From positions 3,296 through 67,295 of the forward strand of contig JAYKIL010000015.1 of the NCBI GenBank assembly GCA_035284745.1: 64,000 nucleotides of DNA, in the 5' to 3' direction. This DNA comes from JAYKJB01 sp035284745 [NCBI: Candidatus Sericytochromatia bacterium]. GTDB taxonomy: Bacteria > Cyanobacteriota > Sericytochromatia > S15B-MN24. Of the stretch, positions 1 through 64,000 are shown piece by piece; positions within the stretch are counted from its first letter, which is position 1, and each line of letters opens with the position of its first letter. Made by a program: the position numbers and the translations under genes. The notes under the pieces were generated by a model. It had not been told where the DNA came from and searched no databases. It saw nothing but the letters and a program-made list of their open reading frames with translations.

Positions 1-1
1 T

Positions 2-667
2 GTGCGTCGCTTTCAGGCCTCCGCAGGCCTTCCGGCGACGGGCCGTGTGGAGGCTGCCACCTGGCAGGCGATCGCCGGGGCCCTCGTGTCTCGCGTGCCC
101 GTGCCGCCCGCGGTGTCTGAGTCTGAGTCCCGCGCAGGGGATCCTCACCAACGGCGTCGCGAATGGTTTTTTACACAGCAGCCCAGCAAATACAACCCCA
201 ATGAGGACGCGCCGGGCAATGGTAACTGTGGCCCGGCCTCAGCGACCATGGTGGCGCGGGCTTTTGGCAAGATTCAAATCACCCCCGCTGAAGTCGACGC
301 GGCCGTTGAGGAGACGCGCCGTCGAATGGGTGACTCACAGAGTGAGTATCAGGGCACCAGCATCGCGGGTATCGTTCGGGGTTTGAAGTCCTATGGCTTG
401 GATGCAAAAACGGTTTGGAATGTCACTTTGGATACGATGAAGCGTGAACTGGCGAAGGGGAGATTGGTGATCGCCCACGTGGTGCCTACATATTTACGGC
501 CGAATGCAACCAATGGACACTATACGGTGGTGACCGCGATTGAGAACGGGAAAGTTTATTTGAATGATCCTTCGGGGAGGCAGGGCCCCCTTGTGATTCA
601 GGAGTCTGCTTTTTGGAGTGCTGTTAAGCAGCGGGGGACGTTCGCGATGATTACGGCCGGACCCTAA
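2..667 (+). CDS. peptidoglycan-binding / C39-like cysteine peptidase, 5'-truncated by window edge
   Basis: Partial: the reading frame is open at the left edge, so the true start lies outside. The first 30 residues (VRRFQASAGLPATGRV...) are the end of a PG_binding_1 domain, the helical repeat that docks on peptidoglycan. After a short linker comes a C39-like papain-fold peptidase: the nucleophile Cys is in GNCGPASAT (about residue 76 of the visible part), the His in NGHYTVV (about 173), and the Asn/Asp of YLNDPSG (about 188-189) follows. This is the layout of secreted C39_2-type peptidases that act at the cell wall or on peptides. Specificity cannot be read. It converges with the subtilase gene and ends 8 bp from it. 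The family call is good; the biological role is inferred. Confidence 0.8.
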   Translation: MRRFQASAGLPATGRVEAATWQAIAGALVSRVPVPPAVSESESRAGDPHQRRREWFFTQQPSKYNPNEDAPGNGNCGPASATMVARAFGKIQITPAEVDAAVEETRRRMGDSQSEYQGTSIAGIVRGLKSYGLDAKTVWNVTLDTMKRELAKGRLVIAHVVPTYLRPNATNGHYTVVTAIENGKVYLNDPSGRQGPLVIQESAFWSAVKQRGTFAMITAGP

Positions 668-674
668 TGCCTGC

Positions 675-1922
675 CTAAAGCCCCAGCGCCCGCGCGGGGT
701 CGACGCGACCGTGCCCGCTGTAGGGGTCAAACCCGCTGCGAACAATGTCTTTGGCCGTCGAATACAAAACATCAGCCACTTGTGCTTGCGTGAGGGCAGG
801 GTTGTCGCTGCGCAGCAATGCGGCAGCCGCTGTGACGTGTGGGGCCGCCATGGATGTGCCACGCATCAGGCGATAGCCGGTTCCTCGTGCCGTCGGGAAG
901 GTCGACAAGATACTTTCGCCAGGCGCGGCCAGGTCGACCCAGTCCCCCCACGTCGAGAAACTAGCCCAACCGTCAATATCCGTCGAGGCAGCGACAGCGA
1001 TCACGCCGTCTTGGGCTGCCGGGTAATTGAGACCGTCATTCTTACCCGAGTTCCCGCTTGCTGCGACAACCACAACGTCTTTTTCCATGGCATAACGGAC
1101 CGCCTCCATCGTGGCTTCCCCAGGCAGGGGGGTGCCCCAACTGCAGTTGATGACTTTGGCCCCGTGGTCCACCGCCCAGACAATCGCTTCGGCGGTGATG
1201 CCTGCCGTAGAGTGACCGAACTGGTTGAAAATCTTGACGGGCAGAAGTTTACAGCCAGGGGCCAAACCTGCGATGCCGATAGCATTGTTGGTTCGTGCGC
1301 CTACGATGCCGGCGACGTGAGTTCCGTGCCCATAGGGGTCTTCAAGGCCTCCGGATTGCGGAGGGGTCACCGTGAGGTCCCAGCCAGGCACACACGCACC
1401 TTGTAAATCGGGGTGTCGGGCGTCTATCCCTGAATCGATGATGGCCACCACGCAATTGGGTGTGCCCGTTTGTTTGAGCCAAAAGCGATCCGCGTTCAGC
1501 GTGTGGTAGCTGTATTGTGCTGGCAATAGTGGGTCGTTGGGTCCGTAAGAGACGGTTCGGGCGATGGGGCGTGCTTTGATGTCTTGGCCATCGATCCTCG
1601 GTGCCCGCACGGGGTGATCGGCTTCCACCCACACGGCGCCGGGCGTCGTTTGAAGTGCGCGAAGCGGGGAAGCGCCTGCATACCGATGCATACCCGCCCC
1701 GATCGACCGGACATATCGCAGGCCGCTCTGTTGGGCGTATTTCGTGGGTGAAATTCCCGGTTTGAGTCGAATGATCCACTGTGTTGATGCGTTCGTGGTC
1801 ACGGCCGAGAATTCGGCAGGGGCTGGCGCGGGCAGGGGAGTCACAGCGCAGCCTTCCAGCGCTGCAAGGGCCGTTGCAACAAGGGTGGCCGTAAGGTGGA
1901 ACAGACTCGCCGCGATGCGCAT
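675..1922 (-). CDS. subtilisin-like serine peptidase (S8), lipoprotein
   Basis: A 415-residue secreted subtilase. A lipoprotein signal peptide ends at Cys25 (LEGC). Residues about 45-110 form an inhibitor I9-like propeptide (STQWIIRLKPG...). The catalytic triad is intact: Asp163 in AIIDSGID, His199 in YGHGTHVAG, Ser357 in RGTSMAAPHV, and Asn291 in AASGNSG for the oxyanion hole. The size and spacing match a plain extracellular subtilase without C-terminal extras. The ATG start at 1922 has only a weak AGAG upstream and follows an AT-rich stretch (about 1925-1965) that probably holds its promoter. It likely degrades proteins outside the cell, attached to a membrane; the two M14 carboxypeptidases in the window would finish the peptides. 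Confidence 0.93.
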   Translation of the reverse strand: MRIAASLFHLTATLVATALAALEGCAVTPLPAPAPAEFSAVTTNASTQWIIRLKPGISPTKYAQQSGLRYVRSIGAGMHRYAGASPLRALQTTPGAVWVEADHPVRAPRIDGQDIKARPIARTVSYGPNDPLLPAQYSYHTLNADRFWLKQTGTPNCVVAIIDSGIDARHPDLQGACVPGWDLTVTPPQSGGLEDPYGHGTHVAGIVGARTNNAIGIAGLAPGCKLLPVKIFNQFGHSTAGITAEAIVWAVDHGAKVINCSWGTPLPGEATMEAVRYAMEKDVVVVAASGNSGKNDGLNYPAAQDGVIAVAASTDIDGWASFSTWGDWVDLAAPGESILSTFPTARGTGYRLMRGTSMAAPHVTAAAALLRSDNPALTQAQVADVLYSTAKDIVRSGFDPYSGHGRVDPARALGL

Positions 1923-2147
1923 AATCTCTTTTTTTAAAAAAATTAACTTTTACTTAGTATAACAGAGGGGGTAGGACGGGGAAACCCAGTCGTGTTCTTC
2001 GGGTTGCGGTGACTTTATTTTGGGAGGTATGGCCATTTATTATCGAACCTGAAACAGAAAAACGAATTTCTCCTTTGTTTCTGGGAAAAATAAAACCGGG
2101 GGCATGCTTTCAAGCGGAGATTGGGTTGCGCGGGGCAGGAGATAGCA
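1923..2147. other. divergent intergenic region with AT-rich promoter-like core
   Basis: The 225 bp between the divergent subtilase and B-box genes. Positions about 1925-1965 are strongly AT-rich in a GC-rich neighbourhood, with a TTTTTTTAAAAAAA run and GTATAAC. This looks like the promoter core for one or both genes, but I cannot place convincing -35/-10 pairs. No ORF or strong hairpin is seen. Confidence 0.4.
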
Positions 2148-3242
2148 TTGTCAGCCAAGTGTTTTTATCATCCGCGTGTTGAGGCGGAAAAAAATTGCGA
2201 GGGTTGTCGGCTCTCCATTTGCGATAACTGCGAACAGGACGGTCTTTGTCGGGAGTGCCGCAACAAACGAAAGGCCATTGCCGACAGGAGGGCCCGTCTC
2301 GAAGGGACGTTGCCCGACACTCAGAATGCTGGCCCGGGCCTCCAGGAGGTGGCCGAAACTCCCAAAAGTCAATACGACCCCGAGAGGGTCGCCTATCGGA
2401 GCTCGTCCAAAGTTTATAAGGCGATGAAAGAGCCCTCGAAGGGGGCTGCTTTGGTGGCGGCTCTCACCGATACGCGGGTTGCTTTGACCTTGGGCTTGTT
2501 GATTGGCGTCGGTGTCTTGATATTTTTTGGCTCCGACTTCCTTCCGGCCTCTGAGCCGGACTATCCGACGCAGGCTGTCGCAACGCCCGATGCTGAACCT
2601 GAGATGTCCACCGATGCTGTGCAACAGCCTGAGCCGGTTGTCGCCGCATCACAGGCCGCTCCTGTCCCGGTCGCACCGCCACCTTCTGCAAATTCCGTGG
2701 ATCCGGTGGCCGCCCACATGGCGGGCCTGTGGGCGGCGGCGCGTCAGGATGCTGAGAAACAGACCCTTGTTTCGCGGGCGGTCGAGGCACAAGAAGATCG
2801 TCGTATGCTTCGTGAGCAGGCTGCTCTTCGTGCGTGGCAGCGTCGGCAAATTGCGATGGCGGAAGCAGAGAGCCGAAAGCATGCGGCTGAGTATGCTCGC
2901 GCGGCGGCTCAGGCCAGGGCCGCCGCACGTGCACGGCCCGCGGCACCTCTGCCGGTTGTGGCGTCCCCGCCTCCTGCCGTGGCAGGGGCTGCTGCTGCTG
3001 CCACTTTTTTGGGGAACGGGGCAACCGGGGGACCCGCGCGGGTTTCCTCGGCACCTGTTCTGAAACTGCTGTCGCTGAGCCAGGATTCCCAGCCCGTGCG
3101 GATCGCGTTGGCAAAGTCGGCCTCAGGGCTGCGTTATTCCTCGTCGCGAAAACGGGTGAATAAGAGACGTCGCGGGATGCTCCGCGTGGAAGACCCGTCG
3201 ATAGATGGACGCCTCAAGACACCCTTGGTGACTCAGTGGTAG
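2148..3242 (+). CDS. B-box-like zinc-finger membrane protein
   Basis: The TTG at 2148 is chosen because GGAGA lies just upstream and the protein then begins with the conserved domain; an upstream TTG at 2121 is possible. Residues 4-40 form a Cys/His-rich cluster (C-x2-H spacing in CFYHP, then CEGC, CDNC, CREC), like the short B-box-type fingers at the N-terminus of some bacterial membrane proteins, where a client or recruitment role has been proposed. A basic linker, one transmembrane segment (about 114-136, VALTLGLLIGVGVLIFFG) and a long Ala/Pro/Arg-rich coiled-coil-prone tail follow. The last codons overlap the next gene by 7 bp, so the two are translationally coupled. No enzymatic domain is seen and the function is unknown. 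Confidence 0.7.
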   Translation: MSAKCFYHPRVEAEKNCEGCRLSICDNCEQDGLCRECRNKRKAIADRRARLEGTLPDTQNAGPGLQEVAETPKSQYDPERVAYRSSSKVYKAMKEPSKGAALVAALTDTRVALTLGLLIGVGVLIFFGSDFLPASEPDYPTQAVATPDAEPEMSTDAVQQPEPVVAASQAAPVPVAPPPSANSVDPVAAHMAGLWAAARQDAEKQTLVSRAVEAQEDRRMLREQAALRAWQRRQIAMAEAESRKHAAEYARAAAQARAAARARPAAPLPVVASPPPAVAGAAAAATFLGNGATGGPARVSSAPVLKLLSLSQDSQPVRIALAKSASGLRYSSSRKRVNKRRRGMLRVEDPSIDGRLKTPLVTQW

Positions 3243-4498
3243 ATGAGGCAGGCCGACCTGATGGACCACGGGCTCCTTTCGAGTTGCCCCGTCCTCCGGT
3301 CAACGAGCGCACCGTTCCGCCGCTGCTTCACAGTCCCCCGCCGACAGCCTCGACGCCGAAAGGTGGATGGCTGCCCAGTCGTTTGGGGCCACTGAGCCCT
3401 GAGGATCCTTATGTGCACGCCTGGTTCGTTTTGATGGGGCTGACTTCTCGTGAGGCCCAGCCCGACGGCCTGACGTTGCGCCAAGTGGTTCGAAGCGCCC
3501 AATGTGAATTCTTTCGAGGCGCCGAGGAGGCCTTCCTTCAACACATGGTGACGACGGGAGATGTGGTGCGTCGAGAAGGCAGTGCACAACGCTATGTTGC
3601 AGGCGCCTTGGATAAGCGCCTGGCCTGGCATCTCGAGCAAGCGCTGCTCTTGGCCCCTGGTGAGCCGCTGTGGGTCGCCTTTATGGAGGCTTTGAACGCC
3701 CATGAACTTGAGGGAAAGCAGTATACCTGGAACCTTCTCCGGGAGGCTTTCGCCGCACTGGTTGAAGGTTTTCCCGGCTGGCCGCACAGCGTGAAAACCG
3801 ATGCACGGTTGTATGCGGAAAGGTGGCTTCCGCGTGTGGCGCGTGTGCGCCCGCCGATGCACCTGCGCGAGGAGGACGAATTGCTCAAATTGCGCGACGA
3901 GAATGCGTTGTTGCGGTCGCTGCTTGAGCAGGAATCGGTAGGCCAGCCGGTTGACGTTTTTGAGAAATCGTCCTTGGGGGGCAAGAAAGCCGAGTTACGC
4001 CGCCGGGTGGAAGAGCTCGAAGTTGAGTGCGTGAAGTTGACAGACTTGAATCAGGAACTCACCTGGGAGGTGGATGCGCTGGAGGCGGAGCTTGAAACGT
4101 TTGCACGCCCCGATGCGATGGAGGCTGTGGATGCTTTTTTGAGGGGCGAGGTCTCTGATTTATTGCCCGCTCACCTTCCTTCCGATGAGGTGCAAAGGTT
4201 GCGGGACTTGGTCGAGGACACCCGGGGGCCACGTTTCTTGCAGCGCGCATTTGCGGCGAAATTAGGAGCGATTTACCGCTCGCCACTCAGTTTTGTGCGC
4301 CTGACCTCCCAAGCGTTTGCAGGTTTGTCACATCCATTTGAAAGCCTGCATCGTGCGCGGGTGGGGGGCTATCGTATTGGTTTTGGCGTTTCAAAACGCG
4401 TCCCGACGATTCTGCACATTGGTTTGCGCGATCACTTCTACGCGACGTTTTTTGTTCGCCTGGATGCCTGGAGCGGCCGGATGAGAGGGTCCCTTTAA
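3236..4498 (+). CDS. coiled-coil protein with RelE/ParE-like C-terminus, function unknown
   Basis: A 420-residue cytoplasmic protein whose GTG start overlaps the stop of the B-box gene. The N-terminal third is Pro-rich then mixed helical. Residues about 215-290 are a heptad-type Glu/Leu-rich coiled coil (EEDELLKLRDENALLRSLLEQE region and onward). The last 80 residues resemble the core of RelE/ParE-superfamily toxins: a hydrophobic-helix segment, then HRARVGGYRIGFGV, a short strand, and ILHIGLRDHFY, which matches the RVGdYRIiY...vlrvGhRrdvY pattern of that fold. No antitoxin is adjacent. The C-terminal resemblance is my reading of a short pattern and the rest is unclassified, so the domain may be a structural relic rather than a nuclease. 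Confidence 0.6.
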   Translation: MVDEAGRPDGPRAPFELPRPPVNERTVPPLLHSPPPTASTPKGGWLPSRLGPLSPEDPYVHAWFVLMGLTSREAQPDGLTLRQVVRSAQCEFFRGAEEAFLQHMVTTGDVVRREGSAQRYVAGALDKRLAWHLEQALLLAPGEPLWVAFMEALNAHELEGKQYTWNLLREAFAALVEGFPGWPHSVKTDARLYAERWLPRVARVRPPMHLREEDELLKLRDENALLRSLLEQESVGQPVDVFEKSSLGGKKAELRRRVEELEVECVKLTDLNQELTWEVDALEAELETFARPDAMEAVDAFLRGEVSDLLPAHLPSDEVQRLRDLVEDTRGPRFLQRAFAAKLGAIYRSPLSFVRLTSQAFAGLSHPFESLHRARVGGYRIGFGVSKRVPTILHIGLRDHFYATFFVRLDAWSGRMRGSL

Positions 4499-4512
4499 GA
4501 CGGCGAAAAAGG

Positions 4513-4553
4513 GTCGCGGCGTGGAAGACCACCGTCATCGCGAGCTTTTTTTT
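4513..4553 (+). terminator. probable rho-independent terminator
   Basis: Nested stem TCGCG/CGCGA (4514-4518 with 4539-4543) around GTGG/CCAC (4521-4524 with 4529-4532), followed by eight T at 4546-4553. It sits between the convergent coiled-coil and LysM genes. The stem is short and interrupted, so strength is uncertain. Confidence 0.45.
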
Positions 4554-4561
4554 ACACGGTC

Positions 4562-5167
4562 TTATTCTAACGGCGTGCTCTCAGGCCCTCGAATTTTAAC
4601 GGCCCAGGACGGCGCTGTATGCACAACGGCAAGCGTTGGTTCGTCATCAGGCGCGATGGCGTATCCCCGCGTGACTTTGGCGACCGCGTCGGGCGGAGCA
4701 CCCTCCAGCGGACGGGTGACAAATACCCAATCGTCGCCATATTGCTGTTGCAGAGCGCGCCACGTTTTTTCTGCCCAGCCTTCGGGCGGGGAAACCTTGC
4801 TGGCGGGGGGAACATGCAGCACCATACCTGGTCGTAAAATTTTCTTTTCAATCCCTGGGTTGGCTGCGATCAGCCAATCCATTTTGTTGGCTGAACCGTA
4901 GAATCGAACGGCGATCGCCCAGAGCGAATCTCCCGGCAGTACGCGGGTGGTGGGGGTCTCTTTCGGTACATTGGCAAGCTCTTTAAGCCAGGAGAGTCTT
5001 GCTGCGCCCCGTATGACGCGCTTGTTGGCGTTAATGGGGGCCATCAGAAATTGTTTGGCCGCAGGGGCACGGGATGTTTGCGCTGCAACAGGCAGGCCTT
5101 GGTATCCAATGGCCGCGAATAGCAAAATGGCACCTACAATCGGCATGGACATTCTGTTCCTCGTCAT
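4562..5167 (-). CDS. LysM-domain exported protein
   Basis: A 201-residue protein with an N-terminal signal or anchor (IVGAILLFAAIGYQGLPVAAQ). One LysM domain spans about residues 78-130: TRVLPGDSLWAIAVRFYGS, WLIAANPGI, ILRPGMVLHVPP, the GDSLW/IxxxNP/LxPGxxL signature of the peptidoglycan-binding fold. The remaining C-terminus has no motif I recognise (EGWAEKTWRALQQQYGDDW). It overlaps the upstream SPFH gene by 4 bp, so the pair is one transcription unit and probably serves the envelope. It may localise the SPFH protein or act alone as a wall-binding protein; the sequence does not decide. Confidence 0.8.
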   Translation of the reverse strand: MTRNRMSMPIVGAILLFAAIGYQGLPVAAQTSRAPAAKQFLMAPINANKRVIRGAARLSWLKELANVPKETPTTRVLPGDSLWAIAVRFYGSANKMDWLIAANPGIEKKILRPGMVLHVPPASKVSPPEGWAEKTWRALQQQYGDDWVFVTRPLEGAPPDAVAKVTRGYAIAPDDEPTLAVVHTAPSWAVKIRGPESTPLE

Positions 5168-6072
5168 CGGTTCTTCGCCATTCCCGGTTTTTGTCCGTCT
5201 TCAAGGAGCAGTTCATTGAGGTTATATAAGTTGTTGGGCGGCAAAACCAGTCGCAACTTATCGCTCAGTTTGTCGACGTACATCTTGCGAATGAGCCGAT
5301 CCGTCAACGACTGGGCCACTTGTTGGTTGGCTTTCGCCTCTGCTTGTGCACGGATAAGCCGGGCCTTTGCGTCTGCCTCGGCTGCAACAACGGCCGCTCG
5401 ACCGTTTGCTTCTGCCTCGACAATCCTCTGGCGGGCCGCCGTCCGGGCGCGTTCAAGATCGTTTTCAGCGCGGGTTTTGTCTGATATCGCCTTTGCGATT
5501 TCATCCGGCAAGTAAACGGCGCGGATGAGAACGGCCTGAAGATCGATGTGGTCCGTTCTCATGGTTTTCCGCAAGTGTTCGAGGGCCATCAATTCGACTT
5601 TTCTCCGCCCGTCACCTGAAATAGCTTCATTGAGGGGTAAAGAGGCGATGGCAGTCGCCAGTGCTGCTTTGAAACGACTGCGGAAATACCTTTCGATGAT
5701 GGCGTCGAAGGGAAGGCCGTAGCGCTGGTACAGGGGCACAACATCGCTCTTGCTGCGAATGAGAAACTCGACCGAGGCATCGACAACGAATGTTTGCCCT
5801 TCGAGAGAGTTGACGCGAACCGCATCATCTTGATTCGAGCGGAGATGTTCGCCCCCGCGAACCATCACGTATTGTTGCAAAATCATGGGGAACTCAATGA
5901 TGTGCTCCCGCAGCGGCGTTGCAATTCGAATACCTGGGTCATACACGTGTTTGATCTCGCCCGAAAAATCGTCGACGAGTAATCCTACGTGGCCTTGGCG
6001 TACGTACGATACGCAGCCTGCATTGGTTGTCACGGTGATGGCCGCCAATAAACCCAATAGGTGATTTCGCAC
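5164..6072 (-). CDS. SPFH/Band 7 (prohibitin-like) lipoprotein
   Basis: The GTG at 6072 is preferred to an upstream in-frame start because AAAGGAGG lies 7 nt before it; this gives 302 residues. A lipoprotein signal ends at TNAGC, replacing the usual SPFH transmembrane anchor. The core (about 25-190) has the Band 7 pattern: VRQGHVGLLVD, YDPGIRIATPL, the modified-residue strand QTFVVDASVEFLI, and DLQAVLIRAVYLPDEIAKAI. A long Ala/Glu/Arg-rich coiled coil follows (about 195-260), typical of SPFH oligomers. Such proteins build membrane-associated scaffolds or cages around other membrane proteins. The only partner visible is the LysM gene, overlapping by 4 bp. Confidence 0.87.
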   Translation of the reverse strand: MRNHLLGLLAAITVTTNAGCVSYVRQGHVGLLVDDFSGEIKHVYDPGIRIATPLREHIIEFPMILQQYVMVRGGEHLRSNQDDAVRVNSLEGQTFVVDASVEFLIRSKSDVVPLYQRYGLPFDAIIERYFRSRFKAALATAIASLPLNEAISGDGRRKVELMALEHLRKTMRTDHIDLQAVLIRAVYLPDEIAKAISDKTRAENDLERARTAARQRIVEAEANGRAAVVAAEADAKARLIRAQAEAKANQQVAQSLTDRLIRKMYVDKLSDKLRLVLPPNNLYNLNELLLEDGQKPGMAKNR

Positions 6073-6206
6073 GGAGATTCCTCCTTTCGCTTCCACAACC
6101 GCCGATCGCGTACCCTGTTACGGGGCAGGGTAAACGGGGTGGAGCCTCTTACCGTGTCGTTTTCAAGCACAGTCAATGGGGTATTGAACGAGGCAGGGGG
6201 CGTTGG

Positions 6207-7136
6207 ATGATGCTTTTTGAAAGAGACCGGACCCGGCCCGTGAGGCCTGGATTCACCCTGATTGAAGCTCTGGTGGCGGCACTCGTACTGGTCGTTTCGT
6301 TGATGGCGCTTGGCGGGTTGGTGGCCGGGGTGACGCGGAAAAGCAGGACTCCGGATGATTTGGGTCGCGCTGCGTGGTTTGCGGCGGAGCGAATGAGCTA
6401 CTTCCGGTCGCAGTTGGGGCAACGATCGTTGGGTCGCAGTGATGGCACCGTTTCTGGTTTCGTAGCGGCGGGGGGAACTTACTATCCTCCGCCTCCGGAT
6501 TCGCGCCTGTTAGACCGAAATACGGTGCAGGCATATCACAATTTGGCGGCGAACCGCAGACCGGCTTTGTTGGTGCGCGAATATCTGTACGATACCCCCG
6601 ATTTGGGCCGGGCCGTTTTGGAGGGCAACGTTTCGGGGGATATGCCGAGACGGCGAGCGTGGGTTCCCAATCAGCGCTTCGCTGTCAACGAGATACCATT
6701 GACCCCTGCCATTTTGAGGGAGGGGGCGAATACGTTCGGGGTGACGAGGGTCTTCGCCAACCCCATCGATGAGGCCGAGCCGCCCGCTCCTGAGAATCAC
6801 CCTGATGGAACCGTGGCCATTCCTGCGCCTCGGGCCAACGACCATTTGAGAGGCCGCACCTTTCCGATGACAGAACCGGCGTTACGCTTTGTGCGCGAGG
6901 TATGGTTTCAGACCATGCACCCGTTATTTCCGGCCGGGCCTGCGGGGGGGGTGCCAGCCTTTGCTCCTCGCTTTGTTCCGTCGCCCCCATATGGTGTTGT
7001 TTTGACCGTGCGTGTTTTTCTGCGCAATCCGCGCGTGCGGCTTTATTCTCCGGTCGCGGTGGATGCGGGGACGGGGCCCGGGTTTGACCCTCGCCGGCCG
7101 TTGGCTGAATTGGTGGGAATGGTGGGCTTCCAATGA
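6207..7136 (+). CDS. type IV prepilin-like minor pilin (PilV-like)
   Basis: Begins with a short basic leader and a class III prepilin cleavage site: RPGFTLIEALVAALVLVVSLMA, cleaved after the Gly, with Glu at mature +5 and a long hydrophobic N-terminal helix. The body (about 270 residues) is not similar to anything I can name but has the beta-rich, Pro/Arg-rich look of minor pilins. It is the first gene of a three-gene unit and overlaps the next gene by 4 bp. In other bacteria PilV/PilW/PilX-type minor pilins prime pilus or type II pseudopilus assembly. The prepilin peptidase and assembly ATPases are not in this window. Confidence 0.82.
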   Translation: MMLFERDRTRPVRPGFTLIEALVAALVLVVSLMALGGLVAGVTRKSRTPDDLGRAAWFAAERMSYFRSQLGQRSLGRSDGTVSGFVAAGGTYYPPPPDSRLLDRNTVQAYHNLAANRRPALLVREYLYDTPDLGRAVLEGNVSGDMPRRRAWVPNQRFAVNEIPLTPAILREGANTFGVTRVFANPIDEAEPPAPENHPDGTVAIPAPRANDHLRGRTFPMTEPALRFVREVWFQTMHPLFPAGPAGGVPAFAPRFVPSPPYGVVLTVRVFLRNPRVRLYSPVAVDAGTGPGFDPRRPLAELVGMVGFQ

Positions 7137-8698
7137 GGCGCCGGGGCTTTACGCTGATAGAGGTATTGGTGGGTGCTGTAATTGGCACCGTGGTGATGGG
7201 GCTTGCGATTGAAAGCTTTAGCCAGTTGATGAGAGCCCTGGCCCAGGCGCGCTCTCGCACTGAAGCCAGTCGTTATGCCACCAATGGCCTCGGTCGCCTG
7301 AGTGAACTGGTGCGCCGAGGGAATATTTTTTTCTACGCCGCCCGGCCGATGCAAACCCAGGTCGCCGTGGTGTCAGGACGAGCGGACGCCCCTGCCCCGA
7401 GGGCTGCTTTGCCTGGTTCGCTGGAAGATTTGGGCAGGGTGGGGCCCACGTTTCAAATACCGGTGAATGACGCTCTGCGTACGGAACCGAGTGCGTGGAT
7501 TTCATCTCCATCCACTTCCAAGCGCTCGTTCCGCTTCACGTTCCCGACAGGCGATCGTGCGGGCGGAGGGGAACCCAGTTTCTCCTTACGCATTGCTCCG
7601 GCGAAAAACACGGCGGATCCGACGCTGAACAGATTTCCGGGGCCATTGGCTTACTTTGCAGAGGCGGAGTTTATTCGAACCAAGACGGGAGATACTTCCA
7701 ATCCGTATGCTCTGTTGCCGCGCAGTTGGACATTTTACGTGCTGTACTTGGCGCCGATGCGTCTGCCACCGAACGATGCGAATTGGTCGATGCCGCGAGA
7801 GCCGCGCGATCATTTCCCAGCGCCAATCCCCGCGGGAATCTCTCCCGCTCGAACCGCGGTGCCCTACGAATTGCGCCTGTTGACCATCCCAGGGGTGAGG
7901 GCCGGCGCATCTCAAACGGGGGCCTATACCGTTACAACCGCTGACACGGGCCTTGCGACTCACCAGGCGACCTACGACCCTGAAGTGGGGCGGGTTTTGG
8001 CACCGGGTGCGACCTTGCCTGATCAGGCATTTTTTCTTGAGCCACCGTTCGATTATGACGGACGCACGGCGAACGGGCGTGCGAATTATGACCCTGTTCC
8101 GGTGCGCATGACGGATCCACCGGCGGCGCGACTGGACCCGAACAGTCTGAACAATCTGTTTCGCTTTCAGGCAGCGGCCGGGGTGACGACCGCCCGGCCT
8201 CCCTCTGGTCCGCGGATTGCGGGGGAAGGCCTACACTCTAATTTTGGGATGTTAGGCAATGATCCTCCGACCGAACAGGCTCTTCAGGTTCGCCCCGGAG
8301 CGCCCGTGCCCACGGATGTGCTTTTGGTCCCGTACATAGACCCGGACGCTTATCCTGGGACGTCTTGTCGCTTCGTAAACAACTTGCATTCACCACCCGC
8401 TGCCGCTGGGGTGGATGGGACCATTCCGTTGGGGGGCGGTCGTTTTTATCATCGCTACATCGAGATGAATGGGCCCGGGTGCGATTACCTGGAAAATCGT
8501 GTCTTGACGCTGCGAGGGGACCCCGGGAGCACCTCTTTTGAGCTGGGAGCTTATGGAACCGTGCCGTCTCGCGCCTTGATTAGCGTGACAACACGGTATC
8601 GCTCCCGTCGCGATGTTCCGTTTCAATTTGCAACGCTCCAGACCGAGGTTTCATTAGATGGACTTGCTCAATACGCGCGTTTGCGTTCAGCGCCGTAG
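7133..8698 (+). CDS. type IV prepilin-like minor pilin (PilW-like)
   Basis: A 521-residue protein starting MRRRGFTLIEVLVGAVIG: basic leader, Gly cleavage site, Glu+5 and a hydrophobic helix to about residue 28. It is far longer than a major pilin (about 150 residues), in keeping with PilW-type minor pilins that carry a large C-terminal head. The head has no motif I recognise and is rich in Pro, Gly and Arg. Its ATG overlaps the previous stop (ATGA). The third gene starts about 10 nt after its end, so it is the middle of an operon. Surface role or pilus-tip role is an inference. Confidence 0.82.
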   Translation: MRRRGFTLIEVLVGAVIGTVVMGLAIESFSQLMRALAQARSRTEASRYATNGLGRLSELVRRGNIFFYAARPMQTQVAVVSGRADAPAPRAALPGSLEDLGRVGPTFQIPVNDALRTEPSAWISSPSTSKRSFRFTFPTGDRAGGGEPSFSLRIAPAKNTADPTLNRFPGPLAYFAEAEFIRTKTGDTSNPYALLPRSWTFYVLYLAPMRLPPNDANWSMPREPRDHFPAPIPAGISPARTAVPYELRLLTIPGVRAGASQTGAYTVTTADTGLATHQATYDPEVGRVLAPGATLPDQAFFLEPPFDYDGRTANGRANYDPVPVRMTDPPAARLDPNSLNNLFRFQAAAGVTTARPPSGPRIAGEGLHSNFGMLGNDPPTEQALQVRPGAPVPTDVLLVPYIDPDAYPGTSCRFVNNLHSPPAAAGVDGTIPLGGGRFYHRYIEMNGPGCDYLENRVLTLRGDPGSTSFELGAYGTVPSRALISVTTRYRSRRDVPFQFATLQTEVSLDGLAQYARLRSAP

Positions 8699-8708
8699 GA
8701 GGATGGAT

Positions 8709-11330
8709 ATGTTGAAGGCCCGTCCGGGCTCTGCGATGCCCTTGGTATTCTCGATGGTCGGGATGATTATGGCCGTTGTGGTGGCCGGTATCGCGTGGTT
8801 GGGCGCTGATGTTCGCCGTACACAATCTGACCGTTGGCGTGCTGTGGCGGCTGACGCCGCGCAATCCGGTTTGGCGTTGACCTTGGCTTGGGCCCGCTCG
8901 ACCATTGATCGCACCCGGACAACGCCGAGTGAATGGGACCGTGCGGAAGGGGTTGCGATCAATCCGTTGCGGAGCATGTTTGAATCGCCGGAATTCAGGG
9001 CCCTGACGCCCGATGATGTCGGCGCACTCCCACGACTTCGCGAGAATTTGGGGTCCCGGGACGTGATGCCCGCCGAGGTGGGAGACGTGATAGAGGCGGA
9101 CGGTGCTGGCGAGTATGTGGTCGGACGCTATGGTGACCACATCGCAACGGTGAGGGTGCGCCTGCAGTCTTTTCGCCTTTCGGAGGACGCGCCCCGGCAA
9201 TATAAAATTGGTGTCGCTGGACGTGTTCGGGTGTACGACGCGCGTGCCTCGCGGGAGGGGGCATTCCGCGGGACGCGTTTGGTGGCGGATCGGGTCTTGC
9301 TTGCAACGATGGGGAAGCAGGTGCTGTCACGTTATGCGGCCATCACCGACATTGATTTGGTTCATAATTGGGCGCCGGGCGAACGGGTTGAGGGCCCTTT
9401 GCACATCAATCGGGGCTATGTGGACGCGCCTGTGGGTATTCGCCCGGCCAATACGACATTGCGCAATGGCCGCAGCTTCATGAGTCTCAACGCGCCGGGC
9501 CCGTTTCAAGTTCCACCGGGGGCTGCGCCGCATCCTGTTTTCACCGATGTGGTCTCCATGACCCTCAACCGGGAAGAGGGGGCGGGTTATCAGGACAGCG
9601 CTGACTTTAGCAGCGCGGTCAAATACAACGACGGGGCCTTGAGTGCTGGGGCCTATTCTGAAGAGCGGGCCCGTGCGATTTTTCAGGCACCTGAAAATCA
9701 AGCACAGGTCGGCGGCAAAGCCGGTCCAGTGTTTCAGGCGGACCCGATCGAACTGCCGCGTAATTCTCGGGCGCGGTTGCCCGCCGTGTGGGGATTATCT
9801 GAGGCGGAATATCCCGATCGCATTAATCATCTTGATTTGGAGGATGGGGTCTATATTCCAACACGCGATTTGGTGGAGAACGGGGCCACCCGTTATGGCG
9901 GCGGAGAAAATGCCCCGGTCGGTGGTATCTACGTGCGCGGGGTTGTGGAGGTCATGCGTCTTGCCACGACAGAAACGAAGTCTTATTACTTTTTTCAGGT
10001 CGGCTATGTAAAAACCAATCTTCCCCGGCGGACCTATGTGGTGGTGGCGGATCGGCGAAATCATACCTTACGCTTGGTCGCCTACGGCCCGAACTCTCGC
10101 TTGGAAGATATTCAAAATACGCCATTGGCTGCTTTCGACGCGGCGGGGGGCATTGAAAATGACCTGGCGAAGTTTGCGGTGGGCGGGAGTGGGGTCATTG
10201 CACAGCAGTTCAACGCGCCGGGTACCGGCGCACGCTACCCCTTCAACGGTGTCATTTTTGTTGACTACTCGAAGCACGACCCCATCCGCGCGCCGGGAAC
10301 TCCTTGGGGCTTGGTCAGGTCAACGGCGGCGAACCCGGTGCGTGCGCTAACGGGGCACATCTTGGCGTTGGGTGACCCCGGCCAACGCGCCAATTCTTTG
10401 GTCAAGCGGGCATTTCCGGGTGCCTGGAACGCGGACCTTCCCCCCACGGGGGCTTGGCCCGCTGCAGAGACCATCAGCACCGAGGATGTGGGGGGCCCCG
10501 CAGGGGCTTTGCGGCCCGCGTCACGGTTGTCGATCATCACCTCAGGCGATGTCTTTATTCAGAATCACCTGGTGCTTCAAAGTGTGGCCCGCGCCTGCGG
10601 GATGCGCAATGGCCCGGATCGCGTGGTGCGTGAAAATGTGAATGCACGCAGCACGCGTGACCTGCTCGGTATTGTCTCAGATAAACAAATTCTCATAGGG
10701 CTTGCGGCTCCCAGTGCGACGAATCGCGAAGAAACAGGCGTGCTGCTGATGGGGGCTTTTGGCGCTCTTGGCGACCCTGCGTACGACCCCGCGACGAATA
10801 CTACAATGCCCGTCCCTGCCAGCAATACGAGCAAAGAGGGGCTTTATTTTCGCTATCGGGGTTCTTTTTCGACCGAGGGCTTGATGGCCCTTTTCGCACC
10901 CGAATTTGGTGAAAAATACAATATCCTTTGGCCTTCCGGAACGGCCGTTCCGACGACTTTTGATTCGGCCGGGGATGCGTACAATACGAGCGGAACGCAA
11001 TATCCCTTTAACCCATTGTATCTAGCCGACGGGCCCTATGGCGAGGCATTCCCGGAACTGTTGACGAGTGGCAATGGCCCCAACCTGAAAGGTTCACGGG
11101 GGCGCTTAACAGTTTTTGGCTCGTTGGTCACCAAAAAGCGAGGTGCGGTGGGAACCGGGAACCGCTCGTATGATAAGGACAATCGTTACGATCAACGATT
11201 GCTGACGATCGCCCCGCCCCTGTTTCCGAATGCTGTTAATTTGGTTCTTCAAATTTCAACCCTCGACGGATTGGGTCTCCCCCCCTATCGGGGGCCGCGA
11301 GCGGATGAAGTCAGCTTCTTGAATGAATGA
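8709..11330 (+). CDS. very large PilX-like minor pilin / surface protein
   Basis: The ATG at 8709 is chosen because AGGAGG (8697-8702) sits 6 nt upstream; two ATGs further upstream lack this spacing. The 873-residue protein starts RPGSAMPLVFSMVGMIMAVVVAGIAWLGADVRRTQSDRWRA, like PilX_N proteins, which replace the FTLIE motif by a Gly/Ser-x-hydrophobic stretch and an Arg-rich continuation (ADAAQSGLALTLAWARS). One N-terminal membrane helix is the only membrane segment. The remainder, over 800 residues, looks like a big extracellular beta-rich domain with no recognised motif. PilX proteins are usually under 250 residues, so this is exceptional in length. Last gene of the pilin operon. Confidence 0.75.
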   Translation: MLKARPGSAMPLVFSMVGMIMAVVVAGIAWLGADVRRTQSDRWRAVAADAAQSGLALTLAWARSTIDRTRTTPSEWDRAEGVAINPLRSMFESPEFRALTPDDVGALPRLRENLGSRDVMPAEVGDVIEADGAGEYVVGRYGDHIATVRVRLQSFRLSEDAPRQYKIGVAGRVRVYDARASREGAFRGTRLVADRVLLATMGKQVLSRYAAITDIDLVHNWAPGERVEGPLHINRGYVDAPVGIRPANTTLRNGRSFMSLNAPGPFQVPPGAAPHPVFTDVVSMTLNREEGAGYQDSADFSSAVKYNDGALSAGAYSEERARAIFQAPENQAQVGGKAGPVFQADPIELPRNSRARLPAVWGLSEAEYPDRINHLDLEDGVYIPTRDLVENGATRYGGGENAPVGGIYVRGVVEVMRLATTETKSYYFFQVGYVKTNLPRRTYVVVADRRNHTLRLVAYGPNSRLEDIQNTPLAAFDAAGGIENDLAKFAVGGSGVIAQQFNAPGTGARYPFNGVIFVDYSKHDPIRAPGTPWGLVRSTAANPVRALTGHILALGDPGQRANSLVKRAFPGAWNADLPPTGAWPAAETISTEDVGGPAGALRPASRLSIITSGDVFIQNHLVLQSVARACGMRNGPDRVVRENVNARSTRDLLGIVSDKQILIGLAAPSATNREETGVLLMGAFGALGDPAYDPATNTTMPVPASNTSKEGLYFRYRGSFSTEGLMALFAPEFGEKYNILWPSGTAVPTTFDSAGDAYNTSGTQYPFNPLYLADGPYGEAFPELLTSGNGPNLKGSRGRLTVFGSLVTKKRGAVGTGNRSYDKDNRYDQRLLTIAPPLFPNAVNLVLQISTLDGLGLPPYRGPRADEVSFLNE

Positions 11331-11392
11331 CGCTCTTTTTGGGGTATGCTTCTGGAAGTTGAGCAAGCGTGGTTCCTGAAAGGCAAGAGAAA

Positions 11393-12265
11393 ATGCATCC
11401 CTTACAGAAAGTTTTCCCCGTCGCAGGGGTGCTGGTCAGTGCGGCACTGGTGTCTGCCTGTCAGACGTCGACTGCACCCGGGATGACGCCTCTCGCTGCT
11501 GATGCTGCAACCGTGGCGCCTGTCGCCCAGCCGGCAATCCTCGCCTCGGAAGGCGCGGGGGCCAATCTGCCCGTGCGTAATTTATCGCTCACCGTCTATG
11601 GGTTGTCGGACATCGCGGGGGGGGCTGGGAAACTGGTCGGCGTGGACAGCGCCACCTTGATTTCGGCGGGAGGCATGAACCTGATCTCGGCGGGGGGCAT
11701 GAATTTCGCGCCGCCAACCCCCGGATTTACCCCCCCTCGCTATCGCCTGCAAGCCGGGACGATCTTCGACGAGTTTGTCCCCGTAGAGGGCGCGGTGGTT
11801 ACGTTTCGCTATTTGCGCGCGGGCGGGGGACTGGTCAGTCCGACGTATGTGAAGTCCGATGCGAATGGAAAAGTGAATATTCGGCTGCAGGCGCCGGGGG
11901 AAACCCTCGAGGCCGAGGCCAGGTTCATCGTGGGCGGCAAAACCTACCGCTTGGCCGCTCCCATTCCGCCTGAGAGCGAGATCCAGAGCACTATTTGCCC
12001 GATTTACAGTGTTTTGTGCGGCCGGATCAAGGCCATTTTGGAGCAAAACAATTTGACGGCGCCCGAGCTGAGACAGGTCGAGCTGAAGGCGGCGTGGGAC
12101 GCGATCAACGAGTCGGGGGTGACCCTGACGTCCGAGATGCTTTTGGCCGATCACCCCCTGGAAGATGTGGAGCGCTTTTACCAGGCCGTGGTAAGCACGA
12201 TCACGGACCCCGACAAGAAGAAAATCATTACGGACTACGTGGCGAAGATCAAACGGGCCAGTTGA
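11393..12265 (+). CDS. lipoprotein with two LISAGGMN repeats
   Basis: ATG 11393 is the start giving a clean lipoprotein signal (HPLQKVFPVAGVLVSAALVSAC). After the lipid Cys comes a Thr/Ala/Pro linker, the line NLSLTVYGLSDIAGGAGKLVGVDSATLI, then two exact copies of the octapeptide LISAGGMN and a beta-rich domain (about 130-200: FRLQA, VEGAVVTFRYL, YVKSDANGKVNIRL, KTYRLAAPIP), which reads like an Ig/transthyretin-like carboxypeptidase-regulatory fold. A helical C-terminus follows (about 210-290). The neighbour at 12340 is a full-length paralogue with three repeats, so they arose by tandem duplication. Function unknown. No catalytic residues are apparent. Confidence 0.75.
   Translation: MHPLQKVFPVAGVLVSAALVSACQTSTAPGMTPLAADAATVAPVAQPAILASEGAGANLPVRNLSLTVYGLSDIAGGAGKLVGVDSATLISAGGMNLISAGGMNFAPPTPGFTPPRYRLQAGTIFDEFVPVEGAVVTFRYLRAGGGLVSPTYVKSDANGKVNIRLQAPGETLEAEARFIVGGKTYRLAAPIPPESEIQSTICPIYSVLCGRIKAILEQNNLTAPELRQVELKAAWDAINESGVTLTSEMLLADHPLEDVERFYQAVVSTITDPDKKKIITDYVAKIKRAS
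11669..11710 (+). repeat. two 24-bp LISAGGMN coding repeats
   Basis: Two consecutive 24-bp units in the first lipoprotein gene, each encoding an exact LISAGGMN and differing at several synonymous sites (TTG ATT TCG against CTG ATC TCG, for example). The coordinates are approximate to within a codon at the edges. The same peptide occurs three times in the next gene. Confidence 0.75.
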
Positions 12266-12339
12266 TGGCTTTCAGCGTGTGCGGCACGCAGACTGTTTGA
12301 GGGTGTTTTGGTGGTGTTGGTTTCTCTGGAGGGCCTGTT

Positions 12340-13197
12340 TTGAGAGAGTTTTTTTCCATGAGTTTTTTGCGCGCGGTATGGCATCCTATTCTGCTTCCGC
12401 TGACTATGGCCCTTGTGACCGCGTGTCAATCGTCCTCACCGGGCGTCGCACTCGTCACGCAGAAAAATGAGGCTGCTGCGGTACCCGCGCGGCAGGTCGC
12501 AATGACGGTATTCGGCCTTTCGGACATTGCCGAGGGCCAAAGTCGAATCATCAGTATGGATGCGGCGTCATTGATTTCAGCCGGTGGGATGAACCTTATT
12601 TCAGCGGGAGGAATGAATTTGATTTCTGCAGGGGGGATGAATTTCACCACCTCCGCCAAGAATTCAGGGGCTTTTCGTTTGCAGGCCGAGGGCATCGATT
12701 CAAATTATCTGCCGGTGTCGAGAGCCGTCATTACCGTTCGTTATCTCGATCTCGAGGGCGAACTTGTGGCTCCGGTGTTTGTGCGGTCTGACGACGATGG
12801 AAAAGTAACTTTCCAAGTCAAGGCATCCACGGTGCCATTAGAGGCCACTGCGATGTATATGTATAAAGGGAAAACCTATCGCATCACGGCTCCCATTCCC
12901 GAGGCCGAAAAAGTAACCAGTGTGATTGATCCCATCTACCACGTGGTGTGCAGCCGAATTCGCTCGATTATCGCTGAAACGAAGGGGCGCTCTCCTGCTT
13001 TCGACCCGATGGAACTGAAAGCCGTATGGAATGCCGTGAACGAGTCGGAGGTGACGCTCACCTCGGACATGCTTGAAACCTCGAAGTCGCTGGACGACCT
13101 TAAACGCTTTTATGAGTCGCTGCTGCCGCAGATTAAAGACGAAGCCAAGAAAAAGATCATCACGGATTATATGCAGAAAATTAAGACCTTCAAATAA
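12340..13197 (+). CDS. lipoprotein with three LISAGGMN repeats, paralogue of the upstream gene
   Basis: A 285-residue lipoprotein, co-linear with the gene 75 bp upstream: lipobox near VTAC, MTVFGLSDIAEGQSRIISMDAASLI, three perfect LISAGGMN copies at 12571-12642, then the same beta domain (FRLQAEGI, SRAVITVRYLDLEGELVAPVFVRSDDDGKVTFQV, KTYRITAPIPE) and a helical tail ending KKKIITDYMQKIK (KKKIITDYVAKIK in the neighbour). Identity is moderate outside the repeats, so the duplication is old, yet the octapeptide is unchanged while its codons differ from copy to copy. A strong terminator follows. Probably an outer-surface or periplasmic protein; function unknown. Confidence 0.78.
   Translation: MREFFSMSFLRAVWHPILLPLTMALVTACQSSSPGVALVTQKNEAAAVPARQVAMTVFGLSDIAEGQSRIISMDAASLISAGGMNLISAGGMNLISAGGMNFTTSAKNSGAFRLQAEGIDSNYLPVSRAVITVRYLDLEGELVAPVFVRSDDDGKVTFQVKASTVPLEATAMYMYKGKTYRITAPIPEAEKVTSVIDPIYHVVCSRIRSIIAETKGRSPAFDPMELKAVWNAVNESEVTLTSDMLETSKSLDDLKRFYESLLPQIKDEAKKKIITDYMQKIKTFK
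12571..12642 (+). repeat. three 24-bp LISAGGMN coding repeats
   Basis: Three consecutive 24-bp units translate to the identical octapeptide LISAGGMN, but the third-position bases differ between units (GCC GGT, GCG GGA, GCA GGG for the Ala-Gly pair). That pattern indicates selection on the peptide rather than recent polymerase slippage. Confidence 0.85.
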
Positions 13198-13222
13198 CGA
13201 AGTGTCGTTTCGCGGAACTCAA

Positions 13223-13264
13223 AAAGGACCCCAGAATAAATTCCGGGGTCCTTTGCATCTTTTT
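13223..13264. terminator. strong rho-independent terminator
   Basis: A perfect 10-bp stem, AAAGGACCCC (13223-13232) with GGGGTCCTTT (13245-13254), a 12-nt loop, and a T-rich run at 13257-13265. It ends the lipoprotein pair on the plus strand. The A-rich left flank gives T residues on the other strand, so it may also serve the convergent carboxypeptidase gene. Confidence 0.9.
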
Positions 13265-13278
13265 TGATTTTAGGCCGT

Positions 13279-14529
13279 TTAGAAGCGACTGAATCCGAGC
13301 AAGCGGCCTTCCGCTGGGTGAATCGCCCGCGTGTCGCCCGCGGCATCAATGAAATACAGGAAGTGGTCACGCCATTGCTTCCAGTCTTTTTCTACTTGGC
13401 CATATCCTGGACCGAATTCGCGGTCGTCTAATTCTGCAGCAAAGGCCAAAGTACCCAGCTTTGCATATTCCCAGGTGGAAAAGTCACCAAAGGTGCGGTA
13501 AATCGTACGGGCGATCGTTCCTGCCTTGTAGCCCATGGGCTTGGCAATCTTTTCGCCGATGGTTCTGAAGCGGGCTTCATCGGGACTTAATTCGCGAGAA
13601 TACCCCGGCGGCCACAGCACCATGCCCCCGTAGCAGTGAACGTCGAAGCTGGCCTTGAAGCGAACTTTGAGCGCCAGGTCGCGCAATGCTTGGGTCTCTG
13701 GTTCCGAGAACGGGGCGTCCCCATGGTAGTCGTCAGCCCACTTCGAGCCATTTCCTTGATCCCAATGGTCATCGGCGTTGCGGTTGATGTCGACGCCGCC
13801 TGCCCCAACGCCGGTCGGTCGGGTGTTCTTGCGCCACATCGAGTTACCTTGCTCGACACGGGTCCGGCCATCCGGATTGACGACGGGCACAATCCAGGTT
13901 TCACGGGTATCCAGCAGGCGGGTGATGTTGGCATCTTTCCCATAACCCTCCACGAGGGTTTTGGTCAGGTTACGCATCAATTCGACAGGGACCAACTCCC
14001 GCGCGTGGGTGCCCCCCGTGATGCGAACGGCAGGAAGCTTTTCACCGCGTTTTGCCGTAATCTTGGCCGCCAATATGGGGCGTCCCTCGATCGACTTTCC
14101 GAGGTCTACCACTTCCACCAGATTGGGAAACGACTGACCGATGGCGCGCAGCTCCTGGTGCACTGTATCTACAGAACCATAGCCTTGGGGAAAGCCACGG
14201 ACGACAGAGTTTTGTTGAATTCTGTACTTCACGCCCAGGCGTTGCAAGACGAGCCGGGTCCGGCGGTCAACGGTGGCGCCCACCGTTCGTTTGTCGTGGT
14301 CAACGTTTTCGAAAAGGTCCACCCCTTCGCGAGCCAATTGATCCAACTGGTCGCGGTCGCGGAATTGCAAAGTGACGACCGCGCGATCTTCGGCGCCTGC
14401 CAACGCGGAAAGCTTGGCCTGTTGCCGTTGTGTGGCGAGAGGGGCGGATGCAATTCCGCAGCCTGCCAACACGAAGGCTAAGGTGACAGCTGCAGAGCGC
14501 ACGAGGCTTGAACGGTAAGTTGCCTTCAC
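13279..14529 (-). CDS. M14 family zinc carboxypeptidase, lipoprotein
   Basis: The GTG at 14529 has AGAGGA 8 nt upstream and gives a compact lipoprotein signal (FVLAGC, Cys24); a longer ATG start at 14580 is less likely. Of 416 residues, about 40-110 form a small N-terminal domain (RAVVTLQFRDRDQLDQLAREGVD...) shared with the second M14 enzyme in the window. The catalytic domain has all M14 features: zinc ligands His175 and Glu178 in THARELVP, His298 in FDVHCYGG, catalytic Glu366 in FAAELDD, plus NPDGRTR, RKNTRP and DINRN for substrate binding. It removes C-terminal amino acids from peptides outside the cytoplasm. P1' specificity is not certain. Confidence 0.93.
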   Translation of the reverse strand: MKATYRSSLVRSAAVTLAFVLAGCGIASAPLATQRQQAKLSALAGAEDRAVVTLQFRDRDQLDQLAREGVDLFENVDHDKRTVGATVDRRTRLVLQRLGVKYRIQQNSVVRGFPQGYGSVDTVHQELRAIGQSFPNLVEVVDLGKSIEGRPILAAKITAKRGEKLPAVRITGGTHARELVPVELMRNLTKTLVEGYGKDANITRLLDTRETWIVPVVNPDGRTRVEQGNSMWRKNTRPTGVGAGGVDINRNADDHWDQGNGSKWADDYHGDAPFSEPETQALRDLALKVRFKASFDVHCYGGMVLWPPGYSRELSPDEARFRTIGEKIAKPMGYKAGTIARTIYRTFGDFSTWEYAKLGTLAFAAELDDREFGPGYGQVEKDWKQWRDHFLYFIDAAGDTRAIHPAEGRLLGFSRF

Positions 14530-14787
14530 AGGAATGGTCCTCTCAGGTGGGGATTGGGATTGGACTGAGTCCAGTCTCACAATGCGACTTTAATTTATTT
14601 TAAATCATTCTTAGTGTTTGCTCAATAAATGCCTCTATCGGCGGTGCGCGTAAAAAACTGACGCAGGAATTTCAGAATTGAATTAAAAAGTTTGCGGAGT
14701 GAGCGCTTTTCTATGGGTAACCTGCGCCCTCCGTGCTTTTCGAGGGTACAAGGCGGGCGAGGGGCCGTCGGAGGAGAAGGAACACCC

Positions 14788-15636
14788 ATGGTTCGGACGT
14801 TTTCGGGCGGAATGGCTTTGGTTCTGCTCTGGAGCCTCTTGGCTGCAGGGCTGCCTCAGGCGGAAGCCCAGATTATTTTGCTGCCATGTCCGGATTGTCC
14901 TCCTGATATGGGCCAACCGATACCCATCCAGTCGGGTCTTCGACATCAATTTTTAGAGCCAGGGGATGATGACCCAGAATTACGAGATGTTGCCCTGTTT
15001 GAGGCGATTCGCGACGGTCATTTGAGTTACGTGCAGGCTTTGGCCGCCGCCGGGGTGAGTTTGACCCATCGTGATCAAAATGGCTTGATGCCGCTGGCGT
15101 GGGCGGCGCAATACGGGCGATTGGATATTCTCAATTACCTGCTCGCCCGCGGTGTCCCCCGGAACCCGATGGACCATTATGGTTTCACACCCCTGATGTG
15201 GGCTGCCCAGCAGGGTCAACGCCAAGTGGTGCGGGCTCTGCTTCTCGCGGGCGCGAATCCACGGGTTCGGACCCGTCGAGGTGTGGATGCCTTGGCACTC
15301 GCTCGGGTCGCGCGGCATGTGTCTGTGGAGGCCCTGTTGCTGGATGCCTTGGCGGGGCGGTTGACGCCCCCCACGCCGCTTCCGTCTCCGGGCGTTGTTC
15401 CCACCCCGCCGCCTCCCACCCCTCGTCCTTTGCCCAGCCTTGCGCCGACCGCTGCGCCGGCCGAGGAGACGGCTTCTCCGGTTGCCAGCGGCGCGGTCAC
15501 CCTTCCAGATTCATTGGAGCCGTCGTTGGGCGCTTCGGAGACCCGCGACACGGTCGCGTCCGATAATCTGACCCCTGTTTTTGAGGGGCCCTCCAGCAGT
15601 GAAACCGTTTCTCCAGCGCCTCCGGAGGCCGATTAA
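14788..15636 (+). CDS. exported ankyrin-repeat protein with Pro-rich tail
   Basis: ATG 14788 has GGAGGAGAAGG upstream and is followed directly by a signal peptide (MVRTFSGGMALVLLWSLLAAGLPQAEA); longer in-frame starts lack both. About residues 65-190 are three to four ankyrin repeats: LFEAIRDGHLSYVQALAAAGVSL, QNGLMPLAWAAQYGRLDILNYLLARGV, YGFTPLMWAAQQGQRQVVRALLLAGANP, and RGVDALALARVARHVSVEALL. The last 90 residues are Pro/Thr/Ser-rich and likely disordered or wall-spanning. Ankyrin repeats bind other proteins; here the binding would be periplasmic or external. The partner is unknown. It stands alone, with flanking genes on separate units. Confidence 0.85.
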   Translation: MVRTFSGGMALVLLWSLLAAGLPQAEAQIILLPCPDCPPDMGQPIPIQSGLRHQFLEPGDDDPELRDVALFEAIRDGHLSYVQALAAAGVSLTHRDQNGLMPLAWAAQYGRLDILNYLLARGVPRNPMDHYGFTPLMWAAQQGQRQVVRALLLAGANPRVRTRRGVDALALARVARHVSVEALLLDALAGRLTPPTPLPSPGVVPTPPPPTPRPLPSLAPTAAPAEETASPVASGAVTLPDSLEPSLGASETRDTVASDNLTPVFEGPSSSETVSPAPPEAD

Positions 15637-15812
15637 GGGGCGTTGGCCTTCTTTCGTTTGGGGTTCTCGTTGGTCAAGGGCCCGCAGGCTGTGGTATCGT
15701 AGAAGGGTGATTCCTCGGCCAGCGATAATTCGCCTCGCAGCCTCGACACAGCCTGGCGCTCGGGAATCGGTTGACGCTTACCCGTTTCACCATTGTGGGG
15801 TCCAACGCGCTA

Positions 15813-16124
15813 ATGACCAAAAAGAAAGAGTCCAAAAAGTTTCCGTACGTCGACCGGATTGATGAGTTGACGCCGTTTCGTGAGCAGGCCGGTGGTTTTC
15901 TGTCTCCTGAAGGGGCCGCCAAAATTCTGATGACGACACGCTCGCAGATTGCTCTGCTTGAGACCCGGGGCGAAATCACCGGCTTTCGTCTTCGTGGAGG
16001 CAGTGCTCCGGAAGCCAAGGACATCGTTTTCATTTCCCACGAGAGTGTCAAGGCATACGCGGTGCGCAAGAAGGCTGCGGATGCGGCCAAGGCTGAAGCG
16101 AAACAGCCCGTCGCTGCCGAGTAA
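15813..16124 (+). CDS. small basic protein with MerR/excisionase-like helix-turn-helix
   Basis: A 103-residue Lys-rich protein. Residues about 30-85 read like a winged HTH of the MerR/excisionase type: FLSPEGAAKILMTTRSQIALLETRGEITGFRL, then SHESVKAYAVRKKAADAAK. The LSPEGAAKIL...RSQIALLETRGEI pattern matches the helix-turn-helix, and FRLRGG the wing. The Ala/Lys-rich tail would suit DNA contact. ATG 15813 is chosen over an upstream GTG because the basic MTKKKESKK start is then complete. A rho-independent terminator lies 30 bp after the stop, so it is probably monocistronic. It may be a DNA-binding regulator; the target is unknown. Confidence 0.6.
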   Translation: MTKKKESKKFPYVDRIDELTPFREQAGGFLSPEGAAKILMTTRSQIALLETRGEITGFRLRGGSAPEAKDIVFISHESVKAYAVRKKAADAAKAEAKQPVAAE

Positions 16125-16154
16125 GTCTTTCGGCGCACGGAGAGTTTGTTCGAA

Positions 16155-16187
16155 CCCGGGGCGATGCTTTCACCCCGGGATTTTTTT
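16155..16187 (+). terminator. rho-independent terminator
   Basis: Perfect 7-bp G+C-only stem CCCGGGG/CCCCGGG (16155-16161 with 16173-16179), an 11-nt loop, then seven T at 16181-16187. It ends the small HTH gene. Confidence 0.9.
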
Positions 16188-16234
16188 GGGGAACGACCAA
16201 CTCGCTCGCTTTCAGCCCTTTTTGGGAGCATTTC

Positions 16235-18286
16235 GTGTCCGAACCGGATGATGTTATTGCGAAACTGTTCGATCAAACCAGATTGGTTGGTCGTTTTCGG
16301 CGTCGGAGTGCTGTAGATGTCATTGTGACTTGGGACGATGTCCGTGCCGTAGAGCCATTGGCCCGGGCTGTTGTGGAGCTGCGCGATGATCACGTGCAGA
16401 GGAAAGCACTGGACCGTCTGGGCCAACTGACTGAGCAAACGGCCGTTGATGTCGTATGTGAGGTATGGGCAGACACGCGGCACCCGCTTCTGGACGCTTT
16501 GATACGTGAGAAGGGGTGGTTGGCCGCTTATCAGGAAAATGTCCGGATTCTCGGCTTGTTGGCGCGCGGTGAGGCAGAGTCTTTGATGGGCGTCAATCGT
16601 GACGGCGCGGCGTTTCTGGTCGCCGCTGCCTCGGATCGTGATCCACACCTCGCTGAGGCAGCCGCGCGTGTCTTGACGCAGTTGCAGCGCGCGGATGCGG
16701 TCGATGCCCTGGTAGAGATGGCCTTGGAACACGATGATCTTCGCGCGTTGCAGGCGATTCGGGACGGCGGTTACAGTGTTGCAGATCCTTCAGTGTCCGC
16801 CGTCTTGCTGATTCTGACTCAGCAACTCACGGCTTACGAGGCCCACGACCCCACGGGCGCCCACTTGGCGGATGCGCTTCAATCGGCCCCTCTTCCGAGG
16901 CGCCATCAACTGGCTTTGAAGGCGCGGGAACATCGCTTGGCTCCTTGGGCCTATGCGTTGCGACGACTTCCACCGGGCGAGATTCTGCCTGTCGAATGGG
17001 ACTGTCTTTTAACGGTTTTGTTGTCCCACGGCTCGTATGAGGATATCTGGCGTTGGTCGGTGCGTGCTTCGGTACCGGTCGCCTTGGGGTATGTTCGTGC
17101 CCTTGTTGCGGCTGACTGGTCCCCCGCGCTGAATGCCCCTGATGCGAGGCTGTTTCGGAAACTGGCGGGCCTCCAAGAGCGGTGTGAGGGTGAACCCGAC
17201 GCCTCGGGCGAGCGAATTATCGCCAGCAATATTTTTGAGGGGTCGCCCGGGCACGCGACGTTGCTTGCGGTGAGCTCCAACTGGCACTTTATGGCCGTTG
17301 GGGGTGACCACGAGGCGGTGCGCGTTTTTTCTTTGCCGGACGGCGAGCCGGTCGCCTCGTTGGATGGGTTACCTGGCTGGACCCGGGCCGTGGCTTTCGG
17401 CGGGATGGGGCGATTGTTGGCGATCGCCACCATGAACAACCGCACCCGGGTGCATCGCATTCCGGATGGTGAAATTGTGGCATCACTGGAAACGCCGGAT
17501 GTTTCGGTGATCGCGATGCGCGGTGACGGACGTTTGCTGGCTGCCTCTTGCGGTGCGCGAATCGACTTGTGGGATGTGGAACGGGAGCGGATTGTTCACG
17601 CGATTGGGAATCAGGGACGAACGGTTAAGCGCATCGAAATGGGCCCGCGTGGCCGTGCCCTGGCTGCGTGGGGCAGTGATGGGGTCACCCGGGTATGGTC
17701 TCTGCCAGACGGGGCCCTGCTGACCGCTTTCGACGGGGCGGAGGGGGGGCTGGCCGCTCTGGCTTTCAATGCTGATGAAACCCAGCTCGCCATATCGGAT
17801 CGCGGCGGTATACTGCGCGTTTACTCGTTGCCCAGCTGTGAATTGCTGTGCGAAGTGTCTACGGAGACAAAGGCGATTCGTTCTTTGGCGTTTCGCCCTG
17901 ACGGGGACGTGATTGCGGTTGGAGGGCACGACCATTTCGTTCGCTTGGTGGCACTGCCAGAGGGAGAATTGTTGGGGCAGGTTGATGGCTACGCGGGGGC
18001 ATCCGTGCTCCAATGGAACAGTTTGGGGCAGCTCTTGACCGGGGCCGTGGAAGGAAACCGTACGGCCCGGATTTGGTTTCCGGCCCTCCCTCCGTTGACA
18101 GCCCTCGCCGTTCAGCATGCACGAGCGGATGAAATTGCCTGGGCGCAACGCCGCCACCAGGACCCTCAGTTGCCGCGCCAAGACCGGACGTGGCTCACTG
18201 CTTGGGGCACACTGGTCATGGCCCTGCGCGGGGCCTTGCCTCGGAAAGAAGAACCCGTTCAGAGTGAAACCGGGACATCATTTTGA
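16235..18286 (+). CDS. HEAT-repeat / WD40 beta-propeller protein
   Basis: A 683-residue cytoplasmic protein starting at GTG 16235 behind GGGAG. The first 320 residues are HEAT-like helical repeats (AVEPLARAVVELRDDHVQRKALDRLGQL, AVDVVCEVW, DAVDALVEMALEHDDLRAL). From about 325 to 620 come degenerate WD40 blades, with recurrent hydrophobic-strand/SLPDGE turns: VRVFSLPDGEPVASL, TRVHRIPDGEIVASL, IDLWDVERERIVHAI, TRVWSLPDGALLTAF, LRVYSLPSCELLCEV, VRLVALPEGELLGQV. Both folds are protein-interaction platforms; no catalytic domain is present. It might be a scaffold or a sensor. The stop lies 16 bp from the convergent glycerol kinase stop and I see no clear terminator between them. Confidence 0.8.
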   Translation: MSEPDDVIAKLFDQTRLVGRFRRRSAVDVIVTWDDVRAVEPLARAVVELRDDHVQRKALDRLGQLTEQTAVDVVCEVWADTRHPLLDALIREKGWLAAYQENVRILGLLARGEAESLMGVNRDGAAFLVAAASDRDPHLAEAAARVLTQLQRADAVDALVEMALEHDDLRALQAIRDGGYSVADPSVSAVLLILTQQLTAYEAHDPTGAHLADALQSAPLPRRHQLALKAREHRLAPWAYALRRLPPGEILPVEWDCLLTVLLSHGSYEDIWRWSVRASVPVALGYVRALVAADWSPALNAPDARLFRKLAGLQERCEGEPDASGERIIASNIFEGSPGHATLLAVSSNWHFMAVGGDHEAVRVFSLPDGEPVASLDGLPGWTRAVAFGGMGRLLAIATMNNRTRVHRIPDGEIVASLETPDVSVIAMRGDGRLLAASCGARIDLWDVERERIVHAIGNQGRTVKRIEMGPRGRALAAWGSDGVTRVWSLPDGALLTAFDGAEGGLAALAFNADETQLAISDRGGILRVYSLPSCELLCEVSTETKAIRSLAFRPDGDVIAVGGHDHFVRLVALPEGELLGQVDGYAGASVLQWNSLGQLLTGAVEGNRTARIWFPALPPLTALAVQHARADEIAWAQRRHQDPQLPRQDRTWLTAWGTLVMALRGALPRKEEPVQSETGTSF

Positions 18287-18301
18287 GATCAGCGGCCTCG
18301 T

Positions 18302-19810
18302 TCAGGCCCCGTGGCTCACGTCCCAATTCCGCGACCTTTCAACCGCACGTTGCCAACCGGAGTAGAGCGATGCGCGCTGAGGTGAGGACAGAGATGGCTC
18401 GAAGCGTCTGTCGCCCGATTGAAGGTGACTGAGTGCTTCTTGGCTTTCCCATAAGCCCGTGGTCAATCCTGCCAGGGCAGCAGCGCCCCAGGCGGTGCTC
18501 TCCACTTGGTTCTGGCGTACCACCGAGACCCCCAAAACATCGGCTTGAAATTGCATTAGAAAATTGTTGGCTGTGGCGCCGCCATCCACGCGCAATTCCG
18601 CAAGGGAGACCCCACTGTCTTTCGCCATGGCATCAAGAATATCGCGGGTTTGGTAGGCAATCGCCTCCAGGGTGGCCCGCGTGATGTGAGCGCGGGATGA
18701 CCCCCGCGTCAGGCCCACGATCGTGCCCCGCGCAAAACCGTCCCAGTAGGGCGCCCCCAACCCGACGAATGCAGGCACCAGATAGACCCCACCGGTATCG
18801 GGCACCGAGGAGGCCAACGCCTCACTGTCGGCCGCCTGGGTGATGATACCCAACCCGTCCCGCAACCATTGCACGGCCGCACCTGCCATAAACACACTGC
18901 CCTCCAAGGCGTACAGTGGGGGGGCGCCCTCCCGTTGCCAGGCCAGGGTCGTTAGCAGACGATTGCGACTCGGCACCGCTTTTCCCCCCGTGTTCATGAG
19001 CATAAAACAACCCGTGCCGTAGGTGTTTTTGGCTTGTCCCGCCTCAAAACAGTTTTGTCCAAACAAAGCGGCGTGTTGATCACCCGCGATGGCCGCAATC
19101 GGAATGCCCGCGGGCAGTATTTCAATCTCTGCCGTGTCGCCAAATTTGCAACCGCTCGGGCGAACCGTTGGCAGTAAGGGCGCCGGGATTCCAAAGGTTT
19201 CAAGCAGCTCTTCACTCCAGGCCAAACGGTGTATATCGAACAGCATCGTGCGGGAAGCGTTCGTGACATCCGTGCTGTGAACTCGCCCCGCCGTCAGGTT
19301 CCACAGCAGCCAACTGTCAATGGTTCCGGCCGCGAGTCGGCCTTGCTCGGCCGCTCCCCGGGCATCAGGAATGTGCTCGAGCAGCCACGCTAACTTGCTG
19401 GCAGAAAAATAAGCGTCAACCACAAGGCCCGTTTGTTCCGTGATTGTTTTTGCAACAGGGCTGTTTGCAAGCTGTTGACACTGTTCGGCGGTGCGCCTGC
19501 ATTGCCACACGATGGCGTTGTGAAGAGGTTTGCCCGTTTCTCGATCCCAAAGAACGACCGTTTCTCGTTGGTTCGTGATTCCGATACCCGTCAACTGATG
19601 GCCGTGAAGGTTGGCAGCGCTCAGGGCCTCTCGAATGGCTCGCAAGGTGCGGGTCCAAATTTCGACGGCATCGTGCTCGACCCACCCGGGTTGGGGGTAG
19701 TGTTGGGTAATTTCTTGGTATCCCTTGCCAATGGGGCGCCCTTTGACGTCAAAAATGATAGCTGTACTGCCCGTTGTGCCTTGATCAATGGCGAGAATGT
19801 AGCCTGCCAC
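18302..19810 (-). CDS. glpK: glycerol kinase
   Basis: The GTG at 19810 is chosen because GAAGGAGA lies just upstream and the protein then starts at the conserved GYILAIDQGTTGSTA. The result is 502 residues, the usual GlpK length (495-505). It belongs to the FGGY family: the N-terminal ATP/phosphate loop DQGTTGST, QHYPQPGWVEHDAVEIW, GITNQRETVVLWDRETGKP, the HSTDVTNASRTMLFDI glycerol-site segment, AGDQHAALFGQ, KNTYGTGCFMLMNTG and DGGATANNFLMQFQADVLG are all present. It phosphorylates glycerol to glycerol-3-phosphate with ATP in the cytoplasm. The facilitator GlpF and dehydrogenase GlpD are not adjacent, so the gene is not in a standard glp operon. Confidence 0.97.
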   Translation of the reverse strand: MAGYILAIDQGTTGSTAIIFDVKGRPIGKGYQEITQHYPQPGWVEHDAVEIWTRTLRAIREALSAANLHGHQLTGIGITNQRETVVLWDRETGKPLHNAIVWQCRRTAEQCQQLANSPVAKTITEQTGLVVDAYFSASKLAWLLEHIPDARGAAEQGRLAAGTIDSWLLWNLTAGRVHSTDVTNASRTMLFDIHRLAWSEELLETFGIPAPLLPTVRPSGCKFGDTAEIEILPAGIPIAAIAGDQHAALFGQNCFEAGQAKNTYGTGCFMLMNTGGKAVPSRNRLLTTLAWQREGAPPLYALEGSVFMAGAAVQWLRDGLGIITQAADSEALASSVPDTGGVYLVPAFVGLGAPYWDGFARGTIVGLTRGSSRAHITRATLEAIAYQTRDILDAMAKDSGVSLAELRVDGGATANNFLMQFQADVLGVSVVRQNQVESTAWGAAALAGLTTGLWESQEALSHLQSGDRRFEPSLSSPQRASLYSGWQRAVERSRNWDVSHGA

Positions 19811-19830
19811 AAAGGTCTCCTTCGCGGTGA

Positions 19831-20349
19831 TTAATGTTTTTTGGGGTGGGGCGTGAGCGGTTCCGGGGTGATAACGTCGAGCCACCCTTTAGGGGCCTCT
19901 AGCTCGATGGCTACGGCGCCATTGGGTTCGAGTGCGTAGAGCTGTCCACTCAAGGTGATCGGGTCACCTCGTTTCAGTCTGATGGCGCGGTTCTGTTGTA
20001 CCCAATAAGCGAGCGAGAGGGATTCCGCGGGCCGGAATCCAGGTATCTGCTTCAGTGTCACGATGACGCGGCAGGCGTCAGGGTCTAATTGGCCTTTTTG
20101 CGGCGGAAAGACCTGCTGAACCTCGCCTCGGCAAGACAAAAGCTCTCGCTGCAGCGTTGTGGCGTCTTGTTCAACGGCGACCTGCATTTGGAGGTGGGTC
20201 AGGTGGTTGGCCATGCGTCTGTAGCGTTCCGTGAGTTCAGCGTCTCTGAAGATGATGACCTGACCCAAGGCCAGGGCAGGCGGAGCCACGGCAGCTGTCA
20301 AAGCGACGCAGACTGCGCATACAAACAATCTGAGAGATATGAAGGACAT
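19831..20349 (-). CDS. hypothetical exported protein
   Basis: A 172-residue protein with a signal peptide (FVCAVCVALTAAVAPPALA, cleavage likely after ALALG). The mature part has a short coiled-coil stretch (AELTERYRRMANHLTHLQMQVAVEQDATTLQREL) then a beta-rich segment (CRVIVTLKQIPG, LSLAYWVQQNRAIRLKRGDPITLSGQLYAL, AVAIELEAP). The LKRGDPITLSGQLY line resembles an OB-fold or barrel-like strand pair but I cannot assign a family. It sits 20 bp upstream of glpK on the same strand and probably shares its transcript. Function unknown. Confidence 0.6.
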   Translation of the reverse strand: MSFISLRLFVCAVCVALTAAVAPPALALGQVIIFRDAELTERYRRMANHLTHLQMQVAVEQDATTLQRELLSCRGEVQQVFPPQKGQLDPDACRVIVTLKQIPGFRPAESLSLAYWVQQNRAIRLKRGDPITLSGQLYALEPNGAVAIELEAPKGWLDVITPEPLTPHPKKH

Positions 20350-20445
20350 CCGCAGGCATTAACCTCAACAGTCGTCCGAGCGACAGGGCTTACTCGTTTG
20401 TACCCACTTGTGCTTGCGGGACACGCACGCCAATCCGGCTTGGTA

Positions 20446-21630
20446 TCAGTTTGGAGGTACGCTGGTCACGGCCTGTCGGAAGGCGGCCACTGTGGGGGTC
20501 GGATGTCGGGTGTAATCACCCGACGCACACTCGACACGATAGAGTCCAAAACGGTTGTCGAAGCTTCCCCACTCATAGTTGTCGGTGAGCGTCCACCAAC
20601 AATAACCCAGAATCGGAATTCCAGATTGGATCGCTTGTTTCACCTCGGCGACGTGCGCTGCCAGGTAGCGATCGCCTGTCCATCCGTCGGGACGAGGTTC
20701 GTGATTGTTCGTGGCGAGGCCATTTTCGCCGATCAGAATCGGGAGATTGTAACGTGCATAGGTGTTGTGGATGATCTGCGCAAACCCCTGTGGTCTGGCA
20801 GGAAAGCGCGCGAAGCGCAAGGGAAAATGCAGCAGTTCGAGGGGCGGTATATCCCCGTAGTAATGCAGACCCACATAATCGAGGTGTTTGATGAGTGCCC
20901 CCTCCTCGTCGCCCTCGACTTTGGTGCGCAACACATCGAGAAGATGTCCGGGTTGGTAGCGCAGCCCCACTCCTAGGCGCAGAATGCCAGAAAATTCGCT
21001 GATAGAAACCATCGCATTGGGCACCACCTCGTGGATGGCTTCATAAGCGCGTTCGTGAGCTTCCACAAGGCTTCGTGCCGCCCGCGCCATCGCGAGCGGG
21101 TTTCTTTGAAAGGGGGGCATTCGCGCCGAAAGGAAACCGCCGACCAGTAAATTTGTGGGTTCATTAAAGGTGAGCCAATAGCGAACGGCGTGTCCGAACT
21201 CACGCGCAATCAGTCGGGTGTAACGTTCAAAAAGCGCGGCACTTGCCCGGCTTTCCCACCCCGCGCCATCGATTTCGTGCAACCACTGGGGTGTCGTAAA
21301 ATGATGCAGTGTGAGGATGACGGCCAGACCACGGTCGCGGGCACCCTCGAGAACTTCGTGCAAAAATGCGATCTCACGGGGGTCGAAACGCCCGGGCTCG
21401 GGTTCAATGCGTGCCCATTCGACGCTTAAACGGACGGCATTGGCACACAGCTCATCTCGCAAGCGGTCAAAGTCATCACGCCAATAGCGTCGAAAGTCCG
21501 CTCCCAAGCCCGAAGCAGCCGGAAAACGTCCGCGTTTCTCCGCCCACGTCCAATCTGACGCCGGAGCCCCCCCATCGTTCTGATGGCTTGAAATGGCGAC
21601 GCCCCACAAGGGATTGCTTGCTGACAGCAT
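20446..21630 (-). CDS. glycoside hydrolase family 1 (beta-glucosidase-like)
   Basis: A 394-residue cytoplasmic enzyme (no signal peptide). GH1 landmarks are clear: the N-terminal WGVAISSHQNDG, ANAVRLSVEWARIEP, LTLHHFTTPQWL, the acid/base Glu157 in YWLTFNEPTNL, YVGLHYYGD, and the nucleophile Glu302 in LPILIGENGLAT, followed by GYCWWTLTDNYEWGSFDNRFGLY. It is shorter than most GH1 enzymes (about 440-470), mainly from short loops, so the aglycone site may be open. It would hydrolyse beta-linked glucosides, galactosides or similar; the exact sugar cannot be read. It is divergent from the GHL10 gene downstream, and both act on carbohydrate. Confidence 0.93.
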   Translation of the reverse strand: MLSASNPLWGVAISSHQNDGGAPASDWTWAEKRGRFPAASGLGADFRRYWRDDFDRLRDELCANAVRLSVEWARIEPEPGRFDPREIAFLHEVLEGARDRGLAVILTLHHFTTPQWLHEIDGAGWESRASAALFERYTRLIAREFGHAVRYWLTFNEPTNLLVGGFLSARMPPFQRNPLAMARAARSLVEAHERAYEAIHEVVPNAMVSISEFSGILRLGVGLRYQPGHLLDVLRTKVEGDEEGALIKHLDYVGLHYYGDIPPLELLHFPLRFARFPARPQGFAQIIHNTYARYNLPILIGENGLATNNHEPRPDGWTGDRYLAAHVAEVKQAIQSGIPILGYCWWTLTDNYEWGSFDNRFGLYRVECASGDYTRHPTPTVAAFRQAVTSVPPN

Positions 21631-21843
21631 GGGGGTATCGTATCAGATGCTTTGCCTCTCTGTTTGTTCGGGAAGTGGATACCTGGCGCCTCGGGGAGAG
21701 TTGGTGGCCGCACGGCAGATTTCGCTTGCGAATTTGCGCCATCCGAGTTCTCATGGTGGCGTTGAATGTGCTTTCGCGGCCTGCGAGGGCATTCGTTGGG
21801 CCGCTGAGGGGCCGTGGCGTCAGCGAAGGGGAAAAAGCGAGTC

Positions 21844-23481
21844 ATGTCAAAAATTCTGATGACACGTGCATTCGCCGGTGCACTGCTTGCTGCCGTCGCG
21901 TTGACCGGTAGCGTGCAGGCGCAAATTCAGTCAGAGCCCCCCATTGAGACGGGCCAGGAACCCCCTGAGGTGATGCGGGAGTTTCGGGGAATGTGGGTGG
22001 CGTCTGTCACCAACATTGATTGGCCGAGCAAGCCGGGGTTGTCTGCCGATGCCCAGAAGGCTGAATTGCAGACGCTGTTGGATCAGGCGGTGCGATTGAA
22101 GCTCAATGCCGTGATTCTGCAGGTGCGTCCGGCCTGTGATGCTTTGTACGACTCATCACTTGAGCCTTGGAGCGATTACCTGACAGGGCGTCAAGGCGTC
22201 CCCCCTGAGCCTTTTTATGACCCTTTGGCCTACGCGGTGGAGCAAGCCCACTCGCGCGGCTTGGAATTGCACGCTTGGTTTAACCCTTATCGCGCACGAT
22301 TGTTGGACGGGACGCCTTCGAAGGCGGCCGGCAACCACGTGAGTGTCAAACATCCGGAATGGGTCCGTAAATACGGGCGATTTTTATGGTTAGACCCGGG
22401 TGAGGATGCTGTTCAGGATCACTCCCTCGCTGTGATGATGGACGTGGTCAAGCGGTATGACGTTGATGCGGTCCATCTTGACGATTATTTTTATCCTTAT
22501 CGCGAACCTGTGATCGGTTTGGATGGAAAACCTGCGCGAGATGCAACGGGCCGGGCTCTGCACGTGCCGTTTCCTGATGAAAAAACATTTGCCGTTTATC
22601 AAGCCGGGGGGGGGACACTGTCGCGAGACGATTGGCGGCGCGACAACGTGAATCGCTTCATCAAGCGCCTGTATCGTTCCATAAAACTTGAAAAACCTCA
22701 TGTGAAGCTTGGGATCAGTCCTTTTGGAATTTGGAAGCCTGGGCATCCATTGCAGGTCAAGGGGATGAACCAGTATGAGTTTATTTATGCTGATGCTCGT
22801 TTGTGGCTGATGAGAGGCTGGTTGGACTATTTTGCGCCCCAGCTTTACTGGTCGATCGAAAACCCTGATCAGTCGTTTCCGATCCTTCTGAAATGGTGGG
22901 TCGAGCAAAATGAGCAGAAGCGCCATGTCTGGCCCGGCCTGTTTACCAGCCGGGTTCGTGAAACAGGGGATCGGGGTTTCAATGCGCGCCAGATTGCCTT
23001 TCAAATTTTGTGGGCACGTTTGCAAAAAGGGGCCTCGGGCCACATTCATTTTAGTGCACGTGCATTGGGTGACCCATCGGGTGCGATGAATCAATTGCTG
23101 CAAAAAGAGGTTTACACCTCTTCTGCATTGATTCCCGCGTCCCCGTGGTTGGCGGGAAAACCCCCGTCAATGCCACGTTTGACGATGTCTAAAAATCTCT
23201 TGCGACAGGAGTTAAATGTGACCTTGCAGGCTCGCGAAGGAACCGAGCCTCGGCTTTGGACGGTTTACGCCCGCCGCGGAGGCCGGTGGTCGACCGAGGT
23301 GGTGCCGATCAACCGAACGGCATTCAGTTACTCACTGGAAGGGCCGCAGGCCATTGAGGCACTTCAGGTGGCGGGGGTCGATCGCCTGGGACAGGAGGGC
23401 CCGCGGGCGCGAATTGTCATGGCGAGGGATCGGGAAAAGCTTGCCGATGGCATTTCTAAGCCTCAAATGTCACCGCGTTGA
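21844..23481 (+). CDS. exported GHL10 family glycosyl hydrolase-like protein
   Basis: ATG 21844 gives a signal peptide (MTRAFAGALLAAVALTGSVQAQ) and 545 residues. The core is the GHL10 (former DUF187) TIM barrel, as in B. subtilis YngK: REFRGMWVASVTNIDWPSKPGLS, LNAVILQVRPACDALY, EPFYDPLAYAVEQAHSRGLELHAWFNPYRA, VDAVHLDDYFYPY, VKLGISPFGIWKPG, DYFAPQLYWSIE. The Asp pair in HLDDYFYPY and the Glu in WSIE are likely catalytic. A Fn3-like C-terminal domain (about 440-520) follows. Such enzymes act on cell-surface or peptidoglycan-related glycans. A nine-G run (22606-22614) lies in the coding sequence. The end overlaps the convergent PRC-barrel gene by 19 bp. Confidence 0.9.
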   Translation: MSKILMTRAFAGALLAAVALTGSVQAQIQSEPPIETGQEPPEVMREFRGMWVASVTNIDWPSKPGLSADAQKAELQTLLDQAVRLKLNAVILQVRPACDALYDSSLEPWSDYLTGRQGVPPEPFYDPLAYAVEQAHSRGLELHAWFNPYRARLLDGTPSKAAGNHVSVKHPEWVRKYGRFLWLDPGEDAVQDHSLAVMMDVVKRYDVDAVHLDDYFYPYREPVIGLDGKPARDATGRALHVPFPDEKTFAVYQAGGGTLSRDDWRRDNVNRFIKRLYRSIKLEKPHVKLGISPFGIWKPGHPLQVKGMNQYEFIYADARLWLMRGWLDYFAPQLYWSIENPDQSFPILLKWWVEQNEQKRHVWPGLFTSRVRETGDRGFNARQIAFQILWARLQKGASGHIHFSARALGDPSGAMNQLLQKEVYTSSALIPASPWLAGKPPSMPRLTMSKNLLRQELNVTLQAREGTEPRLWTVYARRGGRWSTEVVPINRTAFSYSLEGPQAIEALQVAGVDRLGQEGPRARIVMARDREKLADGISKPQMSPR

Positions 23482-23873
23482 GGTTTTTCCGCGGCCCGAA
23501 TATCTTCAAGTTCCACTTCTCCCCAATCATCCATCGTGGCGAGTTGAGGGAACAGCGTCTCGCGCACGCGATGCCGGTCGACCGGATGCCAACCGGCGAT
23601 GGTAGGCGCCCGTTTCAGGGTTTCACGGCTTTGTGAGAGATAGACCCGTTGGGCATTACAGTCCAACTGGAGTTGGCTGTGTGGCAATAAGTGGTCTTCA
23701 CCATCGAGATGTAAAATGGCGTCTTTGACACAGCCCGTGTGCATTTCCACAATCAGGTCTTCGATAAAGCCAGCGTGAACTCCGTGGCAGTCATAAACAC
23801 GCCATCCCCGGCAATCGACAGTCTCCGCTGGCAAGCGATAACTTCGCAGATCGGCCAAACGCTGATAATGCAA
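23463..23873 (-). CDS. PRC-barrel domain protein
   Basis: A 136-residue protein. The N-terminal 80 residues have the PRC-barrel strand pattern: WRVYDCHGVHAGFIEDLIVEMHTGCVKDAILHLDGEDHLLPHSQLQLD, that is, a small beta barrel with the G-x2-hD/E motif also seen in RimM and photosynthetic reaction centre H subunits. The C-terminus is acidic. The stand-alone domain is common in cyanobacteria and other bacteria with unknown function, sometimes stress-related. It overlaps the 3' end of the GHL10 gene on the other strand, so the two are convergent. Confidence 0.75.
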   Translation of the reverse strand: MHYQRLADLRSYRLPAETVDCRGWRVYDCHGVHAGFIEDLIVEMHTGCVKDAILHLDGEDHLLPHSQLQLDCNAQRVYLSQSRETLKRAPTIAGWHPVDRHRVRETLFPQLATMDDWGEVELEDIRAAEKPQRGDI

Positions 23874-24039
23874 TCGCTGTTCCCCCTCTCATTTTTCGAA
23901 CTTAGCACCCCGTCGCCGCGCGGCCAACAGGCGAACAGAGGTCTGTTTTGGCAGGTTCGCTCCTTCATTGTGACCGTGCTAGACTGAGTTTCTGAAAAGC
24001 GTTTCTCTTGGAGAGAGTGACTCTTGGAACTGGGAATTG

Positions 24040-25098
24040 ATGTTTTCACCGGAAATTGAATCAGCTGCCCTGGCGCAGATTGTAAGAAGGTATCCCGCAC
24101 TGGGGGGCTATGGCGGGATTGTCCGCAATGGGTTAAGTCCGAACACCGCTGCGTGTGTTTTTGAGACGGAGGCGGGCCGCTTTTTTGCGAAGCGCTACGA
24201 CCCAGACCGGGTGGAGGCACACAGTCTGTTATGGGAGCACAGCATTAGTTTGCAACTCCGCGCAGCGGATTACCCCACTCCGGTGATTCACGCGAACAAT
24301 CGGGGTGACACCCTGACTTGGCTTGCTGAGAATCCCTACGCCATCTATTCACTGGCGGTGGGGGAAGATCGTTATGGCGAGTATCCTGTCTTTTCACCGT
24401 TCCTCGACCGTGAGGATGCCCGTGCTGCGGGCAGGTGGTTGGCCCGATTTCATCGCGTCATGGCGGAGGGCCCTTTGCCGCTCGCCCGTCCGTTCAAAGG
24501 TTTAACGGCTCAGTATCAGGTGTTGTTGGCCCCTCGCTATGAAGAGGCCTTGGCAGCGTTGTTGTCTCAGGTGCCCATTCTGGAGGCCTACGTCGGGGCG
24601 CGTCCCGAGTGGCCTCCATTGGTTGCTGGGTTGGCGCAGGATGCCGCCCATATCCAACGACTCGCATCAGATTTGCCTGTGGGGGTGATCCACGGGGATT
24701 GGCTGAAACGCAATATGTTTTGGCGGGGGCACGACGTGTCAGATGTTTTGGATTTTGGCATGTGGAACGTCGCTCCCTGGATTTTTGACGTTGCTTTAGC
24801 CTTATTGCCGGTGGGTTTTAACTGGCCTGAATTGCTGCTGGGACGGGTATCGCCGAATCATCCAGATTTGATTGCCTTTCTCTCCGGGTATCAATCGGAA
24901 CGGCATTTTGAGGACAGTGAATGGGAGGCACTGCCGTGGATGATGCAAACGGCGCGTCTGGAGTTTTACCTGAGTGCGATCGCGGTGGCCTTGCAGAAGG
25001 GCGATCAAGCGGAAGCCGCTCAGTTTTGGGATCTGCTGGTGGCAACGAGGCACTACTTTGTCTCGAATCCCGCGTGGCGTGAGGTTTTGCTCTCTTAA
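24040..25098 (+). CDS. APH/homoserine-kinase-like phosphotransferase
   Basis: A 352-residue protein of the aminoglycoside-phosphotransferase/choline-kinase fold. The Brenner motif GVIHGDWLKRNMFWRG (about 225-240) carries the catalytic Asp and Asn, and VLDFGMWNVAPWIFDVALALL carries the Mg-binding DFG-like Asp. The N-lobe has FFAKRYDPDRVEAHSLLWEHSISLQL, with the nucleotide-binding Lys. APH-family enzymes of this type phosphorylate homoserine, choline, fructosamine or other small molecules; substrate cannot be deduced. A TTG at 24037 is an alternative start and changes one residue. It stands alone, with a 126-bp gap to the next gene. Confidence 0.85.
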   Translation: MFSPEIESAALAQIVRRYPALGGYGGIVRNGLSPNTAACVFETEAGRFFAKRYDPDRVEAHSLLWEHSISLQLRAADYPTPVIHANNRGDTLTWLAENPYAIYSLAVGEDRYGEYPVFSPFLDREDARAAGRWLARFHRVMAEGPLPLARPFKGLTAQYQVLLAPRYEEALAALLSQVPILEAYVGARPEWPPLVAGLAQDAAHIQRLASDLPVGVIHGDWLKRNMFWRGHDVSDVLDFGMWNVAPWIFDVALALLPVGFNWPELLLGRVSPNHPDLIAFLSGYQSERHFEDSEWEALPWMMQTARLEFYLSAIAVALQKGDQAEAAQFWDLLVATRHYFVSNPAWREVLLS

Positions 25099-25223
25099 CT
25101 CGCGCACCATTAAATATGGTTTAATTCTGCCTCTGGACACGTCAGTTGATCGCTCACTCTGACCATAACCCTTAAGGCCGCGAGGCGCGGATGGTTGGAT
25201 GTGAGACAGGAAATTGACCGCCG

Positions 25224-25988
25224 ATGGGTCTTAATTTTCTTTCTAAGCTGAATATTGGACGGGCAGCGCGTCAGGCGTTAACGTCTCCACCCGCTGCGCC
25301 TTTGGCGAAAAAAGCGGTGTCAGCGGCAGCGCCTTTGCAACAAGATGTTTTCGTCAAGGCATCTCGCGCCGGGACGGGGATGTTGCCGAAGCCCTTGATG
25401 CCAGCGACCACCAAACCGACACTGGCCACCTTGGGTGATCAAAATCTGGGATTTGCGGAACTGGTTGCAAAGAACCCGTCGCTGATCTGGAGCACCCAGA
25501 TGACGCCACGGACCGAGCAAGCCATTCGTTCTTTTGCGCAAGGGACCTTGGGGCAATCGGTAAAGGGGATGGATCTTCGCCACCGGACCGCCGAGCAGGT
25601 TCGCCACGAGTTGACGCGCCGAGGTTTCTCTCGTGAAATGGGCGTCATCAAAGATGTGCGGACAGGGCGGCCCGTGATTAATCCTCAGACGGGTCGACCG
25701 ATTCCGATGGAGGTCTGGACCCATCGTGATGGTGGTATGGTGCGTATCAAGCCTGAGGGGGACCCGCTCAGCCGTCACCGCCCAGCCCCGCATTTGAGCG
25801 TTTCTGTTTTGTATCCCCCTGGCGCGAGCGGCCACGACTTTAACAATGAGGCTTTCAAAGTAGACTTTGCCGGGAATCCATTACCGAAATGGGCGTCAGA
25901 CGCGCGGAACCCTTTCCCCGCAGCGACGCCGGCTGGCAAGCGTTTCTTGGATGACCTTGCGGCGCGTACGCACATCAATCTTCGTTAA
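25224..25988 (+). CDS. hypothetical protein, possible polymorphic-toxin-like
   Basis: A 254-residue protein without signal peptide or membrane segment. The first 60 residues are Ala/Pro/Lys-rich and low in complexity (SPPAAPLAKKAVSAAAP); the middle (about 80-130) is helical. The C-terminal 110 residues look like a small compact domain: RTGRPVINPQTGRPIPMEVWTHRDGG, RIKPEGDPL, HLSVSVLYPPGASGHDFNNEAFKVD, PLPKWASD. The HRDGGMVRIKPEGDP and LSVSVLY-type lines recall C-terminal toxin domains of polymorphic systems, but I cannot name a family. The next gene starts 16 bp after its stop and could be its immunity partner. Both ideas are inference. Confidence 0.55.
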   Translation: MGLNFLSKLNIGRAARQALTSPPAAPLAKKAVSAAAPLQQDVFVKASRAGTGMLPKPLMPATTKPTLATLGDQNLGFAELVAKNPSLIWSTQMTPRTEQAIRSFAQGTLGQSVKGMDLRHRTAEQVRHELTRRGFSREMGVIKDVRTGRPVINPQTGRPIPMEVWTHRDGGMVRIKPEGDPLSRHRPAPHLSVSVLYPPGASGHDFNNEAFKVDFAGNPLPKWASDARNPFPAATPAGKRFLDDLAARTHINLR

Positions 25989-26004
25989 GTGTTGACGATC
26001 GTCT

Positions 26005-26412
26005 GTGCAGGTTCACTATTTTTTGGTTTTGCCGCCTGAAACATCCTACCAACCCCAGTTAGAGGGTTGGCTAGGAGAAATGTCTGGCGCTTTCCGTCAT
26101 CCTGATCAGCGAGAGCGGATGTGGGTGATAACGGCGGGGCCTGATATGGCCCGGTGGTTGGAGGCCAAGATTCGAATGGAGCCTGGCACGCCCCTGGTTT
26201 CCCAGGGCTTGTTGGTTCTTCATCCTGAAACGATCGAAGTTTATCAAGATGTCCCGCGTGAGATCCTGGTGTCGATGAAGTCGTTACTGATGAACGTCTT
26301 GCAGCGATGGGCTTGTCGCGTTCTTTCGGAGGAAGGTGACGATTGGACGTCGCGCTATGCGACTCACCCGGTCGGGTTGTTTGAAGAAGAAGATACGTGG
26401 CACGGGGCTTGA
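26005..26412 (+). CDS. hypothetical protein, possible immunity partner of the upstream gene
   Basis: A 135-residue cytoplasmic protein with an alpha/beta look: VHYFLVLPPETSYQPQLEGWLGEMSGAFRH, MWVITAGPDMARWLEAKI, QGLLVLHPETIEVYQDVPREILVSMKSLLMNVLQRWAC. It is acidic towards the end (EEGDDW, EEED). Starts at GTG 26005 without a clear Shine-Dalgarno, 16 bp after the preceding stop, so it is likely coupled to it. Being small, acidic and directly 3' of a candidate toxin fits the immunity-gene pattern; no family match supports it. A perfect 14-bp hairpin follows. Confidence 0.55.
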   Translation: MQVHYFLVLPPETSYQPQLEGWLGEMSGAFRHPDQRERMWVITAGPDMARWLEAKIRMEPGTPLVSQGLLVLHPETIEVYQDVPREILVSMKSLLMNVLQRWACRVLSEEGDDWTSRYATHPVGLFEEEDTWHGA

Positions 26413-26415
26413 TGC

Positions 26416-26447
26416 AAAGAGGCCGCTCCCCTCGGAGCGGCCTCTTT
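26416..26447. terminator. perfect 14-bp hairpin between convergent genes
   Basis: AAAGAGGCCGCTCC (26416-26429) pairs perfectly with GGAGCGGCCTCTTT (26434-26447) around a 4-nt loop. The A and T ends serve as short tracts on both strands, so it can act as a bidirectional terminator between the gene at 26005 and the convergent one ending at 26515. No extra T run follows. Confidence 0.8.
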
Positions 26448-26514
26448 GGGTCCCATCATCTGCTTTCTCGCGCCGCAAAAATCCGCGACGGAGAAAAGCC
26501 CGCATAGAACCGGT

Positions 26515-27150
26515 CTACCAGAGCCAGTGATACAGGCCGTAAGGCTCATGTCTGCCATCCGTGACGGCAATGGTCGGTGGTTGGAAGACGTAGGTCCGGC
26601 TGAAATTGTAATTCTCTCCCCCGTCCCGCCCTCGGTGCTCGACGAGTGCCCTGACGATCAAGTTTCTCGCGGGCAACGAGGACGTCGTGGCCCGGAATCC
26701 ATCGGCTGCGCGTGCGCCGTTAAGAATAGCGAGCGGTTTGTCCACGTAAGGGTTGGCATAGTGGGGGTAAACAAAATAAGTCGCCGCGACAACGGGGATT
26801 CTCCATTCCGGCGTTCGCTGACGGGTTGAAATCACTTGCGGAATATGTCGGATGGCTTGCGGTTTTCGATGCAGCGAAACCTGCAGTCCGAACGTGGGTT
26901 GGCCGTCGGAAACAGAGTACCCATCGCGCCACGCGAAGGCGTGCAGGTCGAAATCTTCCTCAGAGCCTGAGTAAAAACCATCTATCAATGTCGCGTTGGC
27001 GTTGCCAGAGTCTGACGAAATGGCAGGTCCTCCGGTGAGCGCACGGGAGGGTTCTTTTTCAATTCGGTACAGGGCCTGCCCGTGCGCCGCGCCTGCGAAG
27101 AGCGGCAAAGTGAGCACGCAAGCAGTGGCTGCAGTGAACCTCATTGACAC
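26515..27150 (-). CDS. hypothetical exported protein
   Basis: A 211-residue protein with a signal peptide (FTAATACVLTLPLFAGAAHGQA). The mature part is beta-rich with many Tyr/Phe/Asp: TLIDGFYSGSEEDFDLHAFAWRD, FGLQVSLHRKPQAIRHIPQVI, WRIPVVAATYFVYPHYANPYVD, ARNLIVRALVEHRGRDGGENYNFSRTYVFQPP. It ends in a Trp-rich LYHWLW. I do not recognise a family; it looks like a periplasmic or outer-membrane-associated beta protein. GTG at 27150 or the ATG two codons later both work; AAGGA lies about 15 nt upstream. Convergent with the pair at 25224-26412, isolated from other minus-strand genes. Confidence 0.6.
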   Translation of the reverse strand: MSMRFTAATACVLTLPLFAGAAHGQALYRIEKEPSRALTGGPAISSDSGNANATLIDGFYSGSEEDFDLHAFAWRDGYSVSDGQPTFGLQVSLHRKPQAIRHIPQVISTRQRTPEWRIPVVAATYFVYPHYANPYVDKPLAILNGARAADGFRATTSSLPARNLIVRALVEHRGRDGGENYNFSRTYVFQPPTIAVTDGRHEPYGLYHWLW

Positions 27151-27286
27151 GGGGGCCAGATTCCTTTGCGAGAAACAATGGGCAGTTTACCAACCTGCCA
27201 ACCCTGTTTTACCCTGTGACCCTTATCACTTCACCACGAGCCGAGAAGGTTATGGTCGCGAGAAAGTCGCATAAGGCCTTTCCGTG

Positions 27287-28702
27287 CTAAATCCGCTGGA
27301 TCGTCAAAAGTTGTGGCGGTGTCGCGTCCGCGGGGTAGATCAGACTAAGCGTCAGATCGCGGCGTCCCTGCGCTGCAATGGCAAGGGTCTCGAAGGGTGG
27401 CAATGTTTGTCCGCGCCGCAGTACAATGTGGGTGAATCGGGGAGGCAGCGTCCGTGTGCCGATCCATTCATCGACACGAAGCAGACCCCGGAATGTGACA
27501 GCTTTGTCTGGCGGAGTGCGAAAGGTCGCCACGTGATGGCCGCCTTGTGAGGTCACCTGGGTGGGATGGCTCAGCGCCAAGGCATACGCACGCGGTTCTG
27601 GCGACGGGTTTTCCAGTCGCAATACCATCTCATATCGGACCCCGTAGTTGCCGTGTCCTTGATAGGCGGATTCGGGGTATCGCGACGTCAACGGTGCGCT
27701 TTGGACTTGTTGGGTCCCCAGTCGGTTCAGGTGTACGGCAGAGATAGGAAACCCGACCGTCTCGCCCGGTGCCAAAGGGGCGACCTCTCTCGACAGGTTG
27801 CTGTTCCACGTCGCTCCGCGGGTCACACCCGCGACCCGGCCGTAACGAAATCCTTTCTTAATTTCTTTTCCTTCGACCAGAGGGGTTGCCGGTGCTTCGA
27901 GGGCTCCGGCGCGCGTATTTTTGCTTAAAACAGACTGAAAGTCCTCTTTCGAAGGAGAGACAAAGTCTGAGGGGCTTGAACTGTTTGCAAAAACAGCGAC
28001 CTCAGACACGTAGATGGGAGCATCGCTGTGCATGTAAAGCTGCGTCGTGCGCCCATTGATGGGCGGTGGAAATGCGACGTTGGTGGGGATAGGAAAATCA
28101 AGCAATAACTGGTTGCTGCCGGGGGGGATACTCCATTCGCGGGGCTTGAGCGGGGAAAGTCCTCGCAAAATTTCACCGGCCACCCGGTCACCCGGCCCCG
28201 CGAAGAACGTTCCGGTCGGATCGGGCAACAGGGGGCGCAGGCGCCTAAAGAGGGCGTCGGGCTGGCTTAAGTAGGTCGCACCTGAGCGAAGCCCGAGTTT
28301 GCACAGCGTTTTTCCGCGATTATGTGCGATCAGTCCGAGGTGCAATCGCCGGGTTCCAGGACGGGGATCGCGGGCGATGTGGTGAGAGAAAATGGCAAAG
28401 TCGCCGCTGAAGGCAACCCCTTGAAAAGTTGACTTGAGCTGTTCGTTCGGCGCAGGCAGGGTGGAAAGTACAATGCCCGGCCGCGTGACAATTTCAGGCG
28501 AATTACTGTTGAAAACCAACGTTTGATCCAGTTTCCCTGGTAAAGGATGCATCCGCAAGGCAATTTCGGTCGTTTTCTGAGGCGCAGCGGGCATGCCGGG
28601 GGGACGTTCTCCTTCGAGCAGTTCGAATTGGAGCGCAGCACATCCAAAAAGAACCTGCGTGGCACTGAGCATCGCGGCAGAGTAGATAGAACGGCGGTGC
28701 AT
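27287..28702 (-). CDS. DUF3370 family lipoprotein
   Basis: A 471-residue lipoprotein (signal ending LFGC) that matches the DUF3370 family across its length. Signature lines are HPLPGKLDQTLVFNSNSPEIVTRPGIVLST, FAIFSHHIARD, LGLIAHNRG, ATYLSQPDALF, FAGPGDRV, LLLDFPIPT, GRTTQLYMHSDAPIYVSEVAVFA, YGRVAGVTRGATWNSNL, VQSAPLTSRYPESAYQGHGNYGVRYEMVL and YPADATPPQLLTIQ. DUF3370 proteins are found almost only in Cyanobacteria and their close relatives, so this gene is the best lineage marker in the window. The fold looks all-beta. Biochemical role unknown; probably envelope-located. Apparently monocistronic. Confidence 0.9.
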   Translation of the reverse strand: MHRRSIYSAAMLSATQVLFGCAALQFELLEGERPPGMPAAPQKTTEIALRMHPLPGKLDQTLVFNSNSPEIVTRPGIVLSTLPAPNEQLKSTFQGVAFSGDFAIFSHHIARDPRPGTRRLHLGLIAHNRGKTLCKLGLRSGATYLSQPDALFRRLRPLLPDPTGTFFAGPGDRVAGEILRGLSPLKPREWSIPPGSNQLLLDFPIPTNVAFPPPINGRTTQLYMHSDAPIYVSEVAVFANSSSPSDFVSPSKEDFQSVLSKNTRAGALEAPATPLVEGKEIKKGFRYGRVAGVTRGATWNSNLSREVAPLAPGETVGFPISAVHLNRLGTQQVQSAPLTSRYPESAYQGHGNYGVRYEMVLRLENPSPEPRAYALALSHPTQVTSQGGHHVATFRTPPDKAVTFRGLLRVDEWIGTRTLPPRFTHIVLRRGQTLPPFETLAIAAQGRRDLTLSLIYPADATPPQLLTIQRI

Positions 28703-28909
28703 GGCACTTATTTCCCCAATTTAAATCACAAAAGGCAAGGCGGCTTTCCTAACATCCTATAACAAAAGCGGGTTGCAGCCACCCGCACGCGAAAGACATC
28801 TCTCGGGTGGCAGGCTTTTTGAGGCCGCGATGTTGCTGGCCTTGCGAAGTGAGCGGGAGTCTCTTCCTGGGGTGGGGGGAGACTTCCGCTTTTTCGGGAT
28901 GGTTTTGCG
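28703..28909. other. intergenic region with two stem-loops
   Basis: Between the SulP stop and the DUF3370 start (both minus strand). Stem 1: GCCACCCG (28778-28785) with CGGGTGGC (28804-28811), then GGCTTTTTG on the plus strand. Stem 2: twelve pairs, AGCGGGAGTCTC (28852-28863) with GAGACTTCCGCT (28879-28890), including one G-T pair, then TTTTTC. Both have their T tract on the plus strand, opposite to the genes. An ATTTAAATT palindrome near 28722 may be part of the DUF3370 promoter. Confidence 0.5.
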
Positions 28910-30532
28910 CTAGGTCATGTGCTTTAAGATGGCCTGTACACTGCTTTCTGTGTCGGGATGGAGGCGACTCTGGTCTATTTCGCCGGGTGCAATGCCCATC
29001 AAGCGTAAAATTCGGCGGGGCTGTTCTTGTAACCCGCACAATGCGACGGGAATTCCTTTCCCTTGAAGGTCCAAGGCAAGATCCGACAAAGTGTAAGCGG
29101 CGGACTGGTCTATGAATGATGAATGGGCGAAGTCCAAAACGACGCCGCCCGCATCGGCGAGGGCCATCACAACGGTTTGCAATCGCAGGGCGTTGCCGAA
29201 AAATAACGGGCCGTTGACGGGGACCACGTATATGTTTTGTAGCAATTTTTGTGGGTGATCCTCTCGCGCGGGGTCTTCATCAGTGTTCGCGAGCGTCGGG
29301 GGGGCAAAATCGAGGTCTGACATCCGCTTCACAAATATCAGGCTTGCCATAATCATTCCTGCGGCGACCGCTTTGATGAGATCAACAAAAACGGTGAGCA
29401 GCAACACCGTGAAATTGACCGCTGCATCCGCACGCGGAATTCGCAGAAAGTGCCGGAGACCCCTCACATCAATGATGCCCATTCCGACGGAGATGAGAAT
29501 GCCCGCCAGGACGGCCAATGGAATTTCTGCGGCCACCTTGGAAAGCCCGAGCATCACGACCAGCAGGAACAGCGAGTGAACGATACCAGCCAGCGGGGTT
29601 TTGCCACCCGCCATCACGCTCACCACGGTGCCTTTTGTGGCACCGGCCCCCGGAATGCCACCAATAAGGCCCGCAAAAATATTTCCGAGCCCCTGTCCGA
29701 TGAGTTCGCGGTCGCTGTCGTGTCGGCTGCGTGTCATGGTGTCGGCGATGAGGGAGGTGAGCAGTGAGTCAATGCTGCCCAACGCCGCGAGCATGAGGCC
29801 TGGTATCACCATCAAAACCAGGGTTTCCGCATTCAGGGGAGGGATATGCAGGGTTGGAAGCTCCAGGGGAATGGCCCCTATTTTTGGCACTTCCAACTTC
29901 AGAGCCCAGGCCAGCGGGGTCAAAGTGATCAGGGCGACAAGGGCTCCAGGGATGCGCTGTGTGATCCTCCCCGTGAGGTACACGAGGGCGATTCCCGCGA
30001 GGCCCAATGACAGCGCGGCCAGGTTCGCGTGGCTCAGGGCCACGGGAAGTTTCAGCAGGTTATCAATGACGTGATATGAGCCGCTGTGGCCCAGTAGGGG
30101 TAAGGCCTGCAGTACGATGATGATGATGCCGATGCCACTCATGAAACCGGACACCACGGGATAGGGGACATAGCGGATGAATGCGCCCAGTTTGAGAACA
30201 CCAAATAAAACCTGGAACACCCCCCCGAGAGCAATGGCTCCAAAAACGACGGCGGGGTTGCCGCTGAACGAGGCCACCAAGCCTGCCACCACGATAGTCA
30301 TGGGGCCTGTGGGGCCAGAGACCTGGGACGGCGTTCCACCGAAAGCCGCAGCGAGCAAACCCACTGCAATGGCACCATACATCCCCGCAGCCGCCCCGAG
30401 GCCGGAGGCCACCCCGAAGGCAAGGGCAAGTGGCAAGGCGATGACACCAGCGGTGATGCCACCGAAAACATCTCCACGCCAATTCAGTAACCATGCGTGT
30501 GGAGCAGTGATCCAATGGGGTCTCCCTGGCAT
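28910..30532 (-). CDS. SulP family anion transporter with STAS domain (BicA-like)
   Basis: ATG 30532 is preferred (GAGGAG 10 nt upstream) over longer forms, giving 540 residues. The SulP transmembrane core (about 15-410) has the signature NWRGDVFGGITAGVIALPLALAFGVASGLG, GGTPSQVSGPTGPMTIVVAGL, and about 12-14 helices. A cytoplasmic STAS domain forms the C-terminus (about 435-540: YVVPVNGPLFFGNALRLQ, VVLDFAHSSFIDQSAAYTLSDLALDL). The N-terminal lines closely resemble cyanobacterial BicA, a sodium-dependent bicarbonate importer; SulP proteins also carry sulfate or other anions. Substrate is therefore likely bicarbonate or a similar anion, unproven. It lies upstream of DUF3370 on the same strand. 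Confidence 0.9.
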   Translation of the reverse strand: MPGRPHWITAPHAWLLNWRGDVFGGITAGVIALPLALAFGVASGLGAAAGMYGAIAVGLLAAAFGGTPSQVSGPTGPMTIVVAGLVASFSGNPAVVFGAIALGGVFQVLFGVLKLGAFIRYVPYPVVSGFMSGIGIIIIVLQALPLLGHSGSYHVIDNLLKLPVALSHANLAALSLGLAGIALVYLTGRITQRIPGALVALITLTPLAWALKLEVPKIGAIPLELPTLHIPPLNAETLVLMVIPGLMLAALGSIDSLLTSLIADTMTRSRHDSDRELIGQGLGNIFAGLIGGIPGAGATKGTVVSVMAGGKTPLAGIVHSLFLLVVMLGLSKVAAEIPLAVLAGILISVGMGIIDVRGLRHFLRIPRADAAVNFTVLLLTVFVDLIKAVAAGMIMASLIFVKRMSDLDFAPPTLANTDEDPAREDHPQKLLQNIYVVPVNGPLFFGNALRLQTVVMALADAGGVVLDFAHSSFIDQSAAYTLSDLALDLQGKGIPVALCGLQEQPRRILRLMGIAPGEIDQSRLHPDTESSVQAILKHMT

Positions 30533-30703
30533 ACTCTGACAGCTCCTCGTGTTGCGTTGCGCCATTAGGAGTGTAGCCTGTTTGCTGCGGGCGTGTGGTG
30601 AGCGCACCACTCTGCGGCTGCGTGCGGGAGGCCGTTGTTAAGCGTCTATCACGTGGGGAATATGGTCGTGGTAGAGGTGCAGAAAATGGTTTGGAGGCTT
30701 GTT

Positions 30704-31162
30704 GTGCCACCTTTTATTGTGAAAGACCTGTCGAGAGAAGTTCCCCGTAGTCCTTTTGATACCCTTGACGGAATTCCGTGGCTTCCCCGGCTGATAGACA
30801 AGGCGCGGGCCATGAAAGCGGGAAAGCTGGGCGAGTACATTCCTTATCCTTGCGGCGGTGACCGTCATTTTCTGTCGACGCTGGGCTTAGATGCTGCGGC
30901 CTTGAGGGCGCAAATTGAGGCGGATACACCGGATGAGGCTATCGTGCACTGGGTGCGAAGCCAATTACCGGTAGATGGCGAGGCGCGGATAGCCCGTTAC
31001 AAGGAGCAAGCGCGGACTCCGGTGTCGGGGGACATGGCGCAGCATCTTGAAGAGGCCAAAAGAGCTCTGCAGGCGGACCGTCCTACGCTGTCTCTGGCTC
31101 ACGTGACGAACTTCGCAGAGCTCATTTGCGCGGAAGAGGGGCATCCATTGCCCGGTGGATAA
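30704..31162 (+). CDS. DUF5069 domain protein
   Basis: The GTG at 30704 is preferred over upstream ATG/TTG starts because TGGAGG lies 6 nt ahead; it yields a 152-residue soluble protein. It matches the DUF5069 pattern: KDLSREVPRSPFDTLDGIPWLPRLIDKARAMKAGKLGEYIPYPCGGDRHFLSTLGLDAAALRAQI, then VRSQLP and a helical C-terminus. DUF5069 proteins occur across bacteria and have no known function; the conserved PWLPRLIDKARA / GeyiypCp lines suggest a small enzyme or binding fold. Divergent from the SulP gene (171-bp gap). Confidence 0.8.
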   Translation: MPPFIVKDLSREVPRSPFDTLDGIPWLPRLIDKARAMKAGKLGEYIPYPCGGDRHFLSTLGLDAAALRAQIEADTPDEAIVHWVRSQLPVDGEARIARYKEQARTPVSGDMAQHLEEAKRALQADRPTLSLAHVTNFAELICAEEGHPLPGG

Positions 31163-31206
31163 AAGTTAATCGCGCGCGCTGGGCGACGGGGCTCGTTTCA
31201 ACAGGC

Positions 31207-31404
31207 TTACGGGCGACGGGCGTTGAATGCTTTGACGGCCTCGTAGAGGTTTTCGGCCACGCCTGCCCCGTAGGCACGGCCTCCCCGCTGGTTGTAGTAT
31301 TTTACGACGCCAAATAACACGTCGGTCGGATCGAAGTTCGCCGTCTGGACGGCGTGCTCGGTGCGGCGGGCGCGAGGCAAAAGCTGGGTGGCGGAAGACG
31401 GCAC
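31207..31404 (-). CDS. small hypothetical protein
   Basis: A 65-residue ORF starting at GTG 31404. Composition is plausible for a real protein: NFDPTDVLFGVVKYYNQRGGRAYGAGVAENLYEAVKAFNARR is amphipathic and contains GVVKYYNQRG. It converges with the DUF5069 gene (44-bp gap) and has a strongly AT-rich promoter-like region just upstream (about 31430-31466). No family recognised; no strong Shine-Dalgarno. It could be spurious. Confidence 0.45.
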   Translation of the reverse strand: MPSSATQLLPRARRTEHAVQTANFDPTDVLFGVVKYYNQRGGRAYGAGVAENLYEAVKAFNARRP

Positions 31405-31598
31405 GCTGAAAAACTCACTGGGGTGGCTTAAACTATATACATTTTATATTTAATCTAATCATAATGTTTGACGGGGTGGTTGTCAAGTGTTGCAGAGCGG
31501 CCTTTCCGTGCGGGCGTGGCGGCGACAAATGCCTCGGTGGTAAACTGCATCGGGTGGCGAGGCCGCGGTTTTTTCGGCTCGGGGCGCAAGGGGGAAAG
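31405..31598. promoter_or_regulatory. AT-rich promoter region between divergent small ORF and CoA-transferase
   Basis: Positions about 31430-31466 are nearly pure A+T (AAACTATATACATTTTATA and on), in contrast to the GC-rich surroundings, and are followed by TTGACG at 31468. This is the likely promoter zone for the CoA-transferase pair and for the small minus-strand ORF. I cannot fix exact -10 boxes. No other feature is seen to 31598. Confidence 0.5.
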
Positions 31599-32318
31599 AT
31601 GACGAAGAAAGTGGTGCTTGACGCTCAGACGGCTCTGGATGGTGTCTTGCGCGATGGAATGACCATCATGGCCGGAGGGTTTGGCTTGTGTGGTATTCCG
31701 GAGAACTTAATTGCCGCGATACGCGCGTCGGAAGTCAAAGACCTGACCTTCATCAGCAACAATGCAGGCGTGGATGATTTTGGCCTCGGCCTCTTGTTGC
31801 AGACCCGGCAGATCAAGAAAATGATCGCCAGCTACGTGGGCGAGAATAAGTTGTTTGAGCGCCAGGTGCTCGAAGGCACCTTAGAGGTTGAACTGGTCCC
31901 GCAAGGGACGCTGGCGGAGCGCATTCGCGCGGCAGGCGCTGGAATTGGCGGATTTTTTACGCCCACCGGCGTTGGGACGGTCGTGGCAGAGGGCAAGGAA
32001 ACCCGTGTCATTGACGGCGTTGAATATGTTTTTGAATTGCCTTTGAAAGCAGACCTTGCCATCATTAAGGCTTGGAAGGGCGACGCACTGGGCAATTTGG
32101 TGTATCGGCAAACCGCGCGCAACTTCAACCCGATGATGGCAACGGCGACGGCTGTTACGTTGGCAGAAGTTGAACACTTGGTGCCGGTCGGCGAGCTGGA
32201 CCCTGACCACATTCATACGCCGGGGATATACGTGGATCGAATTTTTCAGGGGTCGGCCTATGAGAAAAGGATTGAGCAACGTACGGTTCGTCCCAAACAA
32301 ACCAGCCCAATGGGGTGA
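31599..32318 (+). CDS. scoA: 3-oxoacid CoA-transferase subunit A
   Basis: ATG 31599 has GGGGGAAAG upstream and gives 239 residues, the usual length; a longer upstream frame is rejected. The sequence is typical of the alpha subunit: KVVLDAQTALDGVLRDGMTIMAGGFGLCGIPENLIAAIRASEVKDLTFISNNAG, GGFFTPTGVGT, GVEYVFELPLKADLAIIKAWKGD, RNFNPMMATA, VPVGELDPDHIHTPGIYVDRI. It pairs with the B subunit 37 bp downstream. The enzyme moves CoA from succinyl-CoA (or another donor) to acetoacetate or a similar 3-oxoacid. The Kce/Kdd genes near 47-49 kb yield acetoacetate, the natural substrate, though they are not in the same operon. Donor specificity is uncertain; ato-type enzymes look alike. Confidence 0.93.
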   Translation: MTKKVVLDAQTALDGVLRDGMTIMAGGFGLCGIPENLIAAIRASEVKDLTFISNNAGVDDFGLGLLLQTRQIKKMIASYVGENKLFERQVLEGTLEVELVPQGTLAERIRAAGAGIGGFFTPTGVGTVVAEGKETRVIDGVEYVFELPLKADLAIIKAWKGDALGNLVYRQTARNFNPMMATATAVTLAEVEHLVPVGELDPDHIHTPGIYVDRIFQGSAYEKRIEQRTVRPKQTSPMG

Positions 32319-32355
32319 AAGCCCTTCACGAATGACTTTGCGAGGTTGATACCAG

Positions 32356-33015
32356 ATGCCCTTTGACCGCAATCAAATTGCCGCACGAATCGCACAAGAG
32401 TTGCGTGATGGCTATTATGTGAATTTGGGCATCGGCATCCCAACTTTGGTCGCTAATTTTATCCCGGACGGCGTGAATGTCACCCTGCAGTCGGAGAATG
32501 GCTTGTTGGGTATTGGTCCTTTTCCGCTTGAAGGGGAAGAGGACCCTGACTTAATCAATGCAGGAAAGCAAACTGTCACGACCCTGCCAGGTTCCAGTTT
32601 TTTTTCAAGCGCCGATTCGTTTGCAATGGTGCGTGGGGGGCATGTTGACCTGACAATTCTGGGGGCCTTGCAGGTGGCAGAAAATGGCGATCTCGCCAAC
32701 TGGATGATTCCAGGAAAGAAGGTGAAAGGCATGGGCGGCGCGATGGACCTCGTGGCCGGCGCCAAGCGGGTCATCGTGGCGATGGAGCATTGTAGTAAAG
32801 ACGGGGAACCCAAACTGTTGACGCGCTGCACGCTTCCATTGACGGGCCAACGCGTGGTGAACCTGATTGTGACCGACTTGGCCGTGCTTGCCGTGACTCC
32901 CGCGGGGTTCGAGCTTTTGGAAGTAGCGCCGGATGTGACCATTGATGAAGTCCGCAAGAAAACAGGCGCCAATTTGCACGTGTCATCCGCCGTGAAATAT
33001 CCAAGCGGGGTTTGA
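32356..33015 (+). CDS. scoB: 3-oxoacid CoA-transferase subunit B
   Basis: A 219-residue beta subunit beginning [38 protein letters not shown]. The catalytic Glu47 is in [14 protein letters not shown], the Glu that forms the CoA thioester intermediate. [42 protein letters not shown] and [27 protein letters not shown] complete the family pattern. It follows the A subunit by 37 bp in the same operon, and the two form the active heterodimer. The next gene (ggt) starts within 30 bp of its stop and may be co-transcribed, though its function is unrelated. Confidence 0.94.
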
Positions 33016-33041
33016 CGCAGGCCGGGAGGTTTTCCTTCTAT

Positions 33042-34937
33042 ATGGTCATTCGCTACACCCAGTCCGATACGTTGCGGCGACGACCCGTGCGGTTTGCAAT
33101 AGCACTTTGGACTTTTTTGCTGGCGTTCCCTTGCACCGCGGCGCCTCCTGTGATGGATGGGGTTGCACGTCCCAGGGACGACGTGACGGCCGTGGAATCG
33201 GCGTCGGCGCCATTGATGCTTTCCAGTCTTCGCCCATCCACTTTTTCGACGCCTGGATATCGTCAGCAGGCCAGCCCTCCGCCCCGCGTTCCTTATGAGC
33301 CTCATTGGGCTTATCGTTCACCCCAACCTGCCGTTATGACGCGGCATGGGGCCGTAGCCTCTGTATCATCGCTTGCGAGTCGGGTGGGTGTCGAGATACT
33401 GAAACAGGGAGGTAACGCCGTTGATGCCGCGGTGGCTGTGGCGTTCGCTTTGGCTGTCGTCTTTCCAGAGGCTGGTAATGTGGGCGGAGGGGGGTTCATG
33501 CTCATTCAACCGCGCAAGGGGCAACCGCAAGCATTGGATTACCGAGAGACGGCGCCCGAACGTGCCAGTGCCAGGATGTTTCTTGACCGTGTCGGAAATT
33601 TGACGAACCGTTCGGTTTCCGGTGTTTTGGCGGCAGGGGTTCCTGGTACAGTGGCCGGCCTTGAAGAAGCCCACCGGCGCTTCGGTCAATTGCCCTGGCC
33701 TTCCTTGCTGGCACCGGCTGTTCATCTTGCCAGAGATGGTTTTGTCGTAGACGCCTATTTGGCCTCTTCTTTCCATCGCTCGCAAGATTTGTTGCTGCGT
33801 TTTCCTGAAACTCGTCGGGTGTTTTTGCCGGGCGGCTTGACACCCCGCACCGGGACGCTGTTTCGGCAGCCTGACTTGGCGCGAACGCTGGCGCTGATCG
33901 CACAAAAAGGGGGTCGGGGTTTTTACACCGGCTCGGTCGCGCAGGCCGTGGCTCGAGATGTGGCCAGGCAAGGCGGAATCCTGACTGAGCGCGATCTCCG
34001 TAATTATCGACCTCGTTGGCGCGAACCCATTCGTTTTGATTACCGGGGGAATACGGTGGTAACGATGCCCTTGCCCAGCGGGGGGGGGCTCACCTTGGCC
34101 CAAATGATGCAAATTTTGGAGGGTTATGACCTCAAAGCGCTTGGCTGGCATTCCGCAGCACATCTTCACTTTTTTTTGGAGGCCTCTCGCCGGGCGTTTG
34201 CTGATCGCAACGCCTTGCTCGCAGACCCAGACTTTGTCGCCGATCAACCGGTGGCGGACTTACTGAGTAAACGATATGCCCGCCAACGTCGCAGCAGTAT
34301 TCTTCCTGGCAAGGCCACACCTGTCTTTGGACGCGCTTCTGGGATTGAGGAAAAGGAGCAGACGACACATTTTTCAGTGGTGGATGCGCAAGGAATGGCT
34401 GTTTCCAATACCTACACGTTGAATGGCAATTTTGGTTGCGGCGTCGTGGCCGCTGGAACAGGCGTCCTATTAAACAATGAGATGGACGACTTTACAGTGA
34501 AGCCGCGTGGTGCCAATCAGTTTGGCTTGCAGCAAGGTGATCGAAATCGGATTGAGCCTGGTAAACGCCCTTTGTCGTCGATGACTCCTGCCTTCGTGTT
34601 CGATCAGAATGCTCGGCTCAAGGGGGTGCTCGGATCGCCGGGGGGGCCAACCATCATTTCCAGCGTGGCGCAAGTTCTGAGCAACGTTCTGGATTTTGGA
34701 CTTCCTCTGAATTGGGCGGTTGCTTCTCCGCGCCTTCATCATCAGGCCCAGCCAGACCTTCTTTATTTTGAACCGGCGGGTCTGGATACCGTCACACGAA
34801 CCGAGTTGGTTCGGTGTGGCCATCAGTTGCAGGCCAGGGATTATATAGGAGACGTGCACGCCATTTGGCGTCGTTCCGATGGTTCCTGGGAGGCTTTTTC
34901 GGACCCCCGCAGAGGCGGTCAGGCTCTTGGGTATTAA
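33042..34937 (+). CDS. ggt: gamma-glutamyltransferase
   Basis: An exported 631-residue GGT precursor with a signal-like N-terminus (RFAIALWTFLLAFPCTAAPP); the ATG at 33042 has GGGAGG 12 nt upstream, while a TTG at 33012 overlaps scoB. The large subunit has GAVASVSSLASRVGVEILKQGGNAVDAAVAVAFALAVVFPEAGNVGGGGFMLIQ and DYRETAPERA. Self-cleavage occurs before Thr441 in QTTHFSVVDAQGMAVSNTYTLN, which becomes the nucleophile; SSMTPAFVFD and GSPGGPTIISSVAQVLSNVLDFG are substrate-binding lines. It hydrolyses or transfers gamma-glutamyl groups such as those of glutathione. A nine-G run (34080-34088) lies inside the coding region. Confidence 0.95.
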   Translation: MVIRYTQSDTLRRRPVRFAIALWTFLLAFPCTAAPPVMDGVARPRDDVTAVESASAPLMLSSLRPSTFSTPGYRQQASPPPRVPYEPHWAYRSPQPAVMTRHGAVASVSSLASRVGVEILKQGGNAVDAAVAVAFALAVVFPEAGNVGGGGFMLIQPRKGQPQALDYRETAPERASARMFLDRVGNLTNRSVSGVLAAGVPGTVAGLEEAHRRFGQLPWPSLLAPAVHLARDGFVVDAYLASSFHRSQDLLLRFPETRRVFLPGGLTPRTGTLFRQPDLARTLALIAQKGGRGFYTGSVAQAVARDVARQGGILTERDLRNYRPRWREPIRFDYRGNTVVTMPLPSGGGLTLAQMMQILEGYDLKALGWHSAAHLHFFLEASRRAFADRNALLADPDFVADQPVADLLSKRYARQRRSSILPGKATPVFGRASGIEEKEQTTHFSVVDAQGMAVSNTYTLNGNFGCGVVAAGTGVLLNNEMDDFTVKPRGANQFGLQQGDRNRIEPGKRPLSSMTPAFVFDQNARLKGVLGSPGGPTIISSVAQVLSNVLDFGLPLNWAVASPRLHHQAQPDLLYFEPAGLDTVTRTELVRCGHQLQARDYIGDVHAIWRRSDGSWEAFSDPRRGGQALGY

Positions 34938-34951
34938 ACCGGTTGAGAGTC

Positions 34952-34980
34952 TTGACACGCGAACTGGGGTTGCCTAGTAT
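34952..34980 (+). promoter_or_regulatory. near-consensus sigma-70-type promoter
   Basis: TTGACA at 34952-34957, a 17-nt spacer, and TAGTAT at 34975-34980, an almost ideal housekeeping promoter. It lies 40 bp upstream of the TTG start at 35021. Two GTATAC palindromes (34977-34982 and 34990-34995) flank the presumed transcription start, which suggests an operator. Confidence 0.75.
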
Positions 34981-35020
34981 ACATATGTGGTATACAGACT
35001 TTGGCGCAAAGGAGCCTGCT

Positions 35021-36433
35021 TTGAAACGCTTGATACCGATGACTGCGATGATCGCTTCAGCCCTGACGGGATGCGTGGCACCCGGAACCCTTGACCTGGG
35101 AGGTTTGACCGACCAAAAATCCGTCAAAGGGTCGGGGGGGCGGCCTGCGTCGAATCGCCCCCTGGAGCCTTTGGCCGGCGTTCAGTTTCGCCCCATTTCT
35201 GCGGCCAATGCGCGAATTTTTTCGGAACAAGGGGGGGGCCTCAACGCCAGCGCGCCTCGGGCCGAAGCGGCGGTGTCAAAAGCAGCGCCAGCCGCTGGCT
35301 TGGCTTCTGATGCCACGACATCCTCCTCGCCGCGGGTTGATGGGGCGTCCCCGGCCATTGGGGGGGCCTACAGTGGAAATGTCTGGGGAGGCCTGGGTTA
35401 CCAGTACCATTATGGGATGGATACCAGCCGGCAAATGAGCTTGGTGTCTGCACAGGAGGCCGAGATTTCGGGGTCTTCGGGAGGCTTTACTGAAGCCCTC
35501 GCGGTGACGGCGCCGGTGGTCAAAGAGTGGGCGTCGGATGCGCGCTTGACAGAGAGCCGTTCGCTGCTTAACGACACGGATTCGAGGGTTCCGGTTGCGA
35601 TGCCAGGCGTCTCTACGAATGCCGTGACGAGGGCGTTGAGTTTAAGTGTCGGCAGTGAGAACGAGGGATGGCGTTTCGTGTATGTCTCAAGCAGTCGCAA
35701 CGAAATGCTGCAATTTGTGGTTCTGCCGGAAAAGACGACCGTTTTGAGGTTGGCGTGGGCCCCGTTAGATTTGAGCCCGGAACGGGTGAAGTTCGACGCT
35801 CAAACGGCCATTACCAATCTCATCAACGCGGTGAGTGAGGCGACTTTCCAGAGTGAAGAAGAAAAAAGTCGCAAGGATTACTTTTTTGGGCACGAGTTCA
35901 TCCAGCCCAATACGGGAGAATGGGATAACGAAAATCAAAAAACGGAAGTGCTCTATCGGGTGCCCGAACAGGCGCGTTGGAACGTCTCGCTGCAGCAGGT
36001 GGTTGGCAAATTGGTTTGGGACATCAATTGGTACGCGACGGAGAATGTTGCGCCCGAAATACCAGGCGTGACGCCCCCGGCGAACCCGCCCGGGGATTTT
36101 CCCGAGGCGCTGGCACCCTCAGATGCCGTGTCTGGCAGTGAGTCCTCTCCTGTTGCTACGATGCCTGTGGCGGCCTCTGCCCAAGCAACCTACCGGGTGT
36201 TTCAGTCTGCGGCCAGAGACGTGGCCCTCATCTCGCCGGAAGTGCCCGTGCCTTGTGAGGATGGCAAACGCCAGCAGGTCGGCGTGTATACCAACAACGG
36301 TGGGCAGGGCTTAGTGGATGCTGAGACGGGTGCTGTCATTCGTTTCACGCGCCCCACCCGGGTGACCAACACGTGGTACAACTACGACTGCGAGCCTCCC
36401 GTCAAGCCAATAGAGCCGATGCCCTTACGGTAG
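35021..36433 (+). CDS. hypothetical lipoprotein
   Basis: The TTG at 35021 sits 6 nt after AAAGGAG and starts a lipoprotein signal (LKRLIPMTAMIASALTGC); an earlier start in the same frame has no such site. 470 residues. After an Ala/Ser-rich linker (about 60-110) comes a beta-rich domain: GWRFVYVSSSRNEMLQFVVLPEKTTVLRLAWAPLDLSPERVKFDAQTAITNLINAVSEATFQSEEE, FFGHEF, YRVPEQARWNVSLQQVVGKLVWDINWY. A Pro-rich linker then leads to a C-terminal region with two Cys (CEDGKRQQVGVYTNNG, CEPPV). No family recognised. An eight-G run (35231-35238) sits in the linker. Confidence 0.7.
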   Translation: MKRLIPMTAMIASALTGCVAPGTLDLGGLTDQKSVKGSGGRPASNRPLEPLAGVQFRPISAANARIFSEQGGGLNASAPRAEAAVSKAAPAAGLASDATTSSSPRVDGASPAIGGAYSGNVWGGLGYQYHYGMDTSRQMSLVSAQEAEISGSSGGFTEALAVTAPVVKEWASDARLTESRSLLNDTDSRVPVAMPGVSTNAVTRALSLSVGSENEGWRFVYVSSSRNEMLQFVVLPEKTTVLRLAWAPLDLSPERVKFDAQTAITNLINAVSEATFQSEEEKSRKDYFFGHEFIQPNTGEWDNENQKTEVLYRVPEQARWNVSLQQVVGKLVWDINWYATENVAPEIPGVTPPANPPGDFPEALAPSDAVSGSESSPVATMPVAASAQATYRVFQSAARDVALISPEVPVPCEDGKRQQVGVYTNNGGQGLVDAETGAVIRFTRPTRVTNTWYNYDCEPPVKPIEPMPLR

Positions 36434-36460
36434 GTTCCTTACAGATTCCGACGCCTGGCT

Positions 36461-37384
36461 TTACGGGTCGAAGCGTACAAAGTCTCCGTTGCGAAGTTGA
36501 GGATAGATTTCCTCGATGTCTTCGTTGCGGAGACCGACGCATCCGTGCGAGGCGTTGAAGCCGATGGTGTGCTCTGCGAAGACCCCATGTAGTTCTTGTC
36601 CGTTGCCTTCGCCATCACGCGTCTTTCCTGTCACAGGGTCTGCCAACGTGAGGTCAATGAGGCGGGTTCCAAACGCGGTGCCTTTTGTTTCGGGCCACAG
36701 GGCTTGGCTGATAGCACGCGGATCGCTGTTGCGCCCCGTGACGACTCGTACCCCGGGAGAGGTTTCGCTGCCGCGACCATTTGCCTGCCCCCCCGTTCCC
36801 GTGCGTACTCCGTATATTTTGGTCAGCTTACCCGTTGCATCAAACAAAAAGGCCCGATGCTGAGAAATGCTCACCACCAGTCGCGCCATTTTTCCGGGAG
36901 ATACGGACGGATCGGGGACGGGGCCTGCGTTCACCCCGGCATCCCATGCACGCTTACCGGGTGGGGGTGCCAGACGATCCAGCGCTTGCAAGGTTTTGGG
37001 GCCCACCAATCCATCGGGCACCAGGCCGGCCATCGTTTGAAAGTTGCGGACTGCGGCTTGGGTTTGGGGACCATAATTGCCATCGGGCCCACCCGCGATG
37101 GTGAACCCCATAGCATCAAGCGCACCTTGCATCGCGACCACATGAGCACCTTGCGCTCCGGGGCGCAAAACTTCGCCTGCTGCCACCAACGCCAAGCCAG
37201 GTTCGTTGTTAAACCGTGCGTTCTTTAATAGTTTTGAGCGATTGAACGCGTCGGGGGCCATCGGTACTCCAGGCTTTGGCGCCGGAGGCAGCTTCTTTTT
37301 GGGGGCTGATTCCGGTGTTCCCTCCAAAATGCTCCATAAAGTATTGCCAAGGCCCAAAGGACGGCGGTGAGGCGGTTGAGTCAC
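36461..37384 (-). CDS. peptidoglycan-binding / L,D-transpeptidase (YkuD) protein
   Basis: The GTG at 37384 is favoured (GAGGA 8 nt upstream), giving 307 residues. A Pro/Lys-rich start is followed by a PG_binding_1 domain (about 75-140: LRPGAQGAHVVAMQGALDAMGF, DGNYGPQTQAAVRNFQTMAGLVPDGLVGPKTLQAL) and a YkuD domain (about 170-305: RLVVSISQHRAFLFDATGKLTKIYGVRTG, then the catalytic H-x14-SHGCVGLRN motif, with the nucleophile Cys in SHGCVGL). L,D-transpeptidases make 3-3 peptidoglycan cross-links or attach lipoproteins to the wall. The missing classical signal peptide is odd: it could be cytoplasmic or exported by another route. Confidence 0.88.
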   Translation of the reverse strand: MTQPPHRRPLGLGNTLWSILEGTPESAPKKKLPPAPKPGVPMAPDAFNRSKLLKNARFNNEPGLALVAAGEVLRPGAQGAHVVAMQGALDAMGFTIAGGPDGNYGPQTQAAVRNFQTMAGLVPDGLVGPKTLQALDRLAPPPGKRAWDAGVNAGPVPDPSVSPGKMARLVVSISQHRAFLFDATGKLTKIYGVRTGTGGQANGRGSETSPGVRVVTGRNSDPRAISQALWPETKGTAFGTRLIDLTLADPVTGKTRDGEGNGQELHGVFAEHTIGFNASHGCVGLRNEDIEEIYPQLRNGDFVRFDP

Positions 37385-37460
37385 GTTACAATTCCTCAAA
37401 AATTGTCAGGGGTGATAGATTATTCATCTGGAATCGGGGCAAAAACTTTCTTCAGTTCTT

Positions 37461-37757
37461 TTAGTTGGCTGCTTCAATCGTTACGCGAATTCCTATCGTT
37501 CGAATGACGCGAGCACACGCATCGGCCATGACGGTATCCCCGCGAAATACCACCGCTGATCCCGTCGCGTGAATTTCACGGGTTAGTTCTAGGGCTTCTG
37601 CTGCCGTGAGTTCTGGCACGGCGCGGAGTAGAATCCCGGTCACCTCCTCGAATGTGTTCCAGTCATTATCGTGAACGATGACCACGTATGGCGGAAGCCA
37701 CTGAACGGTCATTCGCGAGGCGACGGTGTGTTGAGGTGTTTCAACGGGCACAGGCAT
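37461..37757 (-). CDS. clpS: ATP-dependent Clp protease adaptor ClpS
   Basis: A 98-residue protein matching ClpS: PYVVIVHDNDWNTFEEVTGILLRAVPELTAAEALELTREIHATGSAVVFRGDTVMADACARVIRTIG, with the acidic DND that binds the N-degron amine and the conserved ALELTREIHATG and EIH lines. ClpS brings N-end-rule substrates to the ClpAP/ClpCP protease. No ClpA/ClpC gene is adjacent. The N-terminal 15 residues are extra, and an ATG at 37712 would remove them. It lies upstream of the L,D-transpeptidase on the same strand (76-bp gap), which is probably chance. Confidence 0.9.
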   Translation of the reverse strand: MPVPVETPQHTVASRMTVQWLPPYVVIVHDNDWNTFEEVTGILLRAVPELTAAEALELTREIHATGSAVVFRGDTVMADACARVIRTIGIRVTIEAAN

Positions 37758-37827
37758 GGCTGTTTGTAGCCTCTATATCGTCCGTTATTTTCATTCGGAC
37801 TTCTTGTGTCCTGTTCATAATTTTACC

Positions 37828-37870
37828 CTGTCATGACCAACTTGGGGCACCTGTGACGTTTTCATGACAG
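37828..37870. promoter_or_regulatory. inverted repeat upstream of desaturase, candidate operator
   Basis: CTGTCATGA (37828-37836) and TCATGACAG (37862-37870) form a perfect 9-bp inverted repeat with a 25-bp spacer, and each arm contains the palindrome TCATGA. It lies about 75 bp upstream of the desaturase start. A -10-like TATAGT at 37896-37901 follows. This fits an operator for a dimeric or cooperative repressor, perhaps of fatty acid metabolism. Confidence 0.5.
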
Positions 37871-37946
37871 TTCTACGGGTCGTTGGGGCGTACAGTATAG
37901 TGTCGTGGCCTGAGCGTTGTGATGCGAGGCCAGAAAGGGAGACCCC

Positions 37947-38861
37947 ATGTTTCGTCACCATCCCATTAACTGGCTTGTGGTTGTTTTCGTCCTGGGCTAC
38001 CATCTGCTTGCTTTTTCAGCGTTGGCCTTTCCCTTCCAGTGGCAATACCTGCCCATTATGATTGGAATGTACCTGTGGATGGGCTTGGGCACGACGTTTT
38101 ACCTTCATCGCTGCCTGACGCACAAAGCGTTTGAAACCAATCATTTCATCAAGTTTTTCTTTTTTCTGGCGACTTCCGTCGGGCAGCAGGGGGACCCCAT
38201 TAATTGGGTGGGCCACCATCGCTGGCATCACGCAAAATCGGATCAGGCGGAGGACGTACACAGCCCAGTTCACGGATTTTGGCATTCCCATATGGGGTGG
38301 ATATTCCGAAATCCTGGAGAGGACGAGCTTGCGTTGCGAAAACTGGCGCGAGATGTAGAGCAATCACAGCCCTATTTGCGATATTTTACGGGCCGGGTGA
38401 GATTCTTCTTGCCACATTTGGCGGCCGCTGGCTTGTTGACAACGACTTTGGGTTGGGGCGGATTGCTGTGGTGCTTGTACGTGCCGATCATTGCGGTGTA
38501 TCACGTGACGTGGTCCGTAAATTCTCTGTGTCATATGTTTGGCTATCGCCGCACTGAGACCGCGGACCAAAGCCGTAATTTTTGGCCCATTGGGATTCTG
38601 GCCTTGGGAGAGGGATGGCACAATAACCACCATGCGTGCCAAACGCGGGCGCCACAAGGTCTCGTGTGGTGGGAATTTGATGCAACCAGCTATTTGATCA
38701 AGGGTTTGGAAAAACTGGGCTGGGTCTGGAATGTGAAGTGGACCGCGCCTGTGAGAAAGACGGAGTCGGTGACGGGCCATCTCGAGGCCCAAGACGCAAC
38801 CCCGGTCGTGGCAGCGTCCGGGGGAATGACCGGTCGCTTGGCCGCACACTCCGACGCTTGA
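37947..38861 (+). CDS. acyl-CoA/fatty acid desaturase
   Basis: A 304-residue membrane-bound desaturase. The three His boxes are intact: HRCLTH (54-59), HHRWHH (90-95) and HNNHH (about 237). GWIFRN and GEGWHNNHHACQTRAPQG are typical of the delta-9 acyl-CoA/lipid desaturase family (DesC/Ole1-type). Four hydrophobic segments (about 7-32, 38-55, 68-82 and 140-170) give the usual fold. It puts a double bond into fatty acyl chains with O2 and a reductant, so it tunes membrane fluidity. The upstream inverted repeat suggests regulation. Monocistronic, as the next gene is on the other strand. Confidence 0.93.
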   Translation: MFRHHPINWLVVVFVLGYHLLAFSALAFPFQWQYLPIMIGMYLWMGLGTTFYLHRCLTHKAFETNHFIKFFFFLATSVGQQGDPINWVGHHRWHHAKSDQAEDVHSPVHGFWHSHMGWIFRNPGEDELALRKLARDVEQSQPYLRYFTGRVRFFLPHLAAAGLLTTTLGWGGLLWCLYVPIIAVYHVTWSVNSLCHMFGYRRTETADQSRNFWPIGILALGEGWHNNHHACQTRAPQGLVWWEFDATSYLIKGLEKLGWVWNVKWTAPVRKTESVTGHLEAQDATPVVAASGGMTGRLAAHSDA

Positions 38862-38870
38862 ATCGCTGAT

Positions 38871-39521
38871 CTACACTGTAATATCTTGGCCCTTCTGAAG
38901 ATGAGTCCGAATCTCTTCGTTAATGGCGCGAGCGAACTCATCTTGCAGGCCGGGCGGTATTCCTTCAAAGTTTATCCCCAGCGTAATGCGGCCATCCTTG
39001 CGCCGTGTGCGATAAATGACGCGTGCAAAAAGGGAAACGGAAACCAATCCAGGGAAGGCCAACAACATCATCATGTACTCCGGAATTTCATCTTGTTCCG
39101 TGATGACCAGGCAGCCACTGGCGCTGATGTTTTCGAGGTGAAGAGCGAAGGGCTTTCCGGAGGTTTCCCCGGCCGTGGTGGCGGTGAGCGCGTACAGCGT
39201 GTCTTGGAAACGAATGCGCACGAACCGCCTGCGTTGGATCTTTTCAGCTTTGTCAGCCGACGGTAAACCCAGAAACCAGCACGGTCCGTAGTAGGCCTTG
39301 AGGGGAACCTGAACACGGTAATACCAGCTCTTGTAGCCAAAGCAGAAGCGGCATTCGTCCGGCGGGTTGATCACATTTTGTTCACGCAAACGTACCAACA
39401 CCTCGTCTGGCAAAACATCCAAAATGCGTGCCGGTTGCACGCGCGTGACCCCTGCCAAGACAAGCTCGACAGGTTGGTCGTGAGCAAACTCGAACTGTGA
39501 CAAGGCATGGTTATCGATCAT
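38871..39521 (-). CDS. PilZ domain protein with YcgR-like N-terminus
   Basis: ATG 39521 (GGAG 6 nt upstream) gives 216 residues; longer forms are rejected. The N-terminal 90 residues resemble the flagellar-brake N domain (YcgR-N/PilZN: FEFAHDQPVELVLAGVTRVQPARILDVLPDEVLVRL). The C-terminal PilZ domain contains the c-di-GMP-binding RRRFVRIRF (R-x3-R) and the ENISASGCLV line that stands for D/N-x-S-x2-G. It would bind c-di-GMP and act on motility, pilus function or exopolysaccharide. The minor-pilin operon in this window is a possible client, though it lies 28 kb away. Confidence 0.85.
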   Translation of the reverse strand: MIDNHALSQFEFAHDQPVELVLAGVTRVQPARILDVLPDEVLVRLREQNVINPPDECRFCFGYKSWYYRVQVPLKAYYGPCWFLGLPSADKAEKIQRRRFVRIRFQDTLYALTATTAGETSGKPFALHLENISASGCLVITEQDEIPEYMMMLLAFPGLVSVSLFARVIYRTRRKDGRITLGINFEGIPPGLQDEFARAINEEIRTHLQKGQDITV

Positions 39522-39607
39522 GAGAACTCCGCTGACACCTATTTTACTGGTTCTAGGCGTAGGCGGGGCGTGCGTTCCCACACATGTCCATGACCGAGGT
39601 CAAAAAA

Positions 39608-40144
39608 TTAATATCGCCTTCGCACCTTGGACGGAGCGGGGATCTCGCGACGCACGGGTGCGACGGTTAAGAACCCTCGCAGCAGGACGCGCCTCAAGCC
39701 ACTGACGTCGGCTGGGTTCGCCCCTTCTGACATGTCGGCCGATGGTGTGACCAGATCCCAAACGGGCTGTGCGTTGCCGGGGTCGTCGGCGTAGCGTGGC
39801 ACAAACTCCCAGACTTCGTGGGCGTGGGCTTCACCATCGCAGGGGCCCAGTAGGTTTACTTTCAGGGGCTGCAGAGCTTCCCTCATCACGCTGACAATAA
39901 GGTCTAGATCCTGCCAAAGGATTTGTCGGACGTCTTTGGGGACTGATAGCAGTCGTGTTTCGTGCTCCTTGAGGACCAAGCGCAAGCGGCCTCGTTGAGA
40001 CTGGTTTGGATGGAGCAAGAGCAAACCTGTGTGGAGCTCCGCAATGAAATTCGCGCTCTCTCCCGAGCGCGCTGAGGTGACGAGATGGCAATATTCACAC
40101 CCCGTCGTTGTTAACGTGTTTTCGGTCAGACTTTCGTTTTTCAC
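39608..40144 (-). CDS. HIT-like nucleotide-binding protein
   Basis: A 178-residue protein with an N-terminal CEYCHLVTSARSGESANFIAELHTGLLLLHPNQSQRGRLRLVLKEHETRLLSVPKDVRQ pattern, the start of HIT-family proteins (zinc CxxC, then F/vAelh and GH/Hl lines). The HIT triad HxHxH appears as HAHEVWEFVPRY, with only the first two His evident and Glu/Trp after. That deviation weakens the classic hydrolase site, so it may be an ADPr- or AMP-related HIT relative with altered chemistry. The C-terminal 40 residues are a basic, probably disordered tail. Not in an obvious operon. Confidence 0.7.
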   Translation of the reverse strand: MKNESLTENTLTTTGCEYCHLVTSARSGESANFIAELHTGLLLLHPNQSQRGRLRLVLKEHETRLLSVPKDVRQILWQDLDLIVSVMREALQPLKVNLLGPCDGEAHAHEVWEFVPRYADDPGNAQPVWDLVTPSADMSEGANPADVSGLRRVLLRGFLTVAPVRREIPAPSKVRRRY

Positions 40145-40277
40145 GTCCTCTGGTATACCCGCTTTGCGAACCCGATGTCATCGTGTGACGAAGCCGCTCG
40201 GTTCTTGGCGCATACTGAATCTGGGATCATACTGGGCATCAGCTTTGGTGCACAGTCAATGAGGGGGGCTCGGGTGC

Positions 40278-40769
40278 GTGCTTTTTAGCATTCCGTTTTT
40301 TAATTCGCTTCTGGCTTTGTCTTTGGGGGTCGCGCTGCCTGCCGTGGGATGTGGCGTCTCTTCAGAGCGTGCGGGGGCTCTTGCGTCCCAAGACCTGTCC
40401 GATAGATTCGTTCTTCTGGGTACCGGCGAGCGCAGTGGGATTGAGGAAACGTTAGTGGGGGTTGCTCGGGATGCCGACACCTGGAAAGCCTTTTGGCTTC
40501 GTCACGATCCCGAAGGCCCCATTCCTCCTATCGATTTTTCACGCGATATGGGAATTCTCGTGATCCGGCCGCACACCACGGGGGGCTACCATTTGCGGAT
40601 TGAAAATTTGGAACAGCGCTCCGAAAAGTTGATTCTGACCCTGATTGAGGAACAACCGCGGGAAGATGATCTGGTGATCCAAGTGCTGACTCAGCCTTGG
40701 GTGGCCCTGCGCTGCAAACACTTCGCTGGGCCGGTACAGTTGCAGGTGATACCCCGTCCACGTCCATAA
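40278..40769 (+). CDS. lipoprotein with PrcB-like C-terminal domain
   Basis: A 163-residue lipoprotein (signal ending AVGC). The mature part matches the PrcB C-terminal domain pattern: TWKAFWLRHDPEGPIPPIDFSRDMGILVIRPHTTGGYHLRIENLEQRSEKLILTLIEEQPREDDLVIQVLTQPWVALRC. This small Ig-like domain was named from the Treponema dentilisin complex subunit PrcB, which supports a secreted subtilase. The window also has a secreted subtilase (675-1922), but it is distant. GTG 40278 follows GAGGGGGG. Function is likely envelope-related; partner unknown. Confidence 0.72.
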   Translation: MLFSIPFFNSLLALSLGVALPAVGCGVSSERAGALASQDLSDRFVLLGTGERSGIEETLVGVARDADTWKAFWLRHDPEGPIPPIDFSRDMGILVIRPHTTGGYHLRIENLEQRSEKLILTLIEEQPREDDLVIQVLTQPWVALRCKHFAGPVQLQVIPRPRP

Positions 40770-40909
40770 GACGCAGCGCATATTGATACCGTCATGGCGG
40801 CCTGATACACTGTGGGCGCCGTGTAAACGCGAGGGTCTTCACACGTGGAATCGCCCTTGTTTTTTTGCTTCACCTCCTGTTGTTGGCACCTTGAGCGGAG
40901 AACTTGGCC

Positions 40910-41830
40910 GTGAATTTGATGCGCAAAACTTTTCTGACCTTGGCCGAGAACAATGCGGTGTATCGCATGATCGTAGGGAATAGCGTCACGCGTGCGATGA
41001 CCCGACGGTTTGTAGCGGGGGAGAGTCTGGATGAAGCACTGGCAGCGATGAAGGAACTGAATGCGTTCCAGATTCGCGGTTCCCTCGACTTGCTGGGTGA
41101 GAACGTGCACACGGAACAGGAAGCCCGGGCGGCGGGTGCCTATTATGAAACCATCGTTGAGCGGATTGCCGAAGCAGGCCTTGACACCAACGTCAGCTTG
41201 AAACTTACGCAAATGGGCTTGGACCTCTCGGAGGACCTGTGTTTTGAAGTGACATCGGGCGTCATCGCTCGTGCCCGCCACCATGGAAATTTTGTGCGGA
41301 TTGATATGGAGGGCAGCCTTTACACTGAGCGCACCCTGGCTGTATTTAAGCGTTTGCACGCCGTGTATGGACGGCACGTGGGGATTGTTTTGCAGGCATA
41401 TTTACACCGCACCCGAGCGGACGTGGAGCAAATGATTGAATTGGGCGCGAGGGTGAGGCTTTGCAAAGGCGCCTACCTGGAACCCCCCGAGGTGGCTTTC
41501 CCCGACAAGGTCGACGTGGATCGTAATTATGTGGCGTGTATGAAGCGTCTTCTGAGTGCCGGGCATTATCCTGGACTGGCCACTCACGATACGGCCATCA
41601 TTGAAGAGGCCAAGGCTTACGTCGCTCGGGAGGGCATCACGTCTGAGCGTTTTGAATTTCAGATGCTTTACGGCATACGACGCGATCTCCAAGAATCACT
41701 TGTTGCAGGCGGCTTTAATATGCGTTGCTATGTGCCTTTCGGAACGCAGTGGTACCCCTATTTTATGCGGCGCTTGGCTGAGCGTCCTGCCAACGTTTGG
41801 TTTTTGCTTCACAACGTCATGAAGCGTTGA
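40910..41830 (+). CDS. proline dehydrogenase (FAD-dependent)
   Basis: A 306-residue monofunctional proline dehydrogenase. GTG 40910 fits a GCGGAG nine bases upstream; an ATG two codons later is also possible. The TIM barrel has NVSLKLTQMGLDLSEDLC, VRIDMEGSLYTERTLAVFKRLH, IVLQAYLHRTRADVEQMIELGARVRLCKGAYLEPPEVAFPDK, PGLATHDTAIIEEAKAY, EFQMLYGIRRDLQESLVAGGFNMRCYVPFGTQWYPYFMRRLAERPANVWF, with the substrate- and flavin-binding Arg/Lys/His residues of PutA-PRODH. It oxidises proline to pyrroline-5-carboxylate. No P5C dehydrogenase is adjacent, so that step must be elsewhere. Confidence 0.93.
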   Translation: MNLMRKTFLTLAENNAVYRMIVGNSVTRAMTRRFVAGESLDEALAAMKELNAFQIRGSLDLLGENVHTEQEARAAGAYYETIVERIAEAGLDTNVSLKLTQMGLDLSEDLCFEVTSGVIARARHHGNFVRIDMEGSLYTERTLAVFKRLHAVYGRHVGIVLQAYLHRTRADVEQMIELGARVRLCKGAYLEPPEVAFPDKVDVDRNYVACMKRLLSAGHYPGLATHDTAIIEEAKAYVAREGITSERFEFQMLYGIRRDLQESLVAGGFNMRCYVPFGTQWYPYFMRRLAERPANVWFLLHNVMKR

Positions 41831-42460
41831 GAAAACTCGGGTAGACAAGCGTGGTGACCCGTGTTACATTACCCGCGACGTTGGCTTGGTAGTATCGAGC
41901 CAACGTTCGGAAGTTTGGTCGCTACCTCCATTTAACTCCGCTCATTCGCAGCTTCATCGTCGTATTTCATCCCACCATTCATCGCCGCGGCCAGTTTTGG
42001 GGTCCTCCATTTTGGGGGGCCCCTTTATTTATCACGGGAGCAAGAAAGGCAGGCACTGGGTGAGCGCCCTGGGTATTGGCTAATTTGTCGCCTCGCAGGC
42101 GCCCCGGGCGAACCGGGGAATTCTGTGGGCTGGGGTTGTCGCGAAGATTTTGGCTTTTTTGCTGATGGGAGGCCACGTGTTGACGGGACGTGCTGGTTTG
42201 TCTACCTGGGGTCCCCAAGGGTGGATTTCATTTTTGCCAAACTCTTTATCCGCTGTCTGTATCGCTGAATCGTCGCAAGGCTGAATGTTCTTACGGTGAC
42301 GGAGGGAGGGCTTCCTCTTTTTTGTGAACCAAAGGGATGAAAATTTCTCGGCCTGTGCCATAATAGTGGCGTGCAGCATGTGTTGCATCTGTCTCCCCTT
42401 GGTTAACGGGTCTGCGGGCAGGTCCAGCAGGGAACTTTCGGTGGGATCCGAGGGGGTAAC
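41831..42460. other. 630-bp intergenic region with strong hairpins
   Basis: No convincing protein gene. It holds a 9-bp stem ACGTTGGCT/AGCCAACGT (41878-41886 with 41898-41906); a 10-bp terminator at 41999-42030; stems CGCC/GGCG and CCCCGG/CCGGGG near 42090-42120; and a G-rich stretch to 42170. The part before the terminator could be a small RNA or the 3' UTR of proline dehydrogenase. The part after it could be a structured leader for the small gene at 42461. A plus-strand open frame across about 42060-42270 is noted but lacks a clear start. Confidence 0.5.
41999..42030 (+). terminator. rho-independent terminator
   Basis: Ten-pair stem GGGGTCCTCC (41999-42008) with GGGGGGCCCC (42014-42023), two G-T pairs, a 5-nt loop, then TTTATTT (42024-42030). 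It lies 170 bp after the proline dehydrogenase stop. Confidence 0.8.
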
Positions 42461-42628
42461 GTGGAAGTGACCGGAATCCAAAACGCGGGTGCTCAAACAG
42501 TGGTGGGCACTCGGATGTTGCGTGAGAGTATCGAGCAGCAAACGAATCAGATCACGGTCTTGGCGAAACAGGTGGCCCAAGCCCCGATGCCGGCGCATTT
42601 GGGCTCGTTGATCGATGTGAAGGTCTAA
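42461..42628 (+). CDS. 55-residue YjfB-like small protein
   Basis: A short gene: GTG 42461 with GAGGGGGT upstream, TAA at 42626. The protein begins EVTGIQNAGAQTVVGTRML and continues RESIEQQTNQITVLAKQVA, then a short hydrophobic tail ending in LIDVKV. The amphipathic, Gln-rich helix is like the YjfB family (PF14070, putative motility protein), which is about 60 residues and has a Gln-rich core. The stop overlaps the convergent stop at 42625. In other bacteria yjfB genes sit near motility genes; here none are close. It is too short for certainty, but start, RBS and family look are consistent. Confidence 0.6.
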   Translation: MEVTGIQNAGAQTVVGTRMLRESIEQQTNQITVLAKQVAQAPMPAHLGSLIDVKV

Positions 42629-42891
42629 AGCCCGGTTGAACCTTGGTGCTGGCCGCGCTGTAGTCTTTCGCGGGTCGGTGCCCCCATGTAGCGCAGATCC
42701 AAAATACCGGGGATGCGTCGCACAATTCCTAGATGCTCGACCCGGGAGGCCATCTGCCAGCCGCTTAGTTTCTGAGCGGGTACTGCGCTGTACGAATTGT
42801 GCTGTGCCTCTTCAAGCATCTGAGAAACGACCGAGACGATCACGGCCGCTTGTTCGTGGTTGGGGTTGCCCGCAATGCGAATTTTCATCAC
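42625..42891 (-). CDS. small protein downstream of carboxylase beta subunit, epsilon-subunit-like
   Basis: An 88-residue protein starting 9 bp after the carboxylase beta stop on the same strand, hence probably co-transcribed and coupled. Its first half, KIRIAGNPNHEQAAVIVSVVSQMLEEAQ, resembles actinobacterial acyl-CoA carboxylase epsilon subunits (PF13822: R-V-x-x-G-N-P-T-x-E-E-x-A-A-L), which have the GNP motif and an Ala-rich helix. A WQMASRVEHLG line matches the conserved Trp region. The rest, DLRYMGAPTRERLQ, is divergent. This match is my reading of a short pattern. It may instead be an unrelated accessory protein. Confidence 0.5.
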   Translation of the reverse strand: MMKIRIAGNPNHEQAAVIVSVVSQMLEEAQHNSYSAVPAQKLSGWQMASRVEHLGIVRRIPGILDLRYMGAPTRERLQRGQHQGSTGL

Positions 42892-42900
42892 TCGGCGCTT

Positions 42901-44475
42901 CTACAGTGGGATGTTGCCGTGTTTTCGGGCGGGGCGCTCCACCCGTTTGCCTCGCAATGTGCGCAATGAGGTAATGAGATATTTACGGGTATCCCGCGGG
43001 TCGATCACGTCGTCTATAAAGCCACGTTCGGCGGCTACGAAGGGATTGGCGAACCGTTCACGGTATTGAGAAATTAATCCGTCGCGTTGGGTCGGTTCTT
43101 GAGCGAGTTCCTTTCGGTAAAGAATATTCACAGCACCCTCTGCTCCCATCACCGCAATCTCTGCAGTGGGCCAAGCCAAATTGACGTCTGCACGAATATG
43201 TTTAGAGCCCAGAACGTCGTATGCACCTCCGTACGCTTTGCGCACGATGACCGTCAGTTTCGGTACGGTTGCTTCACAATATGCGTATAGAAGCTTGGCA
43301 CCGTGACGAATGATTCCCCCGTGCTCTTGCTGTTTTCCGGGCAGATAGCCGGGCACGTCTTCGAATGTGACAATCGGAATATTGAAGGCATCACAGAAAC
43401 GAACGAAACGGGCGCCTTTGATGGAGGCGTTAATGTCCATTGTGCCAGCCAAAACTTTCGGCTGGTTCGCGACGATTCCTACGGTGCGGCCGTCAAGCCG
43501 GGCAAACGCGGTGATGATGTTTTGTGCGAAGAGGGGCTGTACCTCAAGCAATTCAGCATCATCCACCACCAACCGAATCAGTTCGAGCATGTCATAGGGG
43601 CGATTGGATTGATCGGGAATTAGGGTCAGTAAACCTTCTTCTCGGCGATCAATCGGATCGTTGCTGGAATACGCGGGCGGATCCTCCAAATTGTTGGCGG
43701 GTAGAAACGAGAGCAAGTACCGCAGGTGCTCGAGGGCCTCATCCTCGTCCTCCGACAGAAAATGTGCCACACCGCTCACCTGATTATGCGTTGTGGCGCC
43801 CCCCAACTCTTCGAAGCTCACTTCCTCGCCCAAAACAGTTTTGACCACTTCGGGGCCGGTAATGAACATAAAGCTGGTGTCCTTCACCATCACGGTAAAG
43901 TCAGTCATGACGGGCGAATAGACGGCGCCGCCCGCACAGGGCCCCATAATGGCTGACAATTGAGGAATGACTCCCGAGCTTTGTACATTGCGCCAAAAAA
44001 TCTCGGCATAACCACCGAGGCTCTCGACGCCCTCTTGGATGCGCGCCCCGCCGCTGTCATTGAGTCCGATACAAGGACAGCCATTGCGCAACGCAAGATC
44101 CATCACTTTGGTAATCTTCTCGGCGTAGACCTCGCCCAGAGAGCCGCCAAAGACGGTAAAGTCTTGGGCAAAGAGATAGACGGTTCTCCCGTCTACCTGC
44201 CCGTAGCCGGTGACGACCCCATCGCCAGGAATTCTTTTGTTTTCCAGGCCAAAATGATGGCAGCGGTGCACGCGGTAGCGATCCAGCTCGACGAAGGTAT
44301 CCGGGTCAAGAAATCGCTCGATCCGCTCTCTGGCGGTGAGCTTACCCCGTTCATGCTGTTTTTTCTTCGCGTCGGGCCCCAGGCCGTCCAACGCCGCCTG
44401 ACGTCTTTTCTCAAGTTCCGCGAGGCGTGCCTTCATGCCTGTGGCGGCGGTCCCCTGGTCGGAAGAAATGGTCAT
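42901..44475 (-). CDS. pccB: acyl-CoA/propionyl-CoA carboxylase beta subunit (carboxyltransferase)
   Basis: ATG 44475 has CAGGAG 9 nt upstream, giving 524 residues, typical for PccB/AccD-type carboxyltransferase. Both crotonase-like domains are seen: [71 protein letters not shown], the oxyanion [35 protein letters not shown], and [59 protein letters not shown]; it ends in ARKHGNIPL. It transfers CO2 from carboxybiotin to propionyl-CoA or acetyl-CoA. The biotin-carrying alpha subunit is not in the window. The next minus-strand gene may be an accessory subunit. Confidence 0.93.
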
Positions 44476-44594
44476 TCCGAGAAACTCCTGTCTTACACGC
44501 GCAGATGCGTATAATACCGCTTGATGATCGTCATTGACCAGCCGTTGCGCGTCGATCACACCCCGTTGCGCGTGACCTGGGGTACAAATGGGGG

Positions 44595-47078
44595 GTGAAT
44601 GTCCCCGCGTACACGAGCATGTCTTCTTCGCGGCCTCGCGCGTATCGTCAGCGATGCTTTCTTACGCTTCTGGTCGTGTGCACGCTTGGCGCTTGTGTTC
44701 CCGAGCCTGTGATTACAGACTCACGCCCCAGAATGCCCCTGTCCGCGCGCCCGGTGACGACCGCAGCCACGTTTGGCCCTCCGGTGTTTCCCACGCCGCG
44801 ACCCCGAATATCACCACCTCGCGATATCAGTGACAATGCCCTGGATGCGCTCCCCGAGGGCTTGGCAGCCAATCCGAATGACGGGACCTCCCAAGTTCCG
44901 GGAGTTCAGCCGGGACAGGGGTCTGGCCTGTTGCCGGGAGGACCTGGCGGTTCAGGGAGTGGTGGCGGGGGTGGAGATGGATCTGGAGGCTTGGGCGACG
45001 GGGGTGTGACAGGGCCCACGTTGGCTGAGATTTTGAGTGAGCGTCGCTTTGAACTGCCGATTTTGGGCTTGAACGTCGTGAGCCTGCATCGGCCCAATTT
45101 GGTAGGAGACAATGAACGGCTTGTAAGCCCCTCGGGGCTTGCGGTGGCTGGCCCTGACGATTTCTTTATCGCCGACGCAGTCGCGCATCGTATTTGGCGC
45201 AGTCGCCTGCTCGAGGTCGACGGGTCGCTGTTGCGACAATGTGAACCCTTTGCCGGTGAGGGGAGCGCCGAGTACCTCGATGGAATCGATGTGGTCGCGA
45301 AATTTAACGCCCCCCGAGGGCTGGCCCTCAGTCCGGATGGAAAATTACTGGTGACGGATACAGGGAACCACTGTATTCGGATGATCATCCCTGCGCCCGT
45401 AGAGGGGGGGGCTCAAAGGGTTTCAACCTTAGCGGGGAAAGGTGGCGTCTCTGGGTATCGAGACGACGTGGGGGCAGATGCTCTATTTGACCAGCCTTGG
45501 GGCGTGGTCATGGATGCTGAGGGAAACGCTTACGTGTCAGAGCGGGGGAATCACTGTATCAGGAAGGTGACGCCGGCCGGTGTCGTGACAACATTCGCGG
45601 GGCAGCCGGGGGTGTCGGGGCATCGCGACGGCGATGTGCGCCTCGCCCGGTTTTCTGATCCTCGGGGGCTCGCGATGAACGCAGCGGGAGACATTTTTGT
45701 TGCTGATGCGGGGAATCATTGCCTCCGTCGCATTGCCGCCGATGGTCAGGTGAGTACCTATGCAGGGGTGCCCGGAAGCCCCGGTTTTAGGCAGGGGCTT
45801 GGCAATCAAGCCTTGTTCAATTTGCCTGTGGCTGTTGCGCTCGGCCCAGATGGCACGCTTTATGCGCTTGACTCGAATAATCGCCGGATTCGTCGAATCA
45901 CAACGGATACTGTTGTGAGTACGTATGCTGGAACCGGAGAATCAGGCATCCAGGATGCCCCTGCGCCCTATGCAACCTTTCGGGGTTTAGAGGCTGTCGC
46001 GTGGAGCTCAGAGCGCAATTTATTGGTCACCGAGTCTACCAACCGCTCGGTCCGAAACGTGCGTATTGAGCGAGTGGTGACAACGGATGTGGGCAATACA
46101 AGCCCCGGCGCACGAGACGCCCTGCTGGGGGAGGCACGCTTTCGAAGCCCCTCTGGTCTTGCGTTCGATCGCGCGGGTTTGCTGTACGTGGCAGACACTG
46201 AAAATCATACGGTGCGTCGGATCAATCTTCTGGGTGAGGTAACCACCTTTGCCGGTCTGGCCGGTCAAGCGGGTGAGCAAAATGGAACCCGCTCGGCATC
46301 GCGTTTTCGTCGCCCCCGTCAAGTGGTGGTGGACCTCGACGGGGTGGTTTTTGTTGCTGATACAGGCAACCACTGCATTCGAAAGATTGCAACGGATGGG
46401 ACGGTTACGACCCTGGCCGGCGCCGGAGTGCCAGGAATTGTCGATGCTCAGGGAATTGCCGCCCGCTTTAATTCTCCGAGTGATCTCACCCTTGCACCGG
46501 ATGGCAACCTTGTTGTCACCGACTCGGGCAATCATCGCATCCGGCTTATCACGCCGACTGGCTTGGTGACCACCTTAGCGGGCGATACGTCCCCCGGGTT
46601 GCGGGATGGGCTGGGAAATGATGCAAGGTTCTTTAAGCCGATGGGTATCGCTGTTGATCGCGCCGGACGTCTGTATGTGGCGGACCAAGGGAACCATGCC
46701 TTGCGTGTGTTGATAAGGAATGCGGACGGGAGCGTCAGTGTGCAGACGCTCTCGGGTTTCGAGGGGATTCCTGGCTATCGCGACGGCGCAGCTGCCACCG
46801 CGCAGTTTAATGAACCAGCGGGGGTGAGCGTTGACGGGGACAACCGAATTTATATCTGCGATAAGGGAAACAGTTTGATCCGCCGTTTGGACCCGGATGG
46901 CCAGGTGCGCACCTATGCAGGGCTTGTCACGGGCACGCCGCCTCGCCCGCGATCCGGTTTTGCCGATGGACTCGTTGCGCAAACCCTTTTCTCCGCTCCA
47001 GAATCTGTCGTCGTTGACCTATCGGGCTACGTACACGTTGTGGATACGGGCAATCATTGCCTGCGTCGCATCCATTGA
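44595..47078 (+). CDS. NHL-repeat lipoprotein with twelve blades
   Basis: An 827-residue lipoprotein ([15 protein letters not shown] near residue 35). GTG 44595 or ATG 44619 are both possible; the second gives a tighter signal peptide, the first has GGGGG beside it. A Pro/Arg then Gly/Ser-rich linker (about 60-135) leads to NHL repeats for the rest. I count twelve, by the blade motif D/T-G-N-H-x-I-R-x-[56 protein letters not shown] and seven others. NHL beta-propellers usually have six blades, so two linked propellers are likely. Such lipoproteins bind ligands or partner proteins at the cell surface. No catalytic residues are evident. Confidence 0.9.
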
Positions 47079-47094
47079 CAGAATTCCCTAGCGA

Positions 47095-48114
47095 TTACAG
47101 CAGTGAGGCCAGGACAGGATTGTCTCTCACGGTGGCGATGGCATATTCCGCGTGCCCTGTTGCAAATCCGTTGCCCATCAGAAGATCCACGTCCTGACCG
47201 ACGGCCTCTGCTCCCAGGGCTGCCGCTTGAAATGAGGTCGCCATACTAAAAAAGTAGACGGTGCCGCGTGGTTTGACGGCGAGGATACTGCCCATTTCGG
47301 TCCCGGGCACATTGACGCAGTTGATCGCCAAGTCCGCGTAATTTCCTGCGGTGGCCCCCTCAATGGCTTCTCTGACGGCCACGGCATCAGTGGCATCCAC
47401 GGGGCATATTGTGACCGGACCAGGCACTTGGCGGAGTTTTGCCAAACCCACATCGCCGTATTCCAGTGCAACGACACGCCCTTGGGGACCCACCTGTTGG
47501 GCTGCAATCCAAGTACACAAGAGGCCGCTGCGTCCTCCCGCGCCAAGCACCGCGACCGTCATCCCCGGCTTGACCAGGCGATGGGCCTGAGCGGGTGCAC
47601 CGCACACATCTAAAACGGATAAAACCAGGTTTTCGTCTAGATCGCCGGGCAGTCTTCCGTAGGGGCTGCATTCGAAAAGAATCGCCTCTCCTGACGCGCC
47701 GATCTGGTGTGCCGCTGGGTTCACTTCACCCAAAGAATCTAATCGTAGGGGCGTCGTCGTCAGTGAGACCAGCGTGATAATTCGTTCCCCTATTTTCAAG
47801 TCGGCGCGATCAGAACCCACCGCCGCGACGGTTCCAATCAAGACCCCTCCGGAGCCTGTTACGGGGTTGTGCATTTTTCCTCGCTCAGTGACGATTTCGA
47901 GGATTCTTTTTTTGACAGCCTCCAGATCTCCGTTCGCCGCTTGGTGGAGTTGATAGAAACTCGCACTGTCCAAATTGAGCTTTTCCACCGCGATCAGCAC
48001 CTCGGAAGGTCTGAGCGGACTGGTCAGTTCCAATCGATCGGCTTGATAAGGCAAAACGCCGCGTGGTTGTGCGGCGCGATGGACACCAAAAGGGCTTTCT
48101 GGAGAGAGTTCCAT
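47095..48114 (-). CDS. kdd: L-erythro-3,5-diaminohexanoate dehydrogenase
   Basis: A 339-residue protein that matches Kdd of anaerobic lysine fermentation. Its parts are ESPFGVHRAAQPRGVLPYQADRLE, the ESP/NLD line LNLDSASFYQLHQAANGD, SGGVLIGTVAAVG, FECSPYGRLPGDLDENLVLSVLDVCGAPAQA, a Rossmann nucleotide loop VLGAGGRSGLL and NYADLAINCVNVPGTEMGS. It oxidises 3,5-diaminohexanoate to 5-amino-3-oxohexanoate with NAD+. The start lies 2 bp after the stop of the Kce gene, and the two act in successive steps, so they form one operon. The lysine 2,3-aminomutase and 5,6-aminomutase (KamA, KamDE) are not here. Confidence 0.9.
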   Translation of the reverse strand: MELSPESPFGVHRAAQPRGVLPYQADRLELTSPLRPSEVLIAVEKLNLDSASFYQLHQAANGDLEAVKKRILEIVTERGKMHNPVTGSGGVLIGTVAAVGSDRADLKIGERIITLVSLTTTPLRLDSLGEVNPAAHQIGASGEAILFECSPYGRLPGDLDENLVLSVLDVCGAPAQAHRLVKPGMTVAVLGAGGRSGLLCTWIAAQQVGPQGRVVALEYGDVGLAKLRQVPGPVTICPVDATDAVAVREAIEGATAGNYADLAINCVNVPGTEMGSILAVKPRGTVYFFSMATSFQAAALGAEAVGQDVDLLMGNGFATGHAEYAIATVRDNPVLASLL

Positions 48115-48116
48115 GG

Positions 48117-48965
48117 CTACACCGTTTTTGTTCGCGTGGGGGGAAGGCCCAAAATATCGCGGGCCTCATCCGGGGTTGCCACCTCGCGGCCCAATTCGTT
48201 GGCGAGACGAACGATACGCTGAACCAACTGCGCATTGCTCTTCGCGAGTTCACCTTTACGATAATAAAGATTGTCTTCGAGGCCAACCCGAACGTGTCCC
48301 CCCAGTAAGATAGCGGCTGTGGCGAGGGGCAATTGGTGGGGGCCAACACCGGCAACAGACCAAGTACACAGAGCGGGCAGGCTGTCTATCAAGAATAGTA
48401 ATTGACGCATGCCGCCCGGCATGCCGCCCGGCACACCCAGCACGAAATCGAAATGCATAGGGTGCGATAGTTCTCCGTGTCTCGCCAAGCGCAGCGCATT
48501 GGCGATCATACCGGCTTCAAAAACCTCTATTTCCGGCTTAATGTCTGTTTCCTTGAGCTTGCGCGCCAACGAGACCAAGAATTCCGGCGTATTCATAAAT
48601 ACGTCATCGCCGAAATTGACGGTGCCACAGGTAAACGAAGCCATCTCAAGGAGTTCAACAATCTCTGGGTCATTCAGCGGCGCCAAGCGCTCAGAGGGGG
48701 CGGCTGTGACTGCCCCTCCGGTCGAAATTTGTAAGATCGGGTTCGATTCCGCTTTGATACGTCGAAAAATGTCCCTGAAAGTATCTGAGTCCTGAGTCGG
48801 TATTCCAGCCTCGGTTCTGGCGTGCAGGTGTAGAATACTTGCCCCGGCCTCAACTGCTGCCAATGCGCTGCGCGCGATTTCAACAGGGCCATAGGGAACG
48901 GCAGGATTATCCGTCTTCATGACTTCTGCGCCCACGGGGGCGCAGGTGATAATCAGTTTGTCCAC
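48117..48965 (-). CDS. kce: 3-keto-5-aminohexanoate cleavage enzyme (BKACE family)
   Basis: A 282-residue Kce. Its zinc ligands are at the positions described for the family: His46 and His48 in LHLHAR, Glu230 in VRVGLEDN. KLIITCAPVGAEVMKTDNPAVPYGPVEIA, QISTGGAV, FDFVLGVPGGMPGG and LPALCTWSVAGVG are further family lines. It cleaves 5-amino-3-oxohexanoate with acetyl-CoA to give 3-aminobutyryl-CoA and acetoacetate. It is followed by kdd (2-bp gap). The substrate assignment is supported by kdd, since BKACE proteins vary widely. A tandem 12-nt repeat (about 48409-48432) encodes GGMPGGM. Confidence 0.9.
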   Translation of the reverse strand: MDKLIITCAPVGAEVMKTDNPAVPYGPVEIARSALAAVEAGASILHLHARTEAGIPTQDSDTFRDIFRRIKAESNPILQISTGGAVTAAPSERLAPLNDPEIVELLEMASFTCGTVNFGDDVFMNTPEFLVSLARKLKETDIKPEIEVFEAGMIANALRLARHGELSHPMHFDFVLGVPGGMPGGMRQLLFLIDSLPALCTWSVAGVGPHQLPLATAAILLGGHVRVGLEDNLYYRKGELAKSNAQLVQRIVRLANELGREVATPDEARDILGLPPTRTKTV

Positions 48966-49043
48966 AATCCCCCCTTGGTTGTCATTGAACGCCAGTGTTC
49001 AAGCGCTATGGTGCCACGTTCAACGAAGGGGTGTAAAGTCGAA

Positions 49044-49625
49044 TCAGTCAGACGGGTTGGAGATATCTGCCGATAATGAAATGGGTTTGAGAACCGGCAT
49101 GCGTGTTCTGCCCCCTTTCAGTTCACGGACCAGATTGACGATGCCGGGCGCCTCTGCAATCAGGCTTGGTGCTCGCATCACATCGAACCAGACGCCGCGG
49201 AGTCGCCGAAACAGAAATCCTCGACCGGAACCGACAGCGTGCGACGCAGCCTGCACAATCAGGGTCAGTGATGGCAGGTCGAGCCGTGCATCAATCGGAT
49301 AAATGTGGTGCTTGGCCTTGAATGCCAACAGCGCTTCGTAAAAATCGGTGTCCAAGCCACCCGTGAGCGTCAGGCGTTCACCGGTGAGGCACAAACAGGC
49401 ACGCAGAACACGCTCCTCATAGGGGGCGAGTCGCGGTTCTGTTCGGCCCAGCAAGCCCAAAAACAAAGCAGGAACTTCGTCTAACGCCAAGCGGGCAGTT
49501 GCTGCATCCGGATGCGAGAACGCCCGTAAATTGAGTGTCAAGGGCGTCGACGGATCCAACACCAATTCTTCGCGTAGTTCTACCGTGGTCATACCCCAGG
49601 CCTCCATGCCTTTTCGGTCTTCCAT
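49044..49625 (-). CDS. hypothetical protein
   Basis: A 193-residue soluble protein. ATG 49625 has GGAGGAGGGG just upstream. The sequence is mixed: VELREELVLDPSTPLTLNLRAFSHPDAATARLALDEVPALFLGLLGRTEPRLAPYEERVLRACLCLTGERLTLTGGLDTDFYEALLAFKAKHHIYP, then VMRAPSLIAEAPGIVNLVRELKGG. I do not recognise a family. It lies just upstream of kce on the same strand (79-bp gap), so it could be part of that operon. No catalytic or binding motif stands out. Confidence 0.6.
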   Translation of the reverse strand: MEDRKGMEAWGMTTVELREELVLDPSTPLTLNLRAFSHPDAATARLALDEVPALFLGLLGRTEPRLAPYEERVLRACLCLTGERLTLTGGLDTDFYEALLAFKAKHHIYPIDARLDLPSLTLIVQAASHAVGSGRGFLFRRLRGVWFDVMRAPSLIAEAPGIVNLVRELKGGRTRMPVLKPISLSADISNPSD

Positions 49626-49791
49626 AACGCCCCTCCTCCATGAGGGAGCGAATCAGAACCGCGGTTCACCGTGTACCCCAAGTTATACCCACCCATCAAA
49701 GCCAAATCTCAACAAGTATTGAAGGCCCTGTTATTGTCGACCCAAAACAGCAATCAATCAAGTGATGAAGGGCGTATTTTCAGGAAAAATT

Positions 49792-50988
49792 TTAATGAGG
49801 GCGGGTCAATCGTCGCGTGCCGCGCGTTGAGCCTGATGCTGTTGTTTTTTTTCTCGGTGGAAACAAATATCTCAGGGCTGGACCAAGTCTTCTTGCCCAG
49901 CAATCTTCGCTGTGTGTCCCTTTTGGGTCACTTAGCCACATGAGGTTGTCGTTGAGCCTGAATCCCTGCACGGTGAGCAGGTCAACCATGGAGTAGGCCA
50001 CCCGGTAGAAGTCGCGCTTGGGGTGCACCCTGGCCGTCTCTAATTCTCCACAATCGAGGTAGATACGCGCCCCCGGTGGGGCGGTACTTGAGGCGATGTA
50101 TCGAAAAATTTGGCTGCGGGCGAACCAGAATGCGGGCGATAAGGCGGCAACGCGCCCAAACACTAAGGGGTAGCGATACGCCGCGTACAGCGCAGTCAGT
50201 CCTCCCATCGAAGACCCTCCAACACCGGTATCTTCTGGGCCTGTTAATGTCCGATAATGAGTATCAATGTAATCCTTGAGTCCTCCGACCACCCAGCGCA
50301 AGAAGGCGTGACCATCGCCGTCCGCTCCAAGGCGGTTGTCTTTCCACGGCGACTGTTCGCTCACACGTTTTTCATTGCCGTTGTAGACGCCCACCACAAT
50401 AAGGGGCGCGAGCTCTCCTGTGCGGATGAGGTGATCGCACGTTTCGTCGACAGCCCACTCCTGATTGAAGGCGGTGGCCGAATCGAAGAGATTTTGCCCA
50501 TCGAACATGTACATCACCGGAAACCGACGGTTCGGTTCATTGTGATACCCCGGTGGTAGATACACCACGACTTCGCGTTCGCGATCCAATGCTGGGATGG
50601 CGAAAGGGCCGATGACACTGACATCCGTTTTGCGGTGCCGGGTTGGTTTCCGGGCACTGGCTTGATCGCGCCAATGGGGAATTTCCAACGATATCGTCGC
50701 GTCGCCCACCGCCATCCAACGACGGTTTTCTAGCTCTTGTCCACGGTCGTCGACCTCGACAGTGCGCCACGTTCCACGGGTTATTTTGTATTCCAGTGAA
50801 GTACCGCGGGGCAATTCCACCACCAGGCGGTACCGCCCGGCCTCTATTTCTTCAAAACGCGCTGCGGGGTCATCCGTGCGCCAATCATTCTGAGTACTCG
50901 CCAAATAGATACGCGCCCGGGGCGGCGTCGTGGGGGCCTTAATTTCAAAGGTGAGGCGACATTTTGAATCGAGTCTGCGCGTGACCAT
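49792..50988 (-). CDS. CBM/E-set plus alpha/beta-hydrolase esterase
   Basis: A 398-residue cytoplasmic protein with two parts. Residues 10-105 read like a CBM20/E-set carbohydrate-binding-type beta sandwich: TFEIKAPTTPPRARIYLASTQNDW, YRLVVELPRGTSLEYKITRGTWRTVEVDDRGQELENRRW. Residues about 130-385 are an enterochelin-esterase-like alpha/beta-hydrolase (YbbA/Fes fold): VVVYLPPGYHNEPNRRFPVMYMFDGQNLFD, Ser260 in GVGGSSMGGLTALYAAYRYP, the acid in LDCGELE and His in KGTHSEDCW. Such enzymes hydrolyse siderophore or sugar esters; the substrate is unknown. It lies upstream of the hypothetical gene at 49044. Confidence 0.85.
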   Translation of the reverse strand: MVTRRLDSKCRLTFEIKAPTTPPRARIYLASTQNDWRTDDPAARFEEIEAGRYRLVVELPRGTSLEYKITRGTWRTVEVDDRGQELENRRWMAVGDATISLEIPHWRDQASARKPTRHRKTDVSVIGPFAIPALDREREVVVYLPPGYHNEPNRRFPVMYMFDGQNLFDSATAFNQEWAVDETCDHLIRTGELAPLIVVGVYNGNEKRVSEQSPWKDNRLGADGDGHAFLRWVVGGLKDYIDTHYRTLTGPEDTGVGGSSMGGLTALYAAYRYPLVFGRVAALSPAFWFARSQIFRYIASSTAPPGARIYLDCGELETARVHPKRDFYRVAYSMVDLLTVQGFRLNDNLMWLSDPKGTHSEDCWARRLGPALRYLFPPRKKTTASGSTRGTRRLTRPH

Positions 50989-51131
50989 ACATTATTTCTT
51001 ATCTTTGAAAGGGAAAAGAGGTCCTCGTATCATACCCAGGGCTGAAGGCCTGCGGTCTGTCGGATGACGCTTTGGCGTGCTCCTTTTATACTGAAGCGGA
51101 GCACGTAGGGTGAGGGGCAGATGGATTCGAC

Positions 51132-51545
51132 ATGCCGAGTTATTTTTTATTGAAAACGGAACCGAGTACCTACAGTATCGACGACCTTGAACGGGACGGA
51201 AAAACTGCTTGGGATGGTGTTCGCAACCACTTGGCGAAACGGCATCTTCAGGCGATGCAGGCAGGCGACCTGGCCTTGATTTATCACTCAGTGGACGAGC
51301 GTCGTGTGGTCGGTCTGGCGCGGGTGATCGGCGCAGCAAGGCCAGACCCGACAGATGCCTCCGGCAAGTTTGTGTGCGTTGATTTGGCGTTCGAACGGAG
51401 GATGCAGCGCCCCGTCACCTTGGCGGAATTTAAAGCGGCTGGATTTGACGACTTTGAATTGGTTCGGATGTCGCGTTTAAGCTGCATGCCTGTGCCGGCC
51501 GCTATCTTCGATTGGGTTTTGGCTCAGGAATGCAAGACGCCCTGA
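51132..51545 (+). CDS. EVE domain protein
   Basis: A 137-residue EVE (PUA-like) domain: YFLLKTEPSTYSIDDLERDGKTAWDGVRNHLAKRHLQAMQAGDLALIYHSVDERRVVGLARVIGAARPDPTDASGKFVCVDLAFERRM, PVTLAEFKAAG, MSRLSCMPVPAAIFDWVL. The KTEPSTYS, WDGVRNHLAKR and YHSVDERRVVGLARV lines match the thymocyte-nuclear-protein-1 (Thy28) family. Such domains read modified bases in DNA or RNA. The role in bacteria is often in defence or RNA modification, but no defence genes lie here. ATG 51132 is the first good start. Convergent with the M14 gene. Confidence 0.92.
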   Translation: MPSYFLLKTEPSTYSIDDLERDGKTAWDGVRNHLAKRHLQAMQAGDLALIYHSVDERRVVGLARVIGAARPDPTDASGKFVCVDLAFERRMQRPVTLAEFKAAGFDDFELVRMSRLSCMPVPAAIFDWVLAQECKTP

Positions 51546-51588
51546 GACTCATTTCATCCAGAACCCGGGGACCTCTTTGGGGGCCAAT

Positions 51589-53070
51589 TTACCGAGACCA
51601 CGTAATTTGCCAGGGGCCCCATATACCATTGCGGCCTTGGGCGTGAACCCAGAGGGGTTGGCGCGATTCAGACGCCATCTCGAGTCGCGCTTGCCCTGCC
51701 TTGAGTGTGACGGCTTTTCCAGAGCCAGGTCTGCCAGGACGTCCGAGGAAGGCTTCTGCCCGTCGAACATCCGGCGCGGCTGTCATCGTAATGGCGCCGC
51801 GCTGCCCTTGTAATTGCACGGGCGGGCCGAATGTTTGACCTGGGTTGTCTGCCACTTTCATCGCATGCAACATCATCGGTCGGTTCTCATTCCAGAATTT
51901 CGGTAGCCGTGACGAGGGAGGCATAAAACCGTCGTTCCAACCACCAATTTCAACGGTATAGGCCAAACTACCCAGCTTTGCGAAGGCCCAGTCCACGTCA
52001 TCGCCGCTGTTTAGGTACATCTTGGCGCCCTGGTAAGCCTTGTAGCCGGACAGTGCGCCCAGTTGCGAACCCAACTGTGCCAGCCGTGGATCCGGGGGGG
52101 GGGCCGATTGATGGTCCCAAGGCCACATCACCGAGTTGGCGTAGCTGTGAAAAGTGAGATATACCACCGGCTTGTGGCGGAGCAGTTGGTCACGAATCGC
52201 TTGTGTTTCGGGTTCCGAGAATGGTTTTGCGCCGCGGAAGGTGTCCGCTTCGGGGTTGCCACTGTCGCCCACAGTTCCCCACGCGATGTCGTAGTTTCGA
52301 TTCAGATCGACCCCGATCCGGCGCTTACCCCCTGTCAGGTTGTTCGCATTTTTTCTGCGGTCCACCCCTTTGACCGCGTGGATGTGTGCGTCGGGATTGA
52401 CCAAGGGAATGATCCAAAGGTCGCGGGTGTCAACCAACCCCGTCACTTCCGCATCCTGCCCATAGCTGTCGATCAGATCTTCCGCCATCTTCAAGGTGAT
52501 TTCAGGCGTGACGATTTCACGGGCGTGGTGACAACCCGCAATCGTGACATTGGGCTTTTCACCACCGCCGGTATTCAGGTGCAAGGCCCAAATTTCACGT
52601 TCAGCAATTCCTTGGGTCTTTTCCCAAGAGTCACCAATATCCACCATTTGGACAAATTCGGGATGCTTGGCCTGCAATTCTTTCATGCGTGACACAATTT
52701 GGTCGTAGTCTCGGTATCCCTTGTCTGCACGCAGGACGGTTTGACGAATCGGCCACTCGACCTCCATGCCAAGCTGCTCAGCCAGTTTGGCTTGGGATTC
52801 ATTCAGCTTTACTTTCGCGCGGCGTTGCGCAATGTCTACCGACCAGATGTCCACGCCAGCCGAGGCCAATTTGGTCAGGCGATCACGGTCCTTATAAAAC
52901 AGGATGGCTTCCCGCCCTTCGGTGCTCGAAGAGAAGGTCACCGCAGAAAAGCCCCGCATCGTTTCACGGGCCACGGGCAGACGCCCCGTCGCCCCGCATC
53001 CAGCCAAGGCCACGGTGAAGGTAGACAACAGCAGTGCCGCATGGAGTGCGATGCGAGAGGTGGACTTCAC
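51589..53070 (-). CDS. M14 family zinc carboxypeptidase, lipoprotein, with C-terminal extension
   Basis: A 493-residue lipoprotein (signal ending ALAGC, Cys25). An N-terminal domain (about 45-105, REAILFYKDRDRLTKLASAGVDIW) is shared with the other M14 enzyme in this window. Catalytic residues are intact: zinc ligands His182 and Glu185 in HHAREIV, His308 in LTFHSYAN, and Glu374 in YTVEIGG; LNRNYD is present. The usual NPDG is NPDAHIHAV, so the substrate pocket may differ from the paralogue. About 80 extra C-terminal residues form a beta-rich domain ending QPLWVHAQGRNGIWGPWQITW. It trims peptides at their C-terminus. A ten-C/G run lies within the gene at 52094-52103. Confidence 0.92.
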   Translation of the reverse strand: MKSTSRIALHAALLLSTFTVALAGCGATGRLPVARETMRGFSAVTFSSSTEGREAILFYKDRDRLTKLASAGVDIWSVDIAQRRAKVKLNESQAKLAEQLGMEVEWPIRQTVLRADKGYRDYDQIVSRMKELQAKHPEFVQMVDIGDSWEKTQGIAEREIWALHLNTGGGEKPNVTIAGCHHAREIVTPEITLKMAEDLIDSYGQDAEVTGLVDTRDLWIIPLVNPDAHIHAVKGVDRRKNANNLTGGKRRIGVDLNRNYDIAWGTVGDSGNPEADTFRGAKPFSEPETQAIRDQLLRHKPVVYLTFHSYANSVMWPWDHQSAPPPDPRLAQLGSQLGALSGYKAYQGAKMYLNSGDDVDWAFAKLGSLAYTVEIGGWNDGFMPPSSRLPKFWNENRPMMLHAMKVADNPGQTFGPPVQLQGQRGAITMTAAPDVRRAEAFLGRPGRPGSGKAVTLKAGQARLEMASESRQPLWVHAQGRNGIWGPWQITWSR

Positions 53071-53174
53071 AGTGTGCTCCTTTGCATTTTGGTCACCGCT
53101 TGATTGTAGCTTAAACAGGGCTTAACTTGCTAGCGGGGAAGGTTTTTTTGATCACCCAGGTCTTGTCCGTGTGT

Positions 53175-54368
53175 TCACCGGATGTAGATTGGATTCGAGA
53201 TGGCTGTCATGCTCGTGTTTAAACGAGGGAAACGTCGCAGCTCGGCCCGGACAAAATCGGTGCGAGGGCGCACCGGTATCGCGCAAGAAATGATTTGCTT
53301 GTCTTTGGTGACGTCGAAAATTCTCCAACGCCCTGCGGCTGTGTACAATACGACTTTTTTGCCCTGACCTCCGAGAACGTGCACGCGAATATTGAGGACG
53401 CCATTGGCACCCCGTGGCACGGTGTCTCCCATCATGGATTCGTATTGCCCGTCGCCATTGGCGTCTGCTTCCAGGTAAATGCGTCCGCTGGTGGGTGACT
53501 TTGTGATGGTCACCCGACCGGCACGAATGCCTCCCAAAATGCCCGCTTCATCCCTCGTTTCGGCAAAGACGATATTTACGTTGCGTGAAATGTCGTCATA
53601 CCACTGCCCATGATTGTCTGTTCCCGAGAGGGCTGTCAGGCGCCGCCCGGCTCGCAGCGATTTGTCCCACCAAGCCAGCGCTTTGTCGTTGTTGATAACG
53701 GGTTTCACGCGGGCCCACCAGCCATTCCACACCTCAATACCGTGGACGCGAGCATCGGGCTCGCTTTGCTTCCAGACGTTGTTGAGCGTGAAGGGATGGT
53801 TGATAACAATCGTGGCGTTTCGGCGGGTGGCCTCCCGCAGCATGGCGTCCAGACTCAGCCCTGTTGTAATGTTCTCGTTCCCCCGCAGGCCCAGCAAAGA
53901 CGCGTGTCCGACAACCTCTTCGCCACGTTCGCGAAATGCGTTCCATTCCATGCCTTTCACCATTGTCAGGTGGCCGGGGGGGGCTTGAAATTCCGGGCTC
54001 AAAGCCCCCCGCATCGTGTTGTGGTCCGTCAGGGCGAAGGCATCAAGACCCTGCAGATAGGCCTCTTGTTGCATCACTGTCAAAGGTTTTTTTCCGTCCC
54101 AGTAAGTGGAATGATTATGGTTGGAAAATAACAGCCATCGCCCTTGCCTGCCCGCCGGAACGGGTTGAGGGGCCTTGGAGAGGTCGATGTTGCCATCATC
54201 CTCATCCAATGCGGTATGTTGCCGCGCGCCCAAATCACTGTGAGCATTGTGATTCTCATTTTGAATCCGAACCCGCTCAGTGAGAACGGGCGTCGTCGCT
54301 CGTGCGCACCCCGCCGAAATGAGGATCCCAACAAATAAACACGCCCAGGGACGAGCAGGCTCAATCAC
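53175..54368 (-). CDS. CehA/McbA-like PHP metallohydrolase, exported
   Basis: GTG 54368 is chosen for the GTGGAG 8 nt upstream and the signal peptide that follows (PWACLFVGILISAGC, lipobox-like). A longer ATG form would add 20 residues. The mature part, 370 residues, is a PHP-domain metallohydrolase of the CehA/McbA type: LLFSNHNHSTYWDGKKPLTVMQQEAYLQGLDAFALTDHNTMRGAL (metal ligands H-x-H and D-H), MVKGMEWNAFRERGEEVVGHASLLG, TIVINHPFTLNN, IEVWNGWW, LTALSGTDNHGQW. It probably hydrolyses a phosphoester or carbamate-type bond; the family is named after carbaryl hydrolases. Divergent from the biosynthetic operon. An eight-G run lies at 53976-53983. Confidence 0.85.
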   Translation of the reverse strand: MIEPARPWACLFVGILISAGCARATTPVLTERVRIQNENHNAHSDLGARQHTALDEDDGNIDLSKAPQPVPAGRQGRWLLFSNHNHSTYWDGKKPLTVMQQEAYLQGLDAFALTDHNTMRGALSPEFQAPPGHLTMVKGMEWNAFRERGEEVVGHASLLGLRGNENITTGLSLDAMLREATRRNATIVINHPFTLNNVWKQSEPDARVHGIEVWNGWWARVKPVINNDKALAWWDKSLRAGRRLTALSGTDNHGQWYDDISRNVNIVFAETRDEAGILGGIRAGRVTITKSPTSGRIYLEADANGDGQYESMMGDTVPRGANGVLNIRVHVLGGQGKKVVLYTAAGRWRIFDVTKDKQIISCAIPVRPRTDFVRAELRRFPRLNTSMTAISNPIYIR

Positions 54369-54522
54369 GCATCGCACTCCACGGTGAAAGCCCCTGCCGG
54401 TTGGCAGGGAAGTTTCCGTTATCTCCACAACTCCTTTGAGGTTATAGGAGAAGGTGTTTTAAACCTGAAGTTAACAAACGATTAATATGGCGGGCCTGTC
54501 GTGAGGCTCATCTGCTCCTCTC

Positions 54523-54528
54523 TATAAT
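54523..54528 (+). promoter_or_regulatory. consensus -10 box of the biosynthetic operon
   Basis: A perfect TATAAT at 54523-54528, about 25-30 bp before the first start codon of the large plus-strand operon. The -35 region (TCGTGA 18 nt upstream) is weak, so an activator is possible. The transcript would begin near 54535 with a very short leader. Confidence 0.6.
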
Positions 54529-54554
54529 TCGCGGAGAAAATTATTGAATGAGGA

Positions 54555-56867
54555 GTGCTTGGTGGGTACAAGCAGGCCGTGTCTCAGTCTCCGTTCCTCA
54601 TTGCACTCAGTCGTTTCATTGTGGCGCGCGCGCGCTTCATCGTGTTGACCTGGCTTGTCGTGGCGGTGGTTGCAGGCGTTTTTGCTCCGCAGGCCCTCCA
54701 GCGCCTGGCCGGCGGAGGGGGCGAATTGCCCCGCAGTTCTGCCGCCGCCTTGGACCGGACGCTACAGGATCACTTTGAATCGCCGCTGTCATCGCGACTC
54801 GTCGTGGTCTTGGAAACCAAGGCCCAAAATGTGGAGTCCGAGGGTATCGCGCCCCTGCTGGCGCGCATAGGGCCTGCGTTGCGCACATTGCCGATGGTTG
54901 CGACGGTTGAAGGCCCGTTTCATCGCGGTGACATTGTTGGGGGTGAAGCGGATCCACATCATCGCACCTGGGTCGTGGGATTGCGGGGTGGTGACGCTTT
55001 GGCTGCGCAAAATGCGGTGCGCGAAATTCGTTCAGCCGTGCGGCCTTTGCGCAGAGAACTGGGAGCTATCGATCCCCAAGCATTGCTGGCCGTCACCGGC
55101 GGCTCCGCGGTGAATGAAGACATTGGGCAACGGAGCAAACAAGATGGTCAACGCGCGGAGATGCTCGCCACGCCCTTAACGATGCTGGTTCTGTGGCTGG
55201 CCTTCCGCACCGCGGGCGCCGCCGTTTTGCCGCTGCTCTGCGCGGGCTTTGCCATTGTGCTAACTTTTGGCTTGGCATTTGTGGTGACGAGTCTGACACC
55301 CCTCAGTGACCTGATGGAAAATCTGGTGACCATGGTGGGTTTGGCCGTGGGGGTCGATTATGCCCTGTTAATGGTCGAGCGGTGGCGCTACGAGCGCCGT
55401 GACCATGCCTCTGCTGAGGCAGTGGGACGCGCTGTTGTGCAGGCTACCCCGGCGATTGTGATCTCGGCCTGTGCGGTTTTGTGTGGCATGTTGGGCTTGG
55501 CTTTGGCCCCCTTATTAGAACTGCGAAGCATGGCCTTTGGCGGTGTGGCGGTGGTCGTGTTTTCCATGTTGGCGGCCATCACCTTGTTGCCGTCCTTGCT
55601 TGTCCTGGGCGCACGTTGGGTGGAGTGGCCCTCAGGCCTTCATCACGTTGATGGAGAGACGCGGAGCCAGCTTCGTTGGAGCCGCTTGGCGGGGTGGGTG
55701 GTTCGCTATCCGTGGCGCTTTGCACTGGGTGGGAGCCTCATCTTGGCTCTGTTGGTGGCACCTGCTCTCAGTTTTCAAAGCGGTGCGCCTCGCATGACGG
55801 ACTTTCCAAAGGATATGGAAAGCAATCAGGGGGTGGCCGCTTTGGGGCGCATGGGGGCGGGCAATCAAGTGTTTGACATCCCCATCGTGATTGAAACCAC
55901 CGATGGAAGCCCTGTGCTGGCTCGCCAGCATTTGGGGCCCTTGCATCGCTGGGTGCGGGAATTGGAGGCCGACGCACGGACCTTGCGCGTCTTGGGCCCC
56001 CTAAGTTTGCGGCCACAGATGAGTTCGCTGGCCGTGGCTTTGACTTGGCAGAACTGGGGCCGTGCGCTCGACCGCTTGCCCGATGTGCGAAGGGTTTTTG
56101 TGAGCCGCGATGGAACCCGTATGTTGATGACGGTCGTTCCGCATTCTGAGGTTTCAACCATCGCGATACAAGCGTTTGCCCAAGAGCTCACGACAAAATT
56201 GCCACCGGGCCCCTATCGCGTAAAAATTGGAGGGCAGCCCACCTATCTCAATGAACTCGAGGCCCGTTTGGCCGAAGCTGCCGTACCTGTTTTAGCGGGT
56301 GTTGGGGTATTAACGGCGCTGCTGCTGGGATGGGCATTTCGTTCGATCCTGATTCCCATTAAGGCGATTGGCTTGAACTTGTTGGCTGTCGCGTCTGGAT
56401 TTGGCGTGGTGACGGTGGTGTGTCAGTGGGGGTGGGGTGCATCGTGGGTGGGCTTGTCAGAACCACTGGTGCGGGTCCCGCCATTTGTCCCGCTGCTTAT
56501 GTTTTGCATTATGTTTGGACTTTCGATGGATTACGAAGTCTTTATGCTCAGTCGCATTCGAGAACGTTTGAGTGTCCATGGGGACCAACAGCGTGCCATT
56601 GTGGAGGGATTGGCCGCGACGGGCCCGGTGATTACCCACGCGGCTGCCGTCATGGTGATTGTTTTTGGGGCGTTCAGTTTCGCCGAGATTCTGGTTGTAA
56701 AGGTCTTGGGTATAGGATTGGCAACAGCGGTCATTGTTGATGCTTGTGTTCTGCGAACGTTTTTGGCGGGTCCTTTGTTGCTTCTCGCGGGCCGCTGGAA
56801 TTGGTATCCGGGCCTTCTGTCACGGCGGGTGGCCGTGTCGAAGGGGGCAGAGGAGGGAAGGCACTGA
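54555..56867 (+). CDS. MMPL family RND-type exporter
   Basis: A 770-residue integral membrane protein. GTG 54555 is taken; GTG 54579 is possible. It has the MMPL/YdfJ plan: an N-terminal helix (FIVLTWLVVAVVAGVFAP), a large periplasmic loop, a five-helix block including VGLAVGVDYALLMVERWRYE, the second half starting with another loop (about 420-580), then VLTALLLGWAFRSILIPIKA and MFGLSMDYEVFMLSRIRERL. The two G-x-x-x-D-Y motifs are proton-relay features. MMPL proteins export lipids or lipopeptides, such as mycobacterial virulence lipids. Its stop overlaps the start of the next gene, a fatty acyl-AMP ligase, so this is very likely the exporter of the pathway's product. Confidence 0.92.
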   Translation: MLGGYKQAVSQSPFLIALSRFIVARARFIVLTWLVVAVVAGVFAPQALQRLAGGGGELPRSSAAALDRTLQDHFESPLSSRLVVVLETKAQNVESEGIAPLLARIGPALRTLPMVATVEGPFHRGDIVGGEADPHHRTWVVGLRGGDALAAQNAVREIRSAVRPLRRELGAIDPQALLAVTGGSAVNEDIGQRSKQDGQRAEMLATPLTMLVLWLAFRTAGAAVLPLLCAGFAIVLTFGLAFVVTSLTPLSDLMENLVTMVGLAVGVDYALLMVERWRYERRDHASAEAVGRAVVQATPAIVISACAVLCGMLGLALAPLLELRSMAFGGVAVVVFSMLAAITLLPSLLVLGARWVEWPSGLHHVDGETRSQLRWSRLAGWVVRYPWRFALGGSLILALLVAPALSFQSGAPRMTDFPKDMESNQGVAALGRMGAGNQVFDIPIVIETTDGSPVLARQHLGPLHRWVRELEADARTLRVLGPLSLRPQMSSLAVALTWQNWGRALDRLPDVRRVFVSRDGTRMLMTVVPHSEVSTIAIQAFAQELTTKLPPGPYRVKIGGQPTYLNELEARLAEAAVPVLAGVGVLTALLLGWAFRSILIPIKAIGLNLLAVASGFGVVTVVCQWGWGASWVGLSEPLVRVPPFVPLLMFCIMFGLSMDYEVFMLSRIRERLSVHGDQQRAIVEGLAATGPVITHAAAVMVIVFGAFSFAEILVVKVLGIGLATAVIVDACVLRTFLAGPLLLLAGRWNWYPGLLSRRVAVSKGAEEGRH

Positions 56868-58537
56868 TGGCGACGGTACTCGATGAGATCATCCGCCTTA
56901 CTGCAGCGCGTCCTGCCGCGATGGCTCTTGGTCGTTTGGACGCGGATGGGCTTCCGGGCGCGACGCTCAGCCGGGGAGAACTGTTGGAATGTGCCCGCGG
57001 GGGGGCGACGCAACTCTTTGTGTTAATCCGCCCTGGCGATCGGGTGGTGTTGGCCTATGCGCCTGGTATTGACTTTGTGGTGGCGGTTTTGGCGGTTTGG
57101 ATGGCAGGTGGTGTTGTGGTGACAGCCTCTCCCCCCACGACGGATCGGACGCGCGAATGGCTTCTCGGGATTGTGCGGGAGAGCGAGGCGGCCTTGATGC
57201 TCACGAATGCCTCGCTGGTTCCCTCCTTGACCCCGTTTGGGCAGTTGGTTGGGGTGCCTGTCGCGAGCCTTGCGCCATCGTCGGCCGCCGAGGAAGCGGG
57301 GCTTCGCCGTGGGCCTTCTGACTTGGCCTTGCTGCAGTTTACAAGCGGCTCGACCTCAGCGCCGCGCGGCGTGCGCATCACGCACGAAAATTTGCTTGCG
57401 AACCTGGGGCAGATGATGGCGGCATCGCGTTTCAACGCAGAGGATGTCTGTGTGACTTGGTTACCTCATTATCACAATATGGGGTTGATGGGGGTCATTT
57501 TGTTGCCCTTGTGGGCTGGCTTTCCCACGCACTTGATGAGCCCCATGGAGTTTTTGGAGCGCCCTGGTCGTTGGTTGCGTGCCATTTCGGAGGTGCGAGC
57601 GACGTTCAGCGGAGGCCCTAATTTTGCCTTCGACCTTGCGGCCATTCGCACCAGTGGGGCGGAGGCGGAGGGGTTGGACCTTTCTTGTTGGCAGGCCGCC
57701 TTTTGTGGTTCCGAGCCGGTACGTCCCGCCACGCTCGCCCGTTTTTCCAAGCGCTTCACGCCCTTCGGCTTTGATGTTGGGGCCTTTTACCCCAGTTATG
57801 GCATGGCAGAGGCCACGCTGCTGGTGACGGGGGGCGCGAAACACGGCGGGGCGAAATCGTTCTTTTTGGATGCCGAGGCGTTGGCGGATGGACGTGCGTT
57901 GGAGGTCCCGGCTGACAGTCCGCGCGCGCGCGCTTTGGTGGGTCTGGGGCGCTGTTGGGGGGACCTGGAACTTGCGATTATCGATCCGGACCAGGGGTTG
58001 CGCCAACCGGAAGGGGTGGTGGGAGAGGTCTGGCTGCGGGGGCCGTCAGTCTCGGATGGTTATTGGCGCCCGGTGGACTCGAACCCTTTTGGCCATGCTT
58101 TGTCCGCCGAGACAGGCTGGCTGCGCACGGGCGATTTGGGCCTTCTTTTGCATGGGGAACTGATTCTCACGGGCCGAATGAAGGAACTGATCATCGTTAA
58201 TGGGCGAAACTTGTATCCCAGTGATCTTGAGCAGGCTTTGGAGGGATTGCGTCCGCGCGTACAAGCAGCGGTTGCTTTTGCGGTTGAGGCACAGCGTGGC
58301 GAACGTCTTGTGGTCATCGCCGAGGTGGACGCAGCGCTTGAGATGGAGGCCCAGAATCATTTGCAAGAGGAGATTCGCTTAGCCCTGCGACAGGAAGATG
58401 TGACCCCTCACGCGGTGGTGCTCGTTCCCCCGGGGGGGATTGTGCGGACTGCTACAGGAAAAATGGCGCGTTTTGCGACGCGAGATGCGTATGTGGCGGG
58501 TGCGTTGCCGTCTCTGATTGCGGCTGCATCCGTTTGA
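56867..58537 (+). CDS. fatty acyl-AMP ligase (FAAL-like)
   Basis: ATG 56867 overlaps the exporter's stop (TGATG). Of 556 residues, the ANL adenylation core is clear: P-loop-like LLQFTSGSTSAPRGVRITHENLLANL, WLPHYHNMGLMGVILLPLWAGFPTHLMSPMEFLERPGRWLRAISE, then AFCGSEPVRPATLARFSKRFTPFGFDVGAFYPSYGMAEATLLVTGG, a line characteristic of fatty acyl-AMP ligases, TGDLGLLLHGELILTGRMKELIIVNGRNLYPSDLEQALEGL. FAALs activate a fatty acid as acyl-AMP and hand it to a carrier protein rather than CoA. Two carrier-protein genes lie downstream in the same operon. Confidence 0.92.
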   Translation: MATVLDEIIRLTAARPAAMALGRLDADGLPGATLSRGELLECARGGATQLFVLIRPGDRVVLAYAPGIDFVVAVLAVWMAGGVVVTASPPTTDRTREWLLGIVRESEAALMLTNASLVPSLTPFGQLVGVPVASLAPSSAAEEAGLRRGPSDLALLQFTSGSTSAPRGVRITHENLLANLGQMMAASRFNAEDVCVTWLPHYHNMGLMGVILLPLWAGFPTHLMSPMEFLERPGRWLRAISEVRATFSGGPNFAFDLAAIRTSGAEAEGLDLSCWQAAFCGSEPVRPATLARFSKRFTPFGFDVGAFYPSYGMAEATLLVTGGAKHGGAKSFFLDAEALADGRALEVPADSPRARALVGLGRCWGDLELAIIDPDQGLRQPEGVVGEVWLRGPSVSDGYWRPVDSNPFGHALSAETGWLRTGDLGLLLHGELILTGRMKELIIVNGRNLYPSDLEQALEGLRPRVQAAVAFAVEAQRGERLVVIAEVDAALEMEAQNHLQEEIRLALRQEDVTPHAVVLVPPGGIVRTATGKMARFATRDAYVAGALPSLIAAASV

Positions 58538-58582
58538 ACTTGTTTTGGCTGCCTGGTCAGTTCTTGCTGTTGGAGGTTGTTT

Positions 58583-59170
58583 GTGTCGCTGGCTTTACTT
58601 GTACTGATTTGTATTAATTTCGCATGGATTGGCTATTTGCCTGTGGGGTTTTTTCGGCGCGATGGCAGCTTTAATTTCCGCTGGTGGCTCACAGGTGTTG
58701 CGTTCTTCTTGGTTCCGGCCTATGCGGTGACGCTACATTTTGTGGCCGTTCCTGATTTCCTCCGGCCCGTTGTGTTATCGGGGGGATGGGCGTCCGTTGC
58801 TGAGTTTCTGTCGGTTTTACTGGCGACGAGCTCGATTGGGCTGATTCACCTGACGCTTGGAACCCATCGAATACCTCTGGCCTTGTGGCATCAAGAGAAC
58901 GATGCGCCGCGTTCGATTGTGACCTATGGTGCGTATAAATACATTCGGCATCCGTTCTACACCTCCTTTCTGATGGCCTTTGCGGCGGGCGTTCTGGCCA
59001 TGCCAGGCTGGGTGATGGGCGCACTTTTGGTGTATCAATTTGTGGCTCTGAACGTGACGGCGCAGCGTGAAGAAACGCGTTTGGCTGCCTCTGAGTTTGG
59101 GGAGGACTACCGGGCCTACCTCGGCCAAACCGGGCGCTTCTTTCCCCGGCCTGGAGGAGGGGCTCTGTGA
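58583..59170 (+). CDS. isoprenylcysteine methyltransferase-like membrane protein
   Basis: GTG 58583 has GGAGG 6 nt upstream. 195 residues with five hydrophobic segments. The C-terminal half has the ICMT/phospholipid methyltransferase pattern: TYGAYKYIRHPFYTSFLMAFAAGVLAM, then FVALNVTAQREETRLAASEFGEDYRAYLGQTGRFFP, where the RHPxY and E-E-x...-F-x2-Y-x2-Y lines bind SAM and the substrate carboxyl. In operons with polyketide or fatty-acid genes, such enzymes methylate a product's carboxyl, hydroxyl or similar group in the membrane. Here it would tailor a lipid product. The next gene overlaps it by 4 bp. Confidence 0.8.
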   Translation: MSLALLVLICINFAWIGYLPVGFFRRDGSFNFRWWLTGVAFFLVPAYAVTLHFVAVPDFLRPVVLSGGWASVAEFLSVLLATSSIGLIHLTLGTHRIPLALWHQENDAPRSIVTYGAYKYIRHPFYTSFLMAFAAGVLAMPGWVMGALLVYQFVALNVTAQREETRLAASEFGEDYRAYLGQTGRFFPRPGGGAL

Positions 59171-60129
59171 GCGACGTGTATTTGCACGGTTTGGCTTTCG
59201 CTTTGGGCGATGACGCCGTGAGCCTGACTGACAGTGTGGCCGCTGGGCGGACCCTTTCGGACCTGGACACGCTGCGGGAAGCGGGCTTTCGTCAGCATCA
59301 CGTCGCAGCCCACGAGACGGAAGCCTATCATTTGGGTTTGCGGGCTTCGCAGGTGCTGTCGGGGGTGCCGGGTGTCGATATGTCCCGCACCGGGGCCATT
59401 GTCTATGCCACCTGTTTGACGTGCAATGGAAACCGAGGCCAGGAATCGGAGTTTCAACTGACCCGCGACGTGAAGCATTTGATGGACTATCCTGCGAGCC
59501 ATCTGCAGGCCGATCTCGACCTGCCCGAGGCGGCGGTCATCGGCCTGAATCAGCAGGCATGCACTTCGATGTTGGGCTCTGTGCGCGTGGCGCGCGCGCT
59601 TCTCCTTGCGGAGTCTGACATCGAGGGGGTTTTGTGCGTCAGTGCCGATCGCTTCCCGCCGGGTGCCCTCTACGAGCAAGCCTATAATTTGATTAGCGAT
59701 GGAGCGGCGGCGTGTTGGGTCGGTCGCGAGGCCAAGGGCTATCGTGTGGTCGCCACTCACGCCCTGACCAACGGTGCGCTGGCGCAAGCGTCCGATGATG
59801 AAACGGTGGGAAGTTATTTTGGTTACACGCACCGCTTGGTCACGGAATTGTTGCGTAAGGCGGGAATGACCGCTGAGCAGGTCGACTGGGTTGTGCCGCA
59901 GAACACGCACGTCAAAACGTGGGAGGTCTTGTCGAGACTGCTGCGCATTCCGCTCGAGCGGGTTTATTTCGACAGCATTGGCGATGTGGCCCACATTATC
60001 AGCAGTGATAATGTGGTGAATCTTTTGAAACTCGAAAATTCGGGAAAGATACAGACAGGACAACGCTTGTTATTGTTGATGGCAGGATTTGGTTTGAATT
60101 GGCAGGGGATCATACTTGAGAAGGTGTGA
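59167..60129 (+). CDS. KAS III-like 3-oxoacyl-ACP synthase
   Basis: A 320-residue thiolase-fold enzyme of the FabH (KAS III) type. The triad is visible: Cys132 in NQQACTSMLGS, His248 in PQNTHVKTWEVL, Asn282 in IISSDNVVNLLKLE, as in FabH Cys-His-Asn. SRTGAIVYATCL, VLCVSADRF and GQRLLLLMAGFGLNWQGIIL are other family lines. KAS III enzymes join an acyl-CoA or acyl donor to a malonyl- or other carrier-bound extender; some relatives make amides or esters instead. Its coupling to FAAL and ACP genes suggests it joins an acyl chain with a carrier-bound partner. Its actual substrates cannot be read. Confidence 0.9.
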   Translation: MSDVYLHGLAFALGDDAVSLTDSVAAGRTLSDLDTLREAGFRQHHVAAHETEAYHLGLRASQVLSGVPGVDMSRTGAIVYATCLTCNGNRGQESEFQLTRDVKHLMDYPASHLQADLDLPEAAVIGLNQQACTSMLGSVRVARALLLAESDIEGVLCVSADRFPPGALYEQAYNLISDGAAACWVGREAKGYRVVATHALTNGALAQASDDETVGSYFGYTHRLVTELLRKAGMTAEQVDWVVPQNTHVKTWEVLSRLLRIPLERVYFDSIGDVAHIISSDNVVNLLKLENSGKIQTGQRLLLLMAGFGLNWQGIILEKV

Positions 60130-60993
60130 ATGATGCTAAGTCTTGAAACGTTGGTTGAAAAGCTGAATGCAAGTTCTGAACGGGATTACCCGGCTCCGAC
60201 TTGGGGGCTTGAGTGGCCCGAGCAGTTTCCTGAAGGCGCGTGGGCGTTTTCCCCTGAGTTGCTTTCCCTAAGCGGATTGCCGGTGCTTGAGACCTTTAGC
60301 GAAGAGCAATTGAAACGCTTGGCCCTGCTTGAGGCCGGGAACTTTTTTAGTCTGAATATTAATGGTGAGAAGAGCCTGATTGAAGGCTTGGCACGCCAGT
60401 GTTATCGACCGCAAACGCATGCTGTGACCAGTTACATTCACCACTTTTTGGAGGAAGAAAGTCGTCACATGAGGACTTTCGGCGCTTTTTGCTTGAAGTA
60501 TGTTGGGAAGACCTACCCCGACAAAAAGATGGTATTTGAACGCGAATATGCGGAAGGTGAGGAAGACTTTCTCTTTTGGACCAAGGTCATGATTTTTGAA
60601 GAGACGGCGGATTCCTACAATGTCTATATGGCGGCTGATGAGCGATTGCACCCTCTGGTGCGAGGCATTCATAAGATGCATCATCATGACGAAAGCCGGC
60701 ACTTGGCTTTCGGGCGACAGATGGTGCGGGAAATTTGGGCCGAACACTCCCCGAAGTGGGATGCCACGGTAATTCAGGGGATACGAGCTTACCTAAATTC
60801 TTACGCCACGAGTGTGTGGCGCGAGTATCATAACCCTGAGGTGTATCGGGATATGGGTCTGGCGGATGCCTACGCGCTCTTCAAGGCCAGTTTTGATGGG
60901 CCGGTGGCCCGTGAACGGAGGGCCAAAATGTCGGCCAAGCCCATCAAGTTCTTGGTCGGTCTGGGCGTTTTTGAGGAGGATCCCGCGTGGTAA
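60130..60993 (+). CDS. AurF-like diiron N-oxygenase
   Basis: A 287-residue diiron oxygenase of the AurF/PABA N-oxygenase family. The expected metal ligands appear in order: a Glu near 68, the E-x-x-H of EEESRHMRTF (Glu110, His113), Glu157 in FEETADSYNVYMAADERLHPLV, and E-x-x-H in HHHDESRHLAFGRQMV (Glu188, His191) with His184/185 before it. Members hydroxylate an aryl or alkyl amine stepwise to hydroxylamine, nitroso or nitro. Here, next to an amino acid ligase and a carrier protein, the likely target is the amine of a carrier-bound amino acid. The start directly follows the previous stop, and the end overlaps the carrier-protein gene by 7 bp. Confidence 0.88.
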   Translation: MMLSLETLVEKLNASSERDYPAPTWGLEWPEQFPEGAWAFSPELLSLSGLPVLETFSEEQLKRLALLEAGNFFSLNINGEKSLIEGLARQCYRPQTHAVTSYIHHFLEEESRHMRTFGAFCLKYVGKTYPDKKMVFEREYAEGEEDFLFWTKVMIFEETADSYNVYMAADERLHPLVRGIHKMHHHDESRHLAFGRQMVREIWAEHSPKWDATVIQGIRAYLNSYATSVWREYHNPEVYRDMGLADAYALFKASFDGPVARERRAKMSAKPIKFLVGLGVFEEDPAW

Positions 60994-61244
60994 CTGAATC
61001 ACAATTGAAAGAGGCGTTGCGGAGTTGGTTGTCGCAGAAAAATCCGGCGGTGCCGGTGGAAACCATTGGTGATGATACGCCATTGATTGACCAGCGCCTG
61101 TTGACTTCCATTCAGGTGATGGATTTGGCGTTGTTCTTGGAGGACCTTCGCGGCGAACCGCTTGATATGACACGATTGAGGGCGGGAGCGTTTTCCTCGA
61201 TCAACGCGATATGGAGCACCTTTTTTGCCGGTGTGTCTGCGTGA
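60987..61244 (+). CDS. acyl carrier protein (first)
   Basis: An 85-residue carrier protein starting at GTG 60987 within the previous gene's end, behind GAGGAGG. The helical ACP pattern is clear: TPLIDQRLLTSIQVMDLALFLEDLRGEPLDMTRLRAGAFSSINAIWSTFF. The phosphopantetheine Ser is the one in LLTSIQVMD, replacing the usual DSL with TSI. Such a DSL-to-TSI change is typical of carrier proteins that work with dedicated aminoacyl ligases. It is followed by such a ligase, overlapping by 4 bp, so the two are a functional pair. Confidence 0.88.
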   Translation: MVTESQLKEALRSWLSQKNPAVPVETIGDDTPLIDQRLLTSIQVMDLALFLEDLRGEPLDMTRLRAGAFSSINAIWSTFFAGVSA

Positions 61245-62137
61245 GCGAAACGCTTGAGATTCCCGGGTTGACGTGGCGCCCGAATGGTCAATCGGTGTTG
61301 TCGGGGGATCTATTGGCGCTGTATCGTGACTTGGACGGGGGCTTTCGTTGGCTGGCCGAGCAGTCGAGGGCGTTGGAAATGGATGTCCCGCCGCTGTTTC
61401 CTGCAGAGGCGCTGCAACGTATCGATTATTTCTCATCTTTTCCTCATCTGGCCACCTTTGCGTGTGTTCACGCGGATGAACCCGAGAACCTAAAGGCCTT
61501 TGCTCGAGAACCTTGGAATTCACAGGGGGATGAATTGCGTTTGGGAACCTTGGCTCCCACGCAGAACGTACTGACGCCGGCCGCTTGCTATCACGTGTAT
61601 TTAGACCACGCGGGTTCGCGCCTCGAAGCTCCTTTGTATGTGACATTGTGCGCCAAGTGTTTTCGACGAGAAACGCATTATCAGCCTCTGCGTCGTCAGT
61701 GGGCTTTCAATATGCGTGAGGTTGTGTGTCTTGGAAAACCGGAGGAAGTAAAGGCATTTTTGGCGCGGCATCGCATGGTGATGCAACGCTTGGCTTCCCA
61801 CTTGGACCTTGCCTGCGAATTTGAACACGCGACGGACCCATTTTTTAATCCGGGGGCGAGTGGCAAGCATCTGATGCAACGGGTGGATCCCGTCAAAGAA
61901 GAGTTGGTTTTTTCTCACTCGCTCGCCATCGGTTCTTTGAATTACCATCGCAGTACGTTCGGTGAGGCCTTCGAGATACAGAGGGATGGAGAGCCTGTGC
62001 ATACCGGGTGTGTGGCGTTTGGTATGGAACGTTGGCTGTTTGCGTTGGTGAGCGTTCACGGGGTCTTGGAGGCTCGAAAACGAGTGTCAGGTTGGCTTTC
62101 AACTCCGCATCAGGTGATGGAGGGTTTGGCGCATTGA
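61241..62137 (+). CDS. amino acid:[carrier protein] ligase (class II aaRS-like)
   Basis: GTG 61241 overlaps the ACP stop and gives 298 residues. The protein is the catalytic core of a class II (seryl-type) tRNA synthetase without the tRNA-binding arm: LTPAACYHVYLDHAG, LYVTLCAKCFRRETHYQPLRRQWAFNMREVVCLGKPEE, HLMQRVDPVKEEL, EPVHTGCVAFGMERWLFAL. Cys116, Glu160 and Cys257 occupy the places of the zinc ligands known for this family (Bll0957 type). Such enzymes charge glycine, alanine or a similar small amino acid onto a carrier protein. The amino acid is not readable. It thus supplies the amine-bearing half for the pathway. Confidence 0.92.
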   Translation: MSETLEIPGLTWRPNGQSVLSGDLLALYRDLDGGFRWLAEQSRALEMDVPPLFPAEALQRIDYFSSFPHLATFACVHADEPENLKAFAREPWNSQGDELRLGTLAPTQNVLTPAACYHVYLDHAGSRLEAPLYVTLCAKCFRRETHYQPLRRQWAFNMREVVCLGKPEEVKAFLARHRMVMQRLASHLDLACEFEHATDPFFNPGASGKHLMQRVDPVKEELVFSHSLAIGSLNYHRSTFGEAFEIQRDGEPVHTGCVAFGMERWLFALVSVHGVLEARKRVSGWLSTPHQVMEGLAH

Positions 62138-63237
62138 AGCGAACGCTGATTACCGGAGGCGGGGGGCATATCGGCCTCGCGGTGGCGAGGCGCTTGGTCG
62201 CTGAAGAACGACCCGTGTGCTTATTTCTGCACGCCCAGAGTCGAGAAGAGGCCGAAGAAAAGCAGGCGTGTCTTGAGCCCCTCTTTGATGGGCACCGCGG
62301 CCTGGTTGCGTTTGCCGCGGGCACGATGCGTGCCGAGGACCCTTTTTCCGCTGTCAATTCTCAGGACATTAGCGAAGTACTGCATACCGCCTCCATCATT
62401 CGCTTCAACGTGGAAGCGGAGGATGCTGATGCGGTCAATGTGGCAGGGGCCCGGAAGGCCTTGGCTTTTGCCCGCCAGTGTAAGTATTTGGAAGGGTTTT
62501 CGCTGGTGAGTTCACTCTATGCGACGGGGCTTGCCGCGGGTGGGATTCCTGAGGCATTGTTGCCGGATTCACCTGGGTTTGCGAACCATTATGAGCGCTC
62601 GAAATGGGAGGCTGAGACCTTACTGGCGACGGCACAGGACGTGCCGTGGCGAATTTTTCGGGTCGCCACCATTATGGCGGATGACGACAGTGGGATATAT
62701 AGTCAAACCAATGCCGTGCACAACACCATCCGCTTGTTGTATTACGGCCTTATCTCGGTCATTCCGGGCTTGCCCGAGACTCCCCTGTATATGGTCACGC
62801 GTGACTTTGTAGTCGCTGCCATCACAGGACTGATGCGTCGTCCTGCTCATCAACGCGTTTATCACGTGGCCCATCCGTGGGCGTGCAATCCGACCTTGGA
62901 AACGCTTCTTGACATTGCCTTTGAAGAATTCGGAGAAGACCCTGGGTTTAAACGCCGCCGCGTGTTGCGCCCGTTGTATACGGACTTGGATGCTTTTCAG
63001 GCATTGGCCTCTGGAATGGCAGGCTATCAGAGCAGCGTGATCGCGCAAGCCCTGGCCACTCTGACTCCTTTTGCTCCGCAACTTTTTATTACCAAGGATT
63101 TTGAGACGCACTGGCTTCGTCAGGACTGGCCGGAGTATACGCCGATGGCGGGGGCTGCGGTGGCGCGTGCGGTGGTGCGCCAAGGTTTGGCTTCTCGTTT
63201 TGGCAAGGCGCCGTCGCAACAGGAGGTGGCTGGATGA
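62134..63237 (+). CDS. extended SDR reductase
   Basis: TTG 62134 overlaps the ligase stop (TTGA) and starts with the Rossmann loop: KRTLITGGGGHIGLAVARRLV. A 367-residue extended SDR of the epimerase/thioester-reductase type: TASIIRFNVEAEDADAVNVAGARKAL, VSSLYATG (Ser) and HYERSKWEAE (Tyr-x3-Lys) supply the catalytic residues, and FRVATIMADD follows. The C-terminal 130 residues form a substrate-binding domain. It resembles the reductase domains that release aldehydes or alcohols from carrier proteins and also fatty acyl reductases. It would reduce a carbonyl or a carrier thioester, using NAD(P)H, late in the pathway. Confidence 0.87.
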   Translation: MKRTLITGGGGHIGLAVARRLVAEERPVCLFLHAQSREEAEEKQACLEPLFDGHRGLVAFAAGTMRAEDPFSAVNSQDISEVLHTASIIRFNVEAEDADAVNVAGARKALAFARQCKYLEGFSLVSSLYATGLAAGGIPEALLPDSPGFANHYERSKWEAETLLATAQDVPWRIFRVATIMADDDSGIYSQTNAVHNTIRLLYYGLISVIPGLPETPLYMVTRDFVVAAITGLMRRPAHQRVYHVAHPWACNPTLETLLDIAFEEFGEDPGFKRRRVLRPLYTDLDAFQALASGMAGYQSSVIAQALATLTPFAPQLFITKDFETHWLRQDWPEYTPMAGAAVARAVVRQGLASRFGKAPSQQEVAG

Positions 63238-63797
63238 ATTTATCTGAAAACGAACGCTGGCTGCTGAGCTTTTATCGGATGTCTGAAATCAGCGGGTCAC
63301 TGTTTTTTGGGCGCTTGGCGAGAACGTTGCCTTCCGGCCCGGTGCAAATGGATATGACGCGCCATTTTGCGGATGAGGCCCAGCATGCGCGATATTGGAC
63401 GGATTGCCTGGACCGTCTGGGTGCTTCACCTTTGCGTTTGCCAAACTCGTACCAAGACCAGTACATCAATGCGGCGGGAATGCCTGTCAATTTGATGGAG
63501 GTCTTGGCACTCACGCAGGTTTTTGAGAGACGGGTGGTGCGCCAATATGTGAAACACATGGGCGCACCGGGTTTGAATCCGGTCATCAAAGAGACGCTTG
63601 AGAAGATCATTGACGAGGAAAAATGGCATCTGGAATGGATTGGACAGGCCTTGGTTGAGTTGGAGCCGAAGTATGGGCAAGCGCGTATTCAACAGGCATT
63701 AGACCGGTTTAGCGCCGCTGATTTGGCCGTTTATGCAGCAACGGCGAAAGAGCATGAGGAGCGGGTTGACGCGTTGTCGTTGCGATTGTCGCATTGA
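63234..63797 (+). CDS. ferritin-like diiron protein
   Basis: A 187-residue four-helix-bundle protein. The metal ligands of a ferritin-like diiron site appear: Glu18 in RMSEISG, E-x-x-H in DEAQHARYW (Glu48, His51), Glu98 in VFERRVV, and E-x-x-H in DEEKWHLEWIGQAL (Glu129, His132). It is distinct from the AurF-like enzyme in the same operon. Possible roles are a second oxidation (hydroxylation, desaturation or N-oxidation) or a peroxide-using step. Overlaps the previous gene by 4 bp, so it belongs to the same unit. Confidence 0.85.
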   Translation: MNLSENERWLLSFYRMSEISGSLFFGRLARTLPSGPVQMDMTRHFADEAQHARYWTDCLDRLGASPLRLPNSYQDQYINAAGMPVNLMEVLALTQVFERRVVRQYVKHMGAPGLNPVIKETLEKIIDEEKWHLEWIGQALVELEPKYGQARIQQALDRFSAADLAVYAATAKEHEERVDALSLRLSH

Positions 63798-63818
63798 ACG
63801 ATGGGAGAGGACGAGCGG

Positions 63819-64000
63819 ATGTCTTTAGATTTGAAAGAAACCTTAGCACGGATGTTGCAGTTGGACGTCGCCAAGGTGCAGCCTGATGTGTTGTTGAAGG
63901 ATCTGGTGACAGAGTCGTTTATTTTGATTGAACTGGTGATTAGCCTGCAGGAAGAACTGGACATCGTGTTGTTGCACGAAGAATTTGAAAGCGTGCGCAC
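63819..64000 (+). CDS. acyl carrier protein (second), cut by window end
   Basis: ATG 63819 has GGGAGAGG upstream; the frame runs to the edge, so the C-terminus is missing. 60 residues are visible: SLDLKETLARMLQLDVAKVQPDVLLKDL, then VTESFILIELVISLQEELDI. The phosphopantetheine site is probably the Ser of TESFILIEL. It is a second carrier protein in the operon, so there may be one for the acyl chain and one for the amino acid. The following genes are outside the window. Confidence 0.8.
   Translation, partial: MSLDLKETLARMLQLDVAKVQPDVLLKDLVTESFILIELVISLQEELDIVLLHEEFESVR

What the first reader, a model, noticed from the sequence alone, without database searches (positions are those of the whole stretch)
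54555..64000. Ten-gene, NRPS-free operon for an N-oxidised, fatty-acid-derived metabolite
Seen: exporter, FAAL, ICMT-like methyltransferase, KAS III-like synthase, AurF-like N-oxygenase, ACP, aaRS-like amino acid:[carrier protein] ligase, SDR, ferritin-like diiron protein and a second ACP, mostly overlapping by 1-7 bp. Known: FAALs load fatty acids on carrier proteins, aaRS-like ligases load amino acids on carrier proteins, AurF relatives oxidise amines, and MMPL proteins export lipids. Inference: a fatty acyl group and a carrier-bound amino acid are joined, the nitrogen is oxidised, and the product is methylated and exported. I know no characterised cluster with this set, and the operon continues past the window.
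Basis: partly seen in the sequence, partly recalled or inferred. Interest (0 to 1): 0.92.

Follow-up and report, generated by a model that had tools for sequence, protein, structure and literature searches.

The report
Ten-gene operon for N-oxidised aminolipid
Ten intact, tightly packed genes look like a small assembly line that joins a fatty acid to an oxidised amino acid without the usual giant peptide-making enzymes, and similar sets turn up scattered across very different groups of bacteria.

Summary
Window 54555-64000 carries ten same-strand genes without breaks: MMPL exporter, fatty acyl-AMP ligase (FAAL), ICMT-like methyltransferase (MT), KASIII-like enzyme, AurF-like diiron N-oxygenase, carrier ACP1, class II aaRS-like amino acid:carrier-protein ligase, thioester-reductase-like SDR, a second ferritin-like diiron protein, and ACP2 (cut by the window end). 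A relative (G866) has the same ten in the same order, 65-91% identical, and no recognised gene directly after ACP2; all ten look selected. Nineteen relatives of six phyla carry versions of the cassette; none of 58 other relatives of G866 searched has its KASIII.

Best reading: FAAL loads a fatty acid and the aaRS-like ligase a small amino acid on the two carriers; the AurF-like enzyme oxidises the amine; the KASIII-like enzyme joins them; the product is reduced, methylated and exported. This KASIII type has Cys-Gln-His (21 of 21) instead of FabH's Cys-His-Asn, fitting non-decarboxylative, thiolase-like or acyl-transfer chemistry. No product is known. The kind (FAAL plus AurF) is known from lipothrenin; I did not find this variant in ten searches of an open-access library.

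The parts
54555..56867 (+). MMPL-family RND exporter (770 aa)
   Evidence: PF03176 E 4e-73; 65% identical protein at the same place in G866; also found by blastp in L010 and L023 cassettes
56867..58537 (+). Fatty acyl-AMP ligase (FAAL), ATG start overlapping the MMPL stop
   Evidence: AMP-binding E 3e-53; seven FAAL models at 264-362 bits; the single best model, at 405 bits, is the N-terminal part of an NRPS/PKS model (PRK05691); all below curated cut-offs; junction
58577..59170 (+). ICMT/PEMT-like integral-membrane methyltransferase (MT)
   Evidence: PF04140 E 2e-6; RHPFY and E-x-x-L...FG-x-x-Y stretches shared with relatives
59167..60129 (+). KASIII-like condensing or acyl-transfer enzyme with Cys132, Gln245, His276
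   Evidence: PF08541 E 1e-13; alignment to three solved FabH-type proteins; residues kept in 21 of 21 proteins of this type; thiolase fold model
60130..60993 (+). AurF-like diiron N-oxygenase
   Evidence: PF11583 E 6e-28; E68, E110, H113, E157, H184, E188, H191 invariant in alignments of 6 and of 4 rows, window included
60987..61244 (+). ACP1, carrier protein next to the N-oxygenase
   Evidence: No library hit; Ser column kept in all 15 aligned rows; 29% identical over 72 residues to the annotated carrier protein at the same place in L001
61241..62137 (+). Class II aaRS-like amino acid:[carrier protein] ligase, GTG start
   Evidence: PF00587 E 5e-8; NF005479 158 bits, below its cut-off of 357; Bll0957 (3mey) E 4e-35 with the three zinc-ligand columns kept (ligand identity recalled)
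62134..63237 (+). Extended SDR of the thioester-reductase / NAD_binding_4 type, TTG start
   Evidence: PF07993 E 1e-23; TIGR01746 E 9e-20, 71 bits against a cut-off of 213; solved PKS/NRPS chains matched, best E 7e-10; YxxxK kept in all 15 rows
63234..63797 (+). Second ferritin-like diiron protein
   Evidence: E18, E48xxH51, E98, E129xxH132 invariant in 13 rows; model pLDDT 92; Foldseek no match at E 0.001 or better; second look: ADO Z 18.0, MiaE 17.3, VlmB 16.1
63801..64000 (+). ACP2, second carrier protein, cut by the window end
   Evidence: NF006031 E 8e-5, below cut-off; Ser column kept in 12 of 12 rows; complete, and apparently last gene of the set, in G866

Best explanation
The ten genes are one operon for a small exported aminolipid whose amino-acid nitrogen is oxidised. 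FAAL adenylates a fatty acid and loads it on one carrier protein (probably ACP2). The aaRS-like ligase activates a small amino acid, most likely glycine or alanine, and loads it on ACP1, doing the job that an NRPS adenylation domain does elsewhere. The AurF-like enzyme oxidises the amine of the ACP1-bound amino acid to hydroxylamine, oxime or nitro. The KASIII-like enzyme takes the fatty acyl group on Cys132 and passes it to the ACP1-bound unit. Its Cys-Gln-His set lacks the histidine that FabH uses in decarboxylation (recalled), so it should either make a C-C bond to an already acidic alpha carbon (as a thiolase does) or acylate N or O. The SDR then reduces the product or releases it from the thioester. 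The second diiron protein does a further oxidation of unknown kind, the membrane methyltransferase caps it, and the MMPL protein exports it. Shown by sequence: gene content, order, intactness, selection and catalytic residues. Inferred: substrates, order of steps and product.
For: Domain assignments; ligand and catalytic residues kept. AurF and the aaRS-like gene lie within 3 kb of each other in 76 of 80 loci; two plasmid loci outside those 80 (L004, L005) lack an aaRS-like hit and have an amino-acid adenylation protein beside AurF instead, which suggests that AurF enzymes of this branch act on a carrier-bound amino acid. All 19 relatives have an AMP ligase near the cassette by blastp; of 7 such proteins tested, one is FAAL-like, one matches the ligase half of an acyl-ACP synthetase, and the rest are CoA-ligase-like, one of them behind an Aas-type front half. 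MMPL, MT and FAAL also sit at the other end of the cassette in L023, so they belong although the order differs. Few non-synonymous differences in all ten genes. Nitronate monooxygenase homologues beside 12 of 67 AurF loci examined, one of the 12 being the query's own locus, and so annotated in plasmid loci L002, L003 and L006, hint at a nitro or nitronate intermediate in the wider family.
Against: No product or enzyme activity is known. L012 lacks the aaRS-like gene in its cassette, and none was found in its genome, of unstated completeness (13 of 14 genomes match, L012's does not), so loading by this enzyme is not universal. G866 has a second MT-KASIII-SDR unit on an 8.8 kb contig without AurF, ACP1 or the ligase there and only one close AurF in the genome, so the KASIII and SDR may do chemistry that does not need the N-oxidised unit. 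The window, L093, L098 and L101 show no phosphopantetheinyl transferase in the cassette. The nitronate monooxygenase link concerns loci outside the cassette group. The ligase scores well below the NCBIfam cut-off of the Bll0957-type model. The zinc-ligand roles and the Gly/Ala preference are recalled, not read here.
Confidence: 0.62

Rival explanations
1. Lipid hydroxamate pathway in the manner of lipothrenin: an N-acyl amino acid is made and the AurF-like enzyme hydroxylates the amide or amine, giving an N-hydroxy lipoamino acid, perhaps a metal chelator. The SDR reduces the carboxyl end to aldehyde or alcohol. (This overlaps with the N-acylation branch of the best explanation, so the odds do not add to one.)
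For: The lit cluster combines KASIII, FAAL, ACP and an AurF-like diiron N-oxygenase, and its product is an N-hydroxylated fatty acyl threonine (passages of PMC10616846). KASIII-fold acyltransferases (ChlB3, and DpsC) are among the structural neighbours of the model.
Against: The lit gene table lists no aaRS-like ligase and has genes (ThiF-like, GMC oxidoreductase) that are absent here. Lipothrenin's KASIII was assigned to fatty acid supply, not to the joining step.
Confidence: 0.3
2. Azoxy or other N-N pathway in the manner of valanimycin: two amine-bearing units are joined through a hydroxylamine ester and a diiron protein acts as azoxy synthase.
For: VlmB, the diiron azoxy synthase, is among the structural neighbours of the second diiron protein (Z 16.1), and the valanimycin pathway uses seryl-tRNA (passages of PMC11705231).
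Against: None of the ten proteins matches a flavin N-hydroxylase, aminotransferase or decarboxylase in Pfam or NCBIfam at E 0.001. VlmB's Z lies below ADO and MiaE by one to two units. VlmA- and VlmO-like genes were not specifically searched for.
Confidence: 0.06
3. Two unrelated short gene sets that happen to lie together (a lipid set and an amino-acid N-oxidation set).
For: AurF with the ligase occurs without the rest of the cassette in many actinomycetes, L018 and L019 hold the two sets on opposite strands, and G866 has an MT-KASIII-SDR unit without AurF.
Against: In L018 and L019 the two sets still stay adjacent; the cassette recurs in 19 relatives of six phyla; cassette AurF proteins lie in one supported group of 19 rows, 16 cassette and 3 not, in a 50-row tree.
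Confidence: 0.05

Closest known systems
Lipothrenin (lit) cluster of Streptomyces aureus LU18118 (PMC10616846, passages seen)
   Same: FAAL, ACP, KASIII and an AurF-like diiron N-oxygenase; no NRPS module in the gene table shown; product is an N-oxidised fatty acyl amino acid
   Different: No aaRS-like carrier-protein ligase, thioester-reductase SDR, second diiron protein of this kind or MMPL in its table (it lists one ribonucleotide-reductase-like gene and an MFS permease); instead ThiF-like, GMC oxidoreductase, lipase and others
Bll0957-type amino acid:[carrier protein] ligases (PDB 3mey and others)
   Same: Class II aaRS core, zinc-ligand columns kept, carrier protein gene next door
   Different: Sits beside an N-oxygenase; scores below the cut-off of the NCBIfam model of this type (158 against 357 bits)
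AurF / CmlI / Dob3 ferritin-like diiron oxygenases (Dob3: PMC13061610, passages seen)
   Same: PF11583; six iron ligands plus the seventh His of N-oxygenases, matched by spacing
   Different: Likely substrate is a carrier-bound aliphatic amino acid rather than an aryl amine or hydrazone (inference)
FabH (KASIII) and thiolases
   Same: Thiolase fold, nucleophilic Cys
   Different: Gln in place of FabH's catalytic His, His in place of its Asn; resembles the Asn/His pair of thiolases (recalled)
Fragin/valdiazen ham, mangotoxin mgo and pvf clusters (recalled; a ham paper, PMC11659414, seen in search listings only)
   Same: AurF-like oxidation of an amino acid
   Different: As recalled they use an NRPS to load the amino acid and have no FAAL/KASIII cassette; not checked here

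Membership tests
AurF-like diiron N-oxygenase | PF11583 above its gathering score | tested here: met
   98.2 bits against 29.6
AurF-like diiron N-oxygenase | Six metal ligands and the seventh His | tested here: met
   E68, E110, H113, E157, E188, H191 and H184 invariant; matched by spacing to the Dob3 list in PMC13061610
AurF-like diiron N-oxygenase | Oxidises an amine nitrogen | not testable with these tools
   No assay possible
Amino acid:[carrier protein] ligase | Class II aaRS core with the zinc ligands of Bll0957 (C131, E176, C279; recalled) | tested here: met
   C116, E160, C257 aligned to them
Amino acid:[carrier protein] ligase | NCBIfam equivalog NF005479 above its cut-off | tested here: not met
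   158.4 bits against 357; so a relative, not that equivalog
Amino acid:[carrier protein] ligase | Carrier protein encoded alongside | tested here: met
   ACP1 overlaps it
KASIII (FabH) | PF08541 and thiolase fold | tested here: met
KASIII (FabH) | Cys-His-Asn catalytic triad | tested here: not met
   Cys-Gln-His in 21 of 21 proteins of this type; of five control KASIII-like proteins one shows Cys-His-Asn, two Cys-His-His, and two lack the Cys
Fatty acyl-AMP ligase | Better matches to FAAL than to CoA-ligase models | tested here: met
   Among the best 25 of 98 models: FAAL models 264-362 bits; CoA-ligase models at 142 bits or less except PRK07768 at 358; best of all a 405-bit match to the N-terminal part of an NRPS/PKS model; all below curated cut-offs
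Lipothrenin-type cluster | ThiF-like and GMC oxidoreductase genes of the lit table | tested here: not met
   None among the ten genes
Azoxy (valanimycin-type) pathway | Flavin N-hydroxylase and VlmA/VlmO-type genes | tested here: inconclusive
   No flavin oxygenase among the ten; VlmA and VlmO not searched for by sequence
NRPS cluster | Condensation domain or amino-acid adenylation domain | tested here: not met
   No PF00668; one AMP-binding protein, FAAL-like, with the amino-acid adenylation model TIGR01733 at 127 bits against a cut-off of 317

The most novel reading that the evidence does not exclude
The KASIII-like enzyme is a thiolase-style C-C synthase that uses an N-oxygenated aminoacyl-ACP, for instance nitroacetyl-ACP made from glycyl-ACP by the AurF-like enzyme, as its carbon nucleophile. 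Because the nitro group makes the alpha carbon acidic, no malonyl unit and no decarboxylation are needed, which would explain why FabH's His and Asn are replaced by Gln and His in all 21 proteins of this type. The cassette would then be a new, NRPS-free and malonyl-free way to make nitro- or oximino-lipids, passed around by horizontal transfer among phyla from Acidobacteriota to Streptomyces and relatives of cyanobacteria.
Probability: 0.2. Interest if true: 0.86.

Novelty: new variant of a known kind. Interest (0 to 1): 0.64.

Why it matters
If right, a tRNA-synthetase relative stands in for an NRPS adenylation domain to feed an amino acid to an N-oxygenase, and a condensing enzyme with a rewired active site joins it to a fatty acid. 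The set is compact, unbroken and widely scattered, and three carriers appear to be isolates by their titles (Streptomyces sp. PH10-H1, Streptomyces prunicolor, Actinacidiphila oryziradicis), so it can be tied to a compound. It also offers a handle on metabolites of poorly known lineages such as Obscuribacterales, Omnitrophota and Silvanigrellales.

Tried and rejected
Viral contigs: 30 stretches matched a pattern, none encoded a relative of the AurF-like protein. PDB sequence search with the AurF-like protein: no hit at E 0.001, although Pfam is clear. Phylum of G008: KASIII profile 0 of 282 (the tool notes that an empty answer without a positive control shows nothing). No Rfam match at gathering score in 50000-64000. 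Promoter and terminator scans gave about chance numbers (4 against 3.4; 17 against 14.6) and were not used. The idea that the gene in front of AurF in L001 and L003 is the same KASIII was rejected: no meaningful alignment. Hydrazinoacetate/diazo (dob, azaserine) membership was considered and dropped, since none of the ten proteins has a Pfam or NCBIfam match of the lysine N-oxygenase or MetRS-cupin kind that passages of PMC13061610 describe. Nocuolin was considered because of FAAL plus AurF-like genes, but passages of PMC5333925 class noc as a hybrid PKS/NRPS cluster. Iron storage by the second diiron protein seems less likely than an oxygenase: ADO and MiaE rank above bacterioferritins, but only by one to two Z units, and Foldseek alone gave no match at E 0.001 or better. 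The annotation of neighbours in the actinomycete loci L024, L041 and L079 was begun and given up, as long frames in GC-rich DNA could not be told apart.

Statement on print: ten searches of the open PMC library listed no paper that I recognised as describing this gene combination; most subscription papers are not held. PMC10616846, PMC13061610, PMC5719088, PMC11705231, PMC5333925 and PMC2922099 were seen as passages only; all other papers as search listings.
Full report
WHAT IS THERE. From 54555 to the window end ten open frames follow each other on the + strand. Pfam and NCBIfam identify an MMPL exporter, a FAAL-type AMP ligase, an ICMT-like membrane methyltransferase (MT), a KASIII-like protein, an AurF-like protein, a class II aaRS-like ligase, an SDR of the thioester-reductase type and a rubrerythrin-like protein; two small carrier proteins complete the set, one without library hit and one with a weak hit. 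Those scans used the longest reading of each frame; junction sequences then led to starts at 56867 for FAAL, 61241 for the ligase and 62134 for the SDR, with stop/start overlaps at most joints. To the left lies a divergent frame (53175-54428) without Pfam match. Of 20 other window frames scanned (that one included), the matches are ordinary (peptidases, carbohydrate kinase, carboxyltransferase, CoA transferase, esterase, repeat proteins). The tenth gene is cut at base 64000.

HOST AND CLOSEST RELATIVE. No genome is held for the window. Its carboxyltransferase (42901-44559) is 86% identical to proteins of G866 and G884, two genomes of the phylum to which G006, the genome of the Obscuribacterales locus L013, belongs, so the host is probably a relative of that lineage (inference). 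G866 carries the same ten genes in the same order, 65-91% identical. Right after its ACP2 a 229-aa frame opens, but it has no Pfam match and a GC pattern by codon position unlike that of four cassette genes, while an overlapping frame at 18147-18812 has the expected pattern and opens like a lipoprotein (own reading). The operon is thus most likely complete at ten genes. The best matches of the window's left neighbours lie on contigs C117 and C95 of G866, not beside the operon on C21, so it sits at different places in the two genomes. Against G866, all ten genes have pS 0.71-0.93 and pN 0.05-0.24; in six of ten dS is beyond computing. They look old, unbroken and selected.

DISTRIBUTION. One scan of genome contigs with an AurF profile kept the best 80 of 231 loci. 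Record titles and the tree's labels give Omnitrophota, Acidobacteriota, Proteobacteria/Deltaproteobacteria (L009 and L010, whose genomes share a class), Actinomycetota (including Streptomyces, Actinacidiphila, Sphaerisporangium), Silvanigrellales and Obscuribacterales. Twelve of the 19 are MAGs by title, and several contigs are short, so a missing gene at an edge means little. With the KASIII profile, 2 of 148, 3 of 396, 0 of 282, 3 of 386 and 1 of 59 genomes of five partly overlapping groups matched. In four of these the count includes the group's centre genome itself; beside the centre genomes and G004 (whose own KASIII is a row of the profile) the matches are G227, G348, G866 and G1085. In the last search G866 is the only match, so none of its 58 other relatives. 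Completeness is not told. An AurF tree of 50 rows (window, 44 of the 80 loci and 5 plasmid loci) puts the 16 cassette proteins, window included, and three others (L020, L021, L037) in one group (100/99), hosts of different phyla side by side; the cassette label needs 2 changes against 13.7 in shuffles. The tree warns of long branches, and the window's place next to L012 (93/89) is unsure. Patchiness and mixing point to horizontal transfer.

VARIATION. By blastp, MT occurs in 12 of 19 relatives; in 5 others (L010, L011, L015, L016, L017) a DUF3419 gene lies nearby instead, with a GNAT gene or part in four of them; none shows both MT and DUF3419, and two short contigs (L018, L019) show neither (Pfam confirmed DUF3419 in L010 and L016). 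A phosphopantetheinyl transferase is found in 13 of the 17 cassette loci, mostly between SDR and ferritin-like gene, and in one frame with the ACP2 domain in L023 (Pfam) and L022 (blastp); the window, L093, L098 and L101 lack it there, and L016, L018 and L019 end too soon. MMPL was found only in the window, L098, L010 and L023; HlyD-type proteins follow the cassette in L013 and L101. All 19 have an AMP ligase nearby, of different kinds in the seven tested.

THE AMINO-ACID SIDE. In 76 of the 80 loci the AurF gene has an aaRS-like gene within 3 kb; the exceptions are L012, L016 (whose contig ends in AurF; its genome does hold the ligase), L021 and L037. Plasmid loci L004 and L005 have adenylation proteins beside AurF instead, and L021 a type I PKS. 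I infer that AurF enzymes of this branch work on carrier-bound amino acids. The ligase matches Bll0957, a solved amino acid:[carrier protein] ligase, at E 4e-35 with the three zinc-ligand columns kept (ligand identity and the Gly/Ala preference of that family are recalled). All seven AurF-type ligands are present. Nitronate monooxygenase homologues in 12 of 67 further loci, the query's own included, suggest nitro or nitronate chemistry in the wider family, not in this cassette.

THE LIPID SIDE AND THE JOINING STEP. phmmer alignments to three FabH-type structures place Gln245 on FabH's catalytic His and His276 on its Asn, with Cys132 aligned to the Cys in the one alignment that covers it. All 21 proteins of this type examined have Cys-Gln-His (18; L098, L100 and L101; L100 is the unit without AurF). 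Five controls: a FabH-like protein of L003 shows Cys-His-Asn; KASIII-like proteins near AurF in L048 and L065 show Cys-His-His; two L003 paralogues lack the Cys but have Asn and His at the other two places. From recalled thiolase-superfamily knowledge, an amide residue plus His at these two places is the thiolase arrangement, used for non-decarboxylative Claisen chemistry; acyl transfer to N or O is the alternative. The model (pLDDT 84.5, with residues 85-92 and 98-107 under 50) finds FabH, NatS, ChlB3 and DpsC folds. The SDR keeps the YxxxK motif in 15 rows and matches PKS and NRPS chains in the PDB that I take to be reductase domains.

THE SECOND DIIRON PROTEIN. Four Glu and two His in a ferritin-like pattern are invariant in 13 rows. 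The model is confident (pLDDT 92). Foldseek found no match at E 0.001 or better; the second look puts aldehyde-deformylating oxygenases (Z 18.0), a protein of unknown function (17.8), MiaE (17.3), bacterioferritin (16.4) and VlmB (16.1) close together. An oxygenase is likely; its substrate is open. The pairing of a thioester reductase with an ADO-like fold recalls the acyl-ACP reductase/ADO pair, but this is only a resemblance.

VERDICT. A real, unbroken, apparently transferable ten-gene operon whose parts fit an N-oxidised aminolipid. It is a new variant of a known kind (lipothrenin-like FAAL plus AurF), distinguished by the aaRS-like loading enzyme, the reductase and second diiron protein, and the unusual KASIII-like active site. 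The product is unknown.

Noticed in passing
L100 (G866 contig C45) 3-2747: A second MT-KASIII-SDR set, 43-54% identical to the window's, with no AurF, ACP1 or ligase on the 8.8 kb contig, which ends in the SDR. The genome has only one close AurF.
   Followed up: partly
L101 2033-3049 and L102 5923-6939 (G1085 contig C1): Two 99.9% identical DDE transposase genes in direct orientation about 24 kb apart on either side of a cassette, with an ATP synthase subunit gene also between them.
   Followed up: partly
L010 3474-5767, L016 4526-6774, L015, L017, L011: DUF3419 (and in four of them GNAT) genes near the cassette in five relatives, none of which shows the ICMT-like methyltransferase: alternative tailoring?
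   Followed up: partly
L012 2795-5035: Cassette without the aaRS-like gene; none found elsewhere in that genome.
   Followed up: partly
L023 13742-14644 and L022 5057-5944: One frame holding a phosphopantetheinyl transferase followed by the ACP2 carrier domain (Pfam for L023, blastp for L022).
   Followed up: partly
L048 12694, L065 13352: KASIII-like proteins with Cys-His-His near other AurF-ligase pairs.
   Followed up: partly
window 27287-30610: A DUF3370 protein and a BicA/SulP-type transporter side by side.
   Followed up: no
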